Positions 1 through 64,000 of a stretch of DNA of 64,000 bases are shown piece after piece (the stretch's first letter is position 1; the number at the start of each line of letters is the position of its first letter). Source of the DNA: Ricordea florida (taxonomy: Eukaryota; Cnidaria; Anthozoa; Corallimorpharia; Ricordeidae). Location: positions 46,211,281 to 46,275,280 of the forward strand of contig OX453273.1 in the NCBI GenBank assembly GCA_949710005.1, in the 5' to 3' direction. The notes beneath the pieces are model-generated. The model was not told the origin of the DNA and did no database searches. It saw nothing but the letters and a program-made list of their open reading frames with translations. The translations under genes and the position numbers were made by a program.

Positions 1-3000
1 TGTCCTGACTGGATGCAAGTTGAGAGTTTTCATTATTCTCTTTGATGCATGTGTAAGTCTAACAAATGTTTGATGTAAACATTGGGTTAAGGAGAAGCAA
101 AATTTGGAGCCCAGTAACAAGCTTACCGATGCAAAGTCTGCTGTAATCTCATATGGTTCATTGGTGTTACGATTAAACAACAGAACTGCCACACAGTCAT
201 TCATCAGAGGACGGGACCACACCTCTAGACTATCTTTGCTGGACTGTGATGGCAAGAGAAAAAAAATATTCTGACAATTTATTACACATACTATAAATTT
301 CAGTTCATATTTAACACTAAACAACAACAAAAGAGACAAGGAGATCCACTGCCTGACTTAATTGAGAGAGAATTTTAAGAAAGGTAATAACAAAGCTGGT
401 GTCGCATGCAAAATATGGAACAGACCAATAATATTATTTATTACATCCATTTTGAAATCACAGGTGATCCCTGCAATTTGATTGGCCCTGGCAGTGTGAT
501 TTATTCACAAATCGCATCATTTTTAAAAAGTAACTCTTTTTCAAAAACCAGGATTCCTGAAGTGGATAAAAATAAATAAGTAGTGTTGACAAAAAACTGT
601 GTGATTTCAAAATGAGTGTAATAAAGTGGTAACTGAACTTTGTGGTGTGCAATTTTGGTCTGAAATCATACCCGTGATTTCGAATTGAACTCGTGCTACG
701 TGCTCGTTCGATATTTGAAATCCCGCGTATGATTTAAGACCAAATTGTACTCCACTCAGTTCAATTACCATTATATATACCTTATGACAAGAACAACAAA
801 AATGAAAATTTGTTTTGCTTTTAGCATATATGCATCATCAACAGCTACAACACTACCCTGCCCTGATGCACTATCATGGAAGACAGACAGCATTTTCAAC
901 ACAATAATTCCAAACACATACCACTCTCTTGCCCATTATTCCGAGCTTGTCTTGGTTTACAGCAATAACTTCCCTGAAGGGATCAATGGTAGGAATCAGC
1001 CACTCAAACATCATCTATCTATGAATACCTGAACTCTTACATGAATAGCTAAGCTTTGGGAAGGCAAAAACTTGACTTACAACTTACACATTTCAGAATT
1101 TAGAAATTCGGAAAGTAAATTAAAATCTTTGTGAGAAAAAAATATGTGTCATCAGCAAAAAGAATAAAGTCTGCCACCTTTGACACATTGCACAGATCAT
1201 CTATATAGAGCAGAAAGAGGAGGGGGCCTAATATAGAGCCCTGAGGCACCCCATAATTAATTTGGCAAGACTCTGAACAGATGCCATTAAATTCCACATA
1301 TTGTCCCTACATAATTACATGTATCTAATACCGGTATCGCAGAGGCGGCAAGGGGGAGGTACATCAGTCAAGGTGAATAATAATGATGATGATGGTGATG
1401 ATATTTCATTCTTTACCTGTTCAAAAGTATTTCTTTGAACTCATCTGCAATGTTCCGAAGGTCATTAGACATAGTCAGAGGCTGAAGTGAGGAAAGAAAG
1501 AAAGTGAATGTGCTGGAACTGTATGACAATAGAAATTGGGTAAATCAAACGAGTTGATTAAGTAAGTTATACCACCGTAAGGTAAAAGGGAGGTGCTGAC
1601 GTTTCGAGCGTTAGCCCTTCGTCGGAGCGAACGCCATTTGCTCCGACGAAGGGCTAACGCGTTTGATTTACCCAATTTCTTGTGTTTTAATTTCCCACTG
1701 ACGCAGCACCAGTTTCTTTAGAAACTATCCCCACAATACTTGTATGACAATAGACTTACTTAGGTCAACACATGTATGAAATTCCAAGTGAGGTTTTGCA
1801 CAAAAACATGATATCTTCACATAACAAAAAAAAACGTCATGGTAACACAGTAAACTATGCCTTGAAATGTTAAATGGTTTAATGTTTCATTGGTGTTAAT
1901 ATAATCATAACAAACAGACCATTTCATGGCTGATTTTAAAAAAAACATTGTGACAAGCCTAAACGACTCCTACTGTTTGCAAGTGTAGTTTCTTTGCCTT
2001 AAGAGTTTGGATCTCACTAGTATGTCCTTGGGCAATTTTCCTCTTTTGTACAAAATGATGGGAGGCTGGGTGGTATTGTGTGCCAAAAAGGAAGGATTCT
2101 ATTGCATTTATGTGTTCTTTTCTTTTGTTGAGCTGATGTATGTACCAGAGTATCTGGATAAACTCTCACATAAAGGTGATATTTGATGATCTGATATTTC
2201 AGCTGTGAATCTAATGGTTGGAAGATGTCTGTAAGCCTGTTCAATGAACCCATTTATATCCTAAATTCTTATGTTCCATAAAGAGAACACATAATCGATG
2301 TATCTTTTCCACACCAGTGGCTAAATTTCTGTGTTCTTATTCAGGATTCCTGTCTCAGCTGCTGCCATAACTAGGTTGCCAAAAGAGACTGCCATTTAAG
2401 TTCCCACAGCAGTTACGGAGATAAAGGAGGAGAAGGTTCAATGTTTTTAAAATAATTATATTTAACGATTTCACTCCTATGATCCAAGTATTAATTCTCC
2501 CTAGTGAAAACCATACATTTTCTTATATTTTAGTTTACAGAAGTTGGTGTTTGATCAAATCAGTGTCCTTGACTTGTTCCTTTTCTACATTGTCCTCATC
2601 TGTATGCTTGATCTACTGTATGTACTGGAATTATAAGAAGTTAACAATGGTTGATACTGGGATTAGAAGGGTTAATTTGGTTTGTGGACTCCCTTTGAGG
2701 CATCATTCTATATGTTAAACCAAGAGGAAGACTTTCTCATGCAGTTCACCAGTGGAAAGTAAACTTTTCCATTGGTCATTTCATACTGTTAGTATACATG
2801 TATAACTCACTTATCTCAGAACAAGTTTACTTACTGCAGCCAGAATTGACCAGAGGGCAAATTGTGCTTTTGACTCTTCAAGACTTAATCCAAAATCACC
2901 AATAACAAGCTGAAAGAAAAATTCAACAGCTGATCATTAGACTGTAGATTGAACTCGCATATCACAAGCTCAAATTATCAGTGACAGCTGCCAACAGTAA

Positions 3001-4178
3001 CCGCGGAGACCATTTTAAAGTGGTAGGGCTAAAACGTCTGGCCACATATGCAAGCAAACGTTAATGTCATAGTTTCACTACTTATTTTGCCATAAAAAAA
3101 ATCCAAGCAAAAAAGTGGTGGTGCTATAGCCCTATCAGCCCCTCCCCCTCCGCGGTCCTTGGTCAATGATACACTGAGAAAGGGCTGCATGACTTCCAGC
3201 ATTCTTGTAGTTCCTTGACTAAGAACATATTTGAGACAAAAGCTCATAGAGGCCTTTCAATCTGAAAAAGACTACTTCACCCCAATGAAAAACAAGACCT
3301 TTTATAACTTATACAAACATTTACCTTGCATTATGCACCAATGACAGCATTACAAAGTCATCACTTTTTTAACATCAATATTAACAGTATTTCTCATTTT
3401 TTAGTTTGAGATATAACAGCTGATGGATAGGAGCTTAGTTTAGGAAAATAAGAAACAAGAAGCTCTAGGTTTCCATAAAGTGTTTTGGAGTTACCACAAT
3501 ATGAATATTGGCAATCAGTTACTGCTATTACTTGGTCTGGGTCATTCCATTGACCTGGTCCTGCAACGGCTGCAAATGTGTCTTGATTAGCAGCAAAGTA
3601 GTCAACAATCTCCAACACACTATCCCAAGAATCCTGACAAACAAAAATAACTGGGTTTAGTATAAATACTCAGGTGATTATACAAAGTCACGTGCTCTGA
3701 TTGGTTCGCTATCTCGGATTATCAGCCAATAATCACCTCGACAAACAAAATGGCTGTCAGTCGTTTGCACACTTTTGATAAAATAAAATTTTTTCATCTT
3801 GTACAATGCTTTTTCTTTTCTTTTTTTGAAATAATCACCAGTGTATGTATACCAAAACAATTATTCGCCTCAGGCTCAGTGATTATCGGTAAATATTCAC
3901 CGATTATCACTTCGCCTTCGGCAAATATTTGTTAATTAATGATACTTTATTCTGAAATTACTAGGTAGTAAGTCAATCATCATTCTCCATTAAAGAACTT
4001 TGAAAATATACTGCTGGGGTAGACTGTAGAATAATAATTATAAGAGCAGAATCAATAATAATTACTATTAACTAATTAATTGATTAACAATTAATAATAA
4101 TGAATTAATTAATAATAGTTAATTATTAACATAAACTGCTGGGGTAGATTGTAGTATAATAATTGTAAGAACAGATTC

Positions 4179-4218
<40 letters not shown>

Positions 4219-7200
4219 ATAATATTATTATTATCATTAACATTATTATTATTCAATATTGCCATGTTAGTAGTGTAAGTAGTGACTTGGTATGTTGCAT
4301 TGTACATAAGTACTTTAAGGGTAAATTAGTGTAGTTTGGTGTAACTTGAAGTATCAAATTAAAGGTCTTTACTTTCATGATATTTCCATGATATTTCAGA
4401 GAATTTCGCTCTGACGAAGGGCTAATGCTTGAAAAGTGAACACCCCCTTTCTTTTACCTTACAGTGGTACAAATAACTTAATCAACTTGTTTGATTATCC
4501 CAATTTCTTGTGTTCCAATTCACCACAGACACAGCACCAGTTTCTTTAAAAACTACCCCACAATACGTTTTAATGATAGCCAACTGACTGCCTTTAAGTC
4601 AAGTATGAATACTAAATAGATGCACCTGTACATCAATGTAATTTCTCCATGTATTGCAGTTTTCTGCAACTGCTGTGTAATTCACCTATCAAGAAAAAAA
4701 ACTGTTTAATAATTGCAAGGCAATACATTACAGTTAGTGGATCAAGGTAAAATAGGCAGTGCACTAGCTTGTAGAGCAAGTGGCACAAAATCTACTAACA
4801 CATTTTTACAGAGTTCTATGTACTTTCTTTGATGTAATGAGGTCCTTCTACTTACATCATTTCACAGACTTTCAAGAAAATGAGCAAAATATCTCCTAGT
4901 AATTCACAATGAAATTTCAGTTTGACAAGATTTTTCAAATAAAACAACAAATGGTTGATGTTTTTAACCCAAATATAAACTAAATGAGAAAGGCTTTGTT
5001 TACAAGTGCAAATTAACCTTGCATAACCAAATTTGATGTCACTTGTTCACTTGAGAACCAAATTAGTTGAATTATACTTTTACAGAATGGTTTCAAAGAC
5101 AGAAAGAGTTTGCAACTCCATTTGTCTTTTTGAAGAAATTTTACCTTCAGGAGAAACATCAATTATGTGAATACTGCATAGACCAAATCTTGAAACAATT
5201 AGTAATGGTAATCAGACTGAGTGGAGTCCAATTTGGTCTGTAATCACACAAGTGAATAACAAAATCGAATGACTGCGCAGCGGGTGTCCGATTTGTTTAT
5301 AATCACGAGTACGACTGCAGATTGAATTGGAGAACACAAAGTTTTATTACCAATTAATCATAACTGTAACAAAATTTGTGATATATAAACTTCTTGTTTC
5401 TTCAAAACACATGAAATGCAGAGACTTTTGTGCTAGCGGTGAAAAAAAAAAGCCACTTAAGCGCACGCATGATGGTGTGTACTGTCCAATTATTCAGGCA
5501 TGACGCGTAATGTCCTATAGCCAATCAGATTTGAGAATTTTGTTATAGTTATGATTAACACTTAAACTGACCTCACTTTTGTATTGGTCAATAAAAATAT
5601 GAAAAAAGAACTTGAGTCATGCTGACCTCATACTTGATCAATAACACATATTTAAGCCATCTGTCCAAACAGATATTAACATGAGCAGTACCTTTAGTCC
5701 AGGTACCTTTATCTGACCCTTTGGCCATCCACAGCTATAGAGTATTGGCCTGCCTGTAGCACTCAGAGCTTTACCAAATCTTGGATAACCCACATCAAAT
5801 GTTCTTGGATCTGCCCAACATGTGTCAAGTTTAAGGTAATCAGCCCCCCAACTGGCAAATGTCTGCCAAGAGAAGAAGGGAAATACAGTACCTTAATACC
5901 ATGTTTGACTTGGTATACAGGCCATTCACAGCTGAGTACAATAGGCATCCCTGTTGTATTGAGGGCCTTAGAGAACTTGGGATAACCAAAAGGAAAATTC
6001 TTTGGATTTGCATAACAGCCATCCACTTTAAGGTAATCAACACCCCAGCCAGCAAATGTCTGCAAAAAAGAAGTAACAGCTCCCATACTCACTCATCTTC
6101 TGAGCATGTCTACTACTACTGAAGATCAAGAGGCAGTGTAGCAGAGTGGTAAGGGTGCAGGACTTAGTTTGTTTCCTGTCCCCACCACTAGCTGGATTTG
6201 TAACACAGTCATCATGAGTTTCATGTCTTCAACCATGGTTGTAAATAACCATACTAACCTGCCTACCAACAGCTGGAATTTTTAACAACATTTATGTTCT
6301 ATTTGCAATAGTTATTTTGCTATTTAGCTTAGTCAAACTAGCACCTGTGTGCTATACTGTCACTCAGTTAAAATAAAGATTCTTTTTTTTTCACTTCATT
6401 GTGCTAATCTTAATTTAACAAATGAGATGTCAACAACAATTGCTGTCTGTGCCCAGTACACTTAGCAGTATCCTATTTTATTCATTTTATTAGCGTTGCC
6501 TGTATTCTTCTCAAGAGCGTGGCTAAGGGTACAGCAGCATCGCTCACTAACCTCTACAACAACTGCATAGAGCAATGTGAATGGCCTAATGCGTGGAAAA
6601 TGGGTGAGTGGACACCAGCGTTTAAGAAGGGAGATAGACAGGATACTAAAAGCTACCGCCCCATCACCTCCCTAATCGCAGTTGACAAAATATTCGAACA
6701 GCTACTTTGCAACCAGGTGACATGCCATTATGATAAAACGCTGTATTACAGAATGACAGCGTACAGGAAGAAACACAGCTGCGAAACAACACTACTTGCC
6801 CTGATAGAAGATTGGAAACTGGCTGCTGATACAAAGCAACTTGTTTATATCCTATCTACAGACATGAGCAAGGCCTTTGACAGCTTGAGCCATTCCTTGA
6901 CGACTAAGAAGCTGGAAGCTTACGGCTTTGGAAGACGTTCTCTCGGACTAATGCGATCATTCTTTGAGAACAGACAGAACAGAGTAAAACTGGGCGAAAT
7001 CACTAGTGATTGGATAAAGATGAAACGTGGATGTCCCCAGGGATCATCCTTCGGACCCCTACTTTGGAACATGTTTCAAAATGATCTGCCATCACATGTA
7101 AAGGACGCAAACTTAACTATGTACGCTGACGACCATCAAATGTACGCTAAGGGAACGGACCACGAAACAGTTGGACGCAGCTTGAAAATTCATGGCAGGC

Positions 7201-10200
7201 AAGCCCTGACCTGGTACTCAAAGAACTACTTAAAAGCAAACCCAGACAAGTTCCAGTCGCTAATTATTAATCCAAGGAAACTCGATAAGAACAAGAGTGA
7301 CACAGTCCTCAACATTGACGACACAGACATTATAAAAACAGAAAAAATCAAACTATTGGGAGTTTACATAGACGATAAACTTGAGTTCACCGAGCATATC
7401 CGCGAGTTATGCATTAAGGCCAGCCAGAAAGTCGGAATACTTTCTCGCCTTCGCAATTTAATACCTTGCAAGGCTAAGTTATTATTGTATAAGACATTCA
7501 TTTTGCCTTACCTAACATACTGCCATTTAATATGGCAATTTTGTAGGTCATCGGACAAAAGGAAACTCGAGCGAATTCAGGAACGCGCACTAAGAGCTAT
7601 ATATAAATCACACTCCGAAACCTACAAAGAGCTCTTGGGACGTGCAGATTTGCCCACATTATATGATAGGCGTTTACAGGATACAGCAATACTTATGTAC
7701 AAGGTCAAGAACGGGCTTGCACCAGAAAACGTCTCTGCCCTTTTCGTCCGCAAACGCTCTACACACTCGCTTAGAAACAGTGATTTTGTCTTACCGCGTT
7801 TCGACACTAAACGTTACGGGAAACATTGTATTAGATATCTTGGACCATTACTATGGACAAAATTAAGCAAAGACTTGAAAAACTCGCCTACAGTAGCTAC
7901 TTTTAGAACTAAAATTAGAAAACTCACTCTTTCGGACTATATAGAAAACAACAGCAACTGCTGTAAGCTCTGCAGTGCGTAGGAAATACTGCAAATACCA
8001 GTCTATTTCTTTTTAAGTATTTTAAATGATATCAGGCTAATAGAAAATACTGTAAGTACTAGTTGTAAATAGTTTCAATAGTTAGGCATTTCAAATGATT
8101 TTAGGTTAAGTATTCTAATTAGTGTCCCCAATTAGCCCACAAGGGCTAAATCCATTGACACTGAAATAAAGTTTTTACTTACTTACTTACTTACTCATAC
8201 ATGTCAGGAAGGTGATTTGCAACAGCTAGGGCCAATTACTGTGGTCCCCTTTAAATCTCCACATATAATAGGAATAATTTGGAAGGAGCAGTCTATCATG
8301 AATGAAGATTATCATTTTAATTAAATGGTCTGAAAACCCAGGCCTTTAATCTACCAATGTTTGCATCAAACTTAATATAGAAATGGACACACAAGCTGTT
8401 AAGAGGGGGTTATATTAAAAAAAAAAAACTGAATTTGATGGATGGACGCTATTAGATCTTCACAAAAATCCTCATTATATTTTAATACTTACTGTTAGTT
8501 ACTTAAATGGATCATAGATTCTTGAAGATTATATGGCAGAGGCAACAGTCACAAAAGTAGAAAACAGGTGTACACTGTAAATGTTAAATTACATGTCCAC
8601 TGCACACCTTTGCATCTTGCTCAACATGAGAGATACTGCCTGGGTAACCCGCACAAGTGAATACTCCATAATCTGACAATGATAACAAACAAAAAATGAG
8701 TGTGTGAGTAATATTTATATACACTTGATATCCCAATCAGCCACCTAATGAAACTGATTTTTGAAGGCAACTAACCATGCAGTAACTAAGGTATCTGTTC
8801 ACCAAGAAAACACATGGACCACCTTTGGTAATAAATACTAAGATTTGAAAAGCAGTGAAAACTCACCAGCGTACATCCCAAGTTTTAATCCCTTGGCATG
8901 CATCTATTAAAGAGAAGTATAGTTATATTCTTCCTACAATATCAGGAGGAATAGCAGAGAGCCAATGAGGACAATGAATTTAATGTAATTATAGGACTCA
9001 ACTGGACATTCATTTCAGAGCGTGACCAAATTAAATCACTGTGTCCTTAGCAAATTGAAAGCTGAGAAGGATATGTGGTGCATCTCAAGTGGAAGTTTGA
9101 TTTTATAAAAAAGGATCTACATAACTAAGGCAATGGTTCCAGTGGAAGCAATTAAATTTTCCTTCTCCCCCACCCCCTCTACCCCACAAAGGGACACATT
9201 TCCTAGCTGACCTTACCCTCCTCCCCACCCCATCCCACAAAGGGACAACTTTCCAAGCTGATTAATTTTTATAATTTGAGCTAATTCTCACATAGTCTGC
9301 TAGTGCCTTCATTCCACTGGGAAACCTTGTACTGTTTGGCTGAAGATGTCCCAATGAATCTCTCTCCTTGTTTGCCCAGCAGTCCTGCAAACAAAAGCTT
9401 ACTATAAATCACAAATTTTTATAAAACACTTATACTGCAAAGGATTGATTAAGCACCACCAATTGAATAAGAATCTAATGGAATGAATGGGACAATTTTG
9501 TCTAACATAACTTTAAAATAATAAGAACAGTGGTGCTTGTTCAAGTGTTTTCAAATAAAGTACGCTACAATTTGATGTGGTATCATCTGATGTGGAGGAA
9601 AACTGTGGAATATTGTGAGCTGTGTAAATGCTCCTTCAGTAGTTTTCCAGTAGTTCAGTTGGGAAAAACACGCTGTCAGTTGCTAGAATAAAACAGAGTT
9701 GTGTTCTCGAGTTTTGGCTGGTTTAGTTGTTAGGGTATACGAGAAGTAAGACGACTACCCAACCAATTTTAACTAGTTTAATAGCCGTACACTCTACTCA
9801 TTGGTCGCCATTTTTTTTTTCTCTCTCTCTCGTTCCAGTCCTTTTTTTACAAACTAGTTCCAGTTCTCTACATATTGGCCCTAGGATATTACATTGGCGA
9901 CGAGGTACGGACAAAACCATGGCATTGATTGGGAAGATCGAGGAATACAACGAGAATGACGGCTGGATTGAGTGGTAGCCGGTCGTTTCACCTACAAGAT
10001 GATTCGCCTACAAGTCAATTCGCCTACACTTGAGTCGATTCGCCTACACGTTCTGAGGCCTTTCGCCTACACTTGAGTCGATTCACCTACACGTTCTGAG
10101 ACCTTTCGCCTACACTGAAGTCGATTCGCCTACAACCCAATACCCTAGAAAAGTAAATTAATGTAGGAGAATTATCACTTTTAGCGACTACAGTTTTACT

Positions 10201-13200
10201 CGCCTCATAGGACAGAAGAATAAAGTTTACTTTAACTCAATGGTATATGCGTGCTATCGGATTAATTTTCTCCGAAACGGACAAGAAAACAGCGCGCAGA
10301 CTATGGCTCGGGTAAGGTATAAAGTGTGACTTTTTTTCCGTATTGTTATTAGTCTTCTATTGTTTATACTTGTGACTATCTTCAAAATAAGAGCTACAAA
10401 TTGTAAAAAACAGTTTATAATTTAGATAATTTTATTAATTTATTAGTGGCTCGGGGGTATTAAAGTGTGACTTTTTTCCCGTATTGTTATTTAATAGCCT
10501 TCTATTGTTTATACTTGTGACTATCTTGACAATGAGAGCTAATTAGTGCCCCGCGCAAGGTAGGTGTGATTTTTTCTCCCTGTTTTTTTAACAGAATAAA
10601 TCAGTTTATTTTAACAAAAGACGTAATCAACATTAGCATTAACCAATTAGAAGACCAGGAATTCGATCCTTCTCGAGTAAGGGTCCACCTATAAAAAGCT
10701 ATAAGAAAAAATATAAGAGAATCATTGAGTGAAATCCAGTGAAGAACCGACAGAAACTGGAAACTGCTAAAGTAAAGCTCAGAACTTACACAGGCGAATT
10801 AGTCGAGGTCATAGGAACTTTGAATGTTATTGTGAAGTATGAGGAACAAGAAGTGGAACTACTAACACTCGTAGTGGAAGGACGTGGACCCAACCTGCTG
10901 GGAAGGGACTGGATGAGAGTTGTGACACTCAACTGGAAGGAGTTGTTCAAAATGCAAGTTGTGAAAGTTAAGAACAACCAAGAAATTACACTTGGAAAAT
11001 TGATTGACCAGTACTCGGAAGTGATTAAAGCAGGACTCGGGACCTTCAAGGGCCCAAAGGCGAAGATTTACATGGAATCAGAGGCACAACCAAAGTTCTT
11101 GAAGGCAAGACCAGTACCATGTGCTGTAACAGGGAAGATTGAAGCTGAACTCAAGAGGCTACAAGATGAGGGAACTATTGAACCCGTTCAGTTCTCAGAA
11201 TTGGCAGCTCCCATTGTACCTATTCTAAAACCAGATGACTCTATTCGCATCTGTGGAGACTACAAAACAACGGTCAATCAGGTGTCAAAGCTGGACAGTT
11301 ATCCTATCCCGAAGGTTGAAGACCTCCTGGTGATACTAGGAGGAGGTGAAAAATTCACGAAATTAGACCTAAGCCAAGCCTACCAGCAGCTATCTCTGGA
11401 CGATCAATCGAAACAGTACACCACTATTAACACACACGAGGGATTATTCCATGGAGAATCTACTGCAGAACATTCCTTACGTAATCGTCCGGGTGAATGA
11501 TATCCTGGTGTCCGGAACCTGCGATGAAGATCACTTTAATAAGCAACTTGGAAGAAGTCTTCAAGCGACTAGCAAGCGCTGGTTTACGACTTCGGAAAAA
11601 CAAGTGTGTGTTCATGGAACCTCAAGTGACCTACCTGGGTCACAAGGTCAGCAAAGAGGGTATTCAACCATTGGAAGAGAAGGTTGAAGCGATCACCAAT
11701 GCACCAGCACCCAAGAATGTGTTGGAGCTCAAATCGCACCTAGGCATAATCAACTACTGCCAGAAGTTCCTGCCTAACTTGTCGAGTGTGCCAGCTCCAT
11801 TGCATGAGTGTCTACGTAAAGAGATCCGCTGGCATTGGGGTAAAGAACAGATGTTAGCTTTCCAGAAGTCTAAGGATTTCTTGAAGTCCTCTAGACTCCT
11901 AGTCCATTATGATAGTCAGAAGAAGCTGTTCTTTCGCATCGAATGGATGATGGCTCAGAACATCCAATCGTGTATGCTTCAAGGACACTGTCCAATGCAG
12001 AAAGAAATTATTCCAACCTTGAGAGAGAAGCACTTTCCATAGTTTTTGGCGTGAAGAAATTTCACTAGTACATTTACGGCAGACATTTTAGCTTAGTGAC
12101 TGATCACAAGCCATTGGAATCTTTGTTTAATGAGAAGAAGGCCACACCTACTATGGCAGCAGCTAGAATTCAGCGTTGGACCTTAACTCTAGCAGCCTAC
12201 AACTATTCTACTGAGTACAAACCAGGACTGAAACATGCAAATGCTGGCGCCCTCAGCCGACTACCCTTGCCAGTTACTCCTGTAACCACGCCTTTGCCTG
12301 CAGAAACTGTGTTTGCAATGGAACTTCTCAATTCAACACCAGTGAGTGTGAATTAGATCAGAACCGGAACCAGATGTGATCCAATCCTGTCACAAGTGAT
12401 CAAGTTCGTTCAGCAAGGTTAGCCTAATCACAACTCAGATGAAGCATTGAAGCCCTACTTCATATGGAAAGATGAAATAAGTGTTCAAGATGGATGTTTG
12501 CTGTGAGGCACCCGAGTAGTCGTTCCCCCCTAAAGAATGAGCAAGAGTGATAGACGAGTTACATGAGATGCATCCCGGGATTTGCTGTATGAAAGCCTTG
12601 CCGAGAAGCCACGTGTGGTGGCCAAGGATGGATGCAGCCTTAGAGCAGAAGGTTCATCAGTGTAGTCCTTGCCAGGAAAATAGGAAGTAACCACCAGAAG
12701 CTCCTTTACATCCCTAGGAATGGCCTCAGAAACCTTGGGTTAGACTCCACCTTGACTATGTGGGTCTGTTCCTTGGACAAATGTTTCTGATTGTGATAGA
12801 TGCCCACTCCAAGTGGATGGAGGTGTTTCCAATGAATACCTCGACTTCAAGTGCTACCAATGAGAAACTGAGAATCATTTTTGCAACACACAGTCTGCCG
12901 GAAATTGTGGTCACAGACAATGGCAGCAACTTCGTGAGTAAAGAGTTTGGAAATTTCCTCAAGCAGAACGGTATCCATCGTATCAAAACAGCACCCTATC
13001 ACCCGGCATCTAACGGACTGGCAGAGTGAGCGGTACAAACCTTCAAGGAAGGAATGAAGATGAGTGGAGGAAGTGTGGAGTTTTGCAATTTCTAGCTTGT
13101 TACAGAATCACCCCTCAGACTTCAACAGGAGTATCCCCTGCAGAATTACTGCTAGGAAAGAAACCGAGATCAAGACTAGACCTAGTCTACCTGGAAATTG

Positions 13201-16200
13201 GAAGGAAAGTGCGACGAGGCCAGGCTTCTCAGAAACAGACTCATGACTGGCATGCTAAGGAATGTACTATGCAGCATGGAGAAGCAGTTTAGGCAAGCAA
13301 CTTCAGAAGAGGACCAAAGTGGCTACGCGGAACTTTGAAAGAGTTGACAGGTCCAACTTCTTTCACAGTTCAGCTAGAAGATGGACGTCTCTTGAGACGA
13401 CACCAAGACCACCTCATTCAGCGGTCTTCCGTTCCCCAAGCTTCTACTGCGGATGAAGAGGTCTCAGCAGACCCAATTCCAGCATTGCCAACAGCTGAAC
13501 AGCCAGAAATGCAGCTGGAAGAAGCTCAAACACAGCCAGCTGTCCCCTTGCAATCACCTACTCAGGGCATTCCAGAGAAGCGCTACCCTACAAAGAACAG
13601 AAACGCTCCTCAATAATTGGCTGATTTTGTTACTACGTGACTTTTTAGGTTATTGGGACAAAGACACTTAAGAACCGTAAGCTAAGTGTTGTTGCTGATT
13701 TATTGTAATCTTTTTTCATGACTTAGTGAGGGAGTGTGGAATATTGTGAGCTGTGTAACCGCTCCTTCAGTAGTTCCGTTGGGAAAAAGGCGTTGTCAGT
13801 TGCTAGAATAAAACAGAGTTGCGTTCTCGCATTTTGGCTGGTTTATTGGCCCTAGGATATTACAAAAACCAATGTTCCACACAAAATCACTGACAGTGAT
13901 AAAGAAGGCAGTGAGGCCATTAACAGCATTGTGGATGTATTGAAGTCTAAATATGAATGTGTTTCGATTGTATTAAAGTTCAAAGTAATAATGTTATCAA
14001 TCATCTTGACTTTTAGTTGATTTTAATTGTGCAACAGTGTCCAGTTTGAAATATGCACTGCTCTCAAATAAGAATGGAGTTAGTACTGCCTTGTTTAATT
14101 TTTAAAATACTCACTTAAGATACATGCAGTTGACTTCACCTCTTGCAAGTTTAGTGGCTGCCAAATGTCACATAATCAACTCCACTTTCTTCTAATTCTA
14201 CTGAAGATAATGATTGTTGTTTGAAGGAGACGATGCTCTTTGATTAGGTACCTCTAGAAGTGGAAGGGTTAAGGATTTTCAGTTCGTCTAAAACCAAATT
14301 CTTTAAACTGTAGAATGAAAGTGCGTAAAATTACACCTCTCATTCAAACCAGACAGTGCGGTCAATGAGATGGAGGCCAGGTGTGCTATGGAGCTGTGCA
14401 TCAGTGCCGTGAGAACGTGGATGGTTGCTGATCAGCTCAAGCTTAACAAAGAAAAGATGGAGTTCATGCTAATTGGGACTCACCAACAGCTCTCCAAAGT
14501 ACAAACTGATAGTCTTTTAGTTGCCAAAACTGTTGTGTTGTCTGTAAGTGAAGCTAAAATTCTTGGTGTCTGGTTTGACTCTAAGTTTAAATTTCAAACA
14601 CATATTAATAAGACATATCAGTCAATGTTTTACTATATCTACAATATAAGGTTCATATGTAAATTTTTATCATTTGAAGCTGCTAAGACGTTAGTTCAAG
14701 CATGAGTCATTAGCCGCCTAGATTACTGCAACTCGGTTCTATATGGTATACCGGCGTATCCACACAAATAAACTACAGCCCGTACAAAACGCAGCCGCGA
14801 GACTTCTCACAAACATGTCATGCCACTCACACCTCCCTCCAGTCATCGTAGACCTTCACTGGCTGCCTGTGAAATTTAGAATAATTTTTAAAGTTATTTT
14901 ATATATTTTTAAGGCTATGCATGGTATTGCACCTGCATATAGTCTTTTATCTTTTAAACAATCTAGGTATAATCTTAAGTCTATTGGCAACAAGACTCTA
15001 GCAAGGCCCGAAACCAAATTGGCCAAGAGGACTGGAGACAGAGCCTTCACGGTTGCTGCTCCAGTCTTATGAAATGCATTACTGCTTAGTCTTAGGGCTA
15101 TTGATAACATTGCTTCATTCAAGAAACAATTAAAGATGCATCTTTTTAGGAAAGCATATTTTTAGATATTATAGATTAAGCTTTTTTACTGATTTCCTTA
15201 TTTATTCGCCTGTTGTTACAACATAATATATATAATCAATTTTTATTAATTTTCTATTGTTCATTTTCTATTGTAATTTATACAAATTTTATATCAATTG
15301 TAAATAACAGTATCATAAGTTATCCTTCATTTTACCAATTTGTAAAGCACATTAGACCATATATTAATCAATGTCACACTATAGAGAAAATAAAATTATC
15401 AACATTGTTATTAAAGGAAAAGCCAGAAATTTACTTACATCAATACTGACATACTCATAGCCGGCGTCTCTGTACCCATCACTAGCAAGGTGGTCTGCCA
15501 TCTGCATGAACAGATGTTCACTGTGAAAGAACACAAATTCTGTTTTCCTGACATTTCTTATATTTTGGACATATTTCAGCAATTCAAAGAAGCCTAAAAG
15601 AAAAACATTATTTTGTTTTCCAAATATGACAAATATTCAATTTGTGTCAAACTTGAAAAAGTGCAGGAAGGAAATTGATGAGCACTGTAAAACTCCAGTA
15701 AATAATACATTACTAAAAACATGCATCCAAAACTGCTGCAGCACCGTTGATTGAATTGTTATTTCAAGTTGACTCTTGAAAGAGTTTCAAGATAGCATCT
15801 CATACTGACAAATGTCAGTTCACAGGTGCTCTAGCCTTACCCGCTATATTCTCCCATCACCCCCATCCTTCATTATACACTCCTATGCTAAACTGTTTAG
15901 GGTAAATGCATGAAGAAAGTATCAATACCGCTACAGGATGGCATAATGAAGTATGGATTGACATAGCTGAACTTCCAACAAAAAAACTAGCCGAACTTCC
16001 AACAAGACCAAAGAGGCCTAGCTGATTAATATTTCCATATCACTCGATACCTCATTACGCATGTTGTAGCTGCACTGTCTTGTCCTTAAAAAAAAAGAAA
16101 TGTTTGCACGTGCACTACCCTAAACAGTTGAGCTGCAGCATGAATAATGAAGTATGGGGTGAAAGGGAAATCTAGCCGCAAATTAAGTGTTTAATTTACG

Positions 16201-16997
16201 TTTCGACCAAAATTTTGCATTACATGTGAGCAAAGTGGGATGGGAAACAAAGAATTTTAGGAAATAAAACACCAAATTTTTGGCCTGAGCGGTTAAAGAG
16301 GATCACTTTTTTTAAAAAAGGTGAATCCCTTTTCAGTAGAATTTCCATCTGAACCGAAGCTCAGTAGATGTCCCGGATACAAACAATGTGAGAGCCAATG
16401 GCAGTGCGTGATGTTCATGTGACTCTAGTTAAATATCTACATGCACCTCCAAACAATTTCACCTTTCCAAGGCACCGAGGGACCAAAGTATTACATTATT
16501 GCCATAAAACATTTTTAAAATCACATATAAAATTCTATTCAATTTGCAGCAGTTCTAAATTGTTCATTGTAAACCGTGCAATTTATTACATTACGTTTAT
16601 CACAACACAGTCAAGATTTTGCGTTAAGTATTAGCAAAATCCAATTAAACTTTCCAACCTCGAAGCTAATCAAAAGCCAATTCGGTGGATTCAAATCATA
16701 CTCTTACCTTATACAAGTATCTGGGTAATTATCACAGTCGATATTGCAGCGGAATCTTTCCCAGTTCATCCAGCCCACTGCATAGCGCAGCAGAAAAAAT
16801 AAGTAAATCCTCAACCACAGCAACAAAAACGAATACACCGTTGTAAACAATAAATTTAAGAGATAAAATGGAAACATACTTGGCGGTGTGCGCGCTAAAC
16901 CATTGTCTAATGCAAGAATGAAGTCTTTGGCTGAAAACGTAATTACAAAGATGGACAAAACGACGAATCCCACAGCCATGTTCTTTGGGCGCTTCAC
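1..16997 (-). CDS. GLA: GH27 alpha-galactosidase-like gene, 3' end outside window
   Basis: Secreted/lysosomal retaining exo-glycosidase of family GH27 (GLA/NAGA), removing terminal alpha-galactose or alpha-GalNAc. Exons read from splice sites and homology: 16880-16997 (hydrophobic signal peptide, then [10 protein letters not shown]), 16708-16777 (MGWMNWERF), 15439-15520, 9292-9384 (DCW), 8867-8903, 8608-8672 (CAGYPGS), 7a 5892-6059 or 7b 5692-5862, 4626-4685, 3532-3633 (GPGQWNDPD), 2835-2909, 1417-1481, 922-973 (AVNQD), 127-243; the last exon lies left of base 1. All phases join. With 7a the nucleophile is Asp168 (LKVDGCY) and the acid/base Asp229 (WRNYID). The specificity loop SCEWPVY has the Glu typical of GLA. 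An internal Met at 16979 is an alternative start. Intron 3 (6 kb) holds a Gypsy element and a LINE fragment, intron 6 a LINE. The gene could equally be named NAGA-like; family assignment is firm, exact substrate inferred. Confidence 0.9.
628..769. repeat. Hairpin MITE, family A copy 1
   Basis: 142-bp palindromic element in intron 12 of the GLA-like gene. Left arm starts GGTAACTGAACTTTG and right arm ends CAGTTCAATTACC; about 40 bp of each arm pair, including TTTGGTCTGAAATCA against TGATTTAAGACCAAA. No ORF. A diverged second copy is at 5207-5351. Confidence 0.7.
1120..1297 (-). pseudogene. LINE reverse transcriptase fragment
   Basis: Minus-strand remnant of a non-LTR retrotransposon RT palm: [20 protein letters not shown] followed by FADDT, the YADD-type catalytic motif. 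Truncated at both ends, in intron 11 of the GLA-like gene. A relic with no coding capacity of its own. Confidence 0.85.
1549..1738. repeat. Dispersed hairpin repeat with module CGAGCGTTAGCCCTTCGTC
   Basis: Palindrome around GCGTTAGCCCTTCGTCGGAGC and its inverse CTCCGACGAAGGGCTAACGC, flanked by ATTAAGTAAGTTATACCACC and ACGCAGCACCAGTTTCTTTA. The same module recurs at about 4393-4565, 35290-35545, 36559-36725 and 45660-45740, so it is a high-copy dispersed family. Non-coding. Confidence 0.75.
3665..3940. repeat. Probable dispersed repeat in intron 8
   Basis: Intronic stretch with end sequences pairing in inverted orientation: TATACAAAGTCACGTG and TGATTGGTTCGC near 3680-3710, and GATTATCGG / CACCGATTATCACTTCG near 3880-3915. 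CGCCTTCGGC-type short palindromes occur. No protein homology. Called a repeat by its structure only. Confidence 0.4.
4060..4262. repeat. AT-rich (TAA)n/(TTA)n palindromic microsatellite
   Basis: An ATAATAATAATAATAATA run passes directly into TTATTATTATTATT, so the tract can fold on itself. The adjoining segment is duplicated: AAACTGCTGGGGTAGATTGTAG at 4133 repeats the sequence at about 4010. Lies in intron 8. Confidence 0.8.
4393..4565. repeat. Partial copy of CGTTAGCCCTTCGTC repeat family
   Basis: Carries GCTCTGACGAAGGGCTAATGC, ACCTTACAGTGGTAC, CAATTTCTTGTGTTCCAATT and ACAGCACCAGTTTCTTTA, matching the copy at 1549-1738 over its right half. Diverged and lacking the left arm. Confidence 0.65.
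5207..5351. repeat. Hairpin MITE, family A copy 2
   Basis: Starts GGTAATCAGACTGAGTGGAG and TCCAATTTGGTCTGTAATCA, ends AAGTTTTATTACC. Same arm sequence as the element at 628-769, but arms more diverged. In intron 7 of the GLA-like gene. Confidence 0.6.
5692..5862 (-). other. Exon 7b, diverged alternative copy of exon 7
   Basis: 171 nt, 57 codons, phase 0 at both ends, acceptor CTTCTCTTGGCAG, donor GTACTG. It encodes [19 protein letters not shown] and YSCGWPKGQ. By hand alignment it is about 60% identical to exon 7a over 50 residues and open throughout, so it looks like a selected exon rather than a decayed copy. The nucleophile Asp is kept, but the following Gly is Thr and the two loop residues that set sugar specificity are Gly and Lys, unlike both GLA (Glu/Leu) and NAGA (Ser/Ala). 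Confidence 0.85.
5892..6059 (-). other. Exon 7a (GLA-like active-site exon)
   Basis: 168 nt, 56 codons, phase 0 at both ends. It encodes the catalytic nucleophile strand ([11 protein letters not shown]) and the substrate loop LSCEWPVYQ. In human GLA the equivalent loop positions are Glu203 and Leu206; here they are Glu and Val. Acceptor CTTTTTTGCAG, donor GTACTG. Only 29 bp separate it from exon 7b. Confidence 0.88.
6133..6400 (+). repeat. Possible tRNA-derived SINE
   Basis: Begins with a tRNA-like A box in GTAGCAGAGTGGTAAGGGTG; a B box is not clear. About 270 bp, ending AAAATAAAGATTC followed by a T-rich tail. In intron 6. The A box alone is weak evidence, so this is tentative. Confidence 0.35.
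6495..8197 (+). mobile_element. 5'-truncated CR1/jockey-group LINE
   Basis: 487-aa reading frame (6519-7982) covering most of a non-LTR reverse transcriptase: [47 protein letters not shown], catalytic MYADDHQMY (about residue 208), [13 protein letters not shown], then a thumb and C-terminal region. There is no endonuclease domain upstream, so the copy is 5'-truncated, as is usual after target-primed insertion. AATAAAG is followed by a CTTA-repeat tail ending near 8197. It lies antisense in intron 6 of the GLA-like gene. The frame is unbroken, so the insertion is fairly recent. Clade assignment from motif style only. Confidence 0.9.
6519..7982 (+). CDS. LINE reverse transcriptase (partial ORF2)
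   Basis: RNA-directed DNA polymerase of a non-LTR retrotransposon; lacks the N-terminal apurinic endonuclease, so not autonomous. Fingers and palm motifs run from residue about 45 to 285, with the YADD active site near 208; the rest is the connection and C-terminal region typical of CR1/jockey elements. The first Met is simply the first in frame after the truncation point. The nested plus-strand frame at 7642 and the antisense frame at 7622 are shadows. Confidence 0.88.
   Translation: MAKGTAASLTNLYNNCIEQCEWPNAWKMGEWTPAFKKGDRQDTKSYRPITSLIAVDKIFEQLLCNQVTCHYDKTLYYRMTAYRKKHSCETTLLALIEDWKLAADTKQLVYILSTDMSKAFDSLSHSLTTKKLEAYGFGRRSLGLMRSFFENRQNRVKLGEITSDWIKMKRGCPQGSSFGPLLWNMFQNDLPSHVKDANLTMYADDHQMYAKGTDHETVGRSLKIHGRQALTWYSKNYLKANPDKFQSLIINPRKLDKNKSDTVLNIDDTDIIKTEKIKLLGVYIDDKLEFTEHIRELCIKASQKVGILSRLRNLIPCKAKLLLYKTFILPYLTYCHLIWQFCRSSDKRKLERIQERALRAIYKSHSETYKELLGRADLPTLYDRRLQDTAILMYKVKNGLAPENVSALFVRKRSTHSLRNSDFVLPRFDTKRYGKHCIRYLGPLLWTKLSKDLKNSPTVATFRTKIRKLTLSDYIENNSNCCKLCSA
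9604..9893 (+). repeat. Gypsy left LTR (long form)
   Basis: Shares both ends with the right LTR, but has about 160 bp more between GGCTGGTTTA and TTGGCCCTAG, including a CTCTCTCTCTCG tract. Either the right copy lost this part or the left gained it. Confidence 0.88.
9919..9978 (+). pseudogene. Gypsy gag N-terminal remnant
   Basis: Starts [19 protein letters not shown] and stops at once. The [11 protein letters not shown] start resembles the N terminus of Gag in this group of Ty3/Gypsy elements. The rest of gag, the nucleocapsid and the protease start are missing; unrelated repeat DNA follows up to about 10700. Confidence 0.6.
9985..10140. repeat. CGCCTACA minisatellite inside the Gypsy element
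   Basis: Tandem half-units of about 20-22 bp, each with TTCGCCTACA followed by either CTTGAGTCGA or CGTTCTGAGGCC, alternating to give a period of about 42 bp; about 7 occurrences of CGCCTACA or CACCTACA. Not related to LTR-element coding sequence. Confidence 0.85.
10300..10600. repeat. Direct repeat of about 90 bp within the replaced gag region
   Basis: AAAGTGTGACTTTTTT, CCGTATTGTTAT and TCTATTGTTTATACTTGTGA at 10318-10390 recur at 10460-10530, with a third partial start near 10555. No ORF. Foreign to the retroelement. Confidence 0.75.
10739..13616 (+). pseudogene. Gypsy pol pseudogene (protease, RT, RNase H, integrase)
   Basis: First frame 10739-11500 carries the end of a retropepsin (NLLGRDW) and RT fingers ([23 protein letters not shown]). 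About 50 codons of RT palm are missing where the frame changes near 11450. The next frame (11497-12042) has VNDILVSG where YVDD is expected, then the thumb. RNase H tail at 12096-12356 ([20 protein letters not shown]). Integrase core at 12760-13029 ([22 protein letters not shown]) ends at a stop in the catalytic-Glu region. C-terminal frames at 13026-13292 and 13335-13616. Clearly inactive. Confidence 0.9.
13735..13864 (+). repeat. Gypsy right LTR (short form)
   Basis: 130 bp, TGTGGAATATTGTGAGCTG to AGGATATTACA. Shares ends with the left LTR but lacks its middle. Preceded by a GAGGGAG purine tract that could serve as PPT. Confidence 0.88.
14345..15165 (+). pseudogene. L2/CR1-like LINE 3' fragment
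   Basis: Two overlapping broken frames encode the C-terminal part of a [35 protein letters not shown], then (after a stop at 14703) [48 protein letters not shown] and a LFRKAYF end. Stops and frameshifts show decay. In intron 3 of the GLA-like gene, plus orientation. Confidence 0.88.
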
Positions 16998-17864
16998 CCT
17001 CGTCCCCCAGTAGAGAGTGTGGTTACTTCAGGTACATTTGATTACTGCATGATTGTCAGGTGACCTGGAGTTGTCAAAATGACAGTAGTTGCGTGATCTT
17101 GGCCAGAGCTCTTGTTTATCTTTCATTCGCAAATGAGCGGAAAATCCCGAGCGCGCTCTCGATCGAACAGAACTCGCTAATGTTAGCTGTAGGTTCGAGC
17201 TTGGATTTTTTTTCCGAGTTTCCCAGAGGCAAACTATGTTATTAAAGGAGGAAAAAACTTACATAGCAAAATGTTTTTGTTACTACATTACAGTGTGAGA
17301 TATTTCGCCTGAAAACGTGGCGAAACTTTCCGGGAATTTCAAGAAACACGCGACCGTCGAATTATTTTCGGTCCCACTTTGCGGAAGATACCGATCATTC
17401 ATCGACCATAAACAATCGTTTACGGAAAAGGAGATCGGGAAGACCATTCATTGGTTCAGGAGAGCGGTGTTAACGGTTATACTGTCCCTTCTCTGAGAAG
17501 ACATTATTTTATGTGAATTGTTGACCATCAAACGTTTAAAAACCCAGGTGTCCATAAACAGGCGGCCCATGCTCCTGATTTGAAAGGGTTTGTGGTTGAC
17601 CTTCATGTAGCTGTAGAAAACCGACAAAAAAAATCCTTAACCCAGACATTAACTCGTCGAAATTGCTTTCGAATGGCCTCAGGATCGGGAGGATAACATA
17701 AAATACCACACAGGAACAAAGTTAGTCAATTTTATTGAAAAAGATTCAATTTCCTTTTGCTTAAAAACAAAACAGTTGGACTTTCATACAAACCCTTTCA
17801 AATCGGGCGTTGGGCTGCCTGTGGTTCATATAAAAACGACACAGTGCACCTGCAGGTAATGTGT
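16998..17864. other. Intergenic spacer between the two GH27 genes
   Basis: 867 bp from the stop codon of the NAGA-like gene to the first Met of the GLA-like gene. It must hold the 3' UTR of the former and the promoter of the latter. I see no TATA box I would defend and no other gene. Near 17560-17590 and 17800-17825 there are inverted segments (GGGCTGCC/GGCGGCCC, CCCTTTCAAATC/GATTTGAAAGGG) that suggest another small hairpin repeat at 17540-17830. Confidence 0.6.
17731..17736 (-). promoter_or_regulatory. Polyadenylation signal AATAAA of NAGA-like gene
   Basis: On the minus strand AATAAA lies about 130 bp past the stop codon. A second AATAAA at 17864-17869 overlaps the TAA stop itself, so the upstream one would give almost no 3' UTR. 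Which one is used is not visible from sequence. Confidence 0.5.
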
Positions 17865-20800
17865 TTATTGCGTTGTTTGTACCTCGCAAGACTTTAGTTT
17901 TGTACAAGATGTGTAACAGTATGGGATTAACTTGACCATGACCACTCCACTGGGGTTCACTTTGGCTTTGAAAGATCCATGATAAACTCCGAGATCTTGG
18001 TGGGCAAACAAGTCTCGTGCATATGCACAGTTTGCTGAAATGCCAACCTGTTGAAAATATTCAAACTTTCTGAAATACGAGTGCATCTCACTATTTCTAC
18101 GGCGTAAATCGTAAAACAATTCAGTCTACAGTTGGATTGTGACAAGAAGATGTTCAAAATTTCATTCCTTTTTTTTTCCTTTTTAGATTGCAACGTTTAT
18201 TTTTTTAAAGAATGATATCCCAGAATTTTGAAAAGACAGTGAAATGAATGTCAGTCCTTGATTGGAACCTTTTCAATTGTTCGATATATGTGAAAAATAC
18301 AAGTGTATTTAGGATGTTATTCCTCGCGAAGCGAGGCCGAAGGCCGAGCGTAGCGAGGTTACTAATCGTGTCGCTTTCGGTCAGACCACGTGGCTCGCAA
18401 GCCCGAGTAAATCGAGCCGAGAGTTTTTTTTTATGTTCGCAGGCCAGGTTACCTGGCAACATACTGCATTTGAAATTCCGCCATTAGGAATTCCTTGAAT
18501 GATGTTTTGAAAATAATGTGAATTTTGTGGAAACCGATTTCACTCGTCTTGGAAATACATCCCAGCCAAGAAGATCTCCTACATATACAAGAAAGAATGG
18601 CGAGAGATCGTCGTCAAGTAAGTTTGAATGCCGCAAAAATCGGCACACGGGAAGCGGCGACTCAAAGCAGAGATTGAGAAACGACGGTAGAGACGATAAC
18701 AAGAGACATCGCAGCTAAGACAACAACTGCTTGCTCAAGAAAACCAAAGGAATCAGCAAGGAAAAGGACCTGGATTACCATTGAATTTGTTATCGATAGA
18801 AACGAAGACTCGTTTTAGGTATACGGGACATGAGCGAGCGATTACATAAGGAAATTGGCGAACAAAATTTAGCAAAATGACGTAGAACGGAAACCGAGTA
18901 GGAACGACTTCCAGCATGCAGACAGAATCAGAAGACGAACGACAAAACAGATTACCATATCGTCGTGAAAAAAGTGCCAGGAAAGGGGAAACAGAAACCA
19001 ACCGCAAAGAAATGAAAGATGACAGTCACGTAGTGTCGCGTTCCCAGTACCACAAACACGGGGTGTAGAGTACTGGAGTTCGCCAGTTCAACCTCAGTGA
19101 AGTACGAGACGATCAGCAAGACTTAACGCGTTTATTAGGGTCATGCTAATCGGACTATATACAACACTCGCGGTAAAAACTAAAAGAGAAGCAGTTATTG
19201 TTTGAGCTAAAGAAACGAAAAATTAGGGAAGGAATGCCGTAAGACAAAATAAAACATACAGGATACATTGTAAGCGTGACTTACGTCTGATCTTGACTCC
19301 GGGGTTAAGAAAATGTTGCTCCGTGAATTAAACTAAACTAAAAACTCCGACTACTCCGTGAAACTCCTTACGGTTTGAGTAACTCCTCGCAACTGACTAA
19401 CGTGCCCTTCGGAAAATAGTAATAACATGCTTTTTGACGTAAACTAAATAAAAAACAAAGAAAGTTCTAAAAAGAACGGATGTCCGGTAATCATACGAAA
19501 GAAGAAACAAAGGCACAAACAGGAACGAACAAAGAGTTACTTAGGACTACAAAAAAAATCATTGTTCGTGTCTCGAACGTGACACTCCTCGCCCAAGGAT
19601 TTCTAATCCTTGCTCCATTTAAGTTTTCCACTTCTCCTCTGATTGGGCGTGTCACGGGGTACTTGTCTGAGGACAGGGTAGATGGTTATCAGCTGGGGCA
19701 TGCACGAGTAAGACCAGCTCCTTGATCGGACGTAGAAATGTTTTCTTTTTGCCCTCTCTAAACATCTCCACTTGGGCCTTTCTGACATAGCCGTCCTCGC
19801 TCTTAATAGCCTCCGCTACTCTACCTATGGGCCAGTCATTGCGATGGGCTCCCTGCTCTTTGACGAGGACTACATCACCAGCATTAAGGTTCCGCTTTGG
19901 CTCCTCCCACTTGGGTCTGGTCTGCAGAGCTTGTAAATACTCGCGTCTCCACCTTATCCAGAATTGATCTGCAAGATACTGGATACGTCTCCAGCGACGG
20001 CGAGCATAGAGATCAGTTGGAACGAAGTTTCCAGGCGGGGGACCAAGCGGACGTGTCTTCAGTGTTAGGAGCATAGAAGGTGAGAGTGGTTGCGGTTCGT
20101 CTACATCGGATGGCACAGCAGCTATGGGGCGTGCGTTGACAATTCCGGTCACTTCTGCCATTAGTGTAACGAGCAGCTCATGTGTCAGCTGAGCACTTCC
20201 AAGTTCAGCTAACATGGCGTCCAGGACGCGGCGGATCGTACCTATTTGACGTTCCCATGCGCCACCAAAGTGCGAAGCGTGTGGCGGGTTGAACAGCCAT
20301 TCACACCCTTGTTCACGGACATATCTCTCCACCTTGTTGTGGTCCATTTCTCTCAGTGCGTCGTCTAGCTCTGATTTAGCTCCAACGAAATTTGTCCCAC
20401 GGTCACACCTGAGTAAGCTTGCGGGACCGCGGAGTGCGAAGAATCTCCTCAGTGCGCAAATGAAAGAGCTCGTATCCATGGACTCTAGGACTTCTATGTG
20501 CACGGCTCTGCTGTAAAGACAAGTGAAAATGAGCCCCCAACGCTTTGCGTTTGCCAACCCTCCCCGCGTCTTTCTTGTGTGGACCGTCCAGGGTCCGAAG
20601 ACATCGAAACCAACGTTGGTAAATGGCGGAGTGGCTTCTATTCTGTCAGGCGGTAGGTCGGCCATACGCTGTACCAGGACTGGCCCTCTCAGCTTTTTAC
20701 AGATCACGCACTTGCCTAACTCTCTTGCAATGGTTTGATGACCTCCAATGAGCCAGTAGCCAGCTTGACGGATGGCTCCTCGAGTTATGTGACGTCCCTG

Positions 20801-23800
20801 GTGGTGGACTCTCTCGTGGTAGTGATGAACTAGTAGGTTAGTGACGTGGTGGTTTTTAGGCAGGAACACGGGATGTTTCTCTGCTTGCTCCAGTTTCGCG
20901 CGTCGCAAACGACCACCCACGCGTAGTATACCATTGTTGTCGATAAAGGGGTCCAGGCGATGCAGGGAAGATCTCTTTAGGGTTTGTTTCCTTTCTCTCC
21001 GACTGGCAAGATTTTCCGTCTCCTGACTGAGGTCAATAGAATTATGTAACTCTATCTCTTCCCCAAAGGCCTCTGCCTGGACGGCCTGAACTATGACTGT
21101 CGTGGCTTGCTGAAGCTCCATTGCTGTGGGGTTGCGCAGCCGTGATTCGTTCATCGTCGTTACTGGTTTTCGCTCCCTTCTTTCCTTGACTTTGCTTTGT
21201 TTAAACTCCTTGACTAGAACGATAAGGTTTGCAATAGCGCGCTACAGTGAGGAAAAGCTTGAGAAACGCGAGAATCTCTCAGCCCCGAGGCCATGACGTT
21301 TTTTGGCCTGTGTGTTTAACGCGAAGACCTCCTTGCGAACTTCGGGGTCGTCTTCATTTATTGGGATCTTCTCTTGTTCTTCCTTCGTCGAACCTGTGTC
21401 TTCTTGTAAGGAGCGTGGACCCGTGAGCCACTCTGAAGACGCAAGATTTTGTGCGCTTAGACAACGTGTAGCGAGGTCTGCGGGGTTCTCATTAGTGTCC
21501 ACGTACCTCCATTGACTGGGGCTGGAGATCTTGCGAATAAGCTGGACGCGGTTTGCAACATAAACGTAAAATCTCCGGCTCTCGTTTTGAATATAACCGA
21601 GGACGACTTTCGAATCCGTGTAGAAGGTGACACTATCGATCTGCATGTCAATTTCTTTGACGACTTTCGCTCCTGCTTGCGCACCCAGAACAGCAGCACA
21701 TAGCTCCAGACGGGGAATACTTGTGGTCTGTAAGGGGGCCACTCTAGACTGGCCTAAAAGTAGCGCTGTGCAGACGTTTCCCTTGTTGTCGACTTGACGC
21801 AGATAGACTGCGGTTCCAATTGCCTCCTCGCTCGCATCTGAGAACGCGTGAATCTCTCTCCGAACAGCAGTACCGAAGTCGACTGAGCGATAGCAGCGGG
21901 GAACTGACACTTTCTCCAATTCCTCAAGAGAGGCTCTCCATCGTTGCCATTTTGTTAGAAGCGCGTCTGGTAAGGGGTCGTCCCACCCCAATGGTCTGTT
22001 GTTTGTCTTCTTCCCCATGGCTACTAGGCGTTGCAGTAGCAACCTCCCTTCCAACAACACCGGTACTGCAAGGCCTAGAGGGTCGTAGATAGAGTTCACG
22101 ATCGAAAGAACTCCTCTCCGTGTAAAAGGCTTGTTGGGTGGGGAAACTTGGAAGGTGAAGGAATCTTTCTCAAGATTCCAGTAGACTCCGAGGGAGCGCT
22201 GTGCTGGCAAGCTGTCTCGGTGTAAATCCAGGTCGCGTACTCCCTTCCCCCTTTCTTCCACTGGAAAGGCTTCCATTACTTCAACGGAATTGGACACAAT
22301 CTTGTGAAGCCTTAGGTTTGCTGTAGCCAGCATCGCTTGTGTCGTGGTGATAAGTGCAATGGCCCGTTTAGCTGTAGGTAGCGACGTTAGCCCGTCATCG
22401 ACATAGAAGTTGCGGTGAACAAATCGAGCGGCTTCTCCACCGAATTTCTCCTCGCCGTCAGTCGCCGTTTTTCTGAGGCCAAACGTAGCTACGGCCGGGC
22501 TGGGACCATTACCAAAAAGGTGCACGTTCATCCGGTACTCCACTATAAGCTTCCCAGGTGTGTTGTCTTTGAACCAGAGAAAGCGTAAGAAGTCCCTGTG
22601 GCCGGGGTCCACGTGGAAGGAGTGGAACATCTGTTCGATGTCGCACATTACAGCCGTTCTCTCCTTTCTGAAACGAATCAAGACTCCCACGAGGCTGTTC
22701 ATCAGGTCCGGACCGGAAAGCAGCTCTTTATTGAGGGATATTCCTCTGAGTTCGGCGGATGAGTCGAACACCACTCGTATTTGAGTCGGCTTCTTCGGAT
22801 GATAAACTCCGAAGTGCGGTAGATACCATACCCTGCTGGACTGGGACTTGGTAACCTCCTCCGATGGGACAGGGGATGCGTGACCCTTATCTAGGACTTT
22901 CTGCATGAATTCCAGATAGTCTTTCTCCATTTGTGGTTTCTTTCTCAGTGTCCTGATTAGACCATTCAAGCGGTTGACTGCCTGACTTCGGTTGTTTGGC
23001 ATCTTGACGTCCTTGCGACGAAAGGGGAGTGGCATTTCCCAGTTTTCGCTGTCGTTCTTGTGTATGCCGGTCTTCATTATTTCGATGAACTTTCGATCTT
23101 CACAGGAAAGGCTGACGTCGTTATCCTCTCGTGTGGTACGGAAGACATCGTTCTCCGAAACTCCTCGTTCCGTGAAGCTCTCCTTGATTCTAAAGTGGTT
23201 GGGGCACGGTACGAACTCGTAGCGCTCTGGTTCCATCGGTGTCTCCCAGGGTTCTCCGTTATTGGCCGAGAGGAGACTGGTGCGACAAGCGAGCACGTGT
23301 GCTGGGCCTCCAACGATGTCAAGGCACACCTGTCCGATTATCGTCCATCCGAGAGAAAGCCTTTGTGCCCAGGGGGCTCCTTTGGGTCCGTTTTTGGACT
23401 CGCGAACCTTGAGCAGTTCCGGAGCGTCTCTTCCGAGGAGCAGATGTACGTCTGCGTTTGGGTCCAGGGGTGGGATTTCGTCGGCGATCGCCTGAAGATG
23501 TGGAAACCTCATCGCCATCTCAGGTGTTGGGATCTCGCGTTTATCGTGAGGGATGCTGTCACACTCAATGAGGGTGGGCAGATCTGACGCCACTCCGTTA
23601 AGGGATCGTATGGTTACACTTGTCACTCGCCGTCCGTATTTGAGCTCCTTCTCGCCACTACACGTTGTTAGGTAGTATTTCTCTTCCTGGCCGACTGCTC
23701 CCAGTTCGTCGGCTAGTTCACTGCTAATCAGGGATGAGTTGCTTTGATCGTCAATGATAGCGTAAATACGATGAAAAACATTCGGCTTCTCCATGTTATT

Positions 23801-26800
23801 CACATCGACCAATAGCAATTTGCTGCAGGATACACCACCCTCGATAGGTCTACATGCGAGTGTGCACTTAGTGTCTACGGTTCCTGCGCTAGCCACGGTT
23901 CTCTCCGGCCTTTCCCTATGGAGGAGTGCGCTGTGGCGATTATCTTTGCATATGCTGCACTCTACTTTTCGCGTACAGTTACTGGCCCTGTGGCCTTCGG
24001 ACAGGCAGCGGTAGCAGAGTCCGGCTTTAAGAATCCAGTCGGTTTTCTCTTCTAAGGTCTTGGCGCCGAAGGCCTTACACTCCTCTAAACTATGACCGTC
24101 TCGTTCGTGAAATGGACACCGTTTAGTCTCCTCGCTTTTTTGGCGAAACTCCGGTTTGACACTTGCCGGCCGTGCGTTTGTTTTAAGCGTTCTCCTGCTT
24201 TGAACTCTCCGATTGGGTGAGGTTGGCGCCCTGATAGAGGTGAGCATGGTGCCTGCGAGAATATTCGGGTTGTTTTTAATCCTTGAATGCCTTTGAATTA
24301 GTGAGGAAAATATCTGGAAGCCGGGATAGTCGTCCCCATTTTTCTCCGAGTACTTGGCGACTTCCTTCTCCCATTTCCCGCGTAACGAAGGGGGCAATTT
24401 CTCCGCAATCGGCTGAATTGTATTTGGGAAGTTCAGGCAGGCGAGACCGGGTAAGTAAGTCAATTGGCTTTCGACATCGGCGCAAAGATCGACAAATTCT
24501 TGCAGCTTAGCATTTTCATGTTCGCTGAAGGTGGCGGTTCCGTTCATACGCTTTAACAGTTCCTTAGTTATTACGGCCGCGCTGCCGAAACGTCTTTCCA
24601 ATCCCCCCCATAAACTGTTCAGCAACGCGCTGGGGTCGCCCTGTTTCCGTTTCCGGTAATTGTCAACCAATTTTTGAGCTTCTCCGCTGGTGAAACTGCG
24701 CAGATAATTTATTTCTTGGACGGGCGAAACGTCAACATCCCTGACCATTGCTTTGAAGGCTGCTTTCCACGGGTGAAAGAGCGTAGGGTCTCCGCTGAAA
24801 GTGTCGGGGTGACATTTAGGAAGATTTTGTTTGGCCAATCCTGTAACTATCTGTTGATTTGCAGAGGTTAATGTTTCAATAAGCTGACTTCCGGTTATGT
24901 TAATTGGGGTTGACGTGACAAACGACTGTGGATGTATACGCTGGGAATTTTCCCCATAGTTCCCCTGCTGGTTTGTGGTCGCACAAGATTTTGTTGGTGG
25001 AATTTTAGAAGTTCTCCTAAGAAGGGTGTTTTCTTGTCTTTTGGGGTCTCGCGTAAGAGGGGTGCTTTGCTCTGCCGAGTCGCGTTTGGGCTCAGGAATT
25101 TCCGGTGGTGAGGACAAATGGACCCATGTGGATGTTCTTTCATCGCTTTTAGCTTTGGGGATCCCGGCAATTTCTAGTTTTTCTCCAGTTTCCTCCGCAT
25201 CTAGTGCTTGTTCGATCGCTCTGAGTTTCGCGTCTGCGATTGCGACTTCCTTATTCGCGGCGATAATTGCCAGTTCTTTTTCGTGCTCCGCGCGTTCTTG
25301 CTCACGTGTCCGCTCAATTTCCGCTTCGCGTTTTCTGCGCTCGTGTTCTTTTTCGGCGATCATTCTCTCGAACTCTGCGCTTTCCCGTGCCGCTGCTGCT
25401 TCGGCGAGCGCTCTCACTCTGGCTGCGCTGCTCGTTGTGGACGAGCCTACTGAAGATTTACTACGGCGCGAGCGACGAGATGAACGCGAGCTTGTCTCCA
25501 ACAATTTGTCGGATTGTCTACCTTTTATTTCTTGTATTAACTTTATAGCTCGGTCGAGGGTTAGGCCCTCTTCCTCTAGAAGAACGTCTACGTCTCCAAA
25601 ATAACCGTGCTTGTCTTGCTCTAAAAGACTCATTAATTCTTGAAGTTTTGTCGTAAATTCTTCAGAGACTCCTTCGAGGTCACGCAAGATTCTACCGAGA
25701 TCTGATCCTTCTTTCAGTTCCTCAGTTGATCGGATAACGTCTTTGAGCATCTTATGCAAGACATTTAATTCACGACGTTTCTGACCAGTTTCGTTTTCTA
25801 ACGCTTTTCTAGAGAGAGTTCTAACTCGTCTACCGGGACTCCGAGTTACTGTTCCTTGGTGTACTGAGGCCTCCAATTTGTTTGGCGTATCGGCTTCTTC
25901 GCCACTCATTTTCGGCGCTGTTAGCTCTACTGTTTACGGCTTACCTCAATCTGTCCTTGGTCAGACTTTTTACTGTCGCGTTCCCAGTACCACAAACTCG
26001 GGGTGTAGAGTACTGGAGTTCGCCAGTTCAACCTCAGTGAAGTACGAGACGATCAGCAAGACTTAACGCGTTTATTAGGGTCATGCTAATCGGACTATAT
26101 ACAACACTCGCGGTAAAAACTAAAAGAGAAACAGTTATTGTTTGAGCTAAAGAAACGAAAAATTAGGGAAGGAATGCCGTAAGACAAAATAAAACATACA
26201 GGATACATTGTAAGCGTGACTTACGTCTGATCTTGACTCCGGGGTTAAGAAAATGTTGCTCCGTGAATTAAACTAAACTAAAAACTCCGACTACTCCGTG
26301 AAACTCCTTATGGTTTGAGTAACTCCTCGCAACTGACTAACGTGCCCTTCGGAAAATAGTAATAACATGCTTTTTGACGTAAACTAAATAAAAAACAAAG
26401 AAAGTTCTAAAAAGAACGGATGTCCGGTAATCATACGAAAGAAGAAACAAAGGCACAAACAGGAACGAACAAAGAGTTACTTAGGACTACAAAAAAAATC
26501 ATTGTTCGTGTCTCGAACGTGACACGTAGTATTAATACTGCAATGAGAATGCAAGTAGGTATTTTTCGTAGTGAAATGATTGCCTTCCATTTGAAAGAAA
26601 TTCCCAATACAGAGATTGCAGTTGTGATAGCAAGTATTTATAATTATGTGATCTGATATCATTGCAACAGTGAAAATATATTGTAGATTTGTTTGATGTA
26701 GCAGTTATGTTCAGTATTTTCAACAGAAAAGATACCAAACAATAAGTGACTGGTTCTGCAATATTATCACTGATCAATGCAATTATTTGTAAATAAAGCA

Positions 26801-29800
26801 GATGTTATTACTGACTTCTGAGTAGTATTTTTCTTTGTATAAGTTACTGCGATGATCAATTAATGTCATTACCTACATATATGTATTGCGTAATTGAAAT
26901 GTTTCGTTGGGACAGACAAGTTCCATAGCCATTTCAAAATGGGTTTTTACCTTTGAGTTCCATGTATCCCTGGGAATTACTCTCTTAGCATCCACCCTTT
27001 TCCCACAAATGAAAAGTTAATTTAAGCCCTACTTTGCAAAATTAGGCAACATCTTAACCTTTTTCCTTAATGCTGTTTAATTCATTTTTATGATGTCAAA
27101 TACAAATATTTGATAACAACCACAATATACAGTTGACCTTTTACATTGGAAAAACTCTATAAGGGAGAAACTAAAGTTTGTAATGCTAAAATTTTTAGCG
27201 ATTTTTCTTATATATTCATTGCAAGGGTGCTGTATGTAATAACAAGTCTTTGAAGTTTCCTAAATGCCCTATGCTTTCAATCATGATTTTCCACACTAAC
27301 TGTATGGACATGATTATAATGATGATAATGACTGCACTAGCATGATTGCCACAGGTCAGACAGGTCAGGAGTTTGGAGGTCATTACCAGGACTAATTTGT
27401 GACTTTTCTAATTTAGTTGGTAAGGGAAATTTTACATTTGTCAGGGAAAAAGTCAGGGAATTTAAAGATCTTATGGCTGTGGCAACCATGACTAGATTCT
27501 AAGCTTAAAAGAAGAAATGGTATTGTTCAGAGTTGAGTAATTTTTACTTCCTATGAGACAAACCCTATTCAGAAGAAAAACGGAATTGCTTGTAGTAGTA
27601 GAGGAACAATACCTTTTCCCAGATTAGGACATACACCCCCACCCCATAACAGTATATTATGTTAAACATAAAACATAAAAAATAACAATACTAATAATAA
27701 TATCAATACCAGTAATAATATTAAAAATGATAATGATAATAATACAATCATAATAATCATGATAATAATTGCAAAAAATGAGAAAGTACAAAATATAAAA
27801 ATAATATAATAATAAGTAAATACATAAATTAGGGTTTCATCCCTCATAGGAAAAACAATTAGAAGTCCTTTAAAAACTAGCTTCGCGAGGTTTTGCGGGA
27901 GTCGTATTTCTAGTATGATATGAATCTGATATGAACCAGGCGTGGAGACCCCAAAAGGGAAACTGAAGAGATTTTCGAAAGATGTATAGTTGCATCTTTG
28001 GGATATCATTCTTTATTACATAGCCGGCCCCGCGAGTGGGCAAGATATGACAAATCCTGAGTTCTGATTGGCTACCTGAGCGGACAAAATAAGCTTATAC
28101 TGTCGGTTGGTATTTCCCGCTTTGTCCCACGAAACAAAACAAAAGAAAATGGCCATGTAATAAACTCTTTATTTCCCAAGCTTGTTCAGTCAAGATGACT
28201 GGATATTGCCAGACATTTTGACCTTAGAACTGGTAAATAACGTATACATAGGCTCCTGGTTATAGCTAACACTCACATTACTGAATGATACTTCGACATC
28301 AACGGGCAAATCTGCTCGTAGACTGAGCAGAACCACAGCTACACTGGAGTCTGATAAAGATCGGGACCACACCTCAGTGAAGGAGTGATTATACTGCGAG
28401 TCAACAGACGCATGCACAGTCAGCAGTCACACCTCCCGTTAAGCTCCTACCAACTAGAAAATGTAACAGTTTACTTTGCCCTATTTTACCGTTTAAAAAA
28501 CATTACTTCATCTAAATAAACTAGATTCTGTAACAAAAATAGAAATACCAGAAAGAGCTTAATAAAGATTAGAGCAATTAAATAGCACTGCACCAAACAA
28601 TTGCCCTTATCAAGGAAACAAAGGGTGCGTTTTTTTGGTATGATCCGTTTTTGGATTTGTGATCCGAGATCACAAGGATCATGTCACATCAAAGGAACCG
28701 ATGAATCCTTGTTTAGTGTGGATTCATCGGTTTCTTTGATGCGCCATGATCCGTATGCTCTCGAATCACAAATCCAAAAACGGATCATACCAAAAAAAAC
28801 GCACCCAAAAGTTCAGTCAGTTTTAAAGAAACTTAAAAGTTTCTTCGCCATTCTCTGTCCCTTAAGAACATTATGAAATGACCATTTGAAGTTTTATTGA
28901 GTGTAAAACGGCAAATATACGTGAAGAAATTCGGAATGAATTGCAAACGGTAAAACTTGAAAACTTCTACAGTTTAAAAGCAATATGGAAATAAAATGAA
29001 ACAATTAAGCCTGCCGCAATTCATACAGGGGGAAAACCAATTTATTATTTCACTGGTACCGTCTTCAGCGTGATCATTAAGTTTTCTAAGCTCCGTGATG
29101 TGGCCGTGTGTACGCACCTGTTTCACTCTTCTTCCTTGTTTTCCCAGTCTGTCTTGATTGACAGCGATAATTTCCCTGTCATTAGGGCAAATGATACAAT
29201 AGAACAGTCAAGTTTGCTAAGAAGCGACAAGGCCCCTCCTAAGCTCTCAGCAGCAGATAAAATCATTTGCTCTAGTGTGCAGTTTGTTGCCACTCTCGGA
29301 ATCACTACTTGTTGAACGAGTTTGTTGTGGCTGCGACGGGGTTTGGTGGGAAAACCATTCTGATGTGGAATCTAACTTTTCGATACACTGTAAGACATAC
29401 CAATATTAGATGGACGTTCTAGGGGAACGGGTTCCTATGGTTTATGAACAAGTATCAATTACCAAACTTTGTTCAGCTAGGGAGCCATTGACATCCTGAT
29501 TTGCATCAAGGACTGGGATATGGGATAAGTCGTCAAGGCACTTTTTCTGCTGTATGAGCTTTTCTCTTTGAACGTAAAATATTACCAGCTATTCTGCTTT
29601 ACTTGGGCCAAAAGTAGTAGGTTTATACTTCATGCTAGTATGCCATATTGTCTCCTGCGCCCATCACAATGGTGCGGGAGACTATATGGCATACTGGCAT
29701 GAAGTATAAACCCTCCCATTATGCCATATAGCCTTCCGCACAATTGTGATGGGCGCACGAGACTATATGGCATACTGGCATGAACTCCCAAGTAGTAACT

Positions 29801-30024
29801 TCATGATGTAACTACACCTCTAAGGATGCGATATACAACAAAAGAACAGGACTTGGAGATCAACTGTAGTAAGACTTACATGTTTAGTAGAATCTCTTGG
29901 GATCTTTGGTCGATGTTTCTCAAGTCATTTGACATCAACAAGGGCTGTTAACAACAGAAATACACAGGAAGGTGGTCATTTAGGTAGGACGATAGATAGA
30001 CAGACAGACAGACAGATAGATAAG

Positions 30025-30055
<31 letters not shown>

Positions 30056-33000
30056 GATAGATAGATAAGATAGATAGATAGACAGGAAGATAGATAGATA
30101 GACAGACAGACAGATAGATAGATAGATAGATAGACATACAGACAGACAGACAGACAGACAAACAGATAGATTCATGACAACCAGCCTTAAGCAAAGGGCC
30201 ATTACGAACTAAGACATTCCAAAGTGCATCACGGTACTTACTCAATCAAGTAAATGAACAAAACAAATACCATACAGAGTTGTGATCACTTACTGCTGCC
30301 ATAATAGCCCAGAGAGCAAACTGCAACTTGGACTGCTCGTAACTCAAACCGAAGTTTCCGATGATCAACTGAAATAGATTCATTCCAATCAGAAACAGAT
30401 AATATTCTGAAAGGGTAATAAATGTGCGTTATTGACCAAGTGTGAAGTCAACATGACTGCATATTGACCAAAAATGAAGTCAACATGACTGCATATTGGC
30501 CAATTTTTTTGTTGTTGTTTGTTCAGTTGTGTTTTCATTAACCGACACCAGGGCTCCTGCCGACGCCAAGAGAAAATGAGGTAAGAGAATATATCTTCCA
30601 TACTGGGCTCTCTTACTATGATAAGTGGACAGAATCTATTTTTAGATCCGGAAACTATTTTAACTGACCAATGGCTCATGTCCTTCTCTTCATGTGGTTG
30701 TAATTTCAATGCGCCATGTTGAAACCGCTAAGCCATGGAACGAGATATAGATAGATTCTGGGCTAAAAATAGATTCTGTCCCCCCTTTATCATATCAGAC
30801 GGGGTTATGTTCTCTTTCCTCATTTTCTCTTGCCGAGACGTAGTCGAGGTCAATAAAAACGCTAAAAAAAACAAGGCCAATATTCAGCCATCTTGACCGA
30901 ACAGGCTTGGTCATGATCAATGAATAGAACAAGGCCAATATTCAGCCATCTTGACTGAACAGGCTTGGTCATGATCAATGAATAGAACAAGGCCAATATT
31001 CAGCCATCTTGACCGAACAGGCTTGGTCATGATCAATGAATAGAACAAGGCCAATATTCAGGCATCTTGACTGAACAGGCTTGGTCATGATCAGTGAATA
31101 GAACAAGGCCAATATTCAGCCATCTTGACTGAACAGGCTTGGTCATGATCAGTGAATAGAACAAGGCCAATATTCAGCCATCTTGACTGAACAGGCTTGG
31201 TCATGATCAGTGAATAGAACAAGGCCAATATTCAGCCATCTTGACTGAACAGGCTTGGTCATGATCAGTGAATAGAACAAGGCCAATATTCAGCCATCTT
31301 GACTGAACAGGCTTGGTCATGATCAGTGAATAGAACAAGGCCAATATTCAGCCATCTTGACCGAACAGGCTTGGTCATGATCAGTGAATAGAACAAGGCC
31401 AATATTCAGCCATCTTGACTGAACAGGCTTGGTCATGATCAGTGAATAGAACAAGGCCAATATTCAGCCATCTTGACTGAACAGGCTTGGTCATGATCAG
31501 TGAATAGAACAAGGCCAATATTCAGCCATCTTGACCAAACAGGCTTGGTCATGATCAGTGAATAGAACAAGGCCAATATTCAGCCATCTTGACTCAACAG
31601 GCTTGGTCATGATCAGTGAATAGAACAAGGCCAATATTCAGCCATCTTGACTGAACAGGCTTGGTCATGATCAGTGAATAGAACAAGGCCAATATTCAGC
31701 CATCTTGACCAAACAGGCTTGGTCATGATCAGTGAATAGAACAAGGCCAATATTCAGCCATCTTGACCGAACAGGCTTGGTCATGATCAGTGAATAGAAC
31801 AAGGCCAATATTCAGCCATCTTGACTGAACAGGCTTGGTCATGATCAGTGAATAGAACAAGGCCAACATTCAGCCATCTTGACTGAACAGGCTTGGTCAT
31901 GATCAGTGAATAGAACAAGGCCAATATTCAGCCATCTTGACCAAACAGGCTTGGTCATGATCAGTGAATAGAACAAGGCCAATATTCAGCCATCTTGACC
32001 GAACAGGCTTGGTCATGATCAGTGAATAGAACAAGGCCAATATTCAGCCATCTTGACTGAACAGGCTTGGTCATGATCAGTGAAGGATTTATTTATTATA
32101 TGGCTATTTTACTCTGTTTTTTTTTTCGCGGGACAACGAGGAAAATCCCTGCCACATCTTGCCCGCTCGGGTAGCCAATCAGAGCGAAGGATTCGGCTCA
32201 ACCTGCCTGCTCACAGATCCAGCCATATAATAATAATAAGTATCATCATGATTTTATCAAGATGTATATGATGCAATGCTTACTCTAAAATATAATGCAA
32301 GTCATGTGACTGACCATATCCGGGTCATTCCAGTGACCCTGTCCAGCAGCTGGGATGATGTCATCCTGCACGTCACCAAACCAGTTGAAAATATCCACAA
32401 CACTCTGAAAAGAGTCCTGAAAAACGGAAATACCTTTTATATATCTATATCGAACAATATAAACAACATCTAGAGTTGTGAAATCTGAATGAAAACGGCC
32501 TAAGTTGAACATTGTGAAAAAGTGAAAAGATTGGTGTTTCCGCGCGCCACAGGAAAACTCAAAACTTCGAATTTTCATTTTTTGACTTTGCCTGTGACAT
32601 GCTGAAAAAAATTGTACAATTATTTTCAGCACTAACAAATAAGCTAATCGATTTTTTTCATATCTTCGAGCCAACGTGTAATGTTCTTTTTATTATATGG
32701 AGACTAAAGCAAAAGGCGGGAATCGTGACGTCATTGAACGATACGACACTCACAAAGGTGACATAAGGCAAATACGCCACTCGGGACCCGGATGAAGTGG
32801 CGTATGGAATCTACGAGTGGTTTAGTTCCCAGTAAAACACTCTTCTCCATATAATAAAGGATATTACACGGTGGCGCGAAGATATGAATTTTATTTTCGA
32901 GTGGCAAAACAATATTTTACGAACGAGCGCAGCGAGTGAGTAAAATATCGTTCATATCGTAAAATATCGTTCATATCTTCAAGCCGCCGTGTAATGTTCT

Positions 33001-36000
33001 TTTTATTATATAGACAAAAAGACATCGATACAAATTTCGGAGGGAAATTACCGAAATTACGTCATCGATAAACTCACGTGTGAGATTATGGAAAATAAAC
33101 CACTCGGGTCCCGGATGTAGTTTTTGTGAATTTTACGAGTGGTGTATTTTCCAGTAAAACACTCGTGTCTATATAATAAAGCAAATTAACGCATCTTAGA
33201 GGAATAACAACTGACGTTTCGAATTTTAAAGTAATCAATTGTCAAAGTCACTGTTTCCCTCCTGTAAAGGGAAGTTAGTCTCACCATTGAAGTCTCATTG
33301 AAGTTAGTCTCACCATTTTGATTGGTAAACGAACCAGAATTTAAATGGATGAAGGTTGGTTCGAAATGGTTGTCACTTGTACCTGTATATCGTCATAATT
33401 CCTCCACAAGTTACAATACTTTGCAATTTTGTGGTAGTTTGGCTGTAAAAAGAACAGTGAGATTAACTTTACTGCTAATAATAACAGAAACACTACCTCT
33501 GAGAGTCTTTTAGAAATAACTATATTGGGTTATCCACAATCGGGCTTTAAGTTATCCAGTTTACGCATTTCACGATGTTGAATTAATCAGTTCGTTTAGA
33601 CTTGCCCAATCTGAGTCGTATTTGCTTTTCTTTCGCAACAGTGGCCTCGTGATGTCCCTGGCCTTGTTGTCACCTGTTTTTTTAACAGTCGATAACACAT
33701 GAAGTTATTTGCAAATTGATCAATTGCTTTTTTTGCTTTGTTGTGTAATTGCTGAAGGTAGATAATCTTTTTTATTTGATTTAGTTCCCTTAGGCTTTCC
33801 ATAAGAATAATTGTATTTTGTCCATTTCTAATGTTAAAAACATGGCCTCATAAAAATACTTTTTTTACAAATTGAGAGAAGTCAGTTGTTGCTTGTTTCA
33901 CTGACATGTCAAGCCTACTCAATTACGTTTGCCCATAACATGACTCAACAGATTGTGGCAACTTATTAGTAAATTCAGAGGAAGCAAGTTTATTACATAT
34001 CTAGATAAGATAATTAATGAACAGTTTAAACGGAATTACGTCGACATTCAGTTTTCAGTATTCAGTATTCATTTATTTTGCCATTAACCACAAAAGAAAA
34101 GAAAAAAAATAATAGTCACACAATACACTTGAAATTCATAATAACTTAAAGACAAAAGACTACTAATGGTTAAGGTGGTAATGGCAAGGAAGCCTGTATA
34201 AAAGTCGGGGGCTTATAAACTATAGGCTTCCTGACAATATAGGGTACATCATACAAAATATGGGGACAGCATAAAATATAAAATGTATTATTTTAAAAAC
34301 AAAAGTAAAGAAGAGGAAAGAAGAAGGATGTAGCTCAACAAAGAGTATATTTGACTAAGAAAGAACGAATTTTTTAAGTCTTTTGTCAAACAATATTAAA
34401 AATTAACATTAAGAGAAAATACGTTTTAACCATCTTGGCAAGCTCGTTGTGTAAGGTGTCTTACCAGATTAAACTCGTTGTCTTAAAACAATAATTAACT
34501 CAGTATATTAGTTAAACACTGATAATTCTTTTACTGTGATGTTGAGGTAATTCTGATAGGCTGGCCAACTGCACGAGAACACTATAGGTCTCCCAGTATG
34601 GTTCAATGCACGTGAAAATTTGGGATATCCTTTGTCCATTTGTCGAGGATTCGCCCAGCAACCATCCAACTTAAGGTAATCCACTTTCCAGTCTGCAAAT
34701 TTCTAAACGATGCATGAAAACGGAAAATGAAAATTCCCTTAGTGCCCTTGAAATTTTTACTCAGTTATTAAGCTTCAAAAATCTCTACAAAAAGAGTTAA
34801 TTTTGCACATAGTGTGAATATTTTGATTCAGAGATGCAAAATGTCTGCCACAAAAAAACATATGGGGGATATGAAAAGACCTTTTATAATTTTTTGATAA
34901 ATCTAGTGCTTGAAATTTAAACTTCAATACTCTCCAGGAGCCCCTTACTGGCAGCGTTCCTCTGTTATATTATTGATAGGACGTTTTAACAAATTAACCT
35001 AGTTATTTTCAATGATGGTGTTTTCACTGCAGTTCGCAGATGTTGGCCAAAGCAATATAGCTGTGCACAAAAGAACTCTCCTCCATATTTCATTTTCTCG
35101 TAGTTACCTCTGACAAAGCATTTCTCATTAAAATCAGTTTCCGATCCCAGAACGCCTTTCAGCAATCACGCATGTCATCTCACACTCACTGCTAGGAGGT
35201 TACCGGTGGGTTGATTTTCCAATCATCTATTTGTAACAAAGCCACCCAACTTGACCAACCCTTTGTACTAATTTAAAGCAGTATAACAAATCTATGAAAT
35301 TGGGTAAATCCAAAAAAAAAAAAAAGAATTGATTAAGTAAGCCCGATGGTTTCTCAGGGTCTCCTCGCCACAATCATTGTAACATCCATCCTTTTTTTAT
35401 CAATGACTTCATTATCATTATTATTATTGCTTGTCCTTGAAATACTATTCATTTTGTGGCAAAAAATAAACAACAACAAGTTATACCACCATAAGGTAAA
35501 AGTGAGATGGTAACGTTTCGAGCGTTAGCCCTTCGTCGGAGGGAACAAAACTATGAAAACTGTTATGAGGTGAAGTGCCAAGGACAACGCGTTTCTAAAA
35601 CTACCAAAGTCTATCCAAACGCCTGCATGATCCAAAAGGTGATGGGAGAGAGGAACGTTCCTGGTGATATGCTTCTGAACCTTCCCATGAGTCTTAGCCT
35701 CCTGTGCAGACGTCCTCTGGGTTTTGTCAGGTGTTCGAATTTCGTGGTGGAGAAATTCGAATGTGTGACGAAGTCCAGAGGAAATCTTCGTTGGAAGCCG
35801 AGTTTACATGAGTCTCTGCGAGTCACTGGTACAAAACAGTCTTGTCGACTATATTTAAAGATTATATTTCTTCAACATTTCCTTCAAATGTAGTTGGTTA
35901 GTTTTAGACTAAAAGAAACAGGTTGTGTCAGCAAGCGATCCAAGCATCAAGGAATTCGGGGTTACTACTGGAACACTAAAATGTTTCACTCAGTTGTTCT

Positions 36001-39000
36001 ATTATTGTACGGTATATTGGGTTACGTCAGGAGCCTATGATTGTGTTCAGAATTTCATGTTCTGTAAAACTAGCAGTCATAAGATGAAATATTAAAACCT
36101 GTGCATCTTTCTTGATATGATTGATACTTCCAGGGTAACCAGCACATGTCTTGGTTCCATAGTCTGAAAATGAATGATTTATTTTGTTTTCACCAAACAG
36201 CTACACACACCATACATTGTTGTCTAAGATGTGAAATCGAAACCATGGACAAAGAACTCTTAACTTGCCTGCATAAATTCCCAGTTTCAGGCCTCTCGCG
36301 TGGATCTGTGCAGATATTAGAAGTGACAAGAAATAACGAGATTATTGTGCTATTCCTTCATCCATCTTTAAAAAACCACTACAAACTTACATACTGTGCA
36401 AGCTTCTTTATTCCACTTGGAAACCGCTTAGGATCAGCTCTAAGGTGTCCTGACTTTGTCCGCTTCTTTGCCATCCAGCAGTCCTGGTGTTAGAAAACGG
36501 TTGTCATTGTTTGTCAAAAGAGTCGATCAAGTACGTTTTATCACGGTAGGCGGCGGATTCGAAGGGCGCTGATGCTTCGAGCGTTAGCCCTTCGTCATTC
36601 GCTACTGGTGAAAGGCTAACGCTCGAAACGTCAGCACCCATTAACTTCTATGGTGGTAAAGCTTACTTTATAAATCATTTTGTATGTTTCTCAGTGAATT
36701 TCGCACCTATGCAGCACCAGGTTCTTTTTCAAAATAACTTCATCAATATTTGGCGACGTCCGCATCACATGCGGCCTACATTAGTTTTGTCTGTTAATCA
36801 AGAAGGGAGATGCAATGATTATTCAATCTGATGTCTTATTACAACAAGATTTGTGGGACAATTTGTCGTTGTGCCTCCAAAATGATATTCTAGTAAGTCA
36901 AATACTACCAAAATGTATATGACACGGCTTAAATTCACAGACACTCTTGATACATACATCTATGCAGACGTATTTGTAACCAGCTTCCCTATATCCTCCC
37001 CGAACAATAGCATCGGCCATTTCCATGTACAACCTCTCGCTGTAAAGGGAGGAAAAAAAGACAAAAAGCCAAGAATCAGTAGCCTTAAATCTCATCCAGA
37101 TTGCAGTCGGAAATCGATCCATTGATTACTTTTGCGGACGGCGGTTCATTCATCTCGCTCTCCAGTCAAGGATGAATAAAAACAAATTTGAAAACTTCTA
37201 CTGAGTGTAAGTATATTACGGTATATGTGTTATTACCTTTAATAAAACCATTAAAAATGTACTCCTAAATATGTTTTGAATTGAATATCATTGTGTCTTG
37301 TTCTATAAAGAATGACACGTGAAAAACACGTGAACACATGGCCAGAAAAAAAATAGTTATAGTATTCAGTGCTGTTGTGAAGGTGCTAAAAAAACCAAGC
37401 AGTCCACCCCCAGTGGAAACTAATTCACGAATTCCGGGTATTGTACCCCTCGCACTCCCCTCCCTGGATAGAATGCTAGTTTGTTACATGGCTTTTTATC
37501 TCCTGAAGGGCAAAATCTGTCTCAAAACTCAGGAAATTATTTTAGTTGTTATTTTAAAAATCATGTTCACCTCTCATAAATCATATTTGCTATATCCAGC
37601 TAAAACTGAGGCCTGGGTTTTCACCCGTTGTGAGTTTTAATCGATGTTCTCAGTACAACAGCCTTGTATATGGAACCGTGGCGGATCGTTTTAGAGACGA
37701 AACGTTCAGACTGTGCAGGATATTTAGCCTTAATTAAACTTGTTTGTTTACCTAATGCAGTTTGCTGGATCATTTTCACAGTCTGTAACACAACGGAATC
37801 TTTCCCATGACATCCATCCCACTATAGAAAGGTGACAGGGAAAAATGTTCAATGATATCAGTAGATCGCATTCAGTTCCTCATTTCAGGCCTGTTTCTTC
37901 AGTTTTTATTCTTTCTTTACTGGTGCTAATGTCAATTTATCTTTGTTCTGCAATTAACACAGTCGCATGTATATGTTTTAAGTCTTCATTCATTAATGAG
38001 GGTCCCCAACAGGGTTCCTCAAACCCGCCATCCCGGCGGCGGCCAAGATTTTCCGTAAATCCCGTCATCGCGACGGTTTTTATCAGCTAATCCCGACAGG
38101 ATAAAGTCCCTTACGAAAGAGAAAAGCTTATTCAGTGGATCCAGATTTTGTCCAAGCATTGACAATCAACTCCATCTCTTTGCAACGAAACAAAGACAGT
38201 TTTCTTATTTTCTGTTTTGCGTGGTAAGTCAACTTTCCCTGACTTGGATGACTTGGTACCTGGGGACGGACAGATCTTTTTATTTTTTTTTTAACCTTTT
38301 TCTGAAATATTTTTTTAATAATTTTTTTTTTAAAGATAAACTAGTGAGCAGCACGTCTGCGAACAGTGAAGTTGTAAAACTTCTTTCAGTTTCTCCAATG
38401 CGTTTCGTCTATCTATAAACGTGGACTTCTTCAGGAGGTTACTGTTCAATAAAAAGAGGCTATATTTTAGCCGAACGGGCGGCTATTTCATGTGCTGAGA
38501 AATAGCGAGAGAAAAATGTTCTCTTTCGTAAATCCGACAAAACCATTGTGTTTTCTCGACCTGCGCTGAAATAGCCGCCAGTTTGGCTTAAATAAAGGTG
38601 CTCAGTTTGTATAGTAGTGTAAAACTAAGTAACCCCAAGAAGCCGGTCTACGCCGGTTAGATAGAAGCTGATAGACGAAACGCGTCGGAGAAATAAAGAA
38701 GTTTTACAACTTCACTCTTCACAGAAGTGCTGCTCACTAGTGTACCGGTCATCGATGAAAAAATATTTTGCTTGGCTACTTCCGATTTGAAAGAAGATGA
38801 TAGCTTATTTTTCTTGTACATTGTGTCACCGGACTTCCCAGATCTCAGTTCTTTGAACTGATATTTCCCGAATCCCGGTCTGTAAAACTCCCAATTCCCG
38901 TGTCCCGTGAATAACCTAACAATCCCGATCTCGGTTCGCTTTTCCTCTAAAATCCCGAATCCCAGTCTCCAAATAACCCAAATCCAGGATCCATGCAGTG

Positions 39001-39819
39001 GAACCATTCTTTGTTAAGCTAGATGGTAACGGCTTCTCAATCCGACATCCTTTAAATCCATTCAAAACGGCAAATGTTTGCATTGGCTGCTAAATACTGT
39101 TCAGACAAAAGTGTAATTGAAACTGAGACTTTAGTTTCCGGTAAAACTGATCAGAATTTCCTCTCCATCGCCTCTGATGGATTAAATCAAATATTTCTCC
39201 CTGTTTGTCAAAGGTAGGCTAAGCGGATTGTTGGATCAGCGTAGTTAAAATAGCAACACACATTTTAACACGACCAGCTAACGTTAGACCAAGTTCTCCC
39301 TGTTTCAGAGTTTTTACACTCTGCTACAGTTTCTGACCTCATTGGCTAACAACTACTGTACAATTCCTTAATAGCCGGTCTGAACGTTTGTGGTTATCTG
39401 CTTTTCTGACTAAATTCAGCGAAATTGCACTTTATACTATCCCCAAAAGCGGATTCTGAAAATAGTGTTTCTATTGTTTCCAGGGGCCTGTTTCTCGAAG
39501 GCCCCAGAAAGTTAACGGCCCGGAGTTCAGACAGTTAATTGGGAGTCTATCGAGTGTTTGTATAGTTCTTGACGTACGAACCAGCCCTACATGAAAATAA
39601 CATTAGAATTGCCAAGCTTAAGATTAACAAATTAAATTGTAATTCCCGTTAAAAATATTGAAATCATAAATGGCTTTCCGGAGAAAAGGGGCCTAGTGCC
39701 AAAAGGTCCTTCCACTTACTTGGAGGAGTCAAAGCAAGCCCGTTATCCAATGTTGTAACCTGTCCAAGCAAGCAATAGAATAGATAAACTAATAGCACTT
39801 TTCTCGGCATTTCATTCAT
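17865..39819 (-). CDS. NAGA: Alpha-N-acetylgalactosaminidase-like GH27 gene, complete
   Basis: Lysosomal GH27 exo-hydrolase. Fourteen exons, 1275 nt: 39720-39819, 37752-37821, 36958-37039, 36391-36483, 36269-36305, 36099-36163, 34535-34702, 33383-33442, 32315-32416, 30294-30368, 29880-29944, 29118-29175, 28277-28393, 17865-18047. The product is 424 aa, the usual family length. Residues 1-22 or so are a signal peptide (an in-frame Met at 39810 is an alternative start). [13 protein letters not shown] follows; nucleophile Asp162 (YLKLDGCW), specificity loop FSCSWPAY (Ser194, Ala197, as in NAGA), acid/base Asp223 (WRNYDD), [19 protein letters not shown]; the C-terminal beta domain ends [10 protein letters not shown]. 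Exon lengths match the downstream paralog except exons 1 and 12. Intron 5 has a GC donor. Intron 13 (10 kb) contains a BEL/Pao element in sense orientation; intron 9 contains a 58-bp satellite. AATAAA occurs over the stop codon and again at 17731-17736. Confidence 0.93.
18318..18480. repeat. GC-rich short-palindrome cluster
   Basis: CCTCGCGAAGCGAGG, CCGAAGGCC and CGTAGCGAGG follow each other at 18322-18358, each near-palindromic, then GTGGCTCGCAAGCCCGAG. GC content stands out from the AT-rich surroundings. Function unknown; likely part of a dispersed repeat in intron 13 of the NAGA-like gene. Confidence 0.5.
18500..19028. other. Intron segment, no gene recognised
   Basis: Short open frames on both strands (for example 18518-18718, basic and Arg/Ser-rich) without recognisable domain or start context. 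Could be a relic of an older element; nothing firm. Confidence 0.3.
19034..19584 (-). repeat. BEL-1 3' LTR
   Basis: 551 bp copy of the LTR at 25974-26524, preceded in element sense by a purine-rich tract. Flanked by target duplication CGTAG. Confidence 0.95.
19652..21154 (-). CDS. BEL-1 integrase and C-terminal domain
   Basis: 500 aa, in the same frame as the upstream polyprotein after one TAG. The 29 codons between that stop and this Met are open. Zinc-binding HHCC region about 110-155 ([11 protein letters not shown]...CVICKK). Integrase core with Asp184 (GFDVFG), Asp251 (RCDRGTNF) and Glu301 (HFGGAWERQ), completing D,D,E. DUF5641 domain typical of BEL/Pao about 385-480 ([23 protein letters not shown]). 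Together with the upstream frame it would make one polyprotein of about 2085 residues. Confidence 0.93.
   Translation of the reverse strand: MNESRLRNPTAMELQQATTVIVQAVQAEAFGEEIELHNSIDLSQETENLASRRERKQTLKRSSLHRLDPFIDNNGILRVGGRLRRAKLEQAEKHPVFLPKNHHVTNLLVHHYHERVHHQGRHITRGAIRQAGYWLIGGHQTIARELGKCVICKKLRGPVLVQRMADLPPDRIEATPPFTNVGFDVFGPWTVHTRKTRGGLANAKRWGLIFTCLYSRAVHIEVLESMDTSSFICALRRFFALRGPASLLRCDRGTNFVGAKSELDDALREMDHNKVERYVREQGCEWLFNPPHASHFGGAWERQIGTIRRVLDAMLAELGSAQLTHELLVTLMAEVTGIVNARPIAAVPSDVDEPQPLSPSMLLTLKTRPLGPPPGNFVPTDLYARRRWRRIQYLADQFWIRWRREYLQALQTRPKWEEPKRNLNAGDVVLVKEQGAHRNDWPIGRVAEAIKSEDGYVRKAQVEMFREGKKKTFLRPIKELVLLVHAPADNHLPCPQTSTP
21242..25909 (-). CDS. BEL-1 Gag-protease-RT-RNase H polyprotein
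   Basis: 1555 aa. N-terminal region with a long charged Arg/Glu coiled coil (about 160-240). Gag-like DUF1759 region (about 360-510). Cys/His zinc knuckles ([14 protein letters not shown] near 598; [14 protein letters not shown] near 632, followed by CSIC). BEL-type aspartic protease DUF1758/A17 ([12 protein letters not shown] near 718, LLGRD near 825). Reverse transcriptase about 1025-1200 ([15 protein letters not shown] with YVDD at 1169-1172). RNase H from about 1350 (AFSDAS, FYTDSKV). The frame ends at a TAG (21242-21244) and continues in the same frame into the integrase part. Start chosen at the first Met after the 5' LTR. Confidence 0.94.
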   Translation of the reverse strand: MSGEEADTPNKLEASVHQGTVTRSPGRRVRTLSRKALENETGQKRRELNVLHKMLKDVIRSTEELKEGSDLGRILRDLEGVSEEFTTKLQELMSLLEQDKHGYFGDVDVLLEEEGLTLDRAIKLIQEIKGRQSDKLLETSSRSSRRSRRSKSSVGSSTTSSAARVRALAEAAAARESAEFERMIAEKEHERRKREAEIERTREQERAEHEKELAIIAANKEVAIADAKLRAIEQALDAEETGEKLEIAGIPKAKSDERTSTWVHLSSPPEIPEPKRDSAEQSTPLTRDPKRQENTLLRRTSKIPPTKSCATTNQQGNYGENSQRIHPQSFVTSTPINITGSQLIETLTSANQQIVTGLAKQNLPKCHPDTFSGDPTLFHPWKAAFKAMVRDVDVSPVQEINYLRSFTSGEAQKLVDNYRKRKQGDPSALLNSLWGGLERRFGSAAVITKELLKRMNGTATFSEHENAKLQEFVDLCADVESQLTYLPGLACLNFPNTIQPIAEKLPPSLRGKWEKEVAKYSEKNGDDYPGFQIFSSLIQRHSRIKNNPNILAGTMLTSIRAPTSPNRRVQSRRTLKTNARPASVKPEFRQKSEETKRCPFHERDGHSLEECKAFGAKTLEEKTDWILKAGLCYRCLSEGHRASNCTRKVECSICKDNRHSALLHRERPERTVASAGTVDTKCTLACRPIEGGVSCSKLLLVDVNNMEKPNVFHRIYAIIDDQSNSSLISSELADELGAVGQEEKYYLTTCSGEKELKYGRRVTSVTIRSLNGVASDLPTLIECDSIPHDKREIPTPEMAMRFPHLQAIADEIPPLDPNADVHLLLGRDAPELLKVRESKNGPKGAPWAQRLSLGWTIIGQVCLDIVGGPAHVLACRTSLLSANNGEPWETPMEPERYEFVPCPNHFRIKESFTERGVSENDVFRTTREDNDVSLSCEDRKFIEIMKTGIHKNDSENWEMPLPFRRKDVKMPNNRSQAVNRLNGLIRTLRKKPQMEKDYLEFMQKVLDKGHASPVPSEEVTKSQSSRVWYLPHFGVYHPKKPTQIRVVFDSSAELRGISLNKELLSGPDLMNSLVGVLIRFRKERTAVMCDIEQMFHSFHVDPGHRDFLRFLWFKDNTPGKLIVEYRMNVHLFGNGPSPAVATFGLRKTATDGEEKFGGEAARFVHRNFYVDDGLTSLPTAKRAIALITTTQAMLATANLRLHKIVSNSVEVMEAFPVEERGKGVRDLDLHRDSLPAQRSLGVYWNLEKDSFTFQVSPPNKPFTRRGVLSIVNSIYDPLGLAVPVLLEGRLLLQRLVAMGKKTNNRPLGWDDPLPDALLTKWQRWRASLEELEKVSVPRCYRSVDFGTAVRREIHAFSDASEEAIGTAVYLRQVDNKGNVCTALLLGQSRVAPLQTTSIPRLELCAAVLGAQAGAKVVKEIDMQIDSVTFYTDSKVVLGYIQNESRRFYVYVANRVQLIRKISSPSQWRYVDTNENPADLATRCLSAQNLASSEWLTGPRSLQEDTGSTKEEQEKIPINEDDPEVRKEVFALNTQAKKRHGLGAERFSRFSSFSSL
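25974..26524 (-). repeat. BEL-1 5' LTR
   Basis: 551 bp, pairs with 19034-19584. Three visible substitutions between the copies (near 19057/25997, 19191/26131 and 19371/26311). Ends TG...CA on both strands. Confidence 0.95.
27655..27830. repeat. AT-rich (ATA/ATG)n low-complexity tract
   Basis: AATAATAATATCAATACCAG, ATGATAATGATAATAAT and similar runs. The antisense 115-aa frame over it is a composition artefact. In intron 13 of the NAGA-like gene. Confidence 0.7.
28623..28806. repeat. Near-perfect hairpin MITE, 184 bp
   Basis: Starts GGGTGCGTTTTTTTGGTATG and ends with its inverse CATACCAAAAAAAACGCACCC. The arms stay complementary through GATCCGTTTTTGGATTTGTGA, and an inner hairpin AACCGATGAATCC / GGATTCATCGGTT follows. 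No coding capacity. Between exons 12 and 13 of the NAGA-like gene. Confidence 0.88.
29637..29790. repeat. Palindromic repeat with tandem half
   Basis: GGTTTATACTTCATGC...GCATGAAGTATAAACC forms a hairpin (about 29630-29712) around TATGCCATAT and GCGCCCATCACAATGG. The right half then repeats (ATTGTGATGGGCGCA, ATATGGCATACTGGCATGAA). Probably a partly duplicated MITE. Confidence 0.75.
29988..30170. repeat. (GATA)n/(GACA)n microsatellite
   Basis: Runs of GATA and GACA for about 180 bp with scattered AAGATAG interruptions. The two long antisense frames rich in Leu-Ser-Ile/Cys/Val-Tyr are artefacts of this tract. Between exons 10 and 11 of the NAGA-like gene. Confidence 0.95.
30560..30849. repeat. 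Hairpin MITE, about 290 bp
   Basis: Inverted arms: GCCAAGAGAAAATGAGGTAA with CCTCATTTTCTCTTGCCGAG, and GACAGAATCTATTTTTAG with CTAAAAATAGATTCTGTC. It abuts the 58-bp satellite that begins at 30870. Confidence 0.78.
30870..32084. repeat. 58-bp satellite array, 21 units
   Basis: Exact 58-bp period from 30870, about 20.9 units; core AACAAGGCCAATATTCAGCC then CATCTTGACTGAACAGG and CTTGGTCATGATCAGTGAAT. Units 1-3 have GATCAATGAA, units 4-21 GATCAGTGAA. A second variable site (CTG, CCG, CCA or CTC before AAC) shows a four-unit block, TG-CA-CG-TG, repeated at units 14-17 and 18-21. Lies in intron 9 of the NAGA-like gene. Confidence 0.97.
32085..32240. repeat. MITE with TTATTATATGGCT ends
   Basis: About 150 bp bounded by TTATTATATGGCT and the inverse AGCCATATAATAA. 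It contains AGCCAATCAGAGCG. Directly adjoins the satellite end. A related sequence (AATCCTGAGTTCTGATTGGCT) is near 28020-28100. Confidence 0.7.
32665..33190. repeat. Nested hairpin transposon-like repeats
   Basis: Unit one: GTGTAATGTTCTTTTTATTA through ACACTCTTCTCCATATAATA with inverted ends. Unit two starts GGATATTACACGGTGGCG and ends with the inverse CGCCGTGTAATGTTC; its interior has inverted AATATTTTACGAACGAGCGC / GTAAAATATCGTTC. A third part has CACTCGGGTCCCGGATG and ends ACTCGTGTCTATATAATAA. The same family flanks BEL element 2. Confidence 0.75.
34050..34400 (-). repeat. LINE 3' UTR fragment
   Basis: Shares TTTATTTTGCCAT and GGCAAGGAAGCC followed by a GGCTTAT...TAGGCTTCC pattern with the 3' end of the LINE fragment at 61310-62330 (minus strand). 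No coding part remains. In intron 7 of the NAGA-like gene. Confidence 0.55.
35290..35545. repeat. CGTTAGCCCTTCGTC repeat, interrupted copy
   Basis: Starts AAATTGGGTAAATCC and poly(A), then GATTAAGTAAGCCC; resumes at AAGTTATACCACCATAAGGT and GTAACGTTTCGAGCGTTAGC CCTTCGTC. About 130 bp of other sequence sits between the halves. Confidence 0.65.
36559..36725. repeat. CGTTAGCCCTTCGTC repeat, hairpin copy
   Basis: GATGCTTCGAGCGTTAGCCC TTCGTC faces the inverse AGGCTAACGCTCGAAACGTC at 36605, then ATGCAGCACCAGGTTCTTTT. In intron 3 of the NAGA-like gene. Confidence 0.7.
38335..38745. repeat. Inverted-repeat element (CTAGTGAGCAGCAC ends)
   Basis: Left arm ACTAGTGAGCAGCACGTCTG then GTGAAGTTGTAAAACTTCTT; right arm has AAGAAGTTTTACAACTTCAC and ends GTGCTGCTCACTAGT. 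Arms of about 75 bp; interior without coding frame. Sits between two halves of another repeat rich in ATCCCG (about 38000-38240 and 38750-39005), so it probably inserted into it. Confidence 0.75.
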
Positions 39820-42590
39820 CAGTTGTTTGTCGACGCGAGACCGTGAGAACAGTGAAATGTTGGCCTGATTTCTTCTCTAGTCATATAATGATGGTTTCAT
39901 TGATACTGGGTCCAAGTATGGAACTTGCTCAATAACATCGTCAGTTAGCTATGTTCACATTGCAGTTTTCTATTTGAATGCTTTGTATTGAGGTTGGAAT
40001 CACTTGACCGTGAGAGCCACATGTAGCCGAACACATCTTGTTGTTTGACTGGTTTGAGAGTCCATTGAGTCGCTCCGCACACTGGGTTTAGCCAATCATT
40101 GATGAGAAACGTACCTTGGTCATATAACCTTTCCCGCGCTTTCCTCATCGATCGATTGCTTTTTGATTCCTTGCTGACTTTAAATTGATCAAAATTCTCT
40201 GTTTACAAACTCCAATACTCTAATTTGCGCAGCAGTGCAGAGCGGGGTAGGTTTTTTTTAAAGAGACTGCTGATGGAAGTCGCCGCAGTCTAGATCTTGG
40301 CGAATATTCCACGGATGCTGAATTGACAGAATGGGACGATTCTTTACTACTTAAAAAATTCTTCCGCCCAAGGAAGAATAATGTCAACGGATTCCTTTAT
40401 AACACTTTAAATGACCTCTTCATGATGCAGTCCATTTGGTCTTAACCTCGTATCTCTGATTAAATATTTAACAAAAATTTATATATGATCTTGAATTTTT
40501 ATGAAATTTCGTATATTAATTTTCTCAATTAGTATTTCGTAAATAATCTTGAATTGTCAATAAAGTTATTGTTGTTTCAAATAATAATAATAATAATAAT
40601 TTTTGATTTAGAATATTGCCGTTTACAAAAGAAGGTTTTTCATCGCGGATTTATTTTGGCGATAACCGAACATAGAGGAAAAGTCGGCCATAAAAACATG
40701 CGACCACACAGAAAGAATATTGCCAGAGGCGTTGTAAACTCGTACTGTTCAATAACTTCGCAAAAGAAGTTGCCCCGCAGTTAACGTATTAAAAACATGT
40801 TGGATACCAGTTACTCGCCTTCAAAGTATAAAGTATCAGTTGATGTCGAGAGATTTACTAATGTTTGTTAAAATATTACTTTAACGAGTTTGATGGGTAG
40901 TAAGGGTGTAAGTTCAATACCTGTTGCTGATTGTATCAAGACTGAAATTGCGTGCAATACAGTTCTTAGGATATGATATTATTCATTCTTGGTGATGAAG
41001 TGACTACGTCGTGTGACAAAAGACTAATATAAGTCTACATTAAAACAAATGTAGCCCTTGTTTGGGAACTGTTTGTTTATACTCGGTATTGACCGACCCG
41101 AATAATTACACTCGTAACGCATTCAATGGAACGCTCTACACAGAGGCTTTCCGCGAACAATTGTTTGACATTTTTGTACCTGATAAAGATCTGTGTTGAT
41201 CTAAACTAACTTTGGTGTAATCTGGTTGTATAAGTACACACTTGACAAAAAATGCTTGAACGCTGAAGTTTTTGTACCGTTAATCAATCTTTTTCAGACT
41301 GAATGTAATTTCTCAGATTAGCAGGAGCAGGAGAAACTATGTATGGAATAACAGTGTTTTTAAGAATTCCTTCAATGGATCAGTCATTCTTACAGAGAAT
41401 ACGAAGGAATAAACTGGCCGGTTTCTGAGGAAAACATGCTACTTGTTGCTAATATAATTGAGGGAGAGTTAGGCAGGCGAAGACAGAGTGAATTGATGAC
41501 CATTGACTCTTTATCAGCAAAAGATCTCAAACCTTTCCTCTTGTCCTTCCATCTTTCAATAACCAAATCACCATTAGTCTAAATGAGACCATTACGAACC
41601 AACGTTGGTAGATTAAAAACTGAAAGATTTCCACTCGACTTGTTTACGGTGATTATATTTCAGATAAAGTTTCAAACTTTCACAGTGGCAGGGTTTGTTT
41701 GTGGTTCTATTTTAGACTAATGCCATTTAATATCTTTCAAGGAAGATTAGCCCCAGGTATTTTACGATAACTTTAAAGTATTTGACATTTTTAGATATAT
41801 GTCTCGAGGGAAAACATATTTTCTCTCCGCGGCCGAACTCAGAATAAGCAGTGACGAAGTGTCCGCTCAGTGGTGATTATAAATCGCACTCACTTGGAAA
41901 CATGCAGTCTCAACACAATTGCTTTATTATCAAGACACTCTGTTCTATACCAAGCCAGGGTGAAAGGTTATGCCAGATATCACCAATCCGTCAAACTGAC
42001 TTCTGAAATCACAAGCACGCGATACAGTAATAACACATGATTATCTTGCAAATCCTCGAGCCAGGTTTCGATAGAGTTACGGTCAACGTTATAAAAAGGG
42101 CCCTTCATATCTTTTGGGCGAAGATATCAAAGCTAGCCTTCGGCAAAATTAGTTTAAAAACAGTAAAAAAACATAATCAACAACGTACCGCAAACCTCAA
42201 ATTGATTGACTCATAGTAATACAATGCTGTGATGTTAAGTGCTGCTTTTTGGTTATTAGCGTGAAAGCAACATGAGTGACTATCTACCGACTGGACTCCC
42301 TTGAGCAGCTAAAGCACGAATCACAGATGCGACTTTGCAGACCGAAGGGGTATTGATGCGAGTCGCGTCAATACAACTGGAAGCTTCGAGGAGTTGACCT
42401 TTAGTCACTGTGGAAACATCACGACTCAGCAGTCAAAAACCCCAACTTGTCGTAATCAAGGTAATGAAAATGATGATAGATTAATTAATCAAACACCTTA
42501 GCACGGCAGAGGTCTTTGAAATAGATTTTCTTGAAACTATTAATATTATTGGCATTTGATAACTTGCAGCGCTTGAATGTGAACCATTTA
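39820..42590. other. Intergenic region between NAGA-like and ankyrin genes
   Basis: Divergent spacer: the NAGA-like gene starts leftwards at 39819, the ankyrin gene rightwards near 42600. Must contain both promoters, but I recognise no core elements. Short AAT microsatellite at 40578-40602. No protein-like frame; the short frames at 39945 and 40554 look random. Confidence 0.5.
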
Positions 42591-42610
42591 TTGTAGAAGA
42601 CGAACAGCGT

Positions 42611-43333
42611 ATGGAGAGGCCTGAACTAAAAACACCAGAAACCGTTACAGAAGAAATTGCTATTAAAGGAAAGACATCAGCCGATCAAGAAACAGTAGAA
42701 GACAAAGTCTTATCTACGTCACCCAGAGGTAAAAACAAGATAACGCCAGATGTACGAGTCATTGGGGAGCACTGGGTTATAAGTGATTTCTCTCAGCTTC
42801 ACTCGCTGGACCACTTGGGCGTAGAAATGTGCTCAAAGAAACAAGGGTCATTGTTACCTCCTGACACTAAAAGCGTCTTGAGAAAATTCAGCGAAGACAG
42901 AGTAGGGCGTCTGGACAACACTAAACTGTCCCCTGCCGAGAAAAACGCTTTAAGAAGGAAACGAAGCCTATCTTTAGACCCACAAATTTTACTACACTGG
43001 GCCGCTGCGCACAATGATGTCGACACTTTGAAAGGTTTGGTTGAGATTACGAATGTTAATGTTAACGAACCCGGAATAGACGGACTTTATCCTTTGCATC
43101 GTGCGGCTACTGCTGGAAGTTTTGACTCTCTTCAGTACCTCGTAACAAAAGGCGCACAGCTTGATGTTCACGACAAACGCGGTACTTCTCCACTTGAAGC
43201 GGCAGTTTGCGAGGGGGAATTTGACTGCGCGCGTTTTCTTATCGAAAAAGGAGCTAACATTGCTCACATTCGAGATGGGTTTGTAGACACAGACTTGCCA
43301 CACTCTCGTAAAAGGTTCTCGGCATATACGTAA
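42611..43333 (+). CDS. Ankyrin-repeat protein, 240 aa
   Basis: Small ankyrin-repeat protein, probably a cytosolic protein-interaction adaptor; partner unknown. Residues 1-115 are hydrophilic and without known domain; a basic RRKRSLSL patch at 115-122 precedes three ankyrin repeats: about 123-148 (LLHWAAAHNDVDTLKGLV), 157-185 (GLYPLHRAATAGSFDSLQYL), 190-217 (GTSPLEAAVCEGEFDCARFL). It ends 23 residues later. The layout resembles small PP1-regulatory-type ankyrin proteins, but I see no clear RVxF motif. An acceptor-like TTGATAACTTGCAG at 42556-42569 lies upstream and the frame stays open back to it (LECEPFIVEDEQR precedes the Met), so an upstream exon is likely and the true N terminus may be longer or begin at this Met. 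Confidence 0.75.
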   Translation: MERPELKTPETVTEEIAIKGKTSADQETVEDKVLSTSPRGKNKITPDVRVIGEHWVISDFSQLHSLDHLGVEMCSKKQGSLLPPDTKSVLRKFSEDRVGRLDNTKLSPAEKNALRRKRSLSLDPQILLHWAAAHNDVDTLKGLVEITNVNVNEPGIDGLYPLHRAATAGSFDSLQYLVTKGAQLDVHDKRGTSPLEAAVCEGEFDCARFLIEKGANIAHIRDGFVDTDLPHSRKRFSAYT

Positions 43334-43679
43334 TCTGCGTGGTATGTGATTTGCAGACGGAATTTTAGTTCTCCGGAATGCAGTAATTACAATGATAGCC
43401 TACCAGAGGTTGGGAATTTTTTAATTTAAAACGCAACTTCATTGCGTTACGTTACGTGTTATTCTTATGTTGATTTCAAGTATTACCGCCGCCGTTCAAT
43501 CCGAGATCAAGGCCGCATACATAAACAGTGGCTCGGTTAAGTGCCCCAATTTTGTCGATGGATTTGTGCAATAGATTAATTACAAGTTTGATCTATTGCA
43601 AGAGTCACATTGAATGATTTGTGGCCAAAAACACTACGATAATCTAGTGGACTAAGAACAACCTAAACTTGTCTGTTGT

Positions 43680-43745
43680 TTGCACCATAAGGGAGGGACC
43701 AGTTAATTTTTACGGGGGGGGGGGGGGAGGAAGTGGGCAATTTGG
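43680..43745. repeat. Poly(G) tract
   Basis: About 14 consecutive G bases near 43712-43726, followed by AGGAAGTGGGCAATTTGG. Likely the edge of a dispersed repeat. Confidence 0.7.
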
Positions 43746-43789
43746 TCTTGTCGTAAATTTTTTTCCCCCTTTGGGCTGTGCAAGTTTTT

Positions 43790-44640
43790 TATATACAGTA
43801 CAGGCAAACATTCAAACGTGCTAATTGGATGAGAGCATGTCAATTTTTGCCAAACAGGGCAGAAATATTAAATTAAATTGTTGCATGTATATTATATACA
43901 GATAATTAAATGATTTCGAGTGCAATTGTTTATCAGACAAGACGATCTAAGATCGTAAGTCGGACAACAGGTAGACGTGCTGTTATGAGTGTTGACCACT
44001 TATGGTGCGAAGTGGTCCAAAAAAGAAATGTTAAGGGTACCAAGGTCCTGGTTTCCAACGTGGCATCTTTGTTGTCGTTTCCTCGAGTTTCATCGCGAGG
44101 CACCTTGTCTTTATCAGCAAATGCTCTTCTGTCACTCTGTCCACATTTTCTGTTCACTGGTAACTCATTTGATTTCCGGTTTGATTCTTGTGAGACATTC
44201 GCTAAATCATTTGATTCTTTTGCTATTTTCAGTTCGCGGAACGACCCGTTTCGAAATATACGCTCATTACACACGCCATCTTTTAGAGTGGGTCTACCGC
44301 GAACGGTTTGTGGGTCTGTATGTTTGAGCGTAGAAAAGATGACACCATTTGTTTTCAACATATTCGCCATCGACTTCGACATCGTAGAAAGAAGTTTGCG
44401 CCCGTATTACGTGTCTGCGGCATTCCCCATTGCACTTGACTGCGATTTGCGATGAAACTCGAGGGTAAAAAAAGTCGGTTGCCCGACTAATAAGCACCCG
44501 TAATTTTTTTAAATAAAAAAACAACAATTTGCACTCGCCCCACAGGCTCGTGCAATTTTTTCGTGTAGAATTGACTTGTGCTCATTCATTCTAAATTGCA
44601 GTCGAAACCATTTGATTACCTCTACAAATAGCGTTTCTGT
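43790..44640. repeat. Repeat-bounded block with AAATGATTTCGAGTGCAATT ends
   Basis: Left edge TTAAATGATTTCGAGTGCAA TTG (43905-43927) is matched in inverted form near the right edge (AATTGCAGTCGAAACCATTTGA, 44597-44616, and GCACTCGCCCCACAGGCTCG TGCAA at 44531). The flank with TGCATGTATATTATA also matches the palindrome at 55690-55995. Unlike that short relative, this one has about 650 bp of unique interior with ORFs. Confidence 0.55.
43933..44382 (-). CDS. Hypothetical ORF inside repeat-bounded block, 149 aa
   Basis: Unrecognised. Starts MSKSMANMLKTNGVIF; hydrophilic, Asn/Ser/Arg/Asp-rich to about residue 112, then an unlike Thr/Leu/Trp-rich tail that may be intron read-through. Part of an element whose ends match hairpin repeats elsewhere in the window, so it may be carried by a DNA transposon or captured. 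A second short minus frame at 44294-44527 and a coding-like stretch (MAVMKYLKATEELKDTETLF) near 44690-44630 lie upstream on the same strand. Could also be chance. Confidence 0.25.
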   Translation of the reverse strand: MSKSMANMLKTNGVIFSTLKHTDPQTVRGRPTLKDGVCNERIFRNGSFRELKIAKESNDLANVSQESNRKSNELPVNRKCGQSDRRAFADKDKVPRDETRGNDNKDATLETRTLVPLTFLFWTTSHHKWSTLITARLPVVRLTILDRLV

Positions 44641-45231
44641 GTCCTTCAGTTCTTCCGTCGCTTTCAAGTATTTCATTACAGCCATTGCACTCCTGAGGAT
44701 TCATTTAAATCGATTTCTAAGGAGGTCAATTTCCGAAATCATTATCATTGGTATTTTTATACTTGCGATGGAAATGGCTATAAATACCTCATTTATAAAC
44801 ACGATAACATCCTGTCAGAACGTCGCCAGATTTGAAAAGTCGCATTGCATTATTTTTAAAAAGTCCTCGCTTCTTTGCATCATGGGATTCGTGTCAGCAG
44901 GTACAGCTTCAACTCAATCAACTGTGCTTTTAAAATTAATTTGATCGAGTTGGAATTTGATTGACACCGAGTCTTGCAAAGATTGACTTCCGTTTTTCGC
45001 TTCCTGACCCTTTAGGTAGTTCAAGGAAAAATCCTCCACTGGTTGGAAAATGTCACAAGTGAAAGATGGCTTGGTAGGGTCGCGCGTCTGAACACAGTTG
45101 CCCTAGACAATCCGAGGTTGCCTGACGCATACCAATTAAACGTGGGAGTGTACGACAAAATTCATACATTGGGAGAAATATTTGCAAATGTCCTTTATAT
45201 AAAATTGAATTAATTAAAATCACAGTATTTT

Positions 45232-45365
45232 GGTGTCCATCCGGCTGTAAGTGACGAATGTTGACGATTTAAAGGTTTACCGACAGTCGCGGCATTGAAC
45301 TAAAGCGATTATCGCGCCAGAGCCTCTTCAATATTCGCAATTTACAGCCGGATGGGGACACGTCG
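45232..45365. repeat. Hairpin MITE with GTGTCCATCCGGCTGTAA ends
   Basis: GTGTCCATCCGGCTGTAAGT opposes TTACAGCCGGATGGGGACAC; inside, CGAATGTTGACG opposes TTCAATATTCGC. About 130 bp, no coding potential. Confidence 0.8.
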
Positions 45366-45659
45366 GTGAACAACCAGAAACAAAACCCCGGGACAAAAAC
45401 AGCGACTGGTTTGTAAAAAAAAGATGATGGCAAGATAACATTTATTAGTGAACATTGACTTAACAATTACATTTGACCAAAAGCAGACGGTTAACAGACT
45501 AAAGTCTTTTTGGTTTGGCGGGCTTGGGTTATCTTAGTACAGGACGTACAGTAATATCAGTAAAGGCATTGATCAGAAAGACGGCATTGCTGTTGGCTAA
45601 AAATACACAGTTTCTAAGGGAACTGCCGCTGCGTTGTTAGGGAATTGAAACAAACAGAA

Positions 45660-45740
45660 AGTGGTTTATTCTCGAGCGTCAGCCCTTCGTCAGAAGTCTA
45701 ACGAAGGGCTGACGCTCGAAATGTCAGCACCAATTAAATC
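45660..45740. repeat. CGTTAGCCCTTCGTC repeat, short hairpin copy
   Basis: TCTCGAGCGTCAGCCCTTCG TCAGAAG opposes CTAACGAAGGGCTGACGCTC GAAATGTCAGCACC. Diverged member of the family at 1549-1738. Confidence 0.7.
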
Positions 45741-46133
45741 TCAAGGTGCTAAAAGTTGATAAAAAGTTTTTTTGGTTTTCTGCTTGCTTTTCCACTGTTG
45801 TTAATCTGTAACGTTAAATATGCACAGTCACGGTTTGTAACTGAATTTCACTATCACCAATCACATCATAAACGTGTCTTATGCCGCGTACGATAAGGTG
45901 CGATTAGCATCAAATAAATCACAGTATTATCGAAATTTCAACATTGCAAGCCGCCACACAGGTCTCATCTGATCACTGATTTTGATATTATCCTGATTTT
46001 ACAGAAGACAAAATGCTCGTAAGAAACATCTGGTGACCGATAAGAGATTCAGTTTTGTTGGCGTTCAGTCTTACACTTAATTAATTTCTTTCACTCCCAG
46101 AACTGAAATACCCCGCAACTTTTCCTCCTGTCC

Positions 46134-46342
46134 TTAACCCTTTAAGTACCAGTAGTGACCAGCGTCCAATCTCTCATCACAATATTCACTGCTCATCAAT
46201 CGTTCAGGCTATGAGAATAACGAAAATGATCACCATAAAAGAGTTGCATTGATATTTAAACAAATTCTCACAAGTACCATAACAATTACACGAGAACAGT
46301 TAGGAGAAAATGAATGTTTATATTGGGGCTTAAAGGGTTAGG
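46134..46342. repeat. MITE with TAACCCTTTAAG inverted ends
   Basis: TTAACCCTTTAAG at the left and CTTAAAGGGTTA at the right enclose about 205 bp without ORF. The ACCCTTT end recalls the ends of the satellite units at 56998-57815. Confidence 0.75.
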
Positions 46343-46469
46343 TCTTCTGTTTTTATGGTCCTGGTATGTACACAGAGTAGATCAAAATTTTTTTCGTCCA
46401 TCAAACTTGACTGCGCCAATAAGGAGCATGGGTCTATCTTGGTATGACTTCACAAACTGCTTTGCATAC

Positions 46470-46513
46470 ATAGAGGATATTACACGGTGGCGAGAAGATA
46501 TGAATTTTATGTT
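46470..46513. repeat. Left part of DNA-transposon-like repeat split by BEL-2
   Basis: AGGATATTACACGGTGGCGA GAAGATATGAATTTTATGTT matches the element at 32865-32900. The repeat resumes at 52218 after the BEL insertion. Confidence 0.8.
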
Positions 46514-46518
46514 CGAGT

Positions 46519-46672
46519 TGTCGGGAATGCCTCCAAAGCAAAGGTAGTTCAGTTTCCCGAACAAGTCACAATCACAAGTTAGCGAACACAACCGATTTTT
46601 AATCTCTCCTTCACACAGGAAATTCTCACGAACAAGAAAATTCCTTACATTGTTTGGTCCCAGTCTCCGACA
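46519..46672 (-). repeat. BEL-2 3' LTR
   Basis: 154 bp; identical by eye to 52064-52217. Ends TG...CA. Confidence 0.95.
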
Positions 46673-46812
46673 CTCTCCCCCCATATATCACCGAAAGTGA
46701 TATATGTTGTCTTAACAGGAGACTGGGCAATAACAACTTCAATGAACGAAAGTCACTAATACAAGTGTATAAACTAGTTCAAAGTTCTAAAGTTCAACCA
46801 ATGTTCAAATTA

Positions 46813-49800
46813 TCACGAGTTCTCCTCTGCTTCAGCAATTTCACGAATCCTCTCTTCTGCTCTCAAGGAGGCCAGTCTTTGAGGCCGGAATGCAGGCGCA
46901 TTTGCATTAAGCTCTCCAGCCTGAGCACGAACAGCAGAATCACAAGAAAGTTCCAAAGGATAGACATGTTGTACCGGTCGTTCAAGGAAGTTTCGTCCTG
47001 ATCGCAGCTTGACAGCTCTCACAACTCCATCCTTTCCTGGGTATAATTCTTGAACAATGCCGAGAGGCCACTTTCCTCGGTTCTTCTCTTCACACTTCAA
47101 AATCACTACATCACCAACAGCTAAAGAACAAGGTTTGCCACGATGTTTGAGGTTGTGTCTCTCTCTCAGGCTTCGAAGGTACTCAGATGACCATCTCTTC
47201 CACAATGCCTCTTTACACTTGCGAAGATGTTTGGCTCTACGTCGCAGATCTGGATCATCAATGTGGTGTGGTGCCAGGTCAGGTAAGATGTCACTCTGTG
47301 GGAACATCATGAAGTTAGGAGTGATGGTCGGTAACTCTACATCATCTTCTATGTAGCTGAGAGGCCTGTTATTCAATGTTATTTCAACATCGAGTAGTAC
47401 TTCCACCAATTCCTTCCATGAGAGGAAACCGCACCCAATGGTCTTGTTGAGGGCGTTTTTAACCAGTCCGACCATGCGTTCAAACTGGCCACCCCACCAG
47501 GGCGCACGACTAAGGTTGAATTGCCAAACAATTCCATTTTCAGCAAGGAACTTGTTAAACTTCTCATCGCTCAATGCTCTCTTCAACCATCTTGCTGCAC
47601 CCACGAAGGTAGACCCATTGTCAGAATAAATCTTCTGTGGGCGGCCCTTCCTTGCAATCAGCTTCTTCAAACTCATAATAAACTCTTGAGTCTCCAGGGA
47701 GGGCACCAAGTCCAGGTACAATGCACGACAAAGGGAACATGAATACAACACAACGTAAGCCTTGGCTTCTACTCTCCCACGATTCTTGTATTTGATAGGT
47801 CCTGCGTAGTCAACTCCAACTACCTGGAATGGGTGGGTTCCTTGGGTCCGGTCCATGGGGAGGTAGCCAGGTGGGGGGTTTGCTGCAGCTACTGCTTGAA
47901 ACCTTTTGCATCCATGGCAAGCTCTTATCGTCTGCTTCACAAGTTTCCTCAGGCGTGGCACCCAGTACTTGTTCCTCACACTTGTCATAGTAAGGCCCAC
48001 TCCCCCATGTAGGGTGCGCAGATGTTCATGATGCACTAACTTCTTGGTATACAAATGCTTGTCAGGGAGATACACAGGATATAGTCCTTGGAGTCTTCCT
48101 CTGCATTCCAAAATTCCATCTGAGTTAGGCTGTAGGTTAAGGCGGAGATAGTCATCTTCGAACTTACAGCTCTGTTGAGCCTTCTTCACCCAGACAAGGT
48201 GTTGTTTCTGCAACTCCTCAGACGTCACGGGGCCAGTTACCTTCTGTTCAGGATTACGCAAATTATCCACAAATCTGTAAACCAATGCACAAATGTTCAA
48301 TGCCTTGCTCAGTTCAAACTTCTCAAGAACCGCATACAGCCTGTCAGTGTTGTCCACAGCAACTTTAAACAACTCCTTGGTAGCTTTTCGTTCTGCTTCA
48401 CTAGCTTCAGAAGGCTGGATAGCACTTTGTGGAGGCCAGCGTTCACGATCAGAAATCCAGTCTGGACCATTCCACCAAAGCTCGCTGAATACAACATCAC
48501 CACCCCTGCTTGCAACATCCGCTGGGTTTTCTTGGGAAGGGACATGCCTCCATGTAATCTCTGGATGCGCAACTATTTTCTGTACCCGGTTCTCCACGAA
48601 CTGCTTATACTGTCCACTGCCTTGGATCCAGTACAGAGCAACAGAGCTGTCCAGCCATCCATTAACGCCGGAGACAGGTAAGCCCTCAAGTGCAACTTTC
48701 ACATTTACTAGCAAGTTAGTTGCCATATGTGCTGAGATCAACTCTAGACGGGGCATTGATAAACCCTGTTTGGCTAGTCTGGCTTTAGCTGCAACAAGGT
48801 GCTGGCTAGGACCCGATTTTTGCTTGACCACTGCATAGACTGCCGCACCTACACCACACTTGCTAGCATCACCGAATCCATGTAGCTTAATATCTTGAAT
48901 GGGTTCTCTGTGATCAGCAAGGGCACGACTTGTCGCTGTCTGTTTGGGTAAATTTCGTTCCCATTTCTGCCACTTCAGCTTCAGCCACCCTGTCAACTTC
49001 ACATCCCAAGCCAACTTCTCACAACATACATCTCGGTACAGACACTTCCCCACCAAAGTCACAGGTGAAACCAGGCCTAGAGGATCATAGATACTTGCAA
49101 GCTTGCGAAGGATGCCTCGCTTGGTTAGGGGTGCTTCCCACTCAGGAAAGGAGACAATAATCTGATCACGCTCCTTGTTCCACCCTAGTCCCAGTAGACT
49201 CGATCCTCCTGCCAAGGACTCTCCGAGCTGCTGTTTTGCAAAGGTCTTCTCTTTCTCAGGGAACATGACTGGTCTCTCTTCAAGCTGGCGTTCATTTGAC
49301 TGCCACTTGTGCAATGTAAAGGTTGCATCATCAAAGATCTCAATTGCCTTTGCTTTCAGCTCACTAGCCACTTTCTCTGTTGCCCCGCCACTAAGAAGGT
49401 CATCAACATAGATACTTTTACGCAATTCAGCAACCACTTGTGGTTCACGCTCTTCCCAGGTGTCTAGATGGTATTCAATAACTCCTCCAAGAAGAAAGGG
49501 AGATGGTGCTAGGCCAAATAAGGCTCTTGTGAAACGTAATATCTCAATGTCAGAGTGTTGTCCTTGTCTCCAATGAAACCGCAGAGCGTCACGGTCAGCT
49601 TCCCTTATTCGCACCTGTAGAAATGCCTTCTTCAAATCTCCCACAACTGCCACAGGATGCATGCGTGACCGTACAAGTACATTCCATAATTTGTTCTGGA
49701 GAGGAGGTCCAGGATACAGACAATCATTTAGCAATACAGCATTTGGATGTGCTTTTGCAGATGCATCGTACACCACTCGTACTTTAGTCGATGCCGCCTC

Positions 49801-51963
49801 TTCTCGAATGACAGGTTTATGGGGAATATAAAATTCCACCCCTTGTGCTGGCTGCTCAGCTGGTTCCACGATCCCTTCGGCCTTTTGTTCTTCAATGATC
49901 TCGCTATAGGCCTGCTCCACCCCAATTCGCTTCAGTTTCAGCTTTAAGCTCTCGAGACGACGAAGGCTTCCCTGTTCATTTGAGGGTAAGGGTGGGTGAT
50001 TACCTTTCCACGGTAGGGCTGCTTCATACCATCCTGATTCGCTGCGTGTCAACTGCTCACGGAATTCCTTGTAAACTTCACCTTGATCATGCTGTGGGGT
50101 GTCAGCTAGTCCCAGAACATCCAATCTGCATAGTTCCTCAAAATCCAGTTGACTGGTTTGCGTAAGGAGCATGTGTATCGTATCGATCTCTTCTCCTGGA
50201 GAAAGGATAACCCATCCCAACTTCGTGCGCTCAGCCACAGGTTCCCCTTGCTTGCCGATCCTTGGTCGAGTGTCAGTCTTGATCCTAGCATACACTCCGG
50301 CACCCAAGATCGCATGGACTGGCAATAAAGGTTTGGTATCTGTATCATCCATTTCAACACCCTTTAAGTATGGGTAAGTTTTCATCAGTTGTTCATACCG
50401 GGGATTTTCCAAGCTGAGGAGCTCTCCTTTATTGACCTTCGTAAGATTGACTTGCATTTCATAATCGCCAGACTTTGATGTGACAGTTGTCTTGAAAACT
50501 TCCATTCTTGCAGTACTTGTGGCCATAAGCATTTTGACTCTCTTATGTGTGATCTCTGTTGGTCGCTGTCCCAACTTGTCTAACAACTTTGCAGAAGCAT
50601 AGCTACTGGATGAACCAGTATCCAGCAGTGCACGGCATTCAATACCACCAACCTTAATCACAACAACAGGATAAACAACTTTATCTACATCAACAGAAGA
50701 CATAACGCTCTCCCCCTTGCATTGTTGATCAGGACAGATTGAGGTGTGGTGTTTCCTTGAGCAAAAATTGCATCTTGCTTTGCTTGCACACTCAGAAGCT
50801 CGGTGTTTAGGACGGGCACAGTTAAAACAAAGTTTTTTATCCGCCATAAACTTCTTTCTCTCCTCAAAACTCACAACACGCTGACACTCGGAGCTCTTGT
50901 GCGAAGTGCCATCACAGTACACGCACGCGCGTGTTTTCGCGTCTTGCTGTCTCGTGTTGTAGCTTCGCGAGGGCGAACGATCGCGTTTCGATTCATCAGA
51001 ATCCACAGGATTTCGACGAGTCCACGACTTTAAAGCATCACACAATTTGAGAAAGTCCCATGTTTGCCAGTCTTCATCGTTTCGCACCAGATCACCACGA
51101 ATACAAGACAATTTGTCAATCGTAAGCGACACATTTCCATTCACTTCACTCAGCTTGCCCATCGTCTCAAGGGATTGGACATCGTGTACCAGCCTTTCGT
51201 AAAACTGATGGATCTTTCGCGGATGGTTTCCAGAAATTTTTGGCAACTCCAGAATATCTTTGACATACGCTTTAACCACTTCGCCAACATTTCCATAGCG
51301 CTCGATCAAAATATCTTTTGCCTTCTTGTAGCCTTCGGCGGTAAAGGGCAACCCATCGATGGTTTTCCTGACTTTCGGATCAACGAATTCTTTGAGATAA
51401 GAAAACTTCGTAATGTCGGCCATTTGGGACTTGTCAACTCCCTCGGAGAACTGTCCCCAAAAACGTGTCCAGTCTAGGTTGCTCCCATTGAACTTTGTAA
51501 TGCTAAGCTTCGGTAATTTGACTCCTGTGGTGTTTTGTTCGCCATTGTGGTTTCCCGCTTGATTCGACGAATTTGTGGTTTCGAGCTCCTTGGTGTATTT
51601 CAGCTTTTTCTCGAATAACTCCCTTTCGAAATCCAGTTGATCTTTCCTGACCTTTTCTAGTTCTCTTCGATCCATTTCACTCAGGATTGTCGATACTTTT
51701 CCTAGGTCGAGGTCAACTGCAGAAATATCTTCTTCCAATTTGTCACCCCACGTGGCGATCACCGAAAGGTCTTCACCAGCACTAATTTTCAACTCTTCCA
51801 GTTTTCGCTTGGCTTTTTCCACGGAAGCGACCACAGCATGAAGAGCATCCTTGTGTCTTCTAATTCTATTTGAATTTAGACTCTGAAGAACAGCCTCTGT
51901 TTTGTTCCTGGTGATCTCTAGTTGCGTGAGTTTCGTCTCAAGGTCCTTGGTCGCACCTTCCAT
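46813..51963 (-). CDS. BEL-2 Gag-Pol polyprotein
   Basis: The open frame begins at 52086 inside the LTR; I take the Met at 51963 (MEGATKDLETKLTQLEI) as start, giving 1716 aa. Numbering from 52086: coiled coil about 45-175; DUF1759 Gag-like about 190-345; CCHC knuckles (CVYCDGTSHKSSEC 388, CFNCARPKHRASEC 420, CNFCSRKHHTSIC 439); aspartic protease LLDTGSSSSYAS near 487; RT about 755-930 with VVYDASAK and YVDD at 893-896; RNase H near 1090 (GFGDASKCGVG); integrase zinc region (HHEHLRTLHGG, CHGCKRF), core D,D,E (VGVDYAG, SDNGSTF, WWGGQFERM); DUF5641 (LWKRWSSEYLRSL, VGDVVILK). No stop or frameshift. It replicates through an RNA intermediate and inserts with a 5-bp duplication. Confidence 0.95.
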   Translation of the reverse strand: MEGATKDLETKLTQLEITRNKTEAVLQSLNSNRIRRHKDALHAVVASVEKAKRKLEELKISAGEDLSVIATWGDKLEEDISAVDLDLGKVSTILSEMDRRELEKVRKDQLDFERELFEKKLKYTKELETTNSSNQAGNHNGEQNTTGVKLPKLSITKFNGSNLDWTRFWGQFSEGVDKSQMADITKFSYLKEFVDPKVRKTIDGLPFTAEGYKKAKDILIERYGNVGEVVKAYVKDILELPKISGNHPRKIHQFYERLVHDVQSLETMGKLSEVNGNVSLTIDKLSCIRGDLVRNDEDWQTWDFLKLCDALKSWTRRNPVDSDESKRDRSPSRSYNTRQQDAKTRACVYCDGTSHKSSECQRVVSFEERKKFMADKKLCFNCARPKHRASECASKARCNFCSRKHHTSICPDQQCKGESVMSSVDVDKVVYPVVVIKVGGIECRALLDTGSSSSYASAKLLDKLGQRPTEITHKRVKMLMATSTARMEVFKTTVTSKSGDYEMQVNLTKVNKGELLSLENPRYEQLMKTYPYLKGVEMDDTDTKPLLPVHAILGAGVYARIKTDTRPRIGKQGEPVAERTKLGWVILSPGEEIDTIHMLLTQTSQLDFEELCRLDVLGLADTPQHDQGEVYKEFREQLTRSESGWYEAALPWKGNHPPLPSNEQGSLRRLESLKLKLKRIGVEQAYSEIIEEQKAEGIVEPAEQPAQGVEFYIPHKPVIREEAASTKVRVVYDASAKAHPNAVLLNDCLYPGPPLQNKLWNVLVRSRMHPVAVVGDLKKAFLQVRIREADRDALRFHWRQGQHSDIEILRFTRALFGLAPSPFLLGGVIEYHLDTWEEREPQVVAELRKSIYVDDLLSGGATEKVASELKAKAIEIFDDATFTLHKWQSNERQLEERPVMFPEKEKTFAKQQLGESLAGGSSLLGLGWNKERDQIIVSFPEWEAPLTKRGILRKLASIYDPLGLVSPVTLVGKCLYRDVCCEKLAWDVKLTGWLKLKWQKWERNLPKQTATSRALADHREPIQDIKLHGFGDASKCGVGAAVYAVVKQKSGPSQHLVAAKARLAKQGLSMPRLELISAHMATNLLVNVKVALEGLPVSGVNGWLDSSVALYWIQGSGQYKQFVENRVQKIVAHPEITWRHVPSQENPADVASRGGDVVFSELWWNGPDWISDRERWPPQSAIQPSEASEAERKATKELFKVAVDNTDRLYAVLEKFELSKALNICALVYRFVDNLRNPEQKVTGPVTSEELQKQHLVWVKKAQQSCKFEDDYLRLNLQPNSDGILECRGRLQGLYPVYLPDKHLYTKKLVHHEHLRTLHGGVGLTMTSVRNKYWVPRLRKLVKQTIRACHGCKRFQAVAAANPPPGYLPMDRTQGTHPFQVVGVDYAGPIKYKNRGRVEAKAYVVLYSCSLCRALYLDLVPSLETQEFIMSLKKLIARKGRPQKIYSDNGSTFVGAARWLKRALSDEKFNKFLAENGIVWQFNLSRAPWWGGQFERMVGLVKNALNKTIGCGFLSWKELVEVLLDVEITLNNRPLSYIEDDVELPTITPNFMMFPQSDILPDLAPHHIDDPDLRRRAKHLRKCKEALWKRWSSEYLRSLRERHNLKHRGKPCSLAVGDVVILKCEEKNRGKWPLGIVQELYPGKDGVVRAVKLRSGRNFLERPVQHVYPLELSCDSAVRAQAGELNANAPAFRPQRLASLRAEERIREIAEAEENS

Positions 51964-52063
51964 GATTGAAGATCGCTCGCTAGAAATATCCAAACCACAG
52001 TAGTTTTCCGATGTCCTTATTCCGAAGGACAGCACAAGATAAGTCCCGTCCGAGGTGCCACTT

Positions 52064-52217
52064 TGTCGGGAATGCCTCCAAAGCAAAGGTAGTTCAGTTT
52101 CCCGAACAAGTCACAATCACAAGTTAGCGAACACAACCGATTTTTAATCTCTCCTTCACACAGGAAATTCTCACGAACAAGAAAATTCCTTACATTGTTT
52201 GGTCCCAGTCTCCGACA
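52064..52217 (-). repeat. BEL-2 5' LTR
   Basis: 154 bp; the upstream copy in element sense. Short for the BEL/Pao group. Confidence 0.95.
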
Positions 52218-52222
52218 CGAGT

Positions 52223-52590
52223 GGCAAGATATTGTTCTTGCCACGACTAAATATTGAATATTTCCGATTTTATTGTGTTTCAAAGTAGTCAAGTTTTACA
52301 AATACGGCTGGGCTTTGTAGCAAACAGAAAATACAAAAGTACTTGGTGCCAAGTACATAGAAACACTAAACCCAATCAAGCAAAATGCTTTTATTCTTAA
52401 CAACAAACGCGACGCGAGAAACCAATTCAACAAAAGCAAAAGGCGGGAATCGTGACGTCATTGAACGATACGACACTCACAAAGGTGACATGCGGAAAAT
52501 ACGCAACTCGGGTCCCGGATGAAATGGCGTATGGAATCTATGAGTGGTTTAGTTCCCAGTAAAACACTCTTCTCCAGATAATAAATGTTT
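52223..52590. repeat. Right part of repeat split by BEL-2
   Basis: Continues GGCAAGATATTG, later AAAAGCAAAAGGCGGGAATC, GTGACGTCATTGAACGATAC, CAACTCGGGTCCCGGATGAA and ACACTCTTCTCCAGATAATA, parallel to 32710-32850. Joined to 46470-46513 it restores one continuous repeat member. Confidence 0.8.
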
Positions 52591-52699
52591 ATAGACTTAC
52601 CAAACTGCAAATAATAAGTGGTTGCTGCCACTGAGACACTAATTTTGTTTCCAGATGCACTTCTTTGCATCACACTACTTACCTGAATAAAGTAGGTAG

Positions 52700-53215
52700 A
52701 GACTGGATTTGGTAGGGAAGGTGCGTTTTTTTGGGAAGGGGGTGGGGGTTGGGCCAAGGCTTTGGAGGGGAGGGTCCTTAGTAATTTCTTTACAAATTGG
52801 GGAAGGTCAAACCTGTTTTATTCTCAACCGGGGGAAGGTCAGTTTATTTTTGGCAAGGAAAAAGATTATTCTGTGTCTCTTCTTTTTTGCTCCTCATAAA
52901 ATCCTCACATTCACCACAAGCACATTTCCCTCTTTCTAATCCTCGTACATCCTTGCCCATTTTCAAGTTTTCACCGTACAATCACGCCACGCAATTAACT
53001 ACATTGTGCGCAGATGAGCGCGGTTACATGAGTAACACTTCCAGTTTGTTATTTTTACTTCCGGTTATTTTTGTATTGGGTTGGTGGGGGGTGGGGAGGG
53101 TCAGATGTTTTTGTTTGGGTATTTCCGAAGGGTCATTCATTAATCCATTCCAGGAAGTGGGAAGGCCACGAATTTTTTCCCGGCCCACCCCCCAGTAAAA
53201 TAACATACCTTTCCT
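52700..53215. repeat. G-rich dispersed repeat
   Basis: GGGAAGGGGGTGGGGGTTGG, GGGGAAGGTCA twice, and CCCGGCCCACCCCCCAGTAA at the far end give a G-rich start and C-rich end. Overlapping frames on both strands are composition artefacts. Confidence 0.5.
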
Positions 53216-53313
53216 TAGTTGAAGGAAATGTTTATAATATTTCATATTTAATCAAAGGGATAAATGCTAGTTGAATGAGCTGACTCTAAGAGCACTTTGA
53301 TTTAAACTTTGAC

Positions 53314-55466
53314 TCAAGGTTCCTTCTCTTCTGTGTTTTTCATTTCCTCACTGATTTGAAGCCAAGTATTCAACACTATCGCTTTGGGTGTCTTCCAAAA
53401 TGCTTCCAAGTTCTTCCATCCATGTTCTGAAGTGTTCAGAAGGTATTCATTCCCTGGATCCATGTATTTGTAGGTGTATGCACCTAACACCAGAGACTGA
53501 CAAAATCTTGATGCTGTTAGTGAATAAAGTAAGTCTATTTCTACTTCAGACAAAGGGTTGACTGACTGGTATCCTGCAAAAACCACACCTGCTCTGTCGA
53601 TTCGCTCACTGCTTGGGCCTTCGGCTTCCGCATTGATAACATACATCAGAGCTATGGCTAATTCAAACACTCGACAAGTATAATGGAGGTCTCCAAAGTC
53701 AATAAAACCACGAACCTTCCCTTGCACATCTACAATAGTATTGGTATCATTAATATCTCCATGAATAATCTGCCTTGGTAACAGATTTATTTTTGGTAAA
53801 ACATCTTTCCTGAAACAATTGCAAACTTCTTGAACCAGCTGTTTGTTATGACTGCCACAAGCTATGGCTTCTAAGCTAAATTCAATGATGCCACAGAAAT
53901 TGGACAAGTCCCACAGAAAACCAGGCCGAACAAAAGTTGGAAACTCAAAGACCTGAGAAACCAAACAGAAAAGAAAATTGTTGCAGTTAAATGTCAACTA
54001 TTTTCCTTCACCTAGTAATTATTGTAGATAATATTTCTTGTAATAGGTTGTTGATAGATAAAGCACCCATGAACCACAAGAAGCCCAGGTCACTGGAACT
54101 TAGCCCTGTTGTTATAGCATGATACAACAAGGAGAACTGGTGAAGACTAAAGAGGACCCATTCTCCTATAATTATGGGATGTGACTTGATGACAGGATAA
54201 CCACCCAGCAATCTCTTGTTGACACTCACTTATTACTTTTGTAAAAACAACCTATTTTACCAGGTTTCCAAGTTGTATGTTTCAAGGGGAAGACGGGAAC
54301 TAAATCATTAACTTAAAACTGGCTTTACATGCTCAAGCAACAGACAATAACACTAGAGGCTATATAAAAACAGTAATCTTTATCTAGATAGTGATGTGTT
54401 AAATTTATTGGCACTGCTGTGGATTTTACTATATGACAAATGGCTTTGGGTATCACTTTGCTAAAATCATGACCCTCTCTCCTCTGCAGAGGTTCTCTTT
54501 GGAATGTTTGTTGTGGGAATCTGCAGGGTTATTCTCCCCACAACAAAAACATGTTTGAGGCTCAGCAGAGGAGAGAGAAATCATGACCAAACCTTCATTG
54601 TTACTCCTTGTCAGGATACTTTCCATTTGTTAAATGACTGGCTCGAGAAATCAGTTCTATGAAATAACTTTATCAACACTCTGAGATAAACACTGTGGCT
54701 TTGCCTCAAAAAGGTAGGTGAAAGAAACTAATCTACCCATAAAGTCCTGACAAATGCCAAACACCCTAAAGCATTGATTAAGTCATTTTATATCACCCAC
54801 CTTAAGATCACAATCCAGTTTTCCCAATGACTTGCCAAAGTCAAAAAGTGATTCAGTAGTAAGTGGCACTTCACTCATCAGTTTTCCTGGTAAATAGGCC
54901 AAAAGACAAACAGCGCACACATAGTAATCCTTTGTACAGTACTCCTTTCCATTATAAATTTCTATTCCATTCATTAAATTTAGCTGTGTGTTTGGGTTTA
55001 GAGGTTTGCTGCAGCTTTCATTGTTGCATGCATCATTAAAGAGGGTAGAATCAATTCCACTGTTTGAACCATTTTCCAATCCTGTGTGAGCACTATTGGC
55101 TTTTCTTGAGAATTTGCACATGATGTAGGTGGTGTTGAGAATGGATAATATTGGGATTGGACACTGGTGGCCTTTGGTTTTCAGGAACAACATGGCATCA
55201 CACTGCGCATCTACCAGACTGTCGTGGGCAGAATCAAGGTGGTTTATAACTCTAAGAATGTATTCTTTTTCTTGGTCCACTTCATCTTGATGCAACCATC
55301 CCTTCACATAGAAGTTACGATCATAATAGCTGTCCAGTTCTTTGACAGTGGAATGATCAGACACATGTAAACCAAACAGGTTGGCAGCCAGGTCAATTGC
55401 TTGATTCTTGCTCATTTCAGGTCGCTCTGTCTTCAGGCTGGTAATCATTGCTATATTATCACTCAT
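53314..55466 (-). CDS. HYKK: Hydroxylysine kinase-like gene, complete copy
   Basis: Aminoglycoside-phosphotransferase-fold kinase (AGPHD1/HYKK), which in animals phosphorylates 5-hydroxylysine with GTP in lysine/collagen breakdown. Two coding exons: 54801-55466 and 53314-53952, joined LK-VFEFP in phase 0 (donor GTGGGT, acceptor TTTCTCAG); 434 aa, a little longer than vertebrate HYKK. The N lobe has FGLHVSDHSTVKELDSYYDR and NFYVKG, with EKEYILRVIN; catalytic motif HGDINDTN at about 286 and metal-binding DFGD at about 306-309. A CAG acceptor 13 nt before the Met suggests a 5' UTR intron. Exon 1 contains an Asn/Ser-rich insertion (near 130-150). Tandem paralog at 63220. Confidence 0.9.
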
Positions 55467-55689
55467 GTTGTTTTAAACCTGAAAACAAACAAACCACAGT
55501 GTCAAGCAGAAATTTCATTCTAAGTAAAACATGGTATAGAAATTTCACAATTGTAAAATTGTTCCCTTGTTATGAAAATCAAAGCCTGAAGACCATAATT
55601 AAGTTTTTCCCTTTTTTTACTAAACAACTAAACGAAGATCAATTAAACATCGTGCTTTCCCTTACTTTGGGCTGCTAGCTTAGTATAGG

Positions 55690-55995
55690 TAATCACATGA
55701 TTTCGAGTGCAATTTGGGATAAATCAGCATGAGTAAATTTTTCAAAGGCTAACCAAATTGCACGAGCCCGTAGGGTGAGTGCAATTTGTAGTCTTTGAAA
55801 AATTTACGAGTGCTGATTTATCCCAAATTGCACGAGACAAATCATGTGATTACTTGTTAATAATATACATGCAAAAATTTAATTTCAACTTTCTGCACTC
55901 AATTTCAATTTTCTGCACTGTTTGGGATTAATTGACGTGCTCTCAGCCAATGAGCATGCTGAAATTTTTGCATGTATATTATTAACAACTTAACA
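55690..55995. repeat. Palindromic MITE (GTAATCACATGATTT ends)
   Basis: GTAATCACATGATTTCGAGT then GCAATTTGGGATAAATCAGC opposes GCTGATTTATCCCAAATTGC and AAATCATGTGATTAC at 55801-55855. A second hairpin with TAATATACATGCAAAAATTT and its inverse continues to 55985. Same family as the ends of the block at 43790-44640. Confidence 0.82.
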
Positions 55996-56714
55996 GTGCC
56001 ACTACAGTAGTTGAACAAAGGCCACCTAAACAAATTTTTATATGAATCATCTGATCACAATCAATATCTAACAAAAGAATCTCTTCAAATGTTTGATATT
56101 TCACTTAAGATCCATATAATTTACTCTATAATGGCACAAACCATATCAAGATTGAAAAAGAATCACCTTAGTTGTTAGAAACTCGCCACAAATCTGTTGT
56201 TCAGCATCAAAAACAGACATTCATTGTTTGTATGAAAATTAATTTGGGTGGTCTTGGTTTTTGCACTGTAAAACCCTTAAACCCATTCTCAATGGTACAG
56301 AGCCATAATTATTTTGTACATGGAGGATGACTGTAAGAACTTGAGAGTAAGGCTGGAATAAAGAATTTAATTAGAAGTACAATTATCCAATCCTTCAATA
56401 AAAAAAAGAGCTTGAGTTGATGAATTTCTCAATTCTTATAATAAGCTTGTTGTATATTGATCGCAGATGTACTGTGCATCCTCAAAATTGGACTAAAATG
56501 TGAATCAAAGTAAAGTTGAAAAGGAAAACAACTTTTTTTTCATTGCAAGTGAAACACACACAGAAAAGAAAAAAAAAATACACAGACTGAATAAAATAAT
56601 AAAAAGAAAAAAAAAATAGCAAATTTACACACTTACAGGACAATGCTTAAAAATATTAAACTAGATTACAGCAGTGCTAATTCCATATATTACTGTACTT
56701 AGTATGATCTTTAA

Positions 56715-56724
56715 TTAATCTTTA

Positions 56725-56755
<31 letters not shown>

Positions 56756-56760
56756 TTTTT
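56715..56760. repeat. (TA)n then poly(T) tract
   Basis: TATATATATATATATATATA followed by about 14 T. May mark the 3' end of a retroelement on the minus strand or simple slippage. Confidence 0.8.
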
Positions 56761-56997
56761 GCATTCTTTGTGGTGAAAGTAATATAAATATTCATGGTAG
56801 GTGCAGATATTACTAATTTATGTTTTTGGAGTTAGGAGACAAGACCCAGCGAGGAAAAGAAAGGTTTCCATTTTTTTGTATTGCTCGGTGTCTTATTTTC
56901 TAATTGGTATATATGTCTCAGATAAAACAAGAAATTGTTATGAATTGGGGAGCATTCTTTTGATCTGCATAAGACAATAGAAGTTTATATGGAGCTT

Positions 56998-57025
56998 AAC
57001 CTTTTCACTCCCAAGGGGTCTCCAT

Positions 57026-57058
<33 letters not shown>

Positions 57059-57139
57059 CAAAATCTATAAAGTCACTCTTGGGAGTGAAAGGGTTAAGGG
57101 AGATAGTTTTTAACCCTTTCACTCCCAAGGGGTCTCCAT

Positions 57140-57172
<33 letters not shown>

Positions 57173-57253
57173 CAAAATCTATAAAGTCACTCTTGGGAGT
57201 GAAAGGGTTAAGGGAGATAGTTTTTAACCCTTTCACTCCCAAGGGGTCTCCAT

Positions 57254-57298
<45 letters not shown>

Positions 57299-57367
57299 AG
57301 TCACTCTTGGGAGTGAAAGGGTTAAGGGAGATAGTTTTTAACCCTTTCACTCCCAAGGGGTCTCCAT

Positions 57368-57412
<45 letters not shown>

Positions 57413-57481
57413 AGTCACTCTTGGGAGTGAAAGGGTTAAGGGAGATAGTTTTTAACCCTTTTACTCCCAAGGGGTCTCCAT

Positions 57482-57527
<46 letters not shown>

Positions 57528-57568
57528 GGAGATAGTTTTTAACCCTTTCACTCCCAAGGGGTCTCCAT

Positions 57569-57614
<46 letters not shown>

Positions 57615-57655
57615 GGAGATAGTTTTTAACCCTTTCAATCCCAAGGGGTCTCCAT

Positions 57656-57701
<46 letters not shown>

Positions 57702-57742
57702 GGAGATAGTTTTTAACCCTTTCAATCCCAAGGGGTCTCCAT

Positions 57743-57787
<45 letters not shown>

Positions 57788-57815
57788 AGTCACTCTTGGG
57801 AGTGAAAGGGTTAAA
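56998..57815. repeat. Hairpin satellite, 8 units of 114 or 88 bp
   Basis: Units start near 56998, 57112, 57226, 57340, 57454, 57541, 57629 and 57717. Full units are 114 bp and begin AACCCTTTCACTCCCAAG and end with the inverse CTTGGGAGTGAAAGGGTT, plus the spacer AAGGGAGATAGTTTTT. Units 5-7 lack about 26-28 bp including the right arm. The array reads through as a repeated peptide in one minus frame, which is a by-product. Confidence 0.95.
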
Positions 57816-57829
57816 GGAAGAGCTGTCTG

Positions 57830-58130
57830 GCGTTAGGCCCAAAGCGGTAGTCATATCTAAGTAACTGCCTGGTTGGAGGATCTGGCACGACTGAAGCCAC
57901 ATTGAGAAATTATCCCAAAAATTTTTGGCTTTTTGGCATTTCCAAAATAGATGCGTCAAATCCTCTTTCTCGTCATGGAAAAAAGTACATTTTCCGTCCT
58001 CTTTAACTCCTATTTTTTTGCAGATAGCTGCTAGTTGGTTATAAACAACTTGCAAAAATGTAAACAACCAACCAAAAGTCAATGTATGACTAGTGAACAT
58101 TATTATAAGAAAAGGATTTATCAGGAGGTT
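57830..58130 (-). pseudogene. LINE C-terminal zinc-finger fragment
   Basis: Minus-strand GKCTFFHDEKEDLTHLFW KC and AKNFWDNFSMWL match the C-terminal Cys/His domain of L1-type LINE polymerases. Only the 3' end of the ORF is present. The satellite lies directly downstream of it. Confidence 0.75.
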
Positions 58131-58284
58131 GTAAGGGTTGATGTCAGATCTCATTCTATGTTTTCAATTCAAATTGTTGGCTTAACTTGGCAATCAGAAC
58201 TCAGGATTCACCTCATCATACATGCTCCAGTTGAATGGACGAAGAGAACCAGCCATAACACATAGAGGATTTTATATTGCTGTG

Positions 58285-58385
58285 TGAAGATATGAAATTT
58301 CTCTCTGAATGTTGAAAAATAATTAGAGAATGAGCACAGTAAATGAGGGAAAGACTTTTCAACATGAGGAGAGAAATTCAATTGA
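58285..58385. repeat. Hairpin repeat (GAAATTTCTCTCTGAATGTT)
   Basis: GAAATTTCTCTCTGAATGTT GAAAA opposes CTTTTCAACATGAGGAGAGA AATTC. About 95 bp. Confidence 0.75.
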
Positions 58386-58559
58386 CCATTTAATTTCCTT
58401 TTTATTACACAACCTCAATATATTGATAGAAAAAAAAAACAGTACTCCACCAGTCATATCACACATTGGTGATATTGTCCTTAATTGATTTGCTGTCACA
58501 TGGTATACCCTGTAACACTAACTTTTAAATATCAAAATGATAAATCACCAGAGATGAAG

Positions 58560-58810
58560 ATTTATATTACTTTATAATATAGATAGGATCCTGTGCATGC
58601 TCTGATTGGTCAAAAATCCCTGTTTTATCAGAGTATAAAACACAGAAAAAGTGTGCTTTATTGTTTTTTGCCACACCACCTCTAATTGACATTTTTGTTA
58701 AAGATGGCAAAAACCATTTTCTTTGAAGACAATCATGATGGAGTTCTCTGCGAAGCAGAAGAAAGTTTTGAAGCTGAGATTAATATAACAAATAAAGAAG
58801 AAGTGATAAC
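58560..58810. other. Non-coding stretch, no gene recognised
   Basis: Contains a short frame starting MAKTIFFEDNHDGVLC at about 58704 that stops after some 35 codons. It may be a first exon fragment or chance. GCATGCTCTGATTGGTC near 58600 is the type of edge seen in several repeats here. Confidence 0.25.
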
Positions 58811-58892
58811 AGTCTAGAAGTTGGTATTAAATGGCATCCAATTGTTGATCTGATTGTGCTTTGATGTTTCTACTCATGACATGTAAAATCCT

Positions 58893-59312
58893 CAGGGGGG
58901 GGGGGGGTACTCAATATATCCCTGGGTGGGGAGGTGCGGCACGCCCCCTCATACCCTGACCCTGTTTAAGACAGAATTCTGATTTTTGATACCCTGTTTA
59001 AGACACTTAACCCGAAACCATACCCTGTGTAAGGCAATAATAGATATCGAAACTCTTTCACATTTAATCCATTGGCAATCACAAAACTATTTACAGCTTG
59101 TAAAAATTTTGCTGTTTATCGTCCAAGAAAAGATATCTTGTTTAAGACAGAAATTGATAAATCGATACCTTGATTAAAACAAAAAATGATAAATTTGATA
59201 CCCTGTTTAAAGCAAAAATCCCGAAAAACATACCCTGGCTGGCTGGCTGGCTGGCCGCACGTCCCCATTAAGCCCTTATAAGGGACTACCGCCCCCCCCT
59301 CCCCAGGGTAAA
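58893..59312. repeat. Dispersed repeat with poly(G) and poly(C) ends
   Basis: Starts GGGGGGGGGGGGTACTCAAT and ends CCGCCCCCCCCTCCCCAGGG. The interior repeats ATACCCTGTTTAAGACA and variants at least five times (58950-59215), then (GGCT)n. Probably a terminal-inverted repeat with an internal degenerate tandem repeat. Confidence 0.7.
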
Positions 59313-59319
59313 ATCTATA

Positions 59320-61290
59320 TCGTAAAGCAAATGAAGAAGAATAAGCCATGTATTACACTGTGACAAAACACTCCAGACATTTGAGAACACTCGAGAAATG
59401 TAGAAAACACTAGCCTGCTTGAAATGTATTTAAAAAACCACCTCCCAATTTCCCTTGGTTTTGAAAATTTTAACTCCCATTCTAAACACTGCCACAACCC
59501 CCCCTAACCATAAATAACGAACAGTCCCTTAGTTCGGCTCATGAAAAGTACGGCGTCTCAATCAGGCCTTACTATCAGCTACCTCGAACTTATTTTCTCT
59601 CTCTTAAGTGGTGCGACTGTATTTTGTCTATGACCGTGTTGACATCATTTCACAAATCTTCCCTTTCACTAATTTACGGAAACTCTCGCTAAGAACGGGT
59701 CCGGGGAGCAAGGACAGCTCGCTCCTCGAAACGAATGATAAGGCTCCTGAACCCTGCACGTTCGGCCATGGCTTCTACAGCAAAAACCATGAATACCTTC
59801 CCTTGGAACTTATCAATGATGTCAGTTTTTGGTTCTGTCTTCGTGTACCGGTACACAAGAGCCGATGTAAAAGACCAAACAATACAATAGAGCTAAACAA
59901 TGACTCCTAAACAAAGAAAATACAATGGTTATTCACTCATGTACCGGAAGAACCCAGTTTTTGATAGCTTGATTTTAAGTGTAGTAACGCGTGCTTTGGA
60001 GCGAACATAACTTATGGTATTCGGTTCGCCCAAAAAATTGAAGGCGTCATATGGATAACACAAATGCCATTAACGATAATACTAAATAACGATACCCTTG
60101 ACTTCAACACAACAAGTGCTTACCAGTAATGTTGAGGAAACACCAACGCCACGTGCTAAGGAAAGTCGTAAAGAGATGAATGAGAAACTTTCACCAGCGT
60201 CATTAGTTCATGACCAGTAGGTACCAGTTCCCAGCTAACACAAAACCACAGGTTTCCCAGGTCCTGCTCTTATGCAAGGAATGTTTTTCATTTCCCACGG
60301 TTTCTTTTGGGACACTTTCAATGGTTTTAACGACATTTTGGGAAGCAAAAAAATTATTGGGATTACCATGAAAGCCTAAAAATATCCACCCAGTATTATT
60401 ATGCAGTGGCGCACTAAACAGTGGATTGAGACACTGCAATTTGGTGCACTAAGTAAGGGTAAGTACTGACCAAAATGACAAGAAGCTGTTCTCACTTTAT
60501 CAAGTCTTGTTACAACGGAGAAACATCTGATGACTGAATGGGTCTAGCTTTTTGTCAAAAGTTCTGCTGATGTGTTGAAAACTAGTTTATCTGCAGGGAT
60601 CACTAGCTAGAGGGAAGGTTAAACTAATCACCACTCTTGGGAAGTACTGAACTGTTTCAATGCTTGCATATTCCTTTGCTACTTCTTGGGATTCCCGACA
60701 AATTAGTCTTCAGTCAATCATAAGTGGTGAAGTTTAACTGAAAGTAAAATCGGAAACAGGTGGAAATGTTCTAAATCTTTCGATTCTGATTTTCACTTGG
60801 TAGAAAGCGCTTTTACGACTCGGACTAAACTCGTCTGTGCGGGAATTACTTCCCGGCGCTGGTTCACAATCAAGTGAGGACTGTATCTTTCTCAGTTTGA
60901 TCCGTTTATCACTCCGTGTTCACTCTGATACAATCTGCTCTGTCTACTCCGTTCGTGCGTTCATTCAATCTAACTAATCTCTTACAACGATGTGTTATAT
61001 ACTCTTCGGAAATACAGTAATTTTGCGGTTAGCTACACAAGCTCTATTGTTAATAACTGGTTACAATATATCGTTTGTTCCCTAAATTCCAAGCACGTAA
61101 TGGCTATGTTTGAAGCTTACACGCATTCTAAACTGGGAATGTCACGGGTACAAGGTAGCGAACAAAAAATGAAATAAGAAATTTATGAAATACGAAAATT
61201 AGCTGGGATAATAGTTATTAATATCGGACATCGTCAAAGAAAATATGTCTTAAATTATACTGAAAATACAAGAACTTTGGCTTATTCGAA
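59320..61290. other. Intergenic, nothing recognised
   Basis: About 2 kb between the repeat above and a LINE fragment. The largest frames (59608-59910 plus, 60203-60439 minus) have no recognisable motif or start context. Could contain 3' UTR or regulatory DNA of the downstream HYKK copy; not demonstrable here. Confidence 0.4.
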
Positions 61291-61309
61291 ATTTTATTAT
61301 TTTTTTATT

Positions 61310-62330
61310 TATTATTATTTTGCCATACACACAAAATATACATGTAAAGTTTAAAAAGATGAGGCAAGGAAGCCCAAGAAAGCCGAATAAGGCTTATGAA
61401 TAGAGCCACCTTTTAAGATTATGTTATTTTTAAAATTAATAATTACAATGCTGACATCGGCAATTATTTGTTTTGAACATAGAAAATAATCATTAAAATA
61501 GGTTAAAAATAGAAAAGGCTGAACGTGTACGTGCAAAAAAAAAAAAGAAAAAAAAAGACGAGAAAGAAAAGGTGAAAAAAATAATGCAAGAATAAACGAG
61601 AAAAAAGTGAAGAAGCGAAAAACTACACACAAGCATTAGGAGAACTAAATTGTGCTTATACCAAGAAAAAATGACTTAAGTTTAGAATTGAACAATGCAG
61701 TACTAGAGGCATTCTGAATTTCAGAGCTAAGGGAATTAAACATTTTGGGCCCTTGAAAACGAAGTGAAAATTTCCTTACATTTGTCCTCAGTACGGTAGG
61801 GCAAACGGAAGGAATTCTTACTTCTAGTATTATATGAATGTATGTCACAGTTAAGCAAAAACATGTCATTGAAACTATCAGGAAGCAGGCCGTTTTTATA
61901 AAGGTACATAACTTTACCTATTTGGAGTTTGATAATGTCTTCAAATTTTAGAATTCGTAAGCTTATAAAGATAGGATTGGCATGTGCATCAAAAGAACTC
62001 CTGGAAACTATTCTAATAACCCGTTTCTGAAGATTAATCAAACGCTTTAGATTTGACTGATAAGTTGAGCCCCACACAATCGCACAGTAATGTAAATAAG
62101 GACAAACTAAACTATAATAGAGAGTACATAACGAGGTCTTATTAAGGCAAAAACTTGATTTGTAAATAATGCCCACTGATTTTGAGACTTTTCTCGCTAC
62201 GTTTTGTATTTGAGAGTTCCAAGATAATTTCCAATTCTCCTTTAGGTGTAATTTCATGATAGCCCCAAAGAATCCCCTCCTAAAACAATAAAAACTTCTG
62301 ATGTCCATTCACCTATAAATCGGCGAGGGA
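61310..62330 (-). pseudogene. LINE 3' fragment (RT C-terminal part plus 3' UTR)
   Basis: Minus frame 61736-62308 has SWNSQIQNVARKVSKSVGII, YYSLVCPYLHYCAIVWG, LQKRVIRIV and HSYNTRSKNSFRLPYRTE; frame 61645-61869 continues after a frameshift (GPKMFNSLSSEIQNAS, FNSKLKSFFL). The 3' UTR to about 61310 contains GGCAAGGAAGCCCAAG and poly(T)/(TTATT) at the end. 5'-truncated and decayed. Confidence 0.88.
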
Positions 62331-62546
62331 CTCCCAGAAGAGTCGAGAAAAATTAACATAGTGCTCTTCATCCTTAATTTCATAAGATTAAGTTGGCTTC
62401 GAAACAATGCGCCCTCCGGTAGGAGTGTCTCAAGGGGTTGCCACTTGCGGGATGAAAGTCTTAGCTCAAGTAGGTGTATCCCAGATCCAACCTAGTTTAG
62501 ATAAAACATGGGGACATATTTTGACAACCACGTAATTATATTTTTT

Positions 62547-62815
62547 GGGGAGCAGGGTTGGCGCAGTGGTGAGAGCGCTCGCCTTCCACCAATGTGTCCC
62601 GGGTTCAATTCCTGGCTCGGTGTCATATGTGGGCTGAATTTGCTGGTTCTCTACTCTGCTCCGAGAGGTTTTTCTCCGGGTACTCCGGTTTTCCCCTCTC
62701 CACAAAAACCAAAATTTGATTTGATTTGATTTGATTTGAAATGTTTCGGATGAAGAGCCATTTCATTGTGGAAATGCTGAAATAAAGTCATTATTATTAT
62801 TATATTATTATATTT
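62547..62815 (+). repeat. tRNA-derived SINE
   Basis: The 5' part is a tRNA-like pol III promoter: A box TTGGCGCAGTGGTGAGAGCG, B box GGGTTCAATTCCTGG about 35 bp later. A tRNA-unrelated body follows (TTTTCTCCGGGTACTCCGGT), then a tail of (TTTGA)n at 62715-62740 and GAAATAAAGTCATTATTATT. Not a functional tRNA: no paired acceptor stem at the right spacing. Confidence 0.85.
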
Positions 62816-63219
62816 TTTTTGCGAAAATGCGAGGTATTTGATATGTGATGAAACATATGTATCGAGTATTTGATAGAACTTCTTCGACAAAGTTATTTAG
62901 AAGGAGCAGTGAAATCAACAATGAAACCGAAAAGCCATATTTTACCACATATCCAAACACGTCTCGGTGCTTGATTTCCTTTGTCTCTTTCTTATGCATT
63001 ATTTGTTGAGTTTGAGAATGATGCGAAGCTCCTTCGTGTAATGGATTTCTGATTAATACTGTTTAAATACTGTGAACCGGCTGTGAACGTTATAACCAGT
63101 GACTAGTAACAATTTGTGATAAATCTAAATCGTCAAAACTGAGTTATTTCCAGTTGCATTTTGTGCTAGGGGTCACAGAGAACGTTAAACAAAAACAAGA
63201 AAACCACGTGACGTTAAGT

Positions 63220-64000
63220 TCAATAATCCTTAATTTCTCTTTTTTTCATTTCCTCACTGATTTGAAGCCAAGTAGTCAACACTGTCGCTTTAGGTGTGTT
63301 CCAAAATGCTTCCAAGTTCTTCCATCCATGTTCTGAAGTGTTCAGAAGGTACTCATTCCCTGGATCCATGTATTTGTAGGTGTATGCACCTAACACCAGA
63401 GACTGACAAAATCTTGATGCTGTTAGTAAATAAAGTAAGTCTATTTCTACTTCAGACAAAGGGTTGACTGACTGGTATCCTGCAAAAACCACACCTGCTC
63501 TGTCGATTCTTTCACTGCTTGGACTTTCGGCTTCCGCATTGATAACATACACCAAGGATATGGCTAATTCAAACACTCGACAAGAGTAATTGAGATCTCC
63601 AAAGTCAATAAAACCCCTTATCTTTCCTTGCTCGTCCACAATTGTATTGGTATTATTAATATCGCCATGAATAATCTGCTTGGGCAATAAGTGCATGCTT
63701 GGTAGAACATCTTTCCTAAATCGACTGCAAACTTCTTGAACGAGTACCTTGTAATGATTCACGCTAATGGCTCCCAGGAAATGCTCAAGTGAGTAACCAA
63801 CAGTGGCTAGGTCCCACAAAAATCCAGAGCGAACAAGCGTAGGAAACTCAAAGTCCTAGAAATTCAACAAAATACATTTTCAGAATATTTTAATTACCCT
63901 TAACTTTGACCTTTTTGGAAGAGAAATAATTATATGACGATGATTTACACAGCGGAGTTATGATTCCCAGACTAATGTAAAATACAGGCAACACTCTCGC
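63220..64000 (-). CDS. HYKK: Hydroxylysine kinase-like gene, second copy (3' exon only)
   Basis: Coding exon 63220-63855, acceptor TTGAATTTCTAG, phase 0, joining at DFEFPTLVRSGF; the 5' exon must lie beyond 64000. Contains catalytic HGDINNTN and DFGD, and ends LQISEEMKKREIKDY. Clearly paralogous to the 53314-53952 exon: long stretches such as DRAGVVFAGYQSVNPLSEVE are identical and DNA similarity is high to the end, but the first 60 codons are more diverged. Head-to-tail tandem duplication with about 7.7 kb between the copies. The frame is intact, so probably functional. Confidence 0.88.

Follow-up and report, generated by a model that had tools for sequence, protein, structure and literature searches.

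The window, by which we mean the whole 64,000-nucleotide stretch of DNA analysed here (G000:C2:46211281-46275280; the genome searched comprises 537.8 Mb in 48 contigs), carries a complete GH27 gene of 14 coding exons with AG/GT borders, which we call gene A (Table 1). Spliced self-alignment recovered the same 14 exons. The seventh exon is present in two versions, 7a and 7b, and the product is full-length with either of them: 412 amino acids with 7a and 413 with 7b. Both isoforms cover the whole Pfam model Melibiase_2 (478.5 bits for the 7a isoform and 465.5 bits for the 7b isoform, cut-off 23) and include the C-terminal beta-sandwich (Melibiase_C and Melibiase_2_C). The top PDB matches of the 7a isoform are two NAGA entries, 1ktb (488 bits) and 3h53 (451 bits), which we take to be the chicken and human enzymes, and alpha-galactosidase A (1r46, 430 bits). 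Gene A is best explained as coding for a GH27 alpha-galactosidase of the lysosomal type. Retroelement relics were noticed by eye in its introns 6 (window ~6480-8000) and 3 (~10740-12000).

Table 1 GH27 genes and exon 7 features. Positions are those of the window unless a contig is named.
Feature	Position	Strand	Remarks
Gene A exon 1	16880..16979	minus	start codon and signal-peptide-like region (by eye)
Gene A exon 2	16708..16777	minus
Gene A exon 3	15439..15520	minus
Gene A exon 4	9292..9384	minus
Gene A exon 5	8867..8903	minus
Gene A exon 6	8608..8672	minus	contains C142
Gene A exon 7a	5892..6059	minus	168 nt, phase 0/0; nucleophile strand, K168-D170-C172, N192 sequon, SCEWPVY
Candidate 7b branch point TATTAAG	5892..5898, branch A 5893	minus	overlaps 7a donor
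Gap between 7a and 7b	5863..5891	minus	7a donor (GTACTG), then directly 7b pyrimidine tract and acceptor
Gene A exon 7b	5692..5862	minus	171 nt, phase 0/0; K168-D170-T171-C172, sequon lost, SCGWPKG
Gene A exon 8	4626..4685	minus	contains C223, R227 and acid/base D231
Gene A exon 9	3532..3633	minus
Gene A exon 10	2835..2909	minus
Gene A exon 11	1417..1481	minus
Gene A exon 12	922..973	minus
Gene A exon 13	127..243	minus
Gene A exon 14, then stop codon	G000:C2:46210642-46210791	minus	just beyond window edge
Gene B (GH27 paralog)	17907-37821	minus	NAGA-type SCSWPAY; directly upstream of gene A, in tandem
Gene B doubtful first exon	39720-39798	minus
Gene B single exon 7	34535..34702	minus	SCSWPAY (NAGA type); comparator without a second copy
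GH27 loci C, D and E	G000:C2 45.03-45.08 Mb and 14.26 Mb		Ser/Ala at 203/206 in all three

The genome holds at least five GH27 loci, formally a lower bound in that the searches score the best candidates only, and gene A is the one of the five with a pair of the 7a/7b type. A genome search with 7a returned six places (E up to 0.001), namely 7a, 7b and one exon 7 in each of the four other loci; with 7b it returned seven (E up to 10), the seventh at chance level (E=3.2). The GH27 domain search gave 32 exon matches, all inside the five loci on the contig of the window. In gene B, by our reading, exon 5 ends at a GC-AG intron, and a tandem repeat array with a unit of ~60 bp was seen by eye within one of its introns (window ~30870-32120).

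Elsewhere in the window, a single open frame of 1765 amino acids with retroelement features (46813-52110, minus strand) looks BEL/Pao-like by eye. Two similar minus-strand stretches at 53314-53997 and 63220-63855 match the Pfam family of APH phosphotransferases and are apparently duplicated genes, an open stretch on the plus strand has ankyrin repeats (Pfam; 42563-43333), and an open frame on the minus strand (56985-58163) consists mostly of a repeated unit of ~30-40 residues. Elsewhere in the genome, 57 of the 61 exon matches to the GFP family fall on one contig (G000:C11) and form a large fluorescent-protein gene cluster; a GFP-like protein joined from three exon pieces has among its closest PDB entries the LEA ancestor series, Azami Green and Dronpa, names that we take to be coral-derived, and the genome is apparently that of a stony coral.

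Exons 7a and 7b lie where the preliminary description had placed them, in phase 0 at both ends, with AG/GT flanks, free of stops and exactly 29 nt apart. The identity of about 60% estimated there is borne out by identical residues in 33 of 56 aligned codons (59%), and the motifs were also as described: SCEWPVY in 7a versus SCGWPKG in 7b, and DGC versus DTC. Both exons matched one region of solved GH27 enzymes, and the NAGA entry 1ktb is the top PDB match of each (E=1.3e-17 for 7a and 3e-16 for 7b); exon 7 presumably spans barrel strands 4 to 5. The two are thus adjacent, homologous, 168 and 171 nt long, equal in phase and stop-free, as a mutually exclusive pair should be. When 59 random substitutions were placed in 7a in 20,000 trials, 15% of the sequences were stop-free and none kept 33 or more identical residues (maximum 29). 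The 40-nt flanks of the two exons share 17/40 bases upstream and 18/40 downstream, mostly splice signals.

The 29-nt gap had been called too short for an ordinary intron, and the family's own introns agree: the 56 reliable introns in the five GH27 genes measure at least 85 nt, with a median of 718. The aligner had given 69 introns, from which the splice statistics omit intron 5 of B, whose boundary was wrong, intron 1 of D, all those below 60 nt and whatever follows 11 in C, 12 in D and 10 in E. Because the 60-nt filter would make the 85-nt minimum circular, we inspected every intron shorter than 85 nt among all 69. There were two. E has one of 37 nt at its 5' end, which is an aligner artefact because an open frame that starts at an ATG continues across it; the unreliable 3' part of C has one of 11 nt, which sits beside a 5-nt 'exon' and was likewise taken as an artefact. 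Splicing has been reported for human introns 43, 49 and 56 nt long (PMC4463651), and the gap is shorter than even the 43-nt ones. A donor-to-branch-point distance below 50 nt has been used as the steric criterion for mutually exclusive exons, and applies to 57 (9%) of the human clusters (PMC5740500).

The splice sites of the pair, previously described as good, are so at the acceptors of both exons and weak at both donors. The 7a acceptor outscores all 55 family acceptors, with a score that only 0.03% of AG dinucleotides on the minus strand of the window reach; the 7b acceptor stands at the 93rd percentile of the 55 (0.3% of AG as high). Both donors read AAG/GTACTG and stand at the 18th percentile of 55, with 10.6% of GT on this strand scoring as high. 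A further in-frame donor of 7b, after 5707, reaches 5.41 as against 4.36 after 5692 and would shorten the exon by five residues; being slightly better, it may be where 7b ends. Weak donors combined with strong acceptors fit regulated exons.

The best candidate for the branch adenosine of 7b lies 31 nt before that exon, within the last two bases of 7a, in a TATTAAG that is not a strict yUnAy match and was found with ad hoc weights. Joining of 7a to 7b would be blocked because 29 nt leave no room for both the 5' splice-site and the branch-point complexes, and the overlap of the candidate branch point with the 7a donor would add to this block. If the gap is retained, the result is a composite exon of 368 nt that is out of frame, with a stop ending at nucleotide 297, 71 nt before the donor, and which would therefore be exposed to decay. 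If both exons are skipped, the frame stays intact and the nucleophile is deleted. Three barriers to joint inclusion are thus present in the anatomy: the 29-nt gap, the overlap of the candidate branch point with the 7a donor, and the frameshift of the composite. Across all the splice outcomes considered, an intact enzyme would be able to contain only one of 7a and 7b, and their splicing is likely mutually exclusive.

Exons 7a and 7b differ at 59/168 nucleotides, with 0.25, 0.27 and 0.54 differences per site at the first, second and third codon positions. Compared pairwise, the two give an omega of 0.131, and a neutral omega=1 fits significantly worse (2dlnL 28.7). Since this signal could stem from 7a alone, we fitted branch models to six exon-7 sequences. 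Estimates of branch dN/dS without a time constraint were set aside: synonymous change is saturated and the fit is degenerate, with no power. There, the free omega of 7b runs to 12-20 on a tiny branch and is not distinguishable from 1 (2dlnL 0.2-0.3). Giving 7b an omega of its own improves on a single one by 2dlnL 2.7-4.5 (three topologies), contrary to a reading of constraint. A duplication makes the two copies equal in age, so we tied the neutral lengths of the 7a and 7b branches, on the assumption of equal neutral (synonymous) change in both copies since duplication. Under this equal-time model omega of 7b is 0.174 and 0.182, or 0.162 and 0.164 when 7a is also free (two topologies), and omega=1 on 7b is rejected in both topologies and both settings (2dlnL 21.0, 18.9, 21.1 and 19.3). 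If the two copies accumulated synonymous changes at the same rate, we conclude that 7b has been retained for the protein that it encodes. The near-saturated divergence between 7a and 7b suggests that 7b has been conserved over the long term.

Relatives were also sought more widely. Scans of viral contigs with 7b and with the family alignment gave 7 and 21 pattern matches, respectively, and no relative among them; the scan of genome contigs gave 223 pattern matches with 99 relatives, the best 80 of which are bacterial by title. The sequences of paralogs C and E that entered the trees and the residue counts stop at GRRVS and FAIWAIMAA, respectively, and 8 of the 80 bacterial rows served as the outgroup in the trees. 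In the tree of the rest of the gene, human GLA and the two NAGA sequences cluster (92/93), separately from gene A and its paralogs, so that Glu203 of 7a may have been inherited or acquired afresh. A protein tree of exon 7 placed 7a, 7b and the paralogs in no resolved order.

Turning to the active site (residues numbered as in human GLA, counts over all of the best 80 of 99 bacterial relatives), both isoforms carry W47, D92, D93, Y134, C142, K168, D170, C172, C202, W204, P205, C223, R227, D231 and D266. The nucleophile D170 and the acid/base D231 are present in both isoforms, in the four paralogs and in 80/80 bacterial rows (best 80 of 99). C172 and C202 lie in the swapped exon 7, C142 (exon 6) and C223 (exon 8) in constant exons; presumably they pair as C142-C172 and C202-C223, as in GLA. 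Eighteen exon-7 columns do not vary among eight other animal sequences; exon 7b keeps 15 of them, among which are K168, D170, C172, C202, W204 and P205, and changes the other three (V164A, G171T and N192S). This makes it the most divergent sequence, since each of the eight others breaks 0-2 of the columns that are constant in the rest. The third change removes the N192-x-T/S sequon, which is kept in all eight other animal rows; the other two sequons of gene A are retained. In GLA, we take N192 to bear a lysosomal-targeting glycan. The three glycans of GLA serve mannose-6-phosphate transport (PMC5478728).

The changed positions in 7b include 171, 203, 206 and 207. Residues 203/206/207 are E/V/Y in 7a and G/K/G in 7b, E/L/Y in human GLA, S/A/Y in both NAGA sequences and in paralogs B, C and D, and S/A/D in E, where Asp replaces Tyr at 207. 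In the best 80 of 99 bacterial rows, position 203 holds E in 75 rows, I in 4 and Q in the remaining one, with no G; position 206 is never K, and position 207 is G in 5, the alignment being less sure there. G203 is thus absent from the 8 other animal rows and from these 80 bacterial ones. As neither G203 nor K206 is seen in the best 80 of 99 bacterial GH27 rows, an activity of the 7b product would be without direct precedent here. Human GLA excludes GalNAc owing to Glu203 and Leu206, and Ser and Ala are required there for it (PMC8791529); NAGA that carries both Ser188Glu and Ala191Leu is ~40-fold more active as a galactosidase and no longer acts on the GalNAc substrate (PMC5478728). Exon 7a has half of the GLA-type signature of Glu203 and Leu206 (Glu/Val) and 7b none of it (Gly/Lys), and the NAGA-type Ser/Ala is absent from both and present in paralogs B, C, D and E. 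The 7a pocket (Glu/Val/Tyr) should be galactose-type and the four paralogs should be GalNAc-type or dual; the 7b pocket, judged by its residues, would be neither. The suggestion that one gene encodes two sugar specificities holds up in part: with positions 203, 206 and 207 among the changes in 7b, a different specificity is plausible, and the two products likely differ in it, but a switch between galactose and GalNAc finds no support, because 7b lacks Ser/Ala and Ser/Ala occurs in four separate paralogs.

The reading that we favour, and consider likely, is an ancient exon duplication with exclusive splicing of 7a or 7b into two catalytically equipped products with different pockets. The exon of gene A that runs from the nucleophile strand through the C2 pocket would have been tandemly duplicated long ago, and the spliceosome would insert one of the two copies, 7a or 7b, between exons 6 and 8. 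Both products would retain the catalytic machinery and the two cysteines expected to bond with the constant exons; the 7b product would have an open, basic pocket (Gly/Lys/Gly) and one N-glycan sequon fewer. The probable output of gene A is thus two enzymes that differ in the shape of the sugar pocket. Alternatively, 7b may be spliced in to give a protein with weak or no hydrolytic activity, which would act as a binding or regulatory partner within the homodimer or be sorted differently, since Gly203/Lys206/Gly207 take away contacts to the ligand and the N192 sequon is lost. The location of changes at pocket positions 203, 206 and 207 and in the sequon agrees with this, as does the count of G203 (0/8 other animal rows and 0/80 of the best 80 of 99 bacterial rows), but 7b keeps K168, the cysteines and the nucleophile, along with D92/D93 and the acid/base of the shared exon 8, which a dead enzyme need not do, and we hold this reading to be possible though rather doubtful. 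A true specificity switch between galactose and GalNAc seems unlikely: positions 203 and 206 set this very choice between human GLA and NAGA (PMC8791529, PMC5478728) and a glycine at 203 makes room, yet 7b has Lys at 206 and no Ser/Ala, and four Ser/Ala paralogs are already present.

Exon 7b could also be a decaying duplicate, never or rarely used, and its weak donor, the loss of the invariant V164, G171 and N192 and the failure to reject omega=1 in the unconstrained branch test would all be expected of one. We nevertheless find this improbable, given the lack of any stop or frameshift despite 59/168 nucleotide differences, the strong acceptor (93rd percentile) and the rejection of omega=1 under equal time. 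It is more doubtful still that the pair acts mainly as a quantity switch, in which the stretch from the 7a acceptor to the 7b donor is defined as one 368-nt composite exon and part of the transcripts is destroyed: the composite is indeed out of frame, with its stop 71 nt before its donor, but the protein-level constraint on 7b in its own frame would be left unexplained. Within the favoured reading of two equipped enzymes, a long shot is that 7b confers a new specificity, with the open C2 pocket and its lysine taking alpha-galactosides that are acidic at C2, and that the loss of the glycan sorts this form away from the lysosome. If so, candidate substrates would include the 2-O-sulfated galactose of algal or mucus polysaccharides, and one splice choice would set both which substrate is cut and where.

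Exon pairs that rewrite the active site of an enzyme are already known, as in coq-2 and CYP4F3, and are rare. Exons 6a and 6e of coq-2, in C. elegans and other rhodoquinone-making animals, are of equal length (134 nt) and mutually exclusive, with support from RNA-seq and exon removal (PMC7434440). Like 7a and 7b they are an internal pair in the enzyme core, and the alternative coq-2 exon alters substrate-adjacent residues and is tied to a change of substrate; the enzyme there is a prenyltransferase, whereas that of gene A is a GH27 hydrolase with its nucleophile in the swapped exon, and the pair of gene A is known from DNA alone. In the coq-2 paper, single splice events that change catalytic-core specificity are called rare, with few examples known, and CYP4F3 is given as another alternative-splicing switch of substrate specificity (PMC7434440); CYP4F3 is a cytochrome P450 with tissue-specific exon choice, and would share with gene A a splicing switch of specificity. 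The gate-domain exons of ACSL6 (PMC1543647) and ketohexokinase (PMC11332825) may be noted alongside these exon-pair enzymes. A literature search on alpha-galactosidases and glycoside hydrolases returned no such pair in titles and abstract openings; what appears to be new here is the enzyme family, GH27, and a swapped exon that carries the catalytic nucleophile. The pair also shares with human mutually exclusive clusters (PMC5740500) the steric criterion of <50 nt, homologous neighbours in the same frame and a frameshift on joint inclusion as a second lock, although those clusters were validated by junction reads and this one is read from its anatomy.

The swapped exon holds the nucleophile in an enzyme class in which 203 and 206 are known to set specificity, which makes prediction and assay direct, and public RNA-seq of stony corals is plentiful. 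Tomasic et al. 2010 (cited in PMC5478728) reportedly interconverted human GLA and NAGA by two residues, and the PDB entry 3lx9 has SCSWPAY in GLA. As in human GLA and NAGA, specificity in gene A would be set by positions 203 and 206; the human enzymes keep their two pockets in two genes, whereas gene A would keep its two pockets in two exons, the second of them of neither type.
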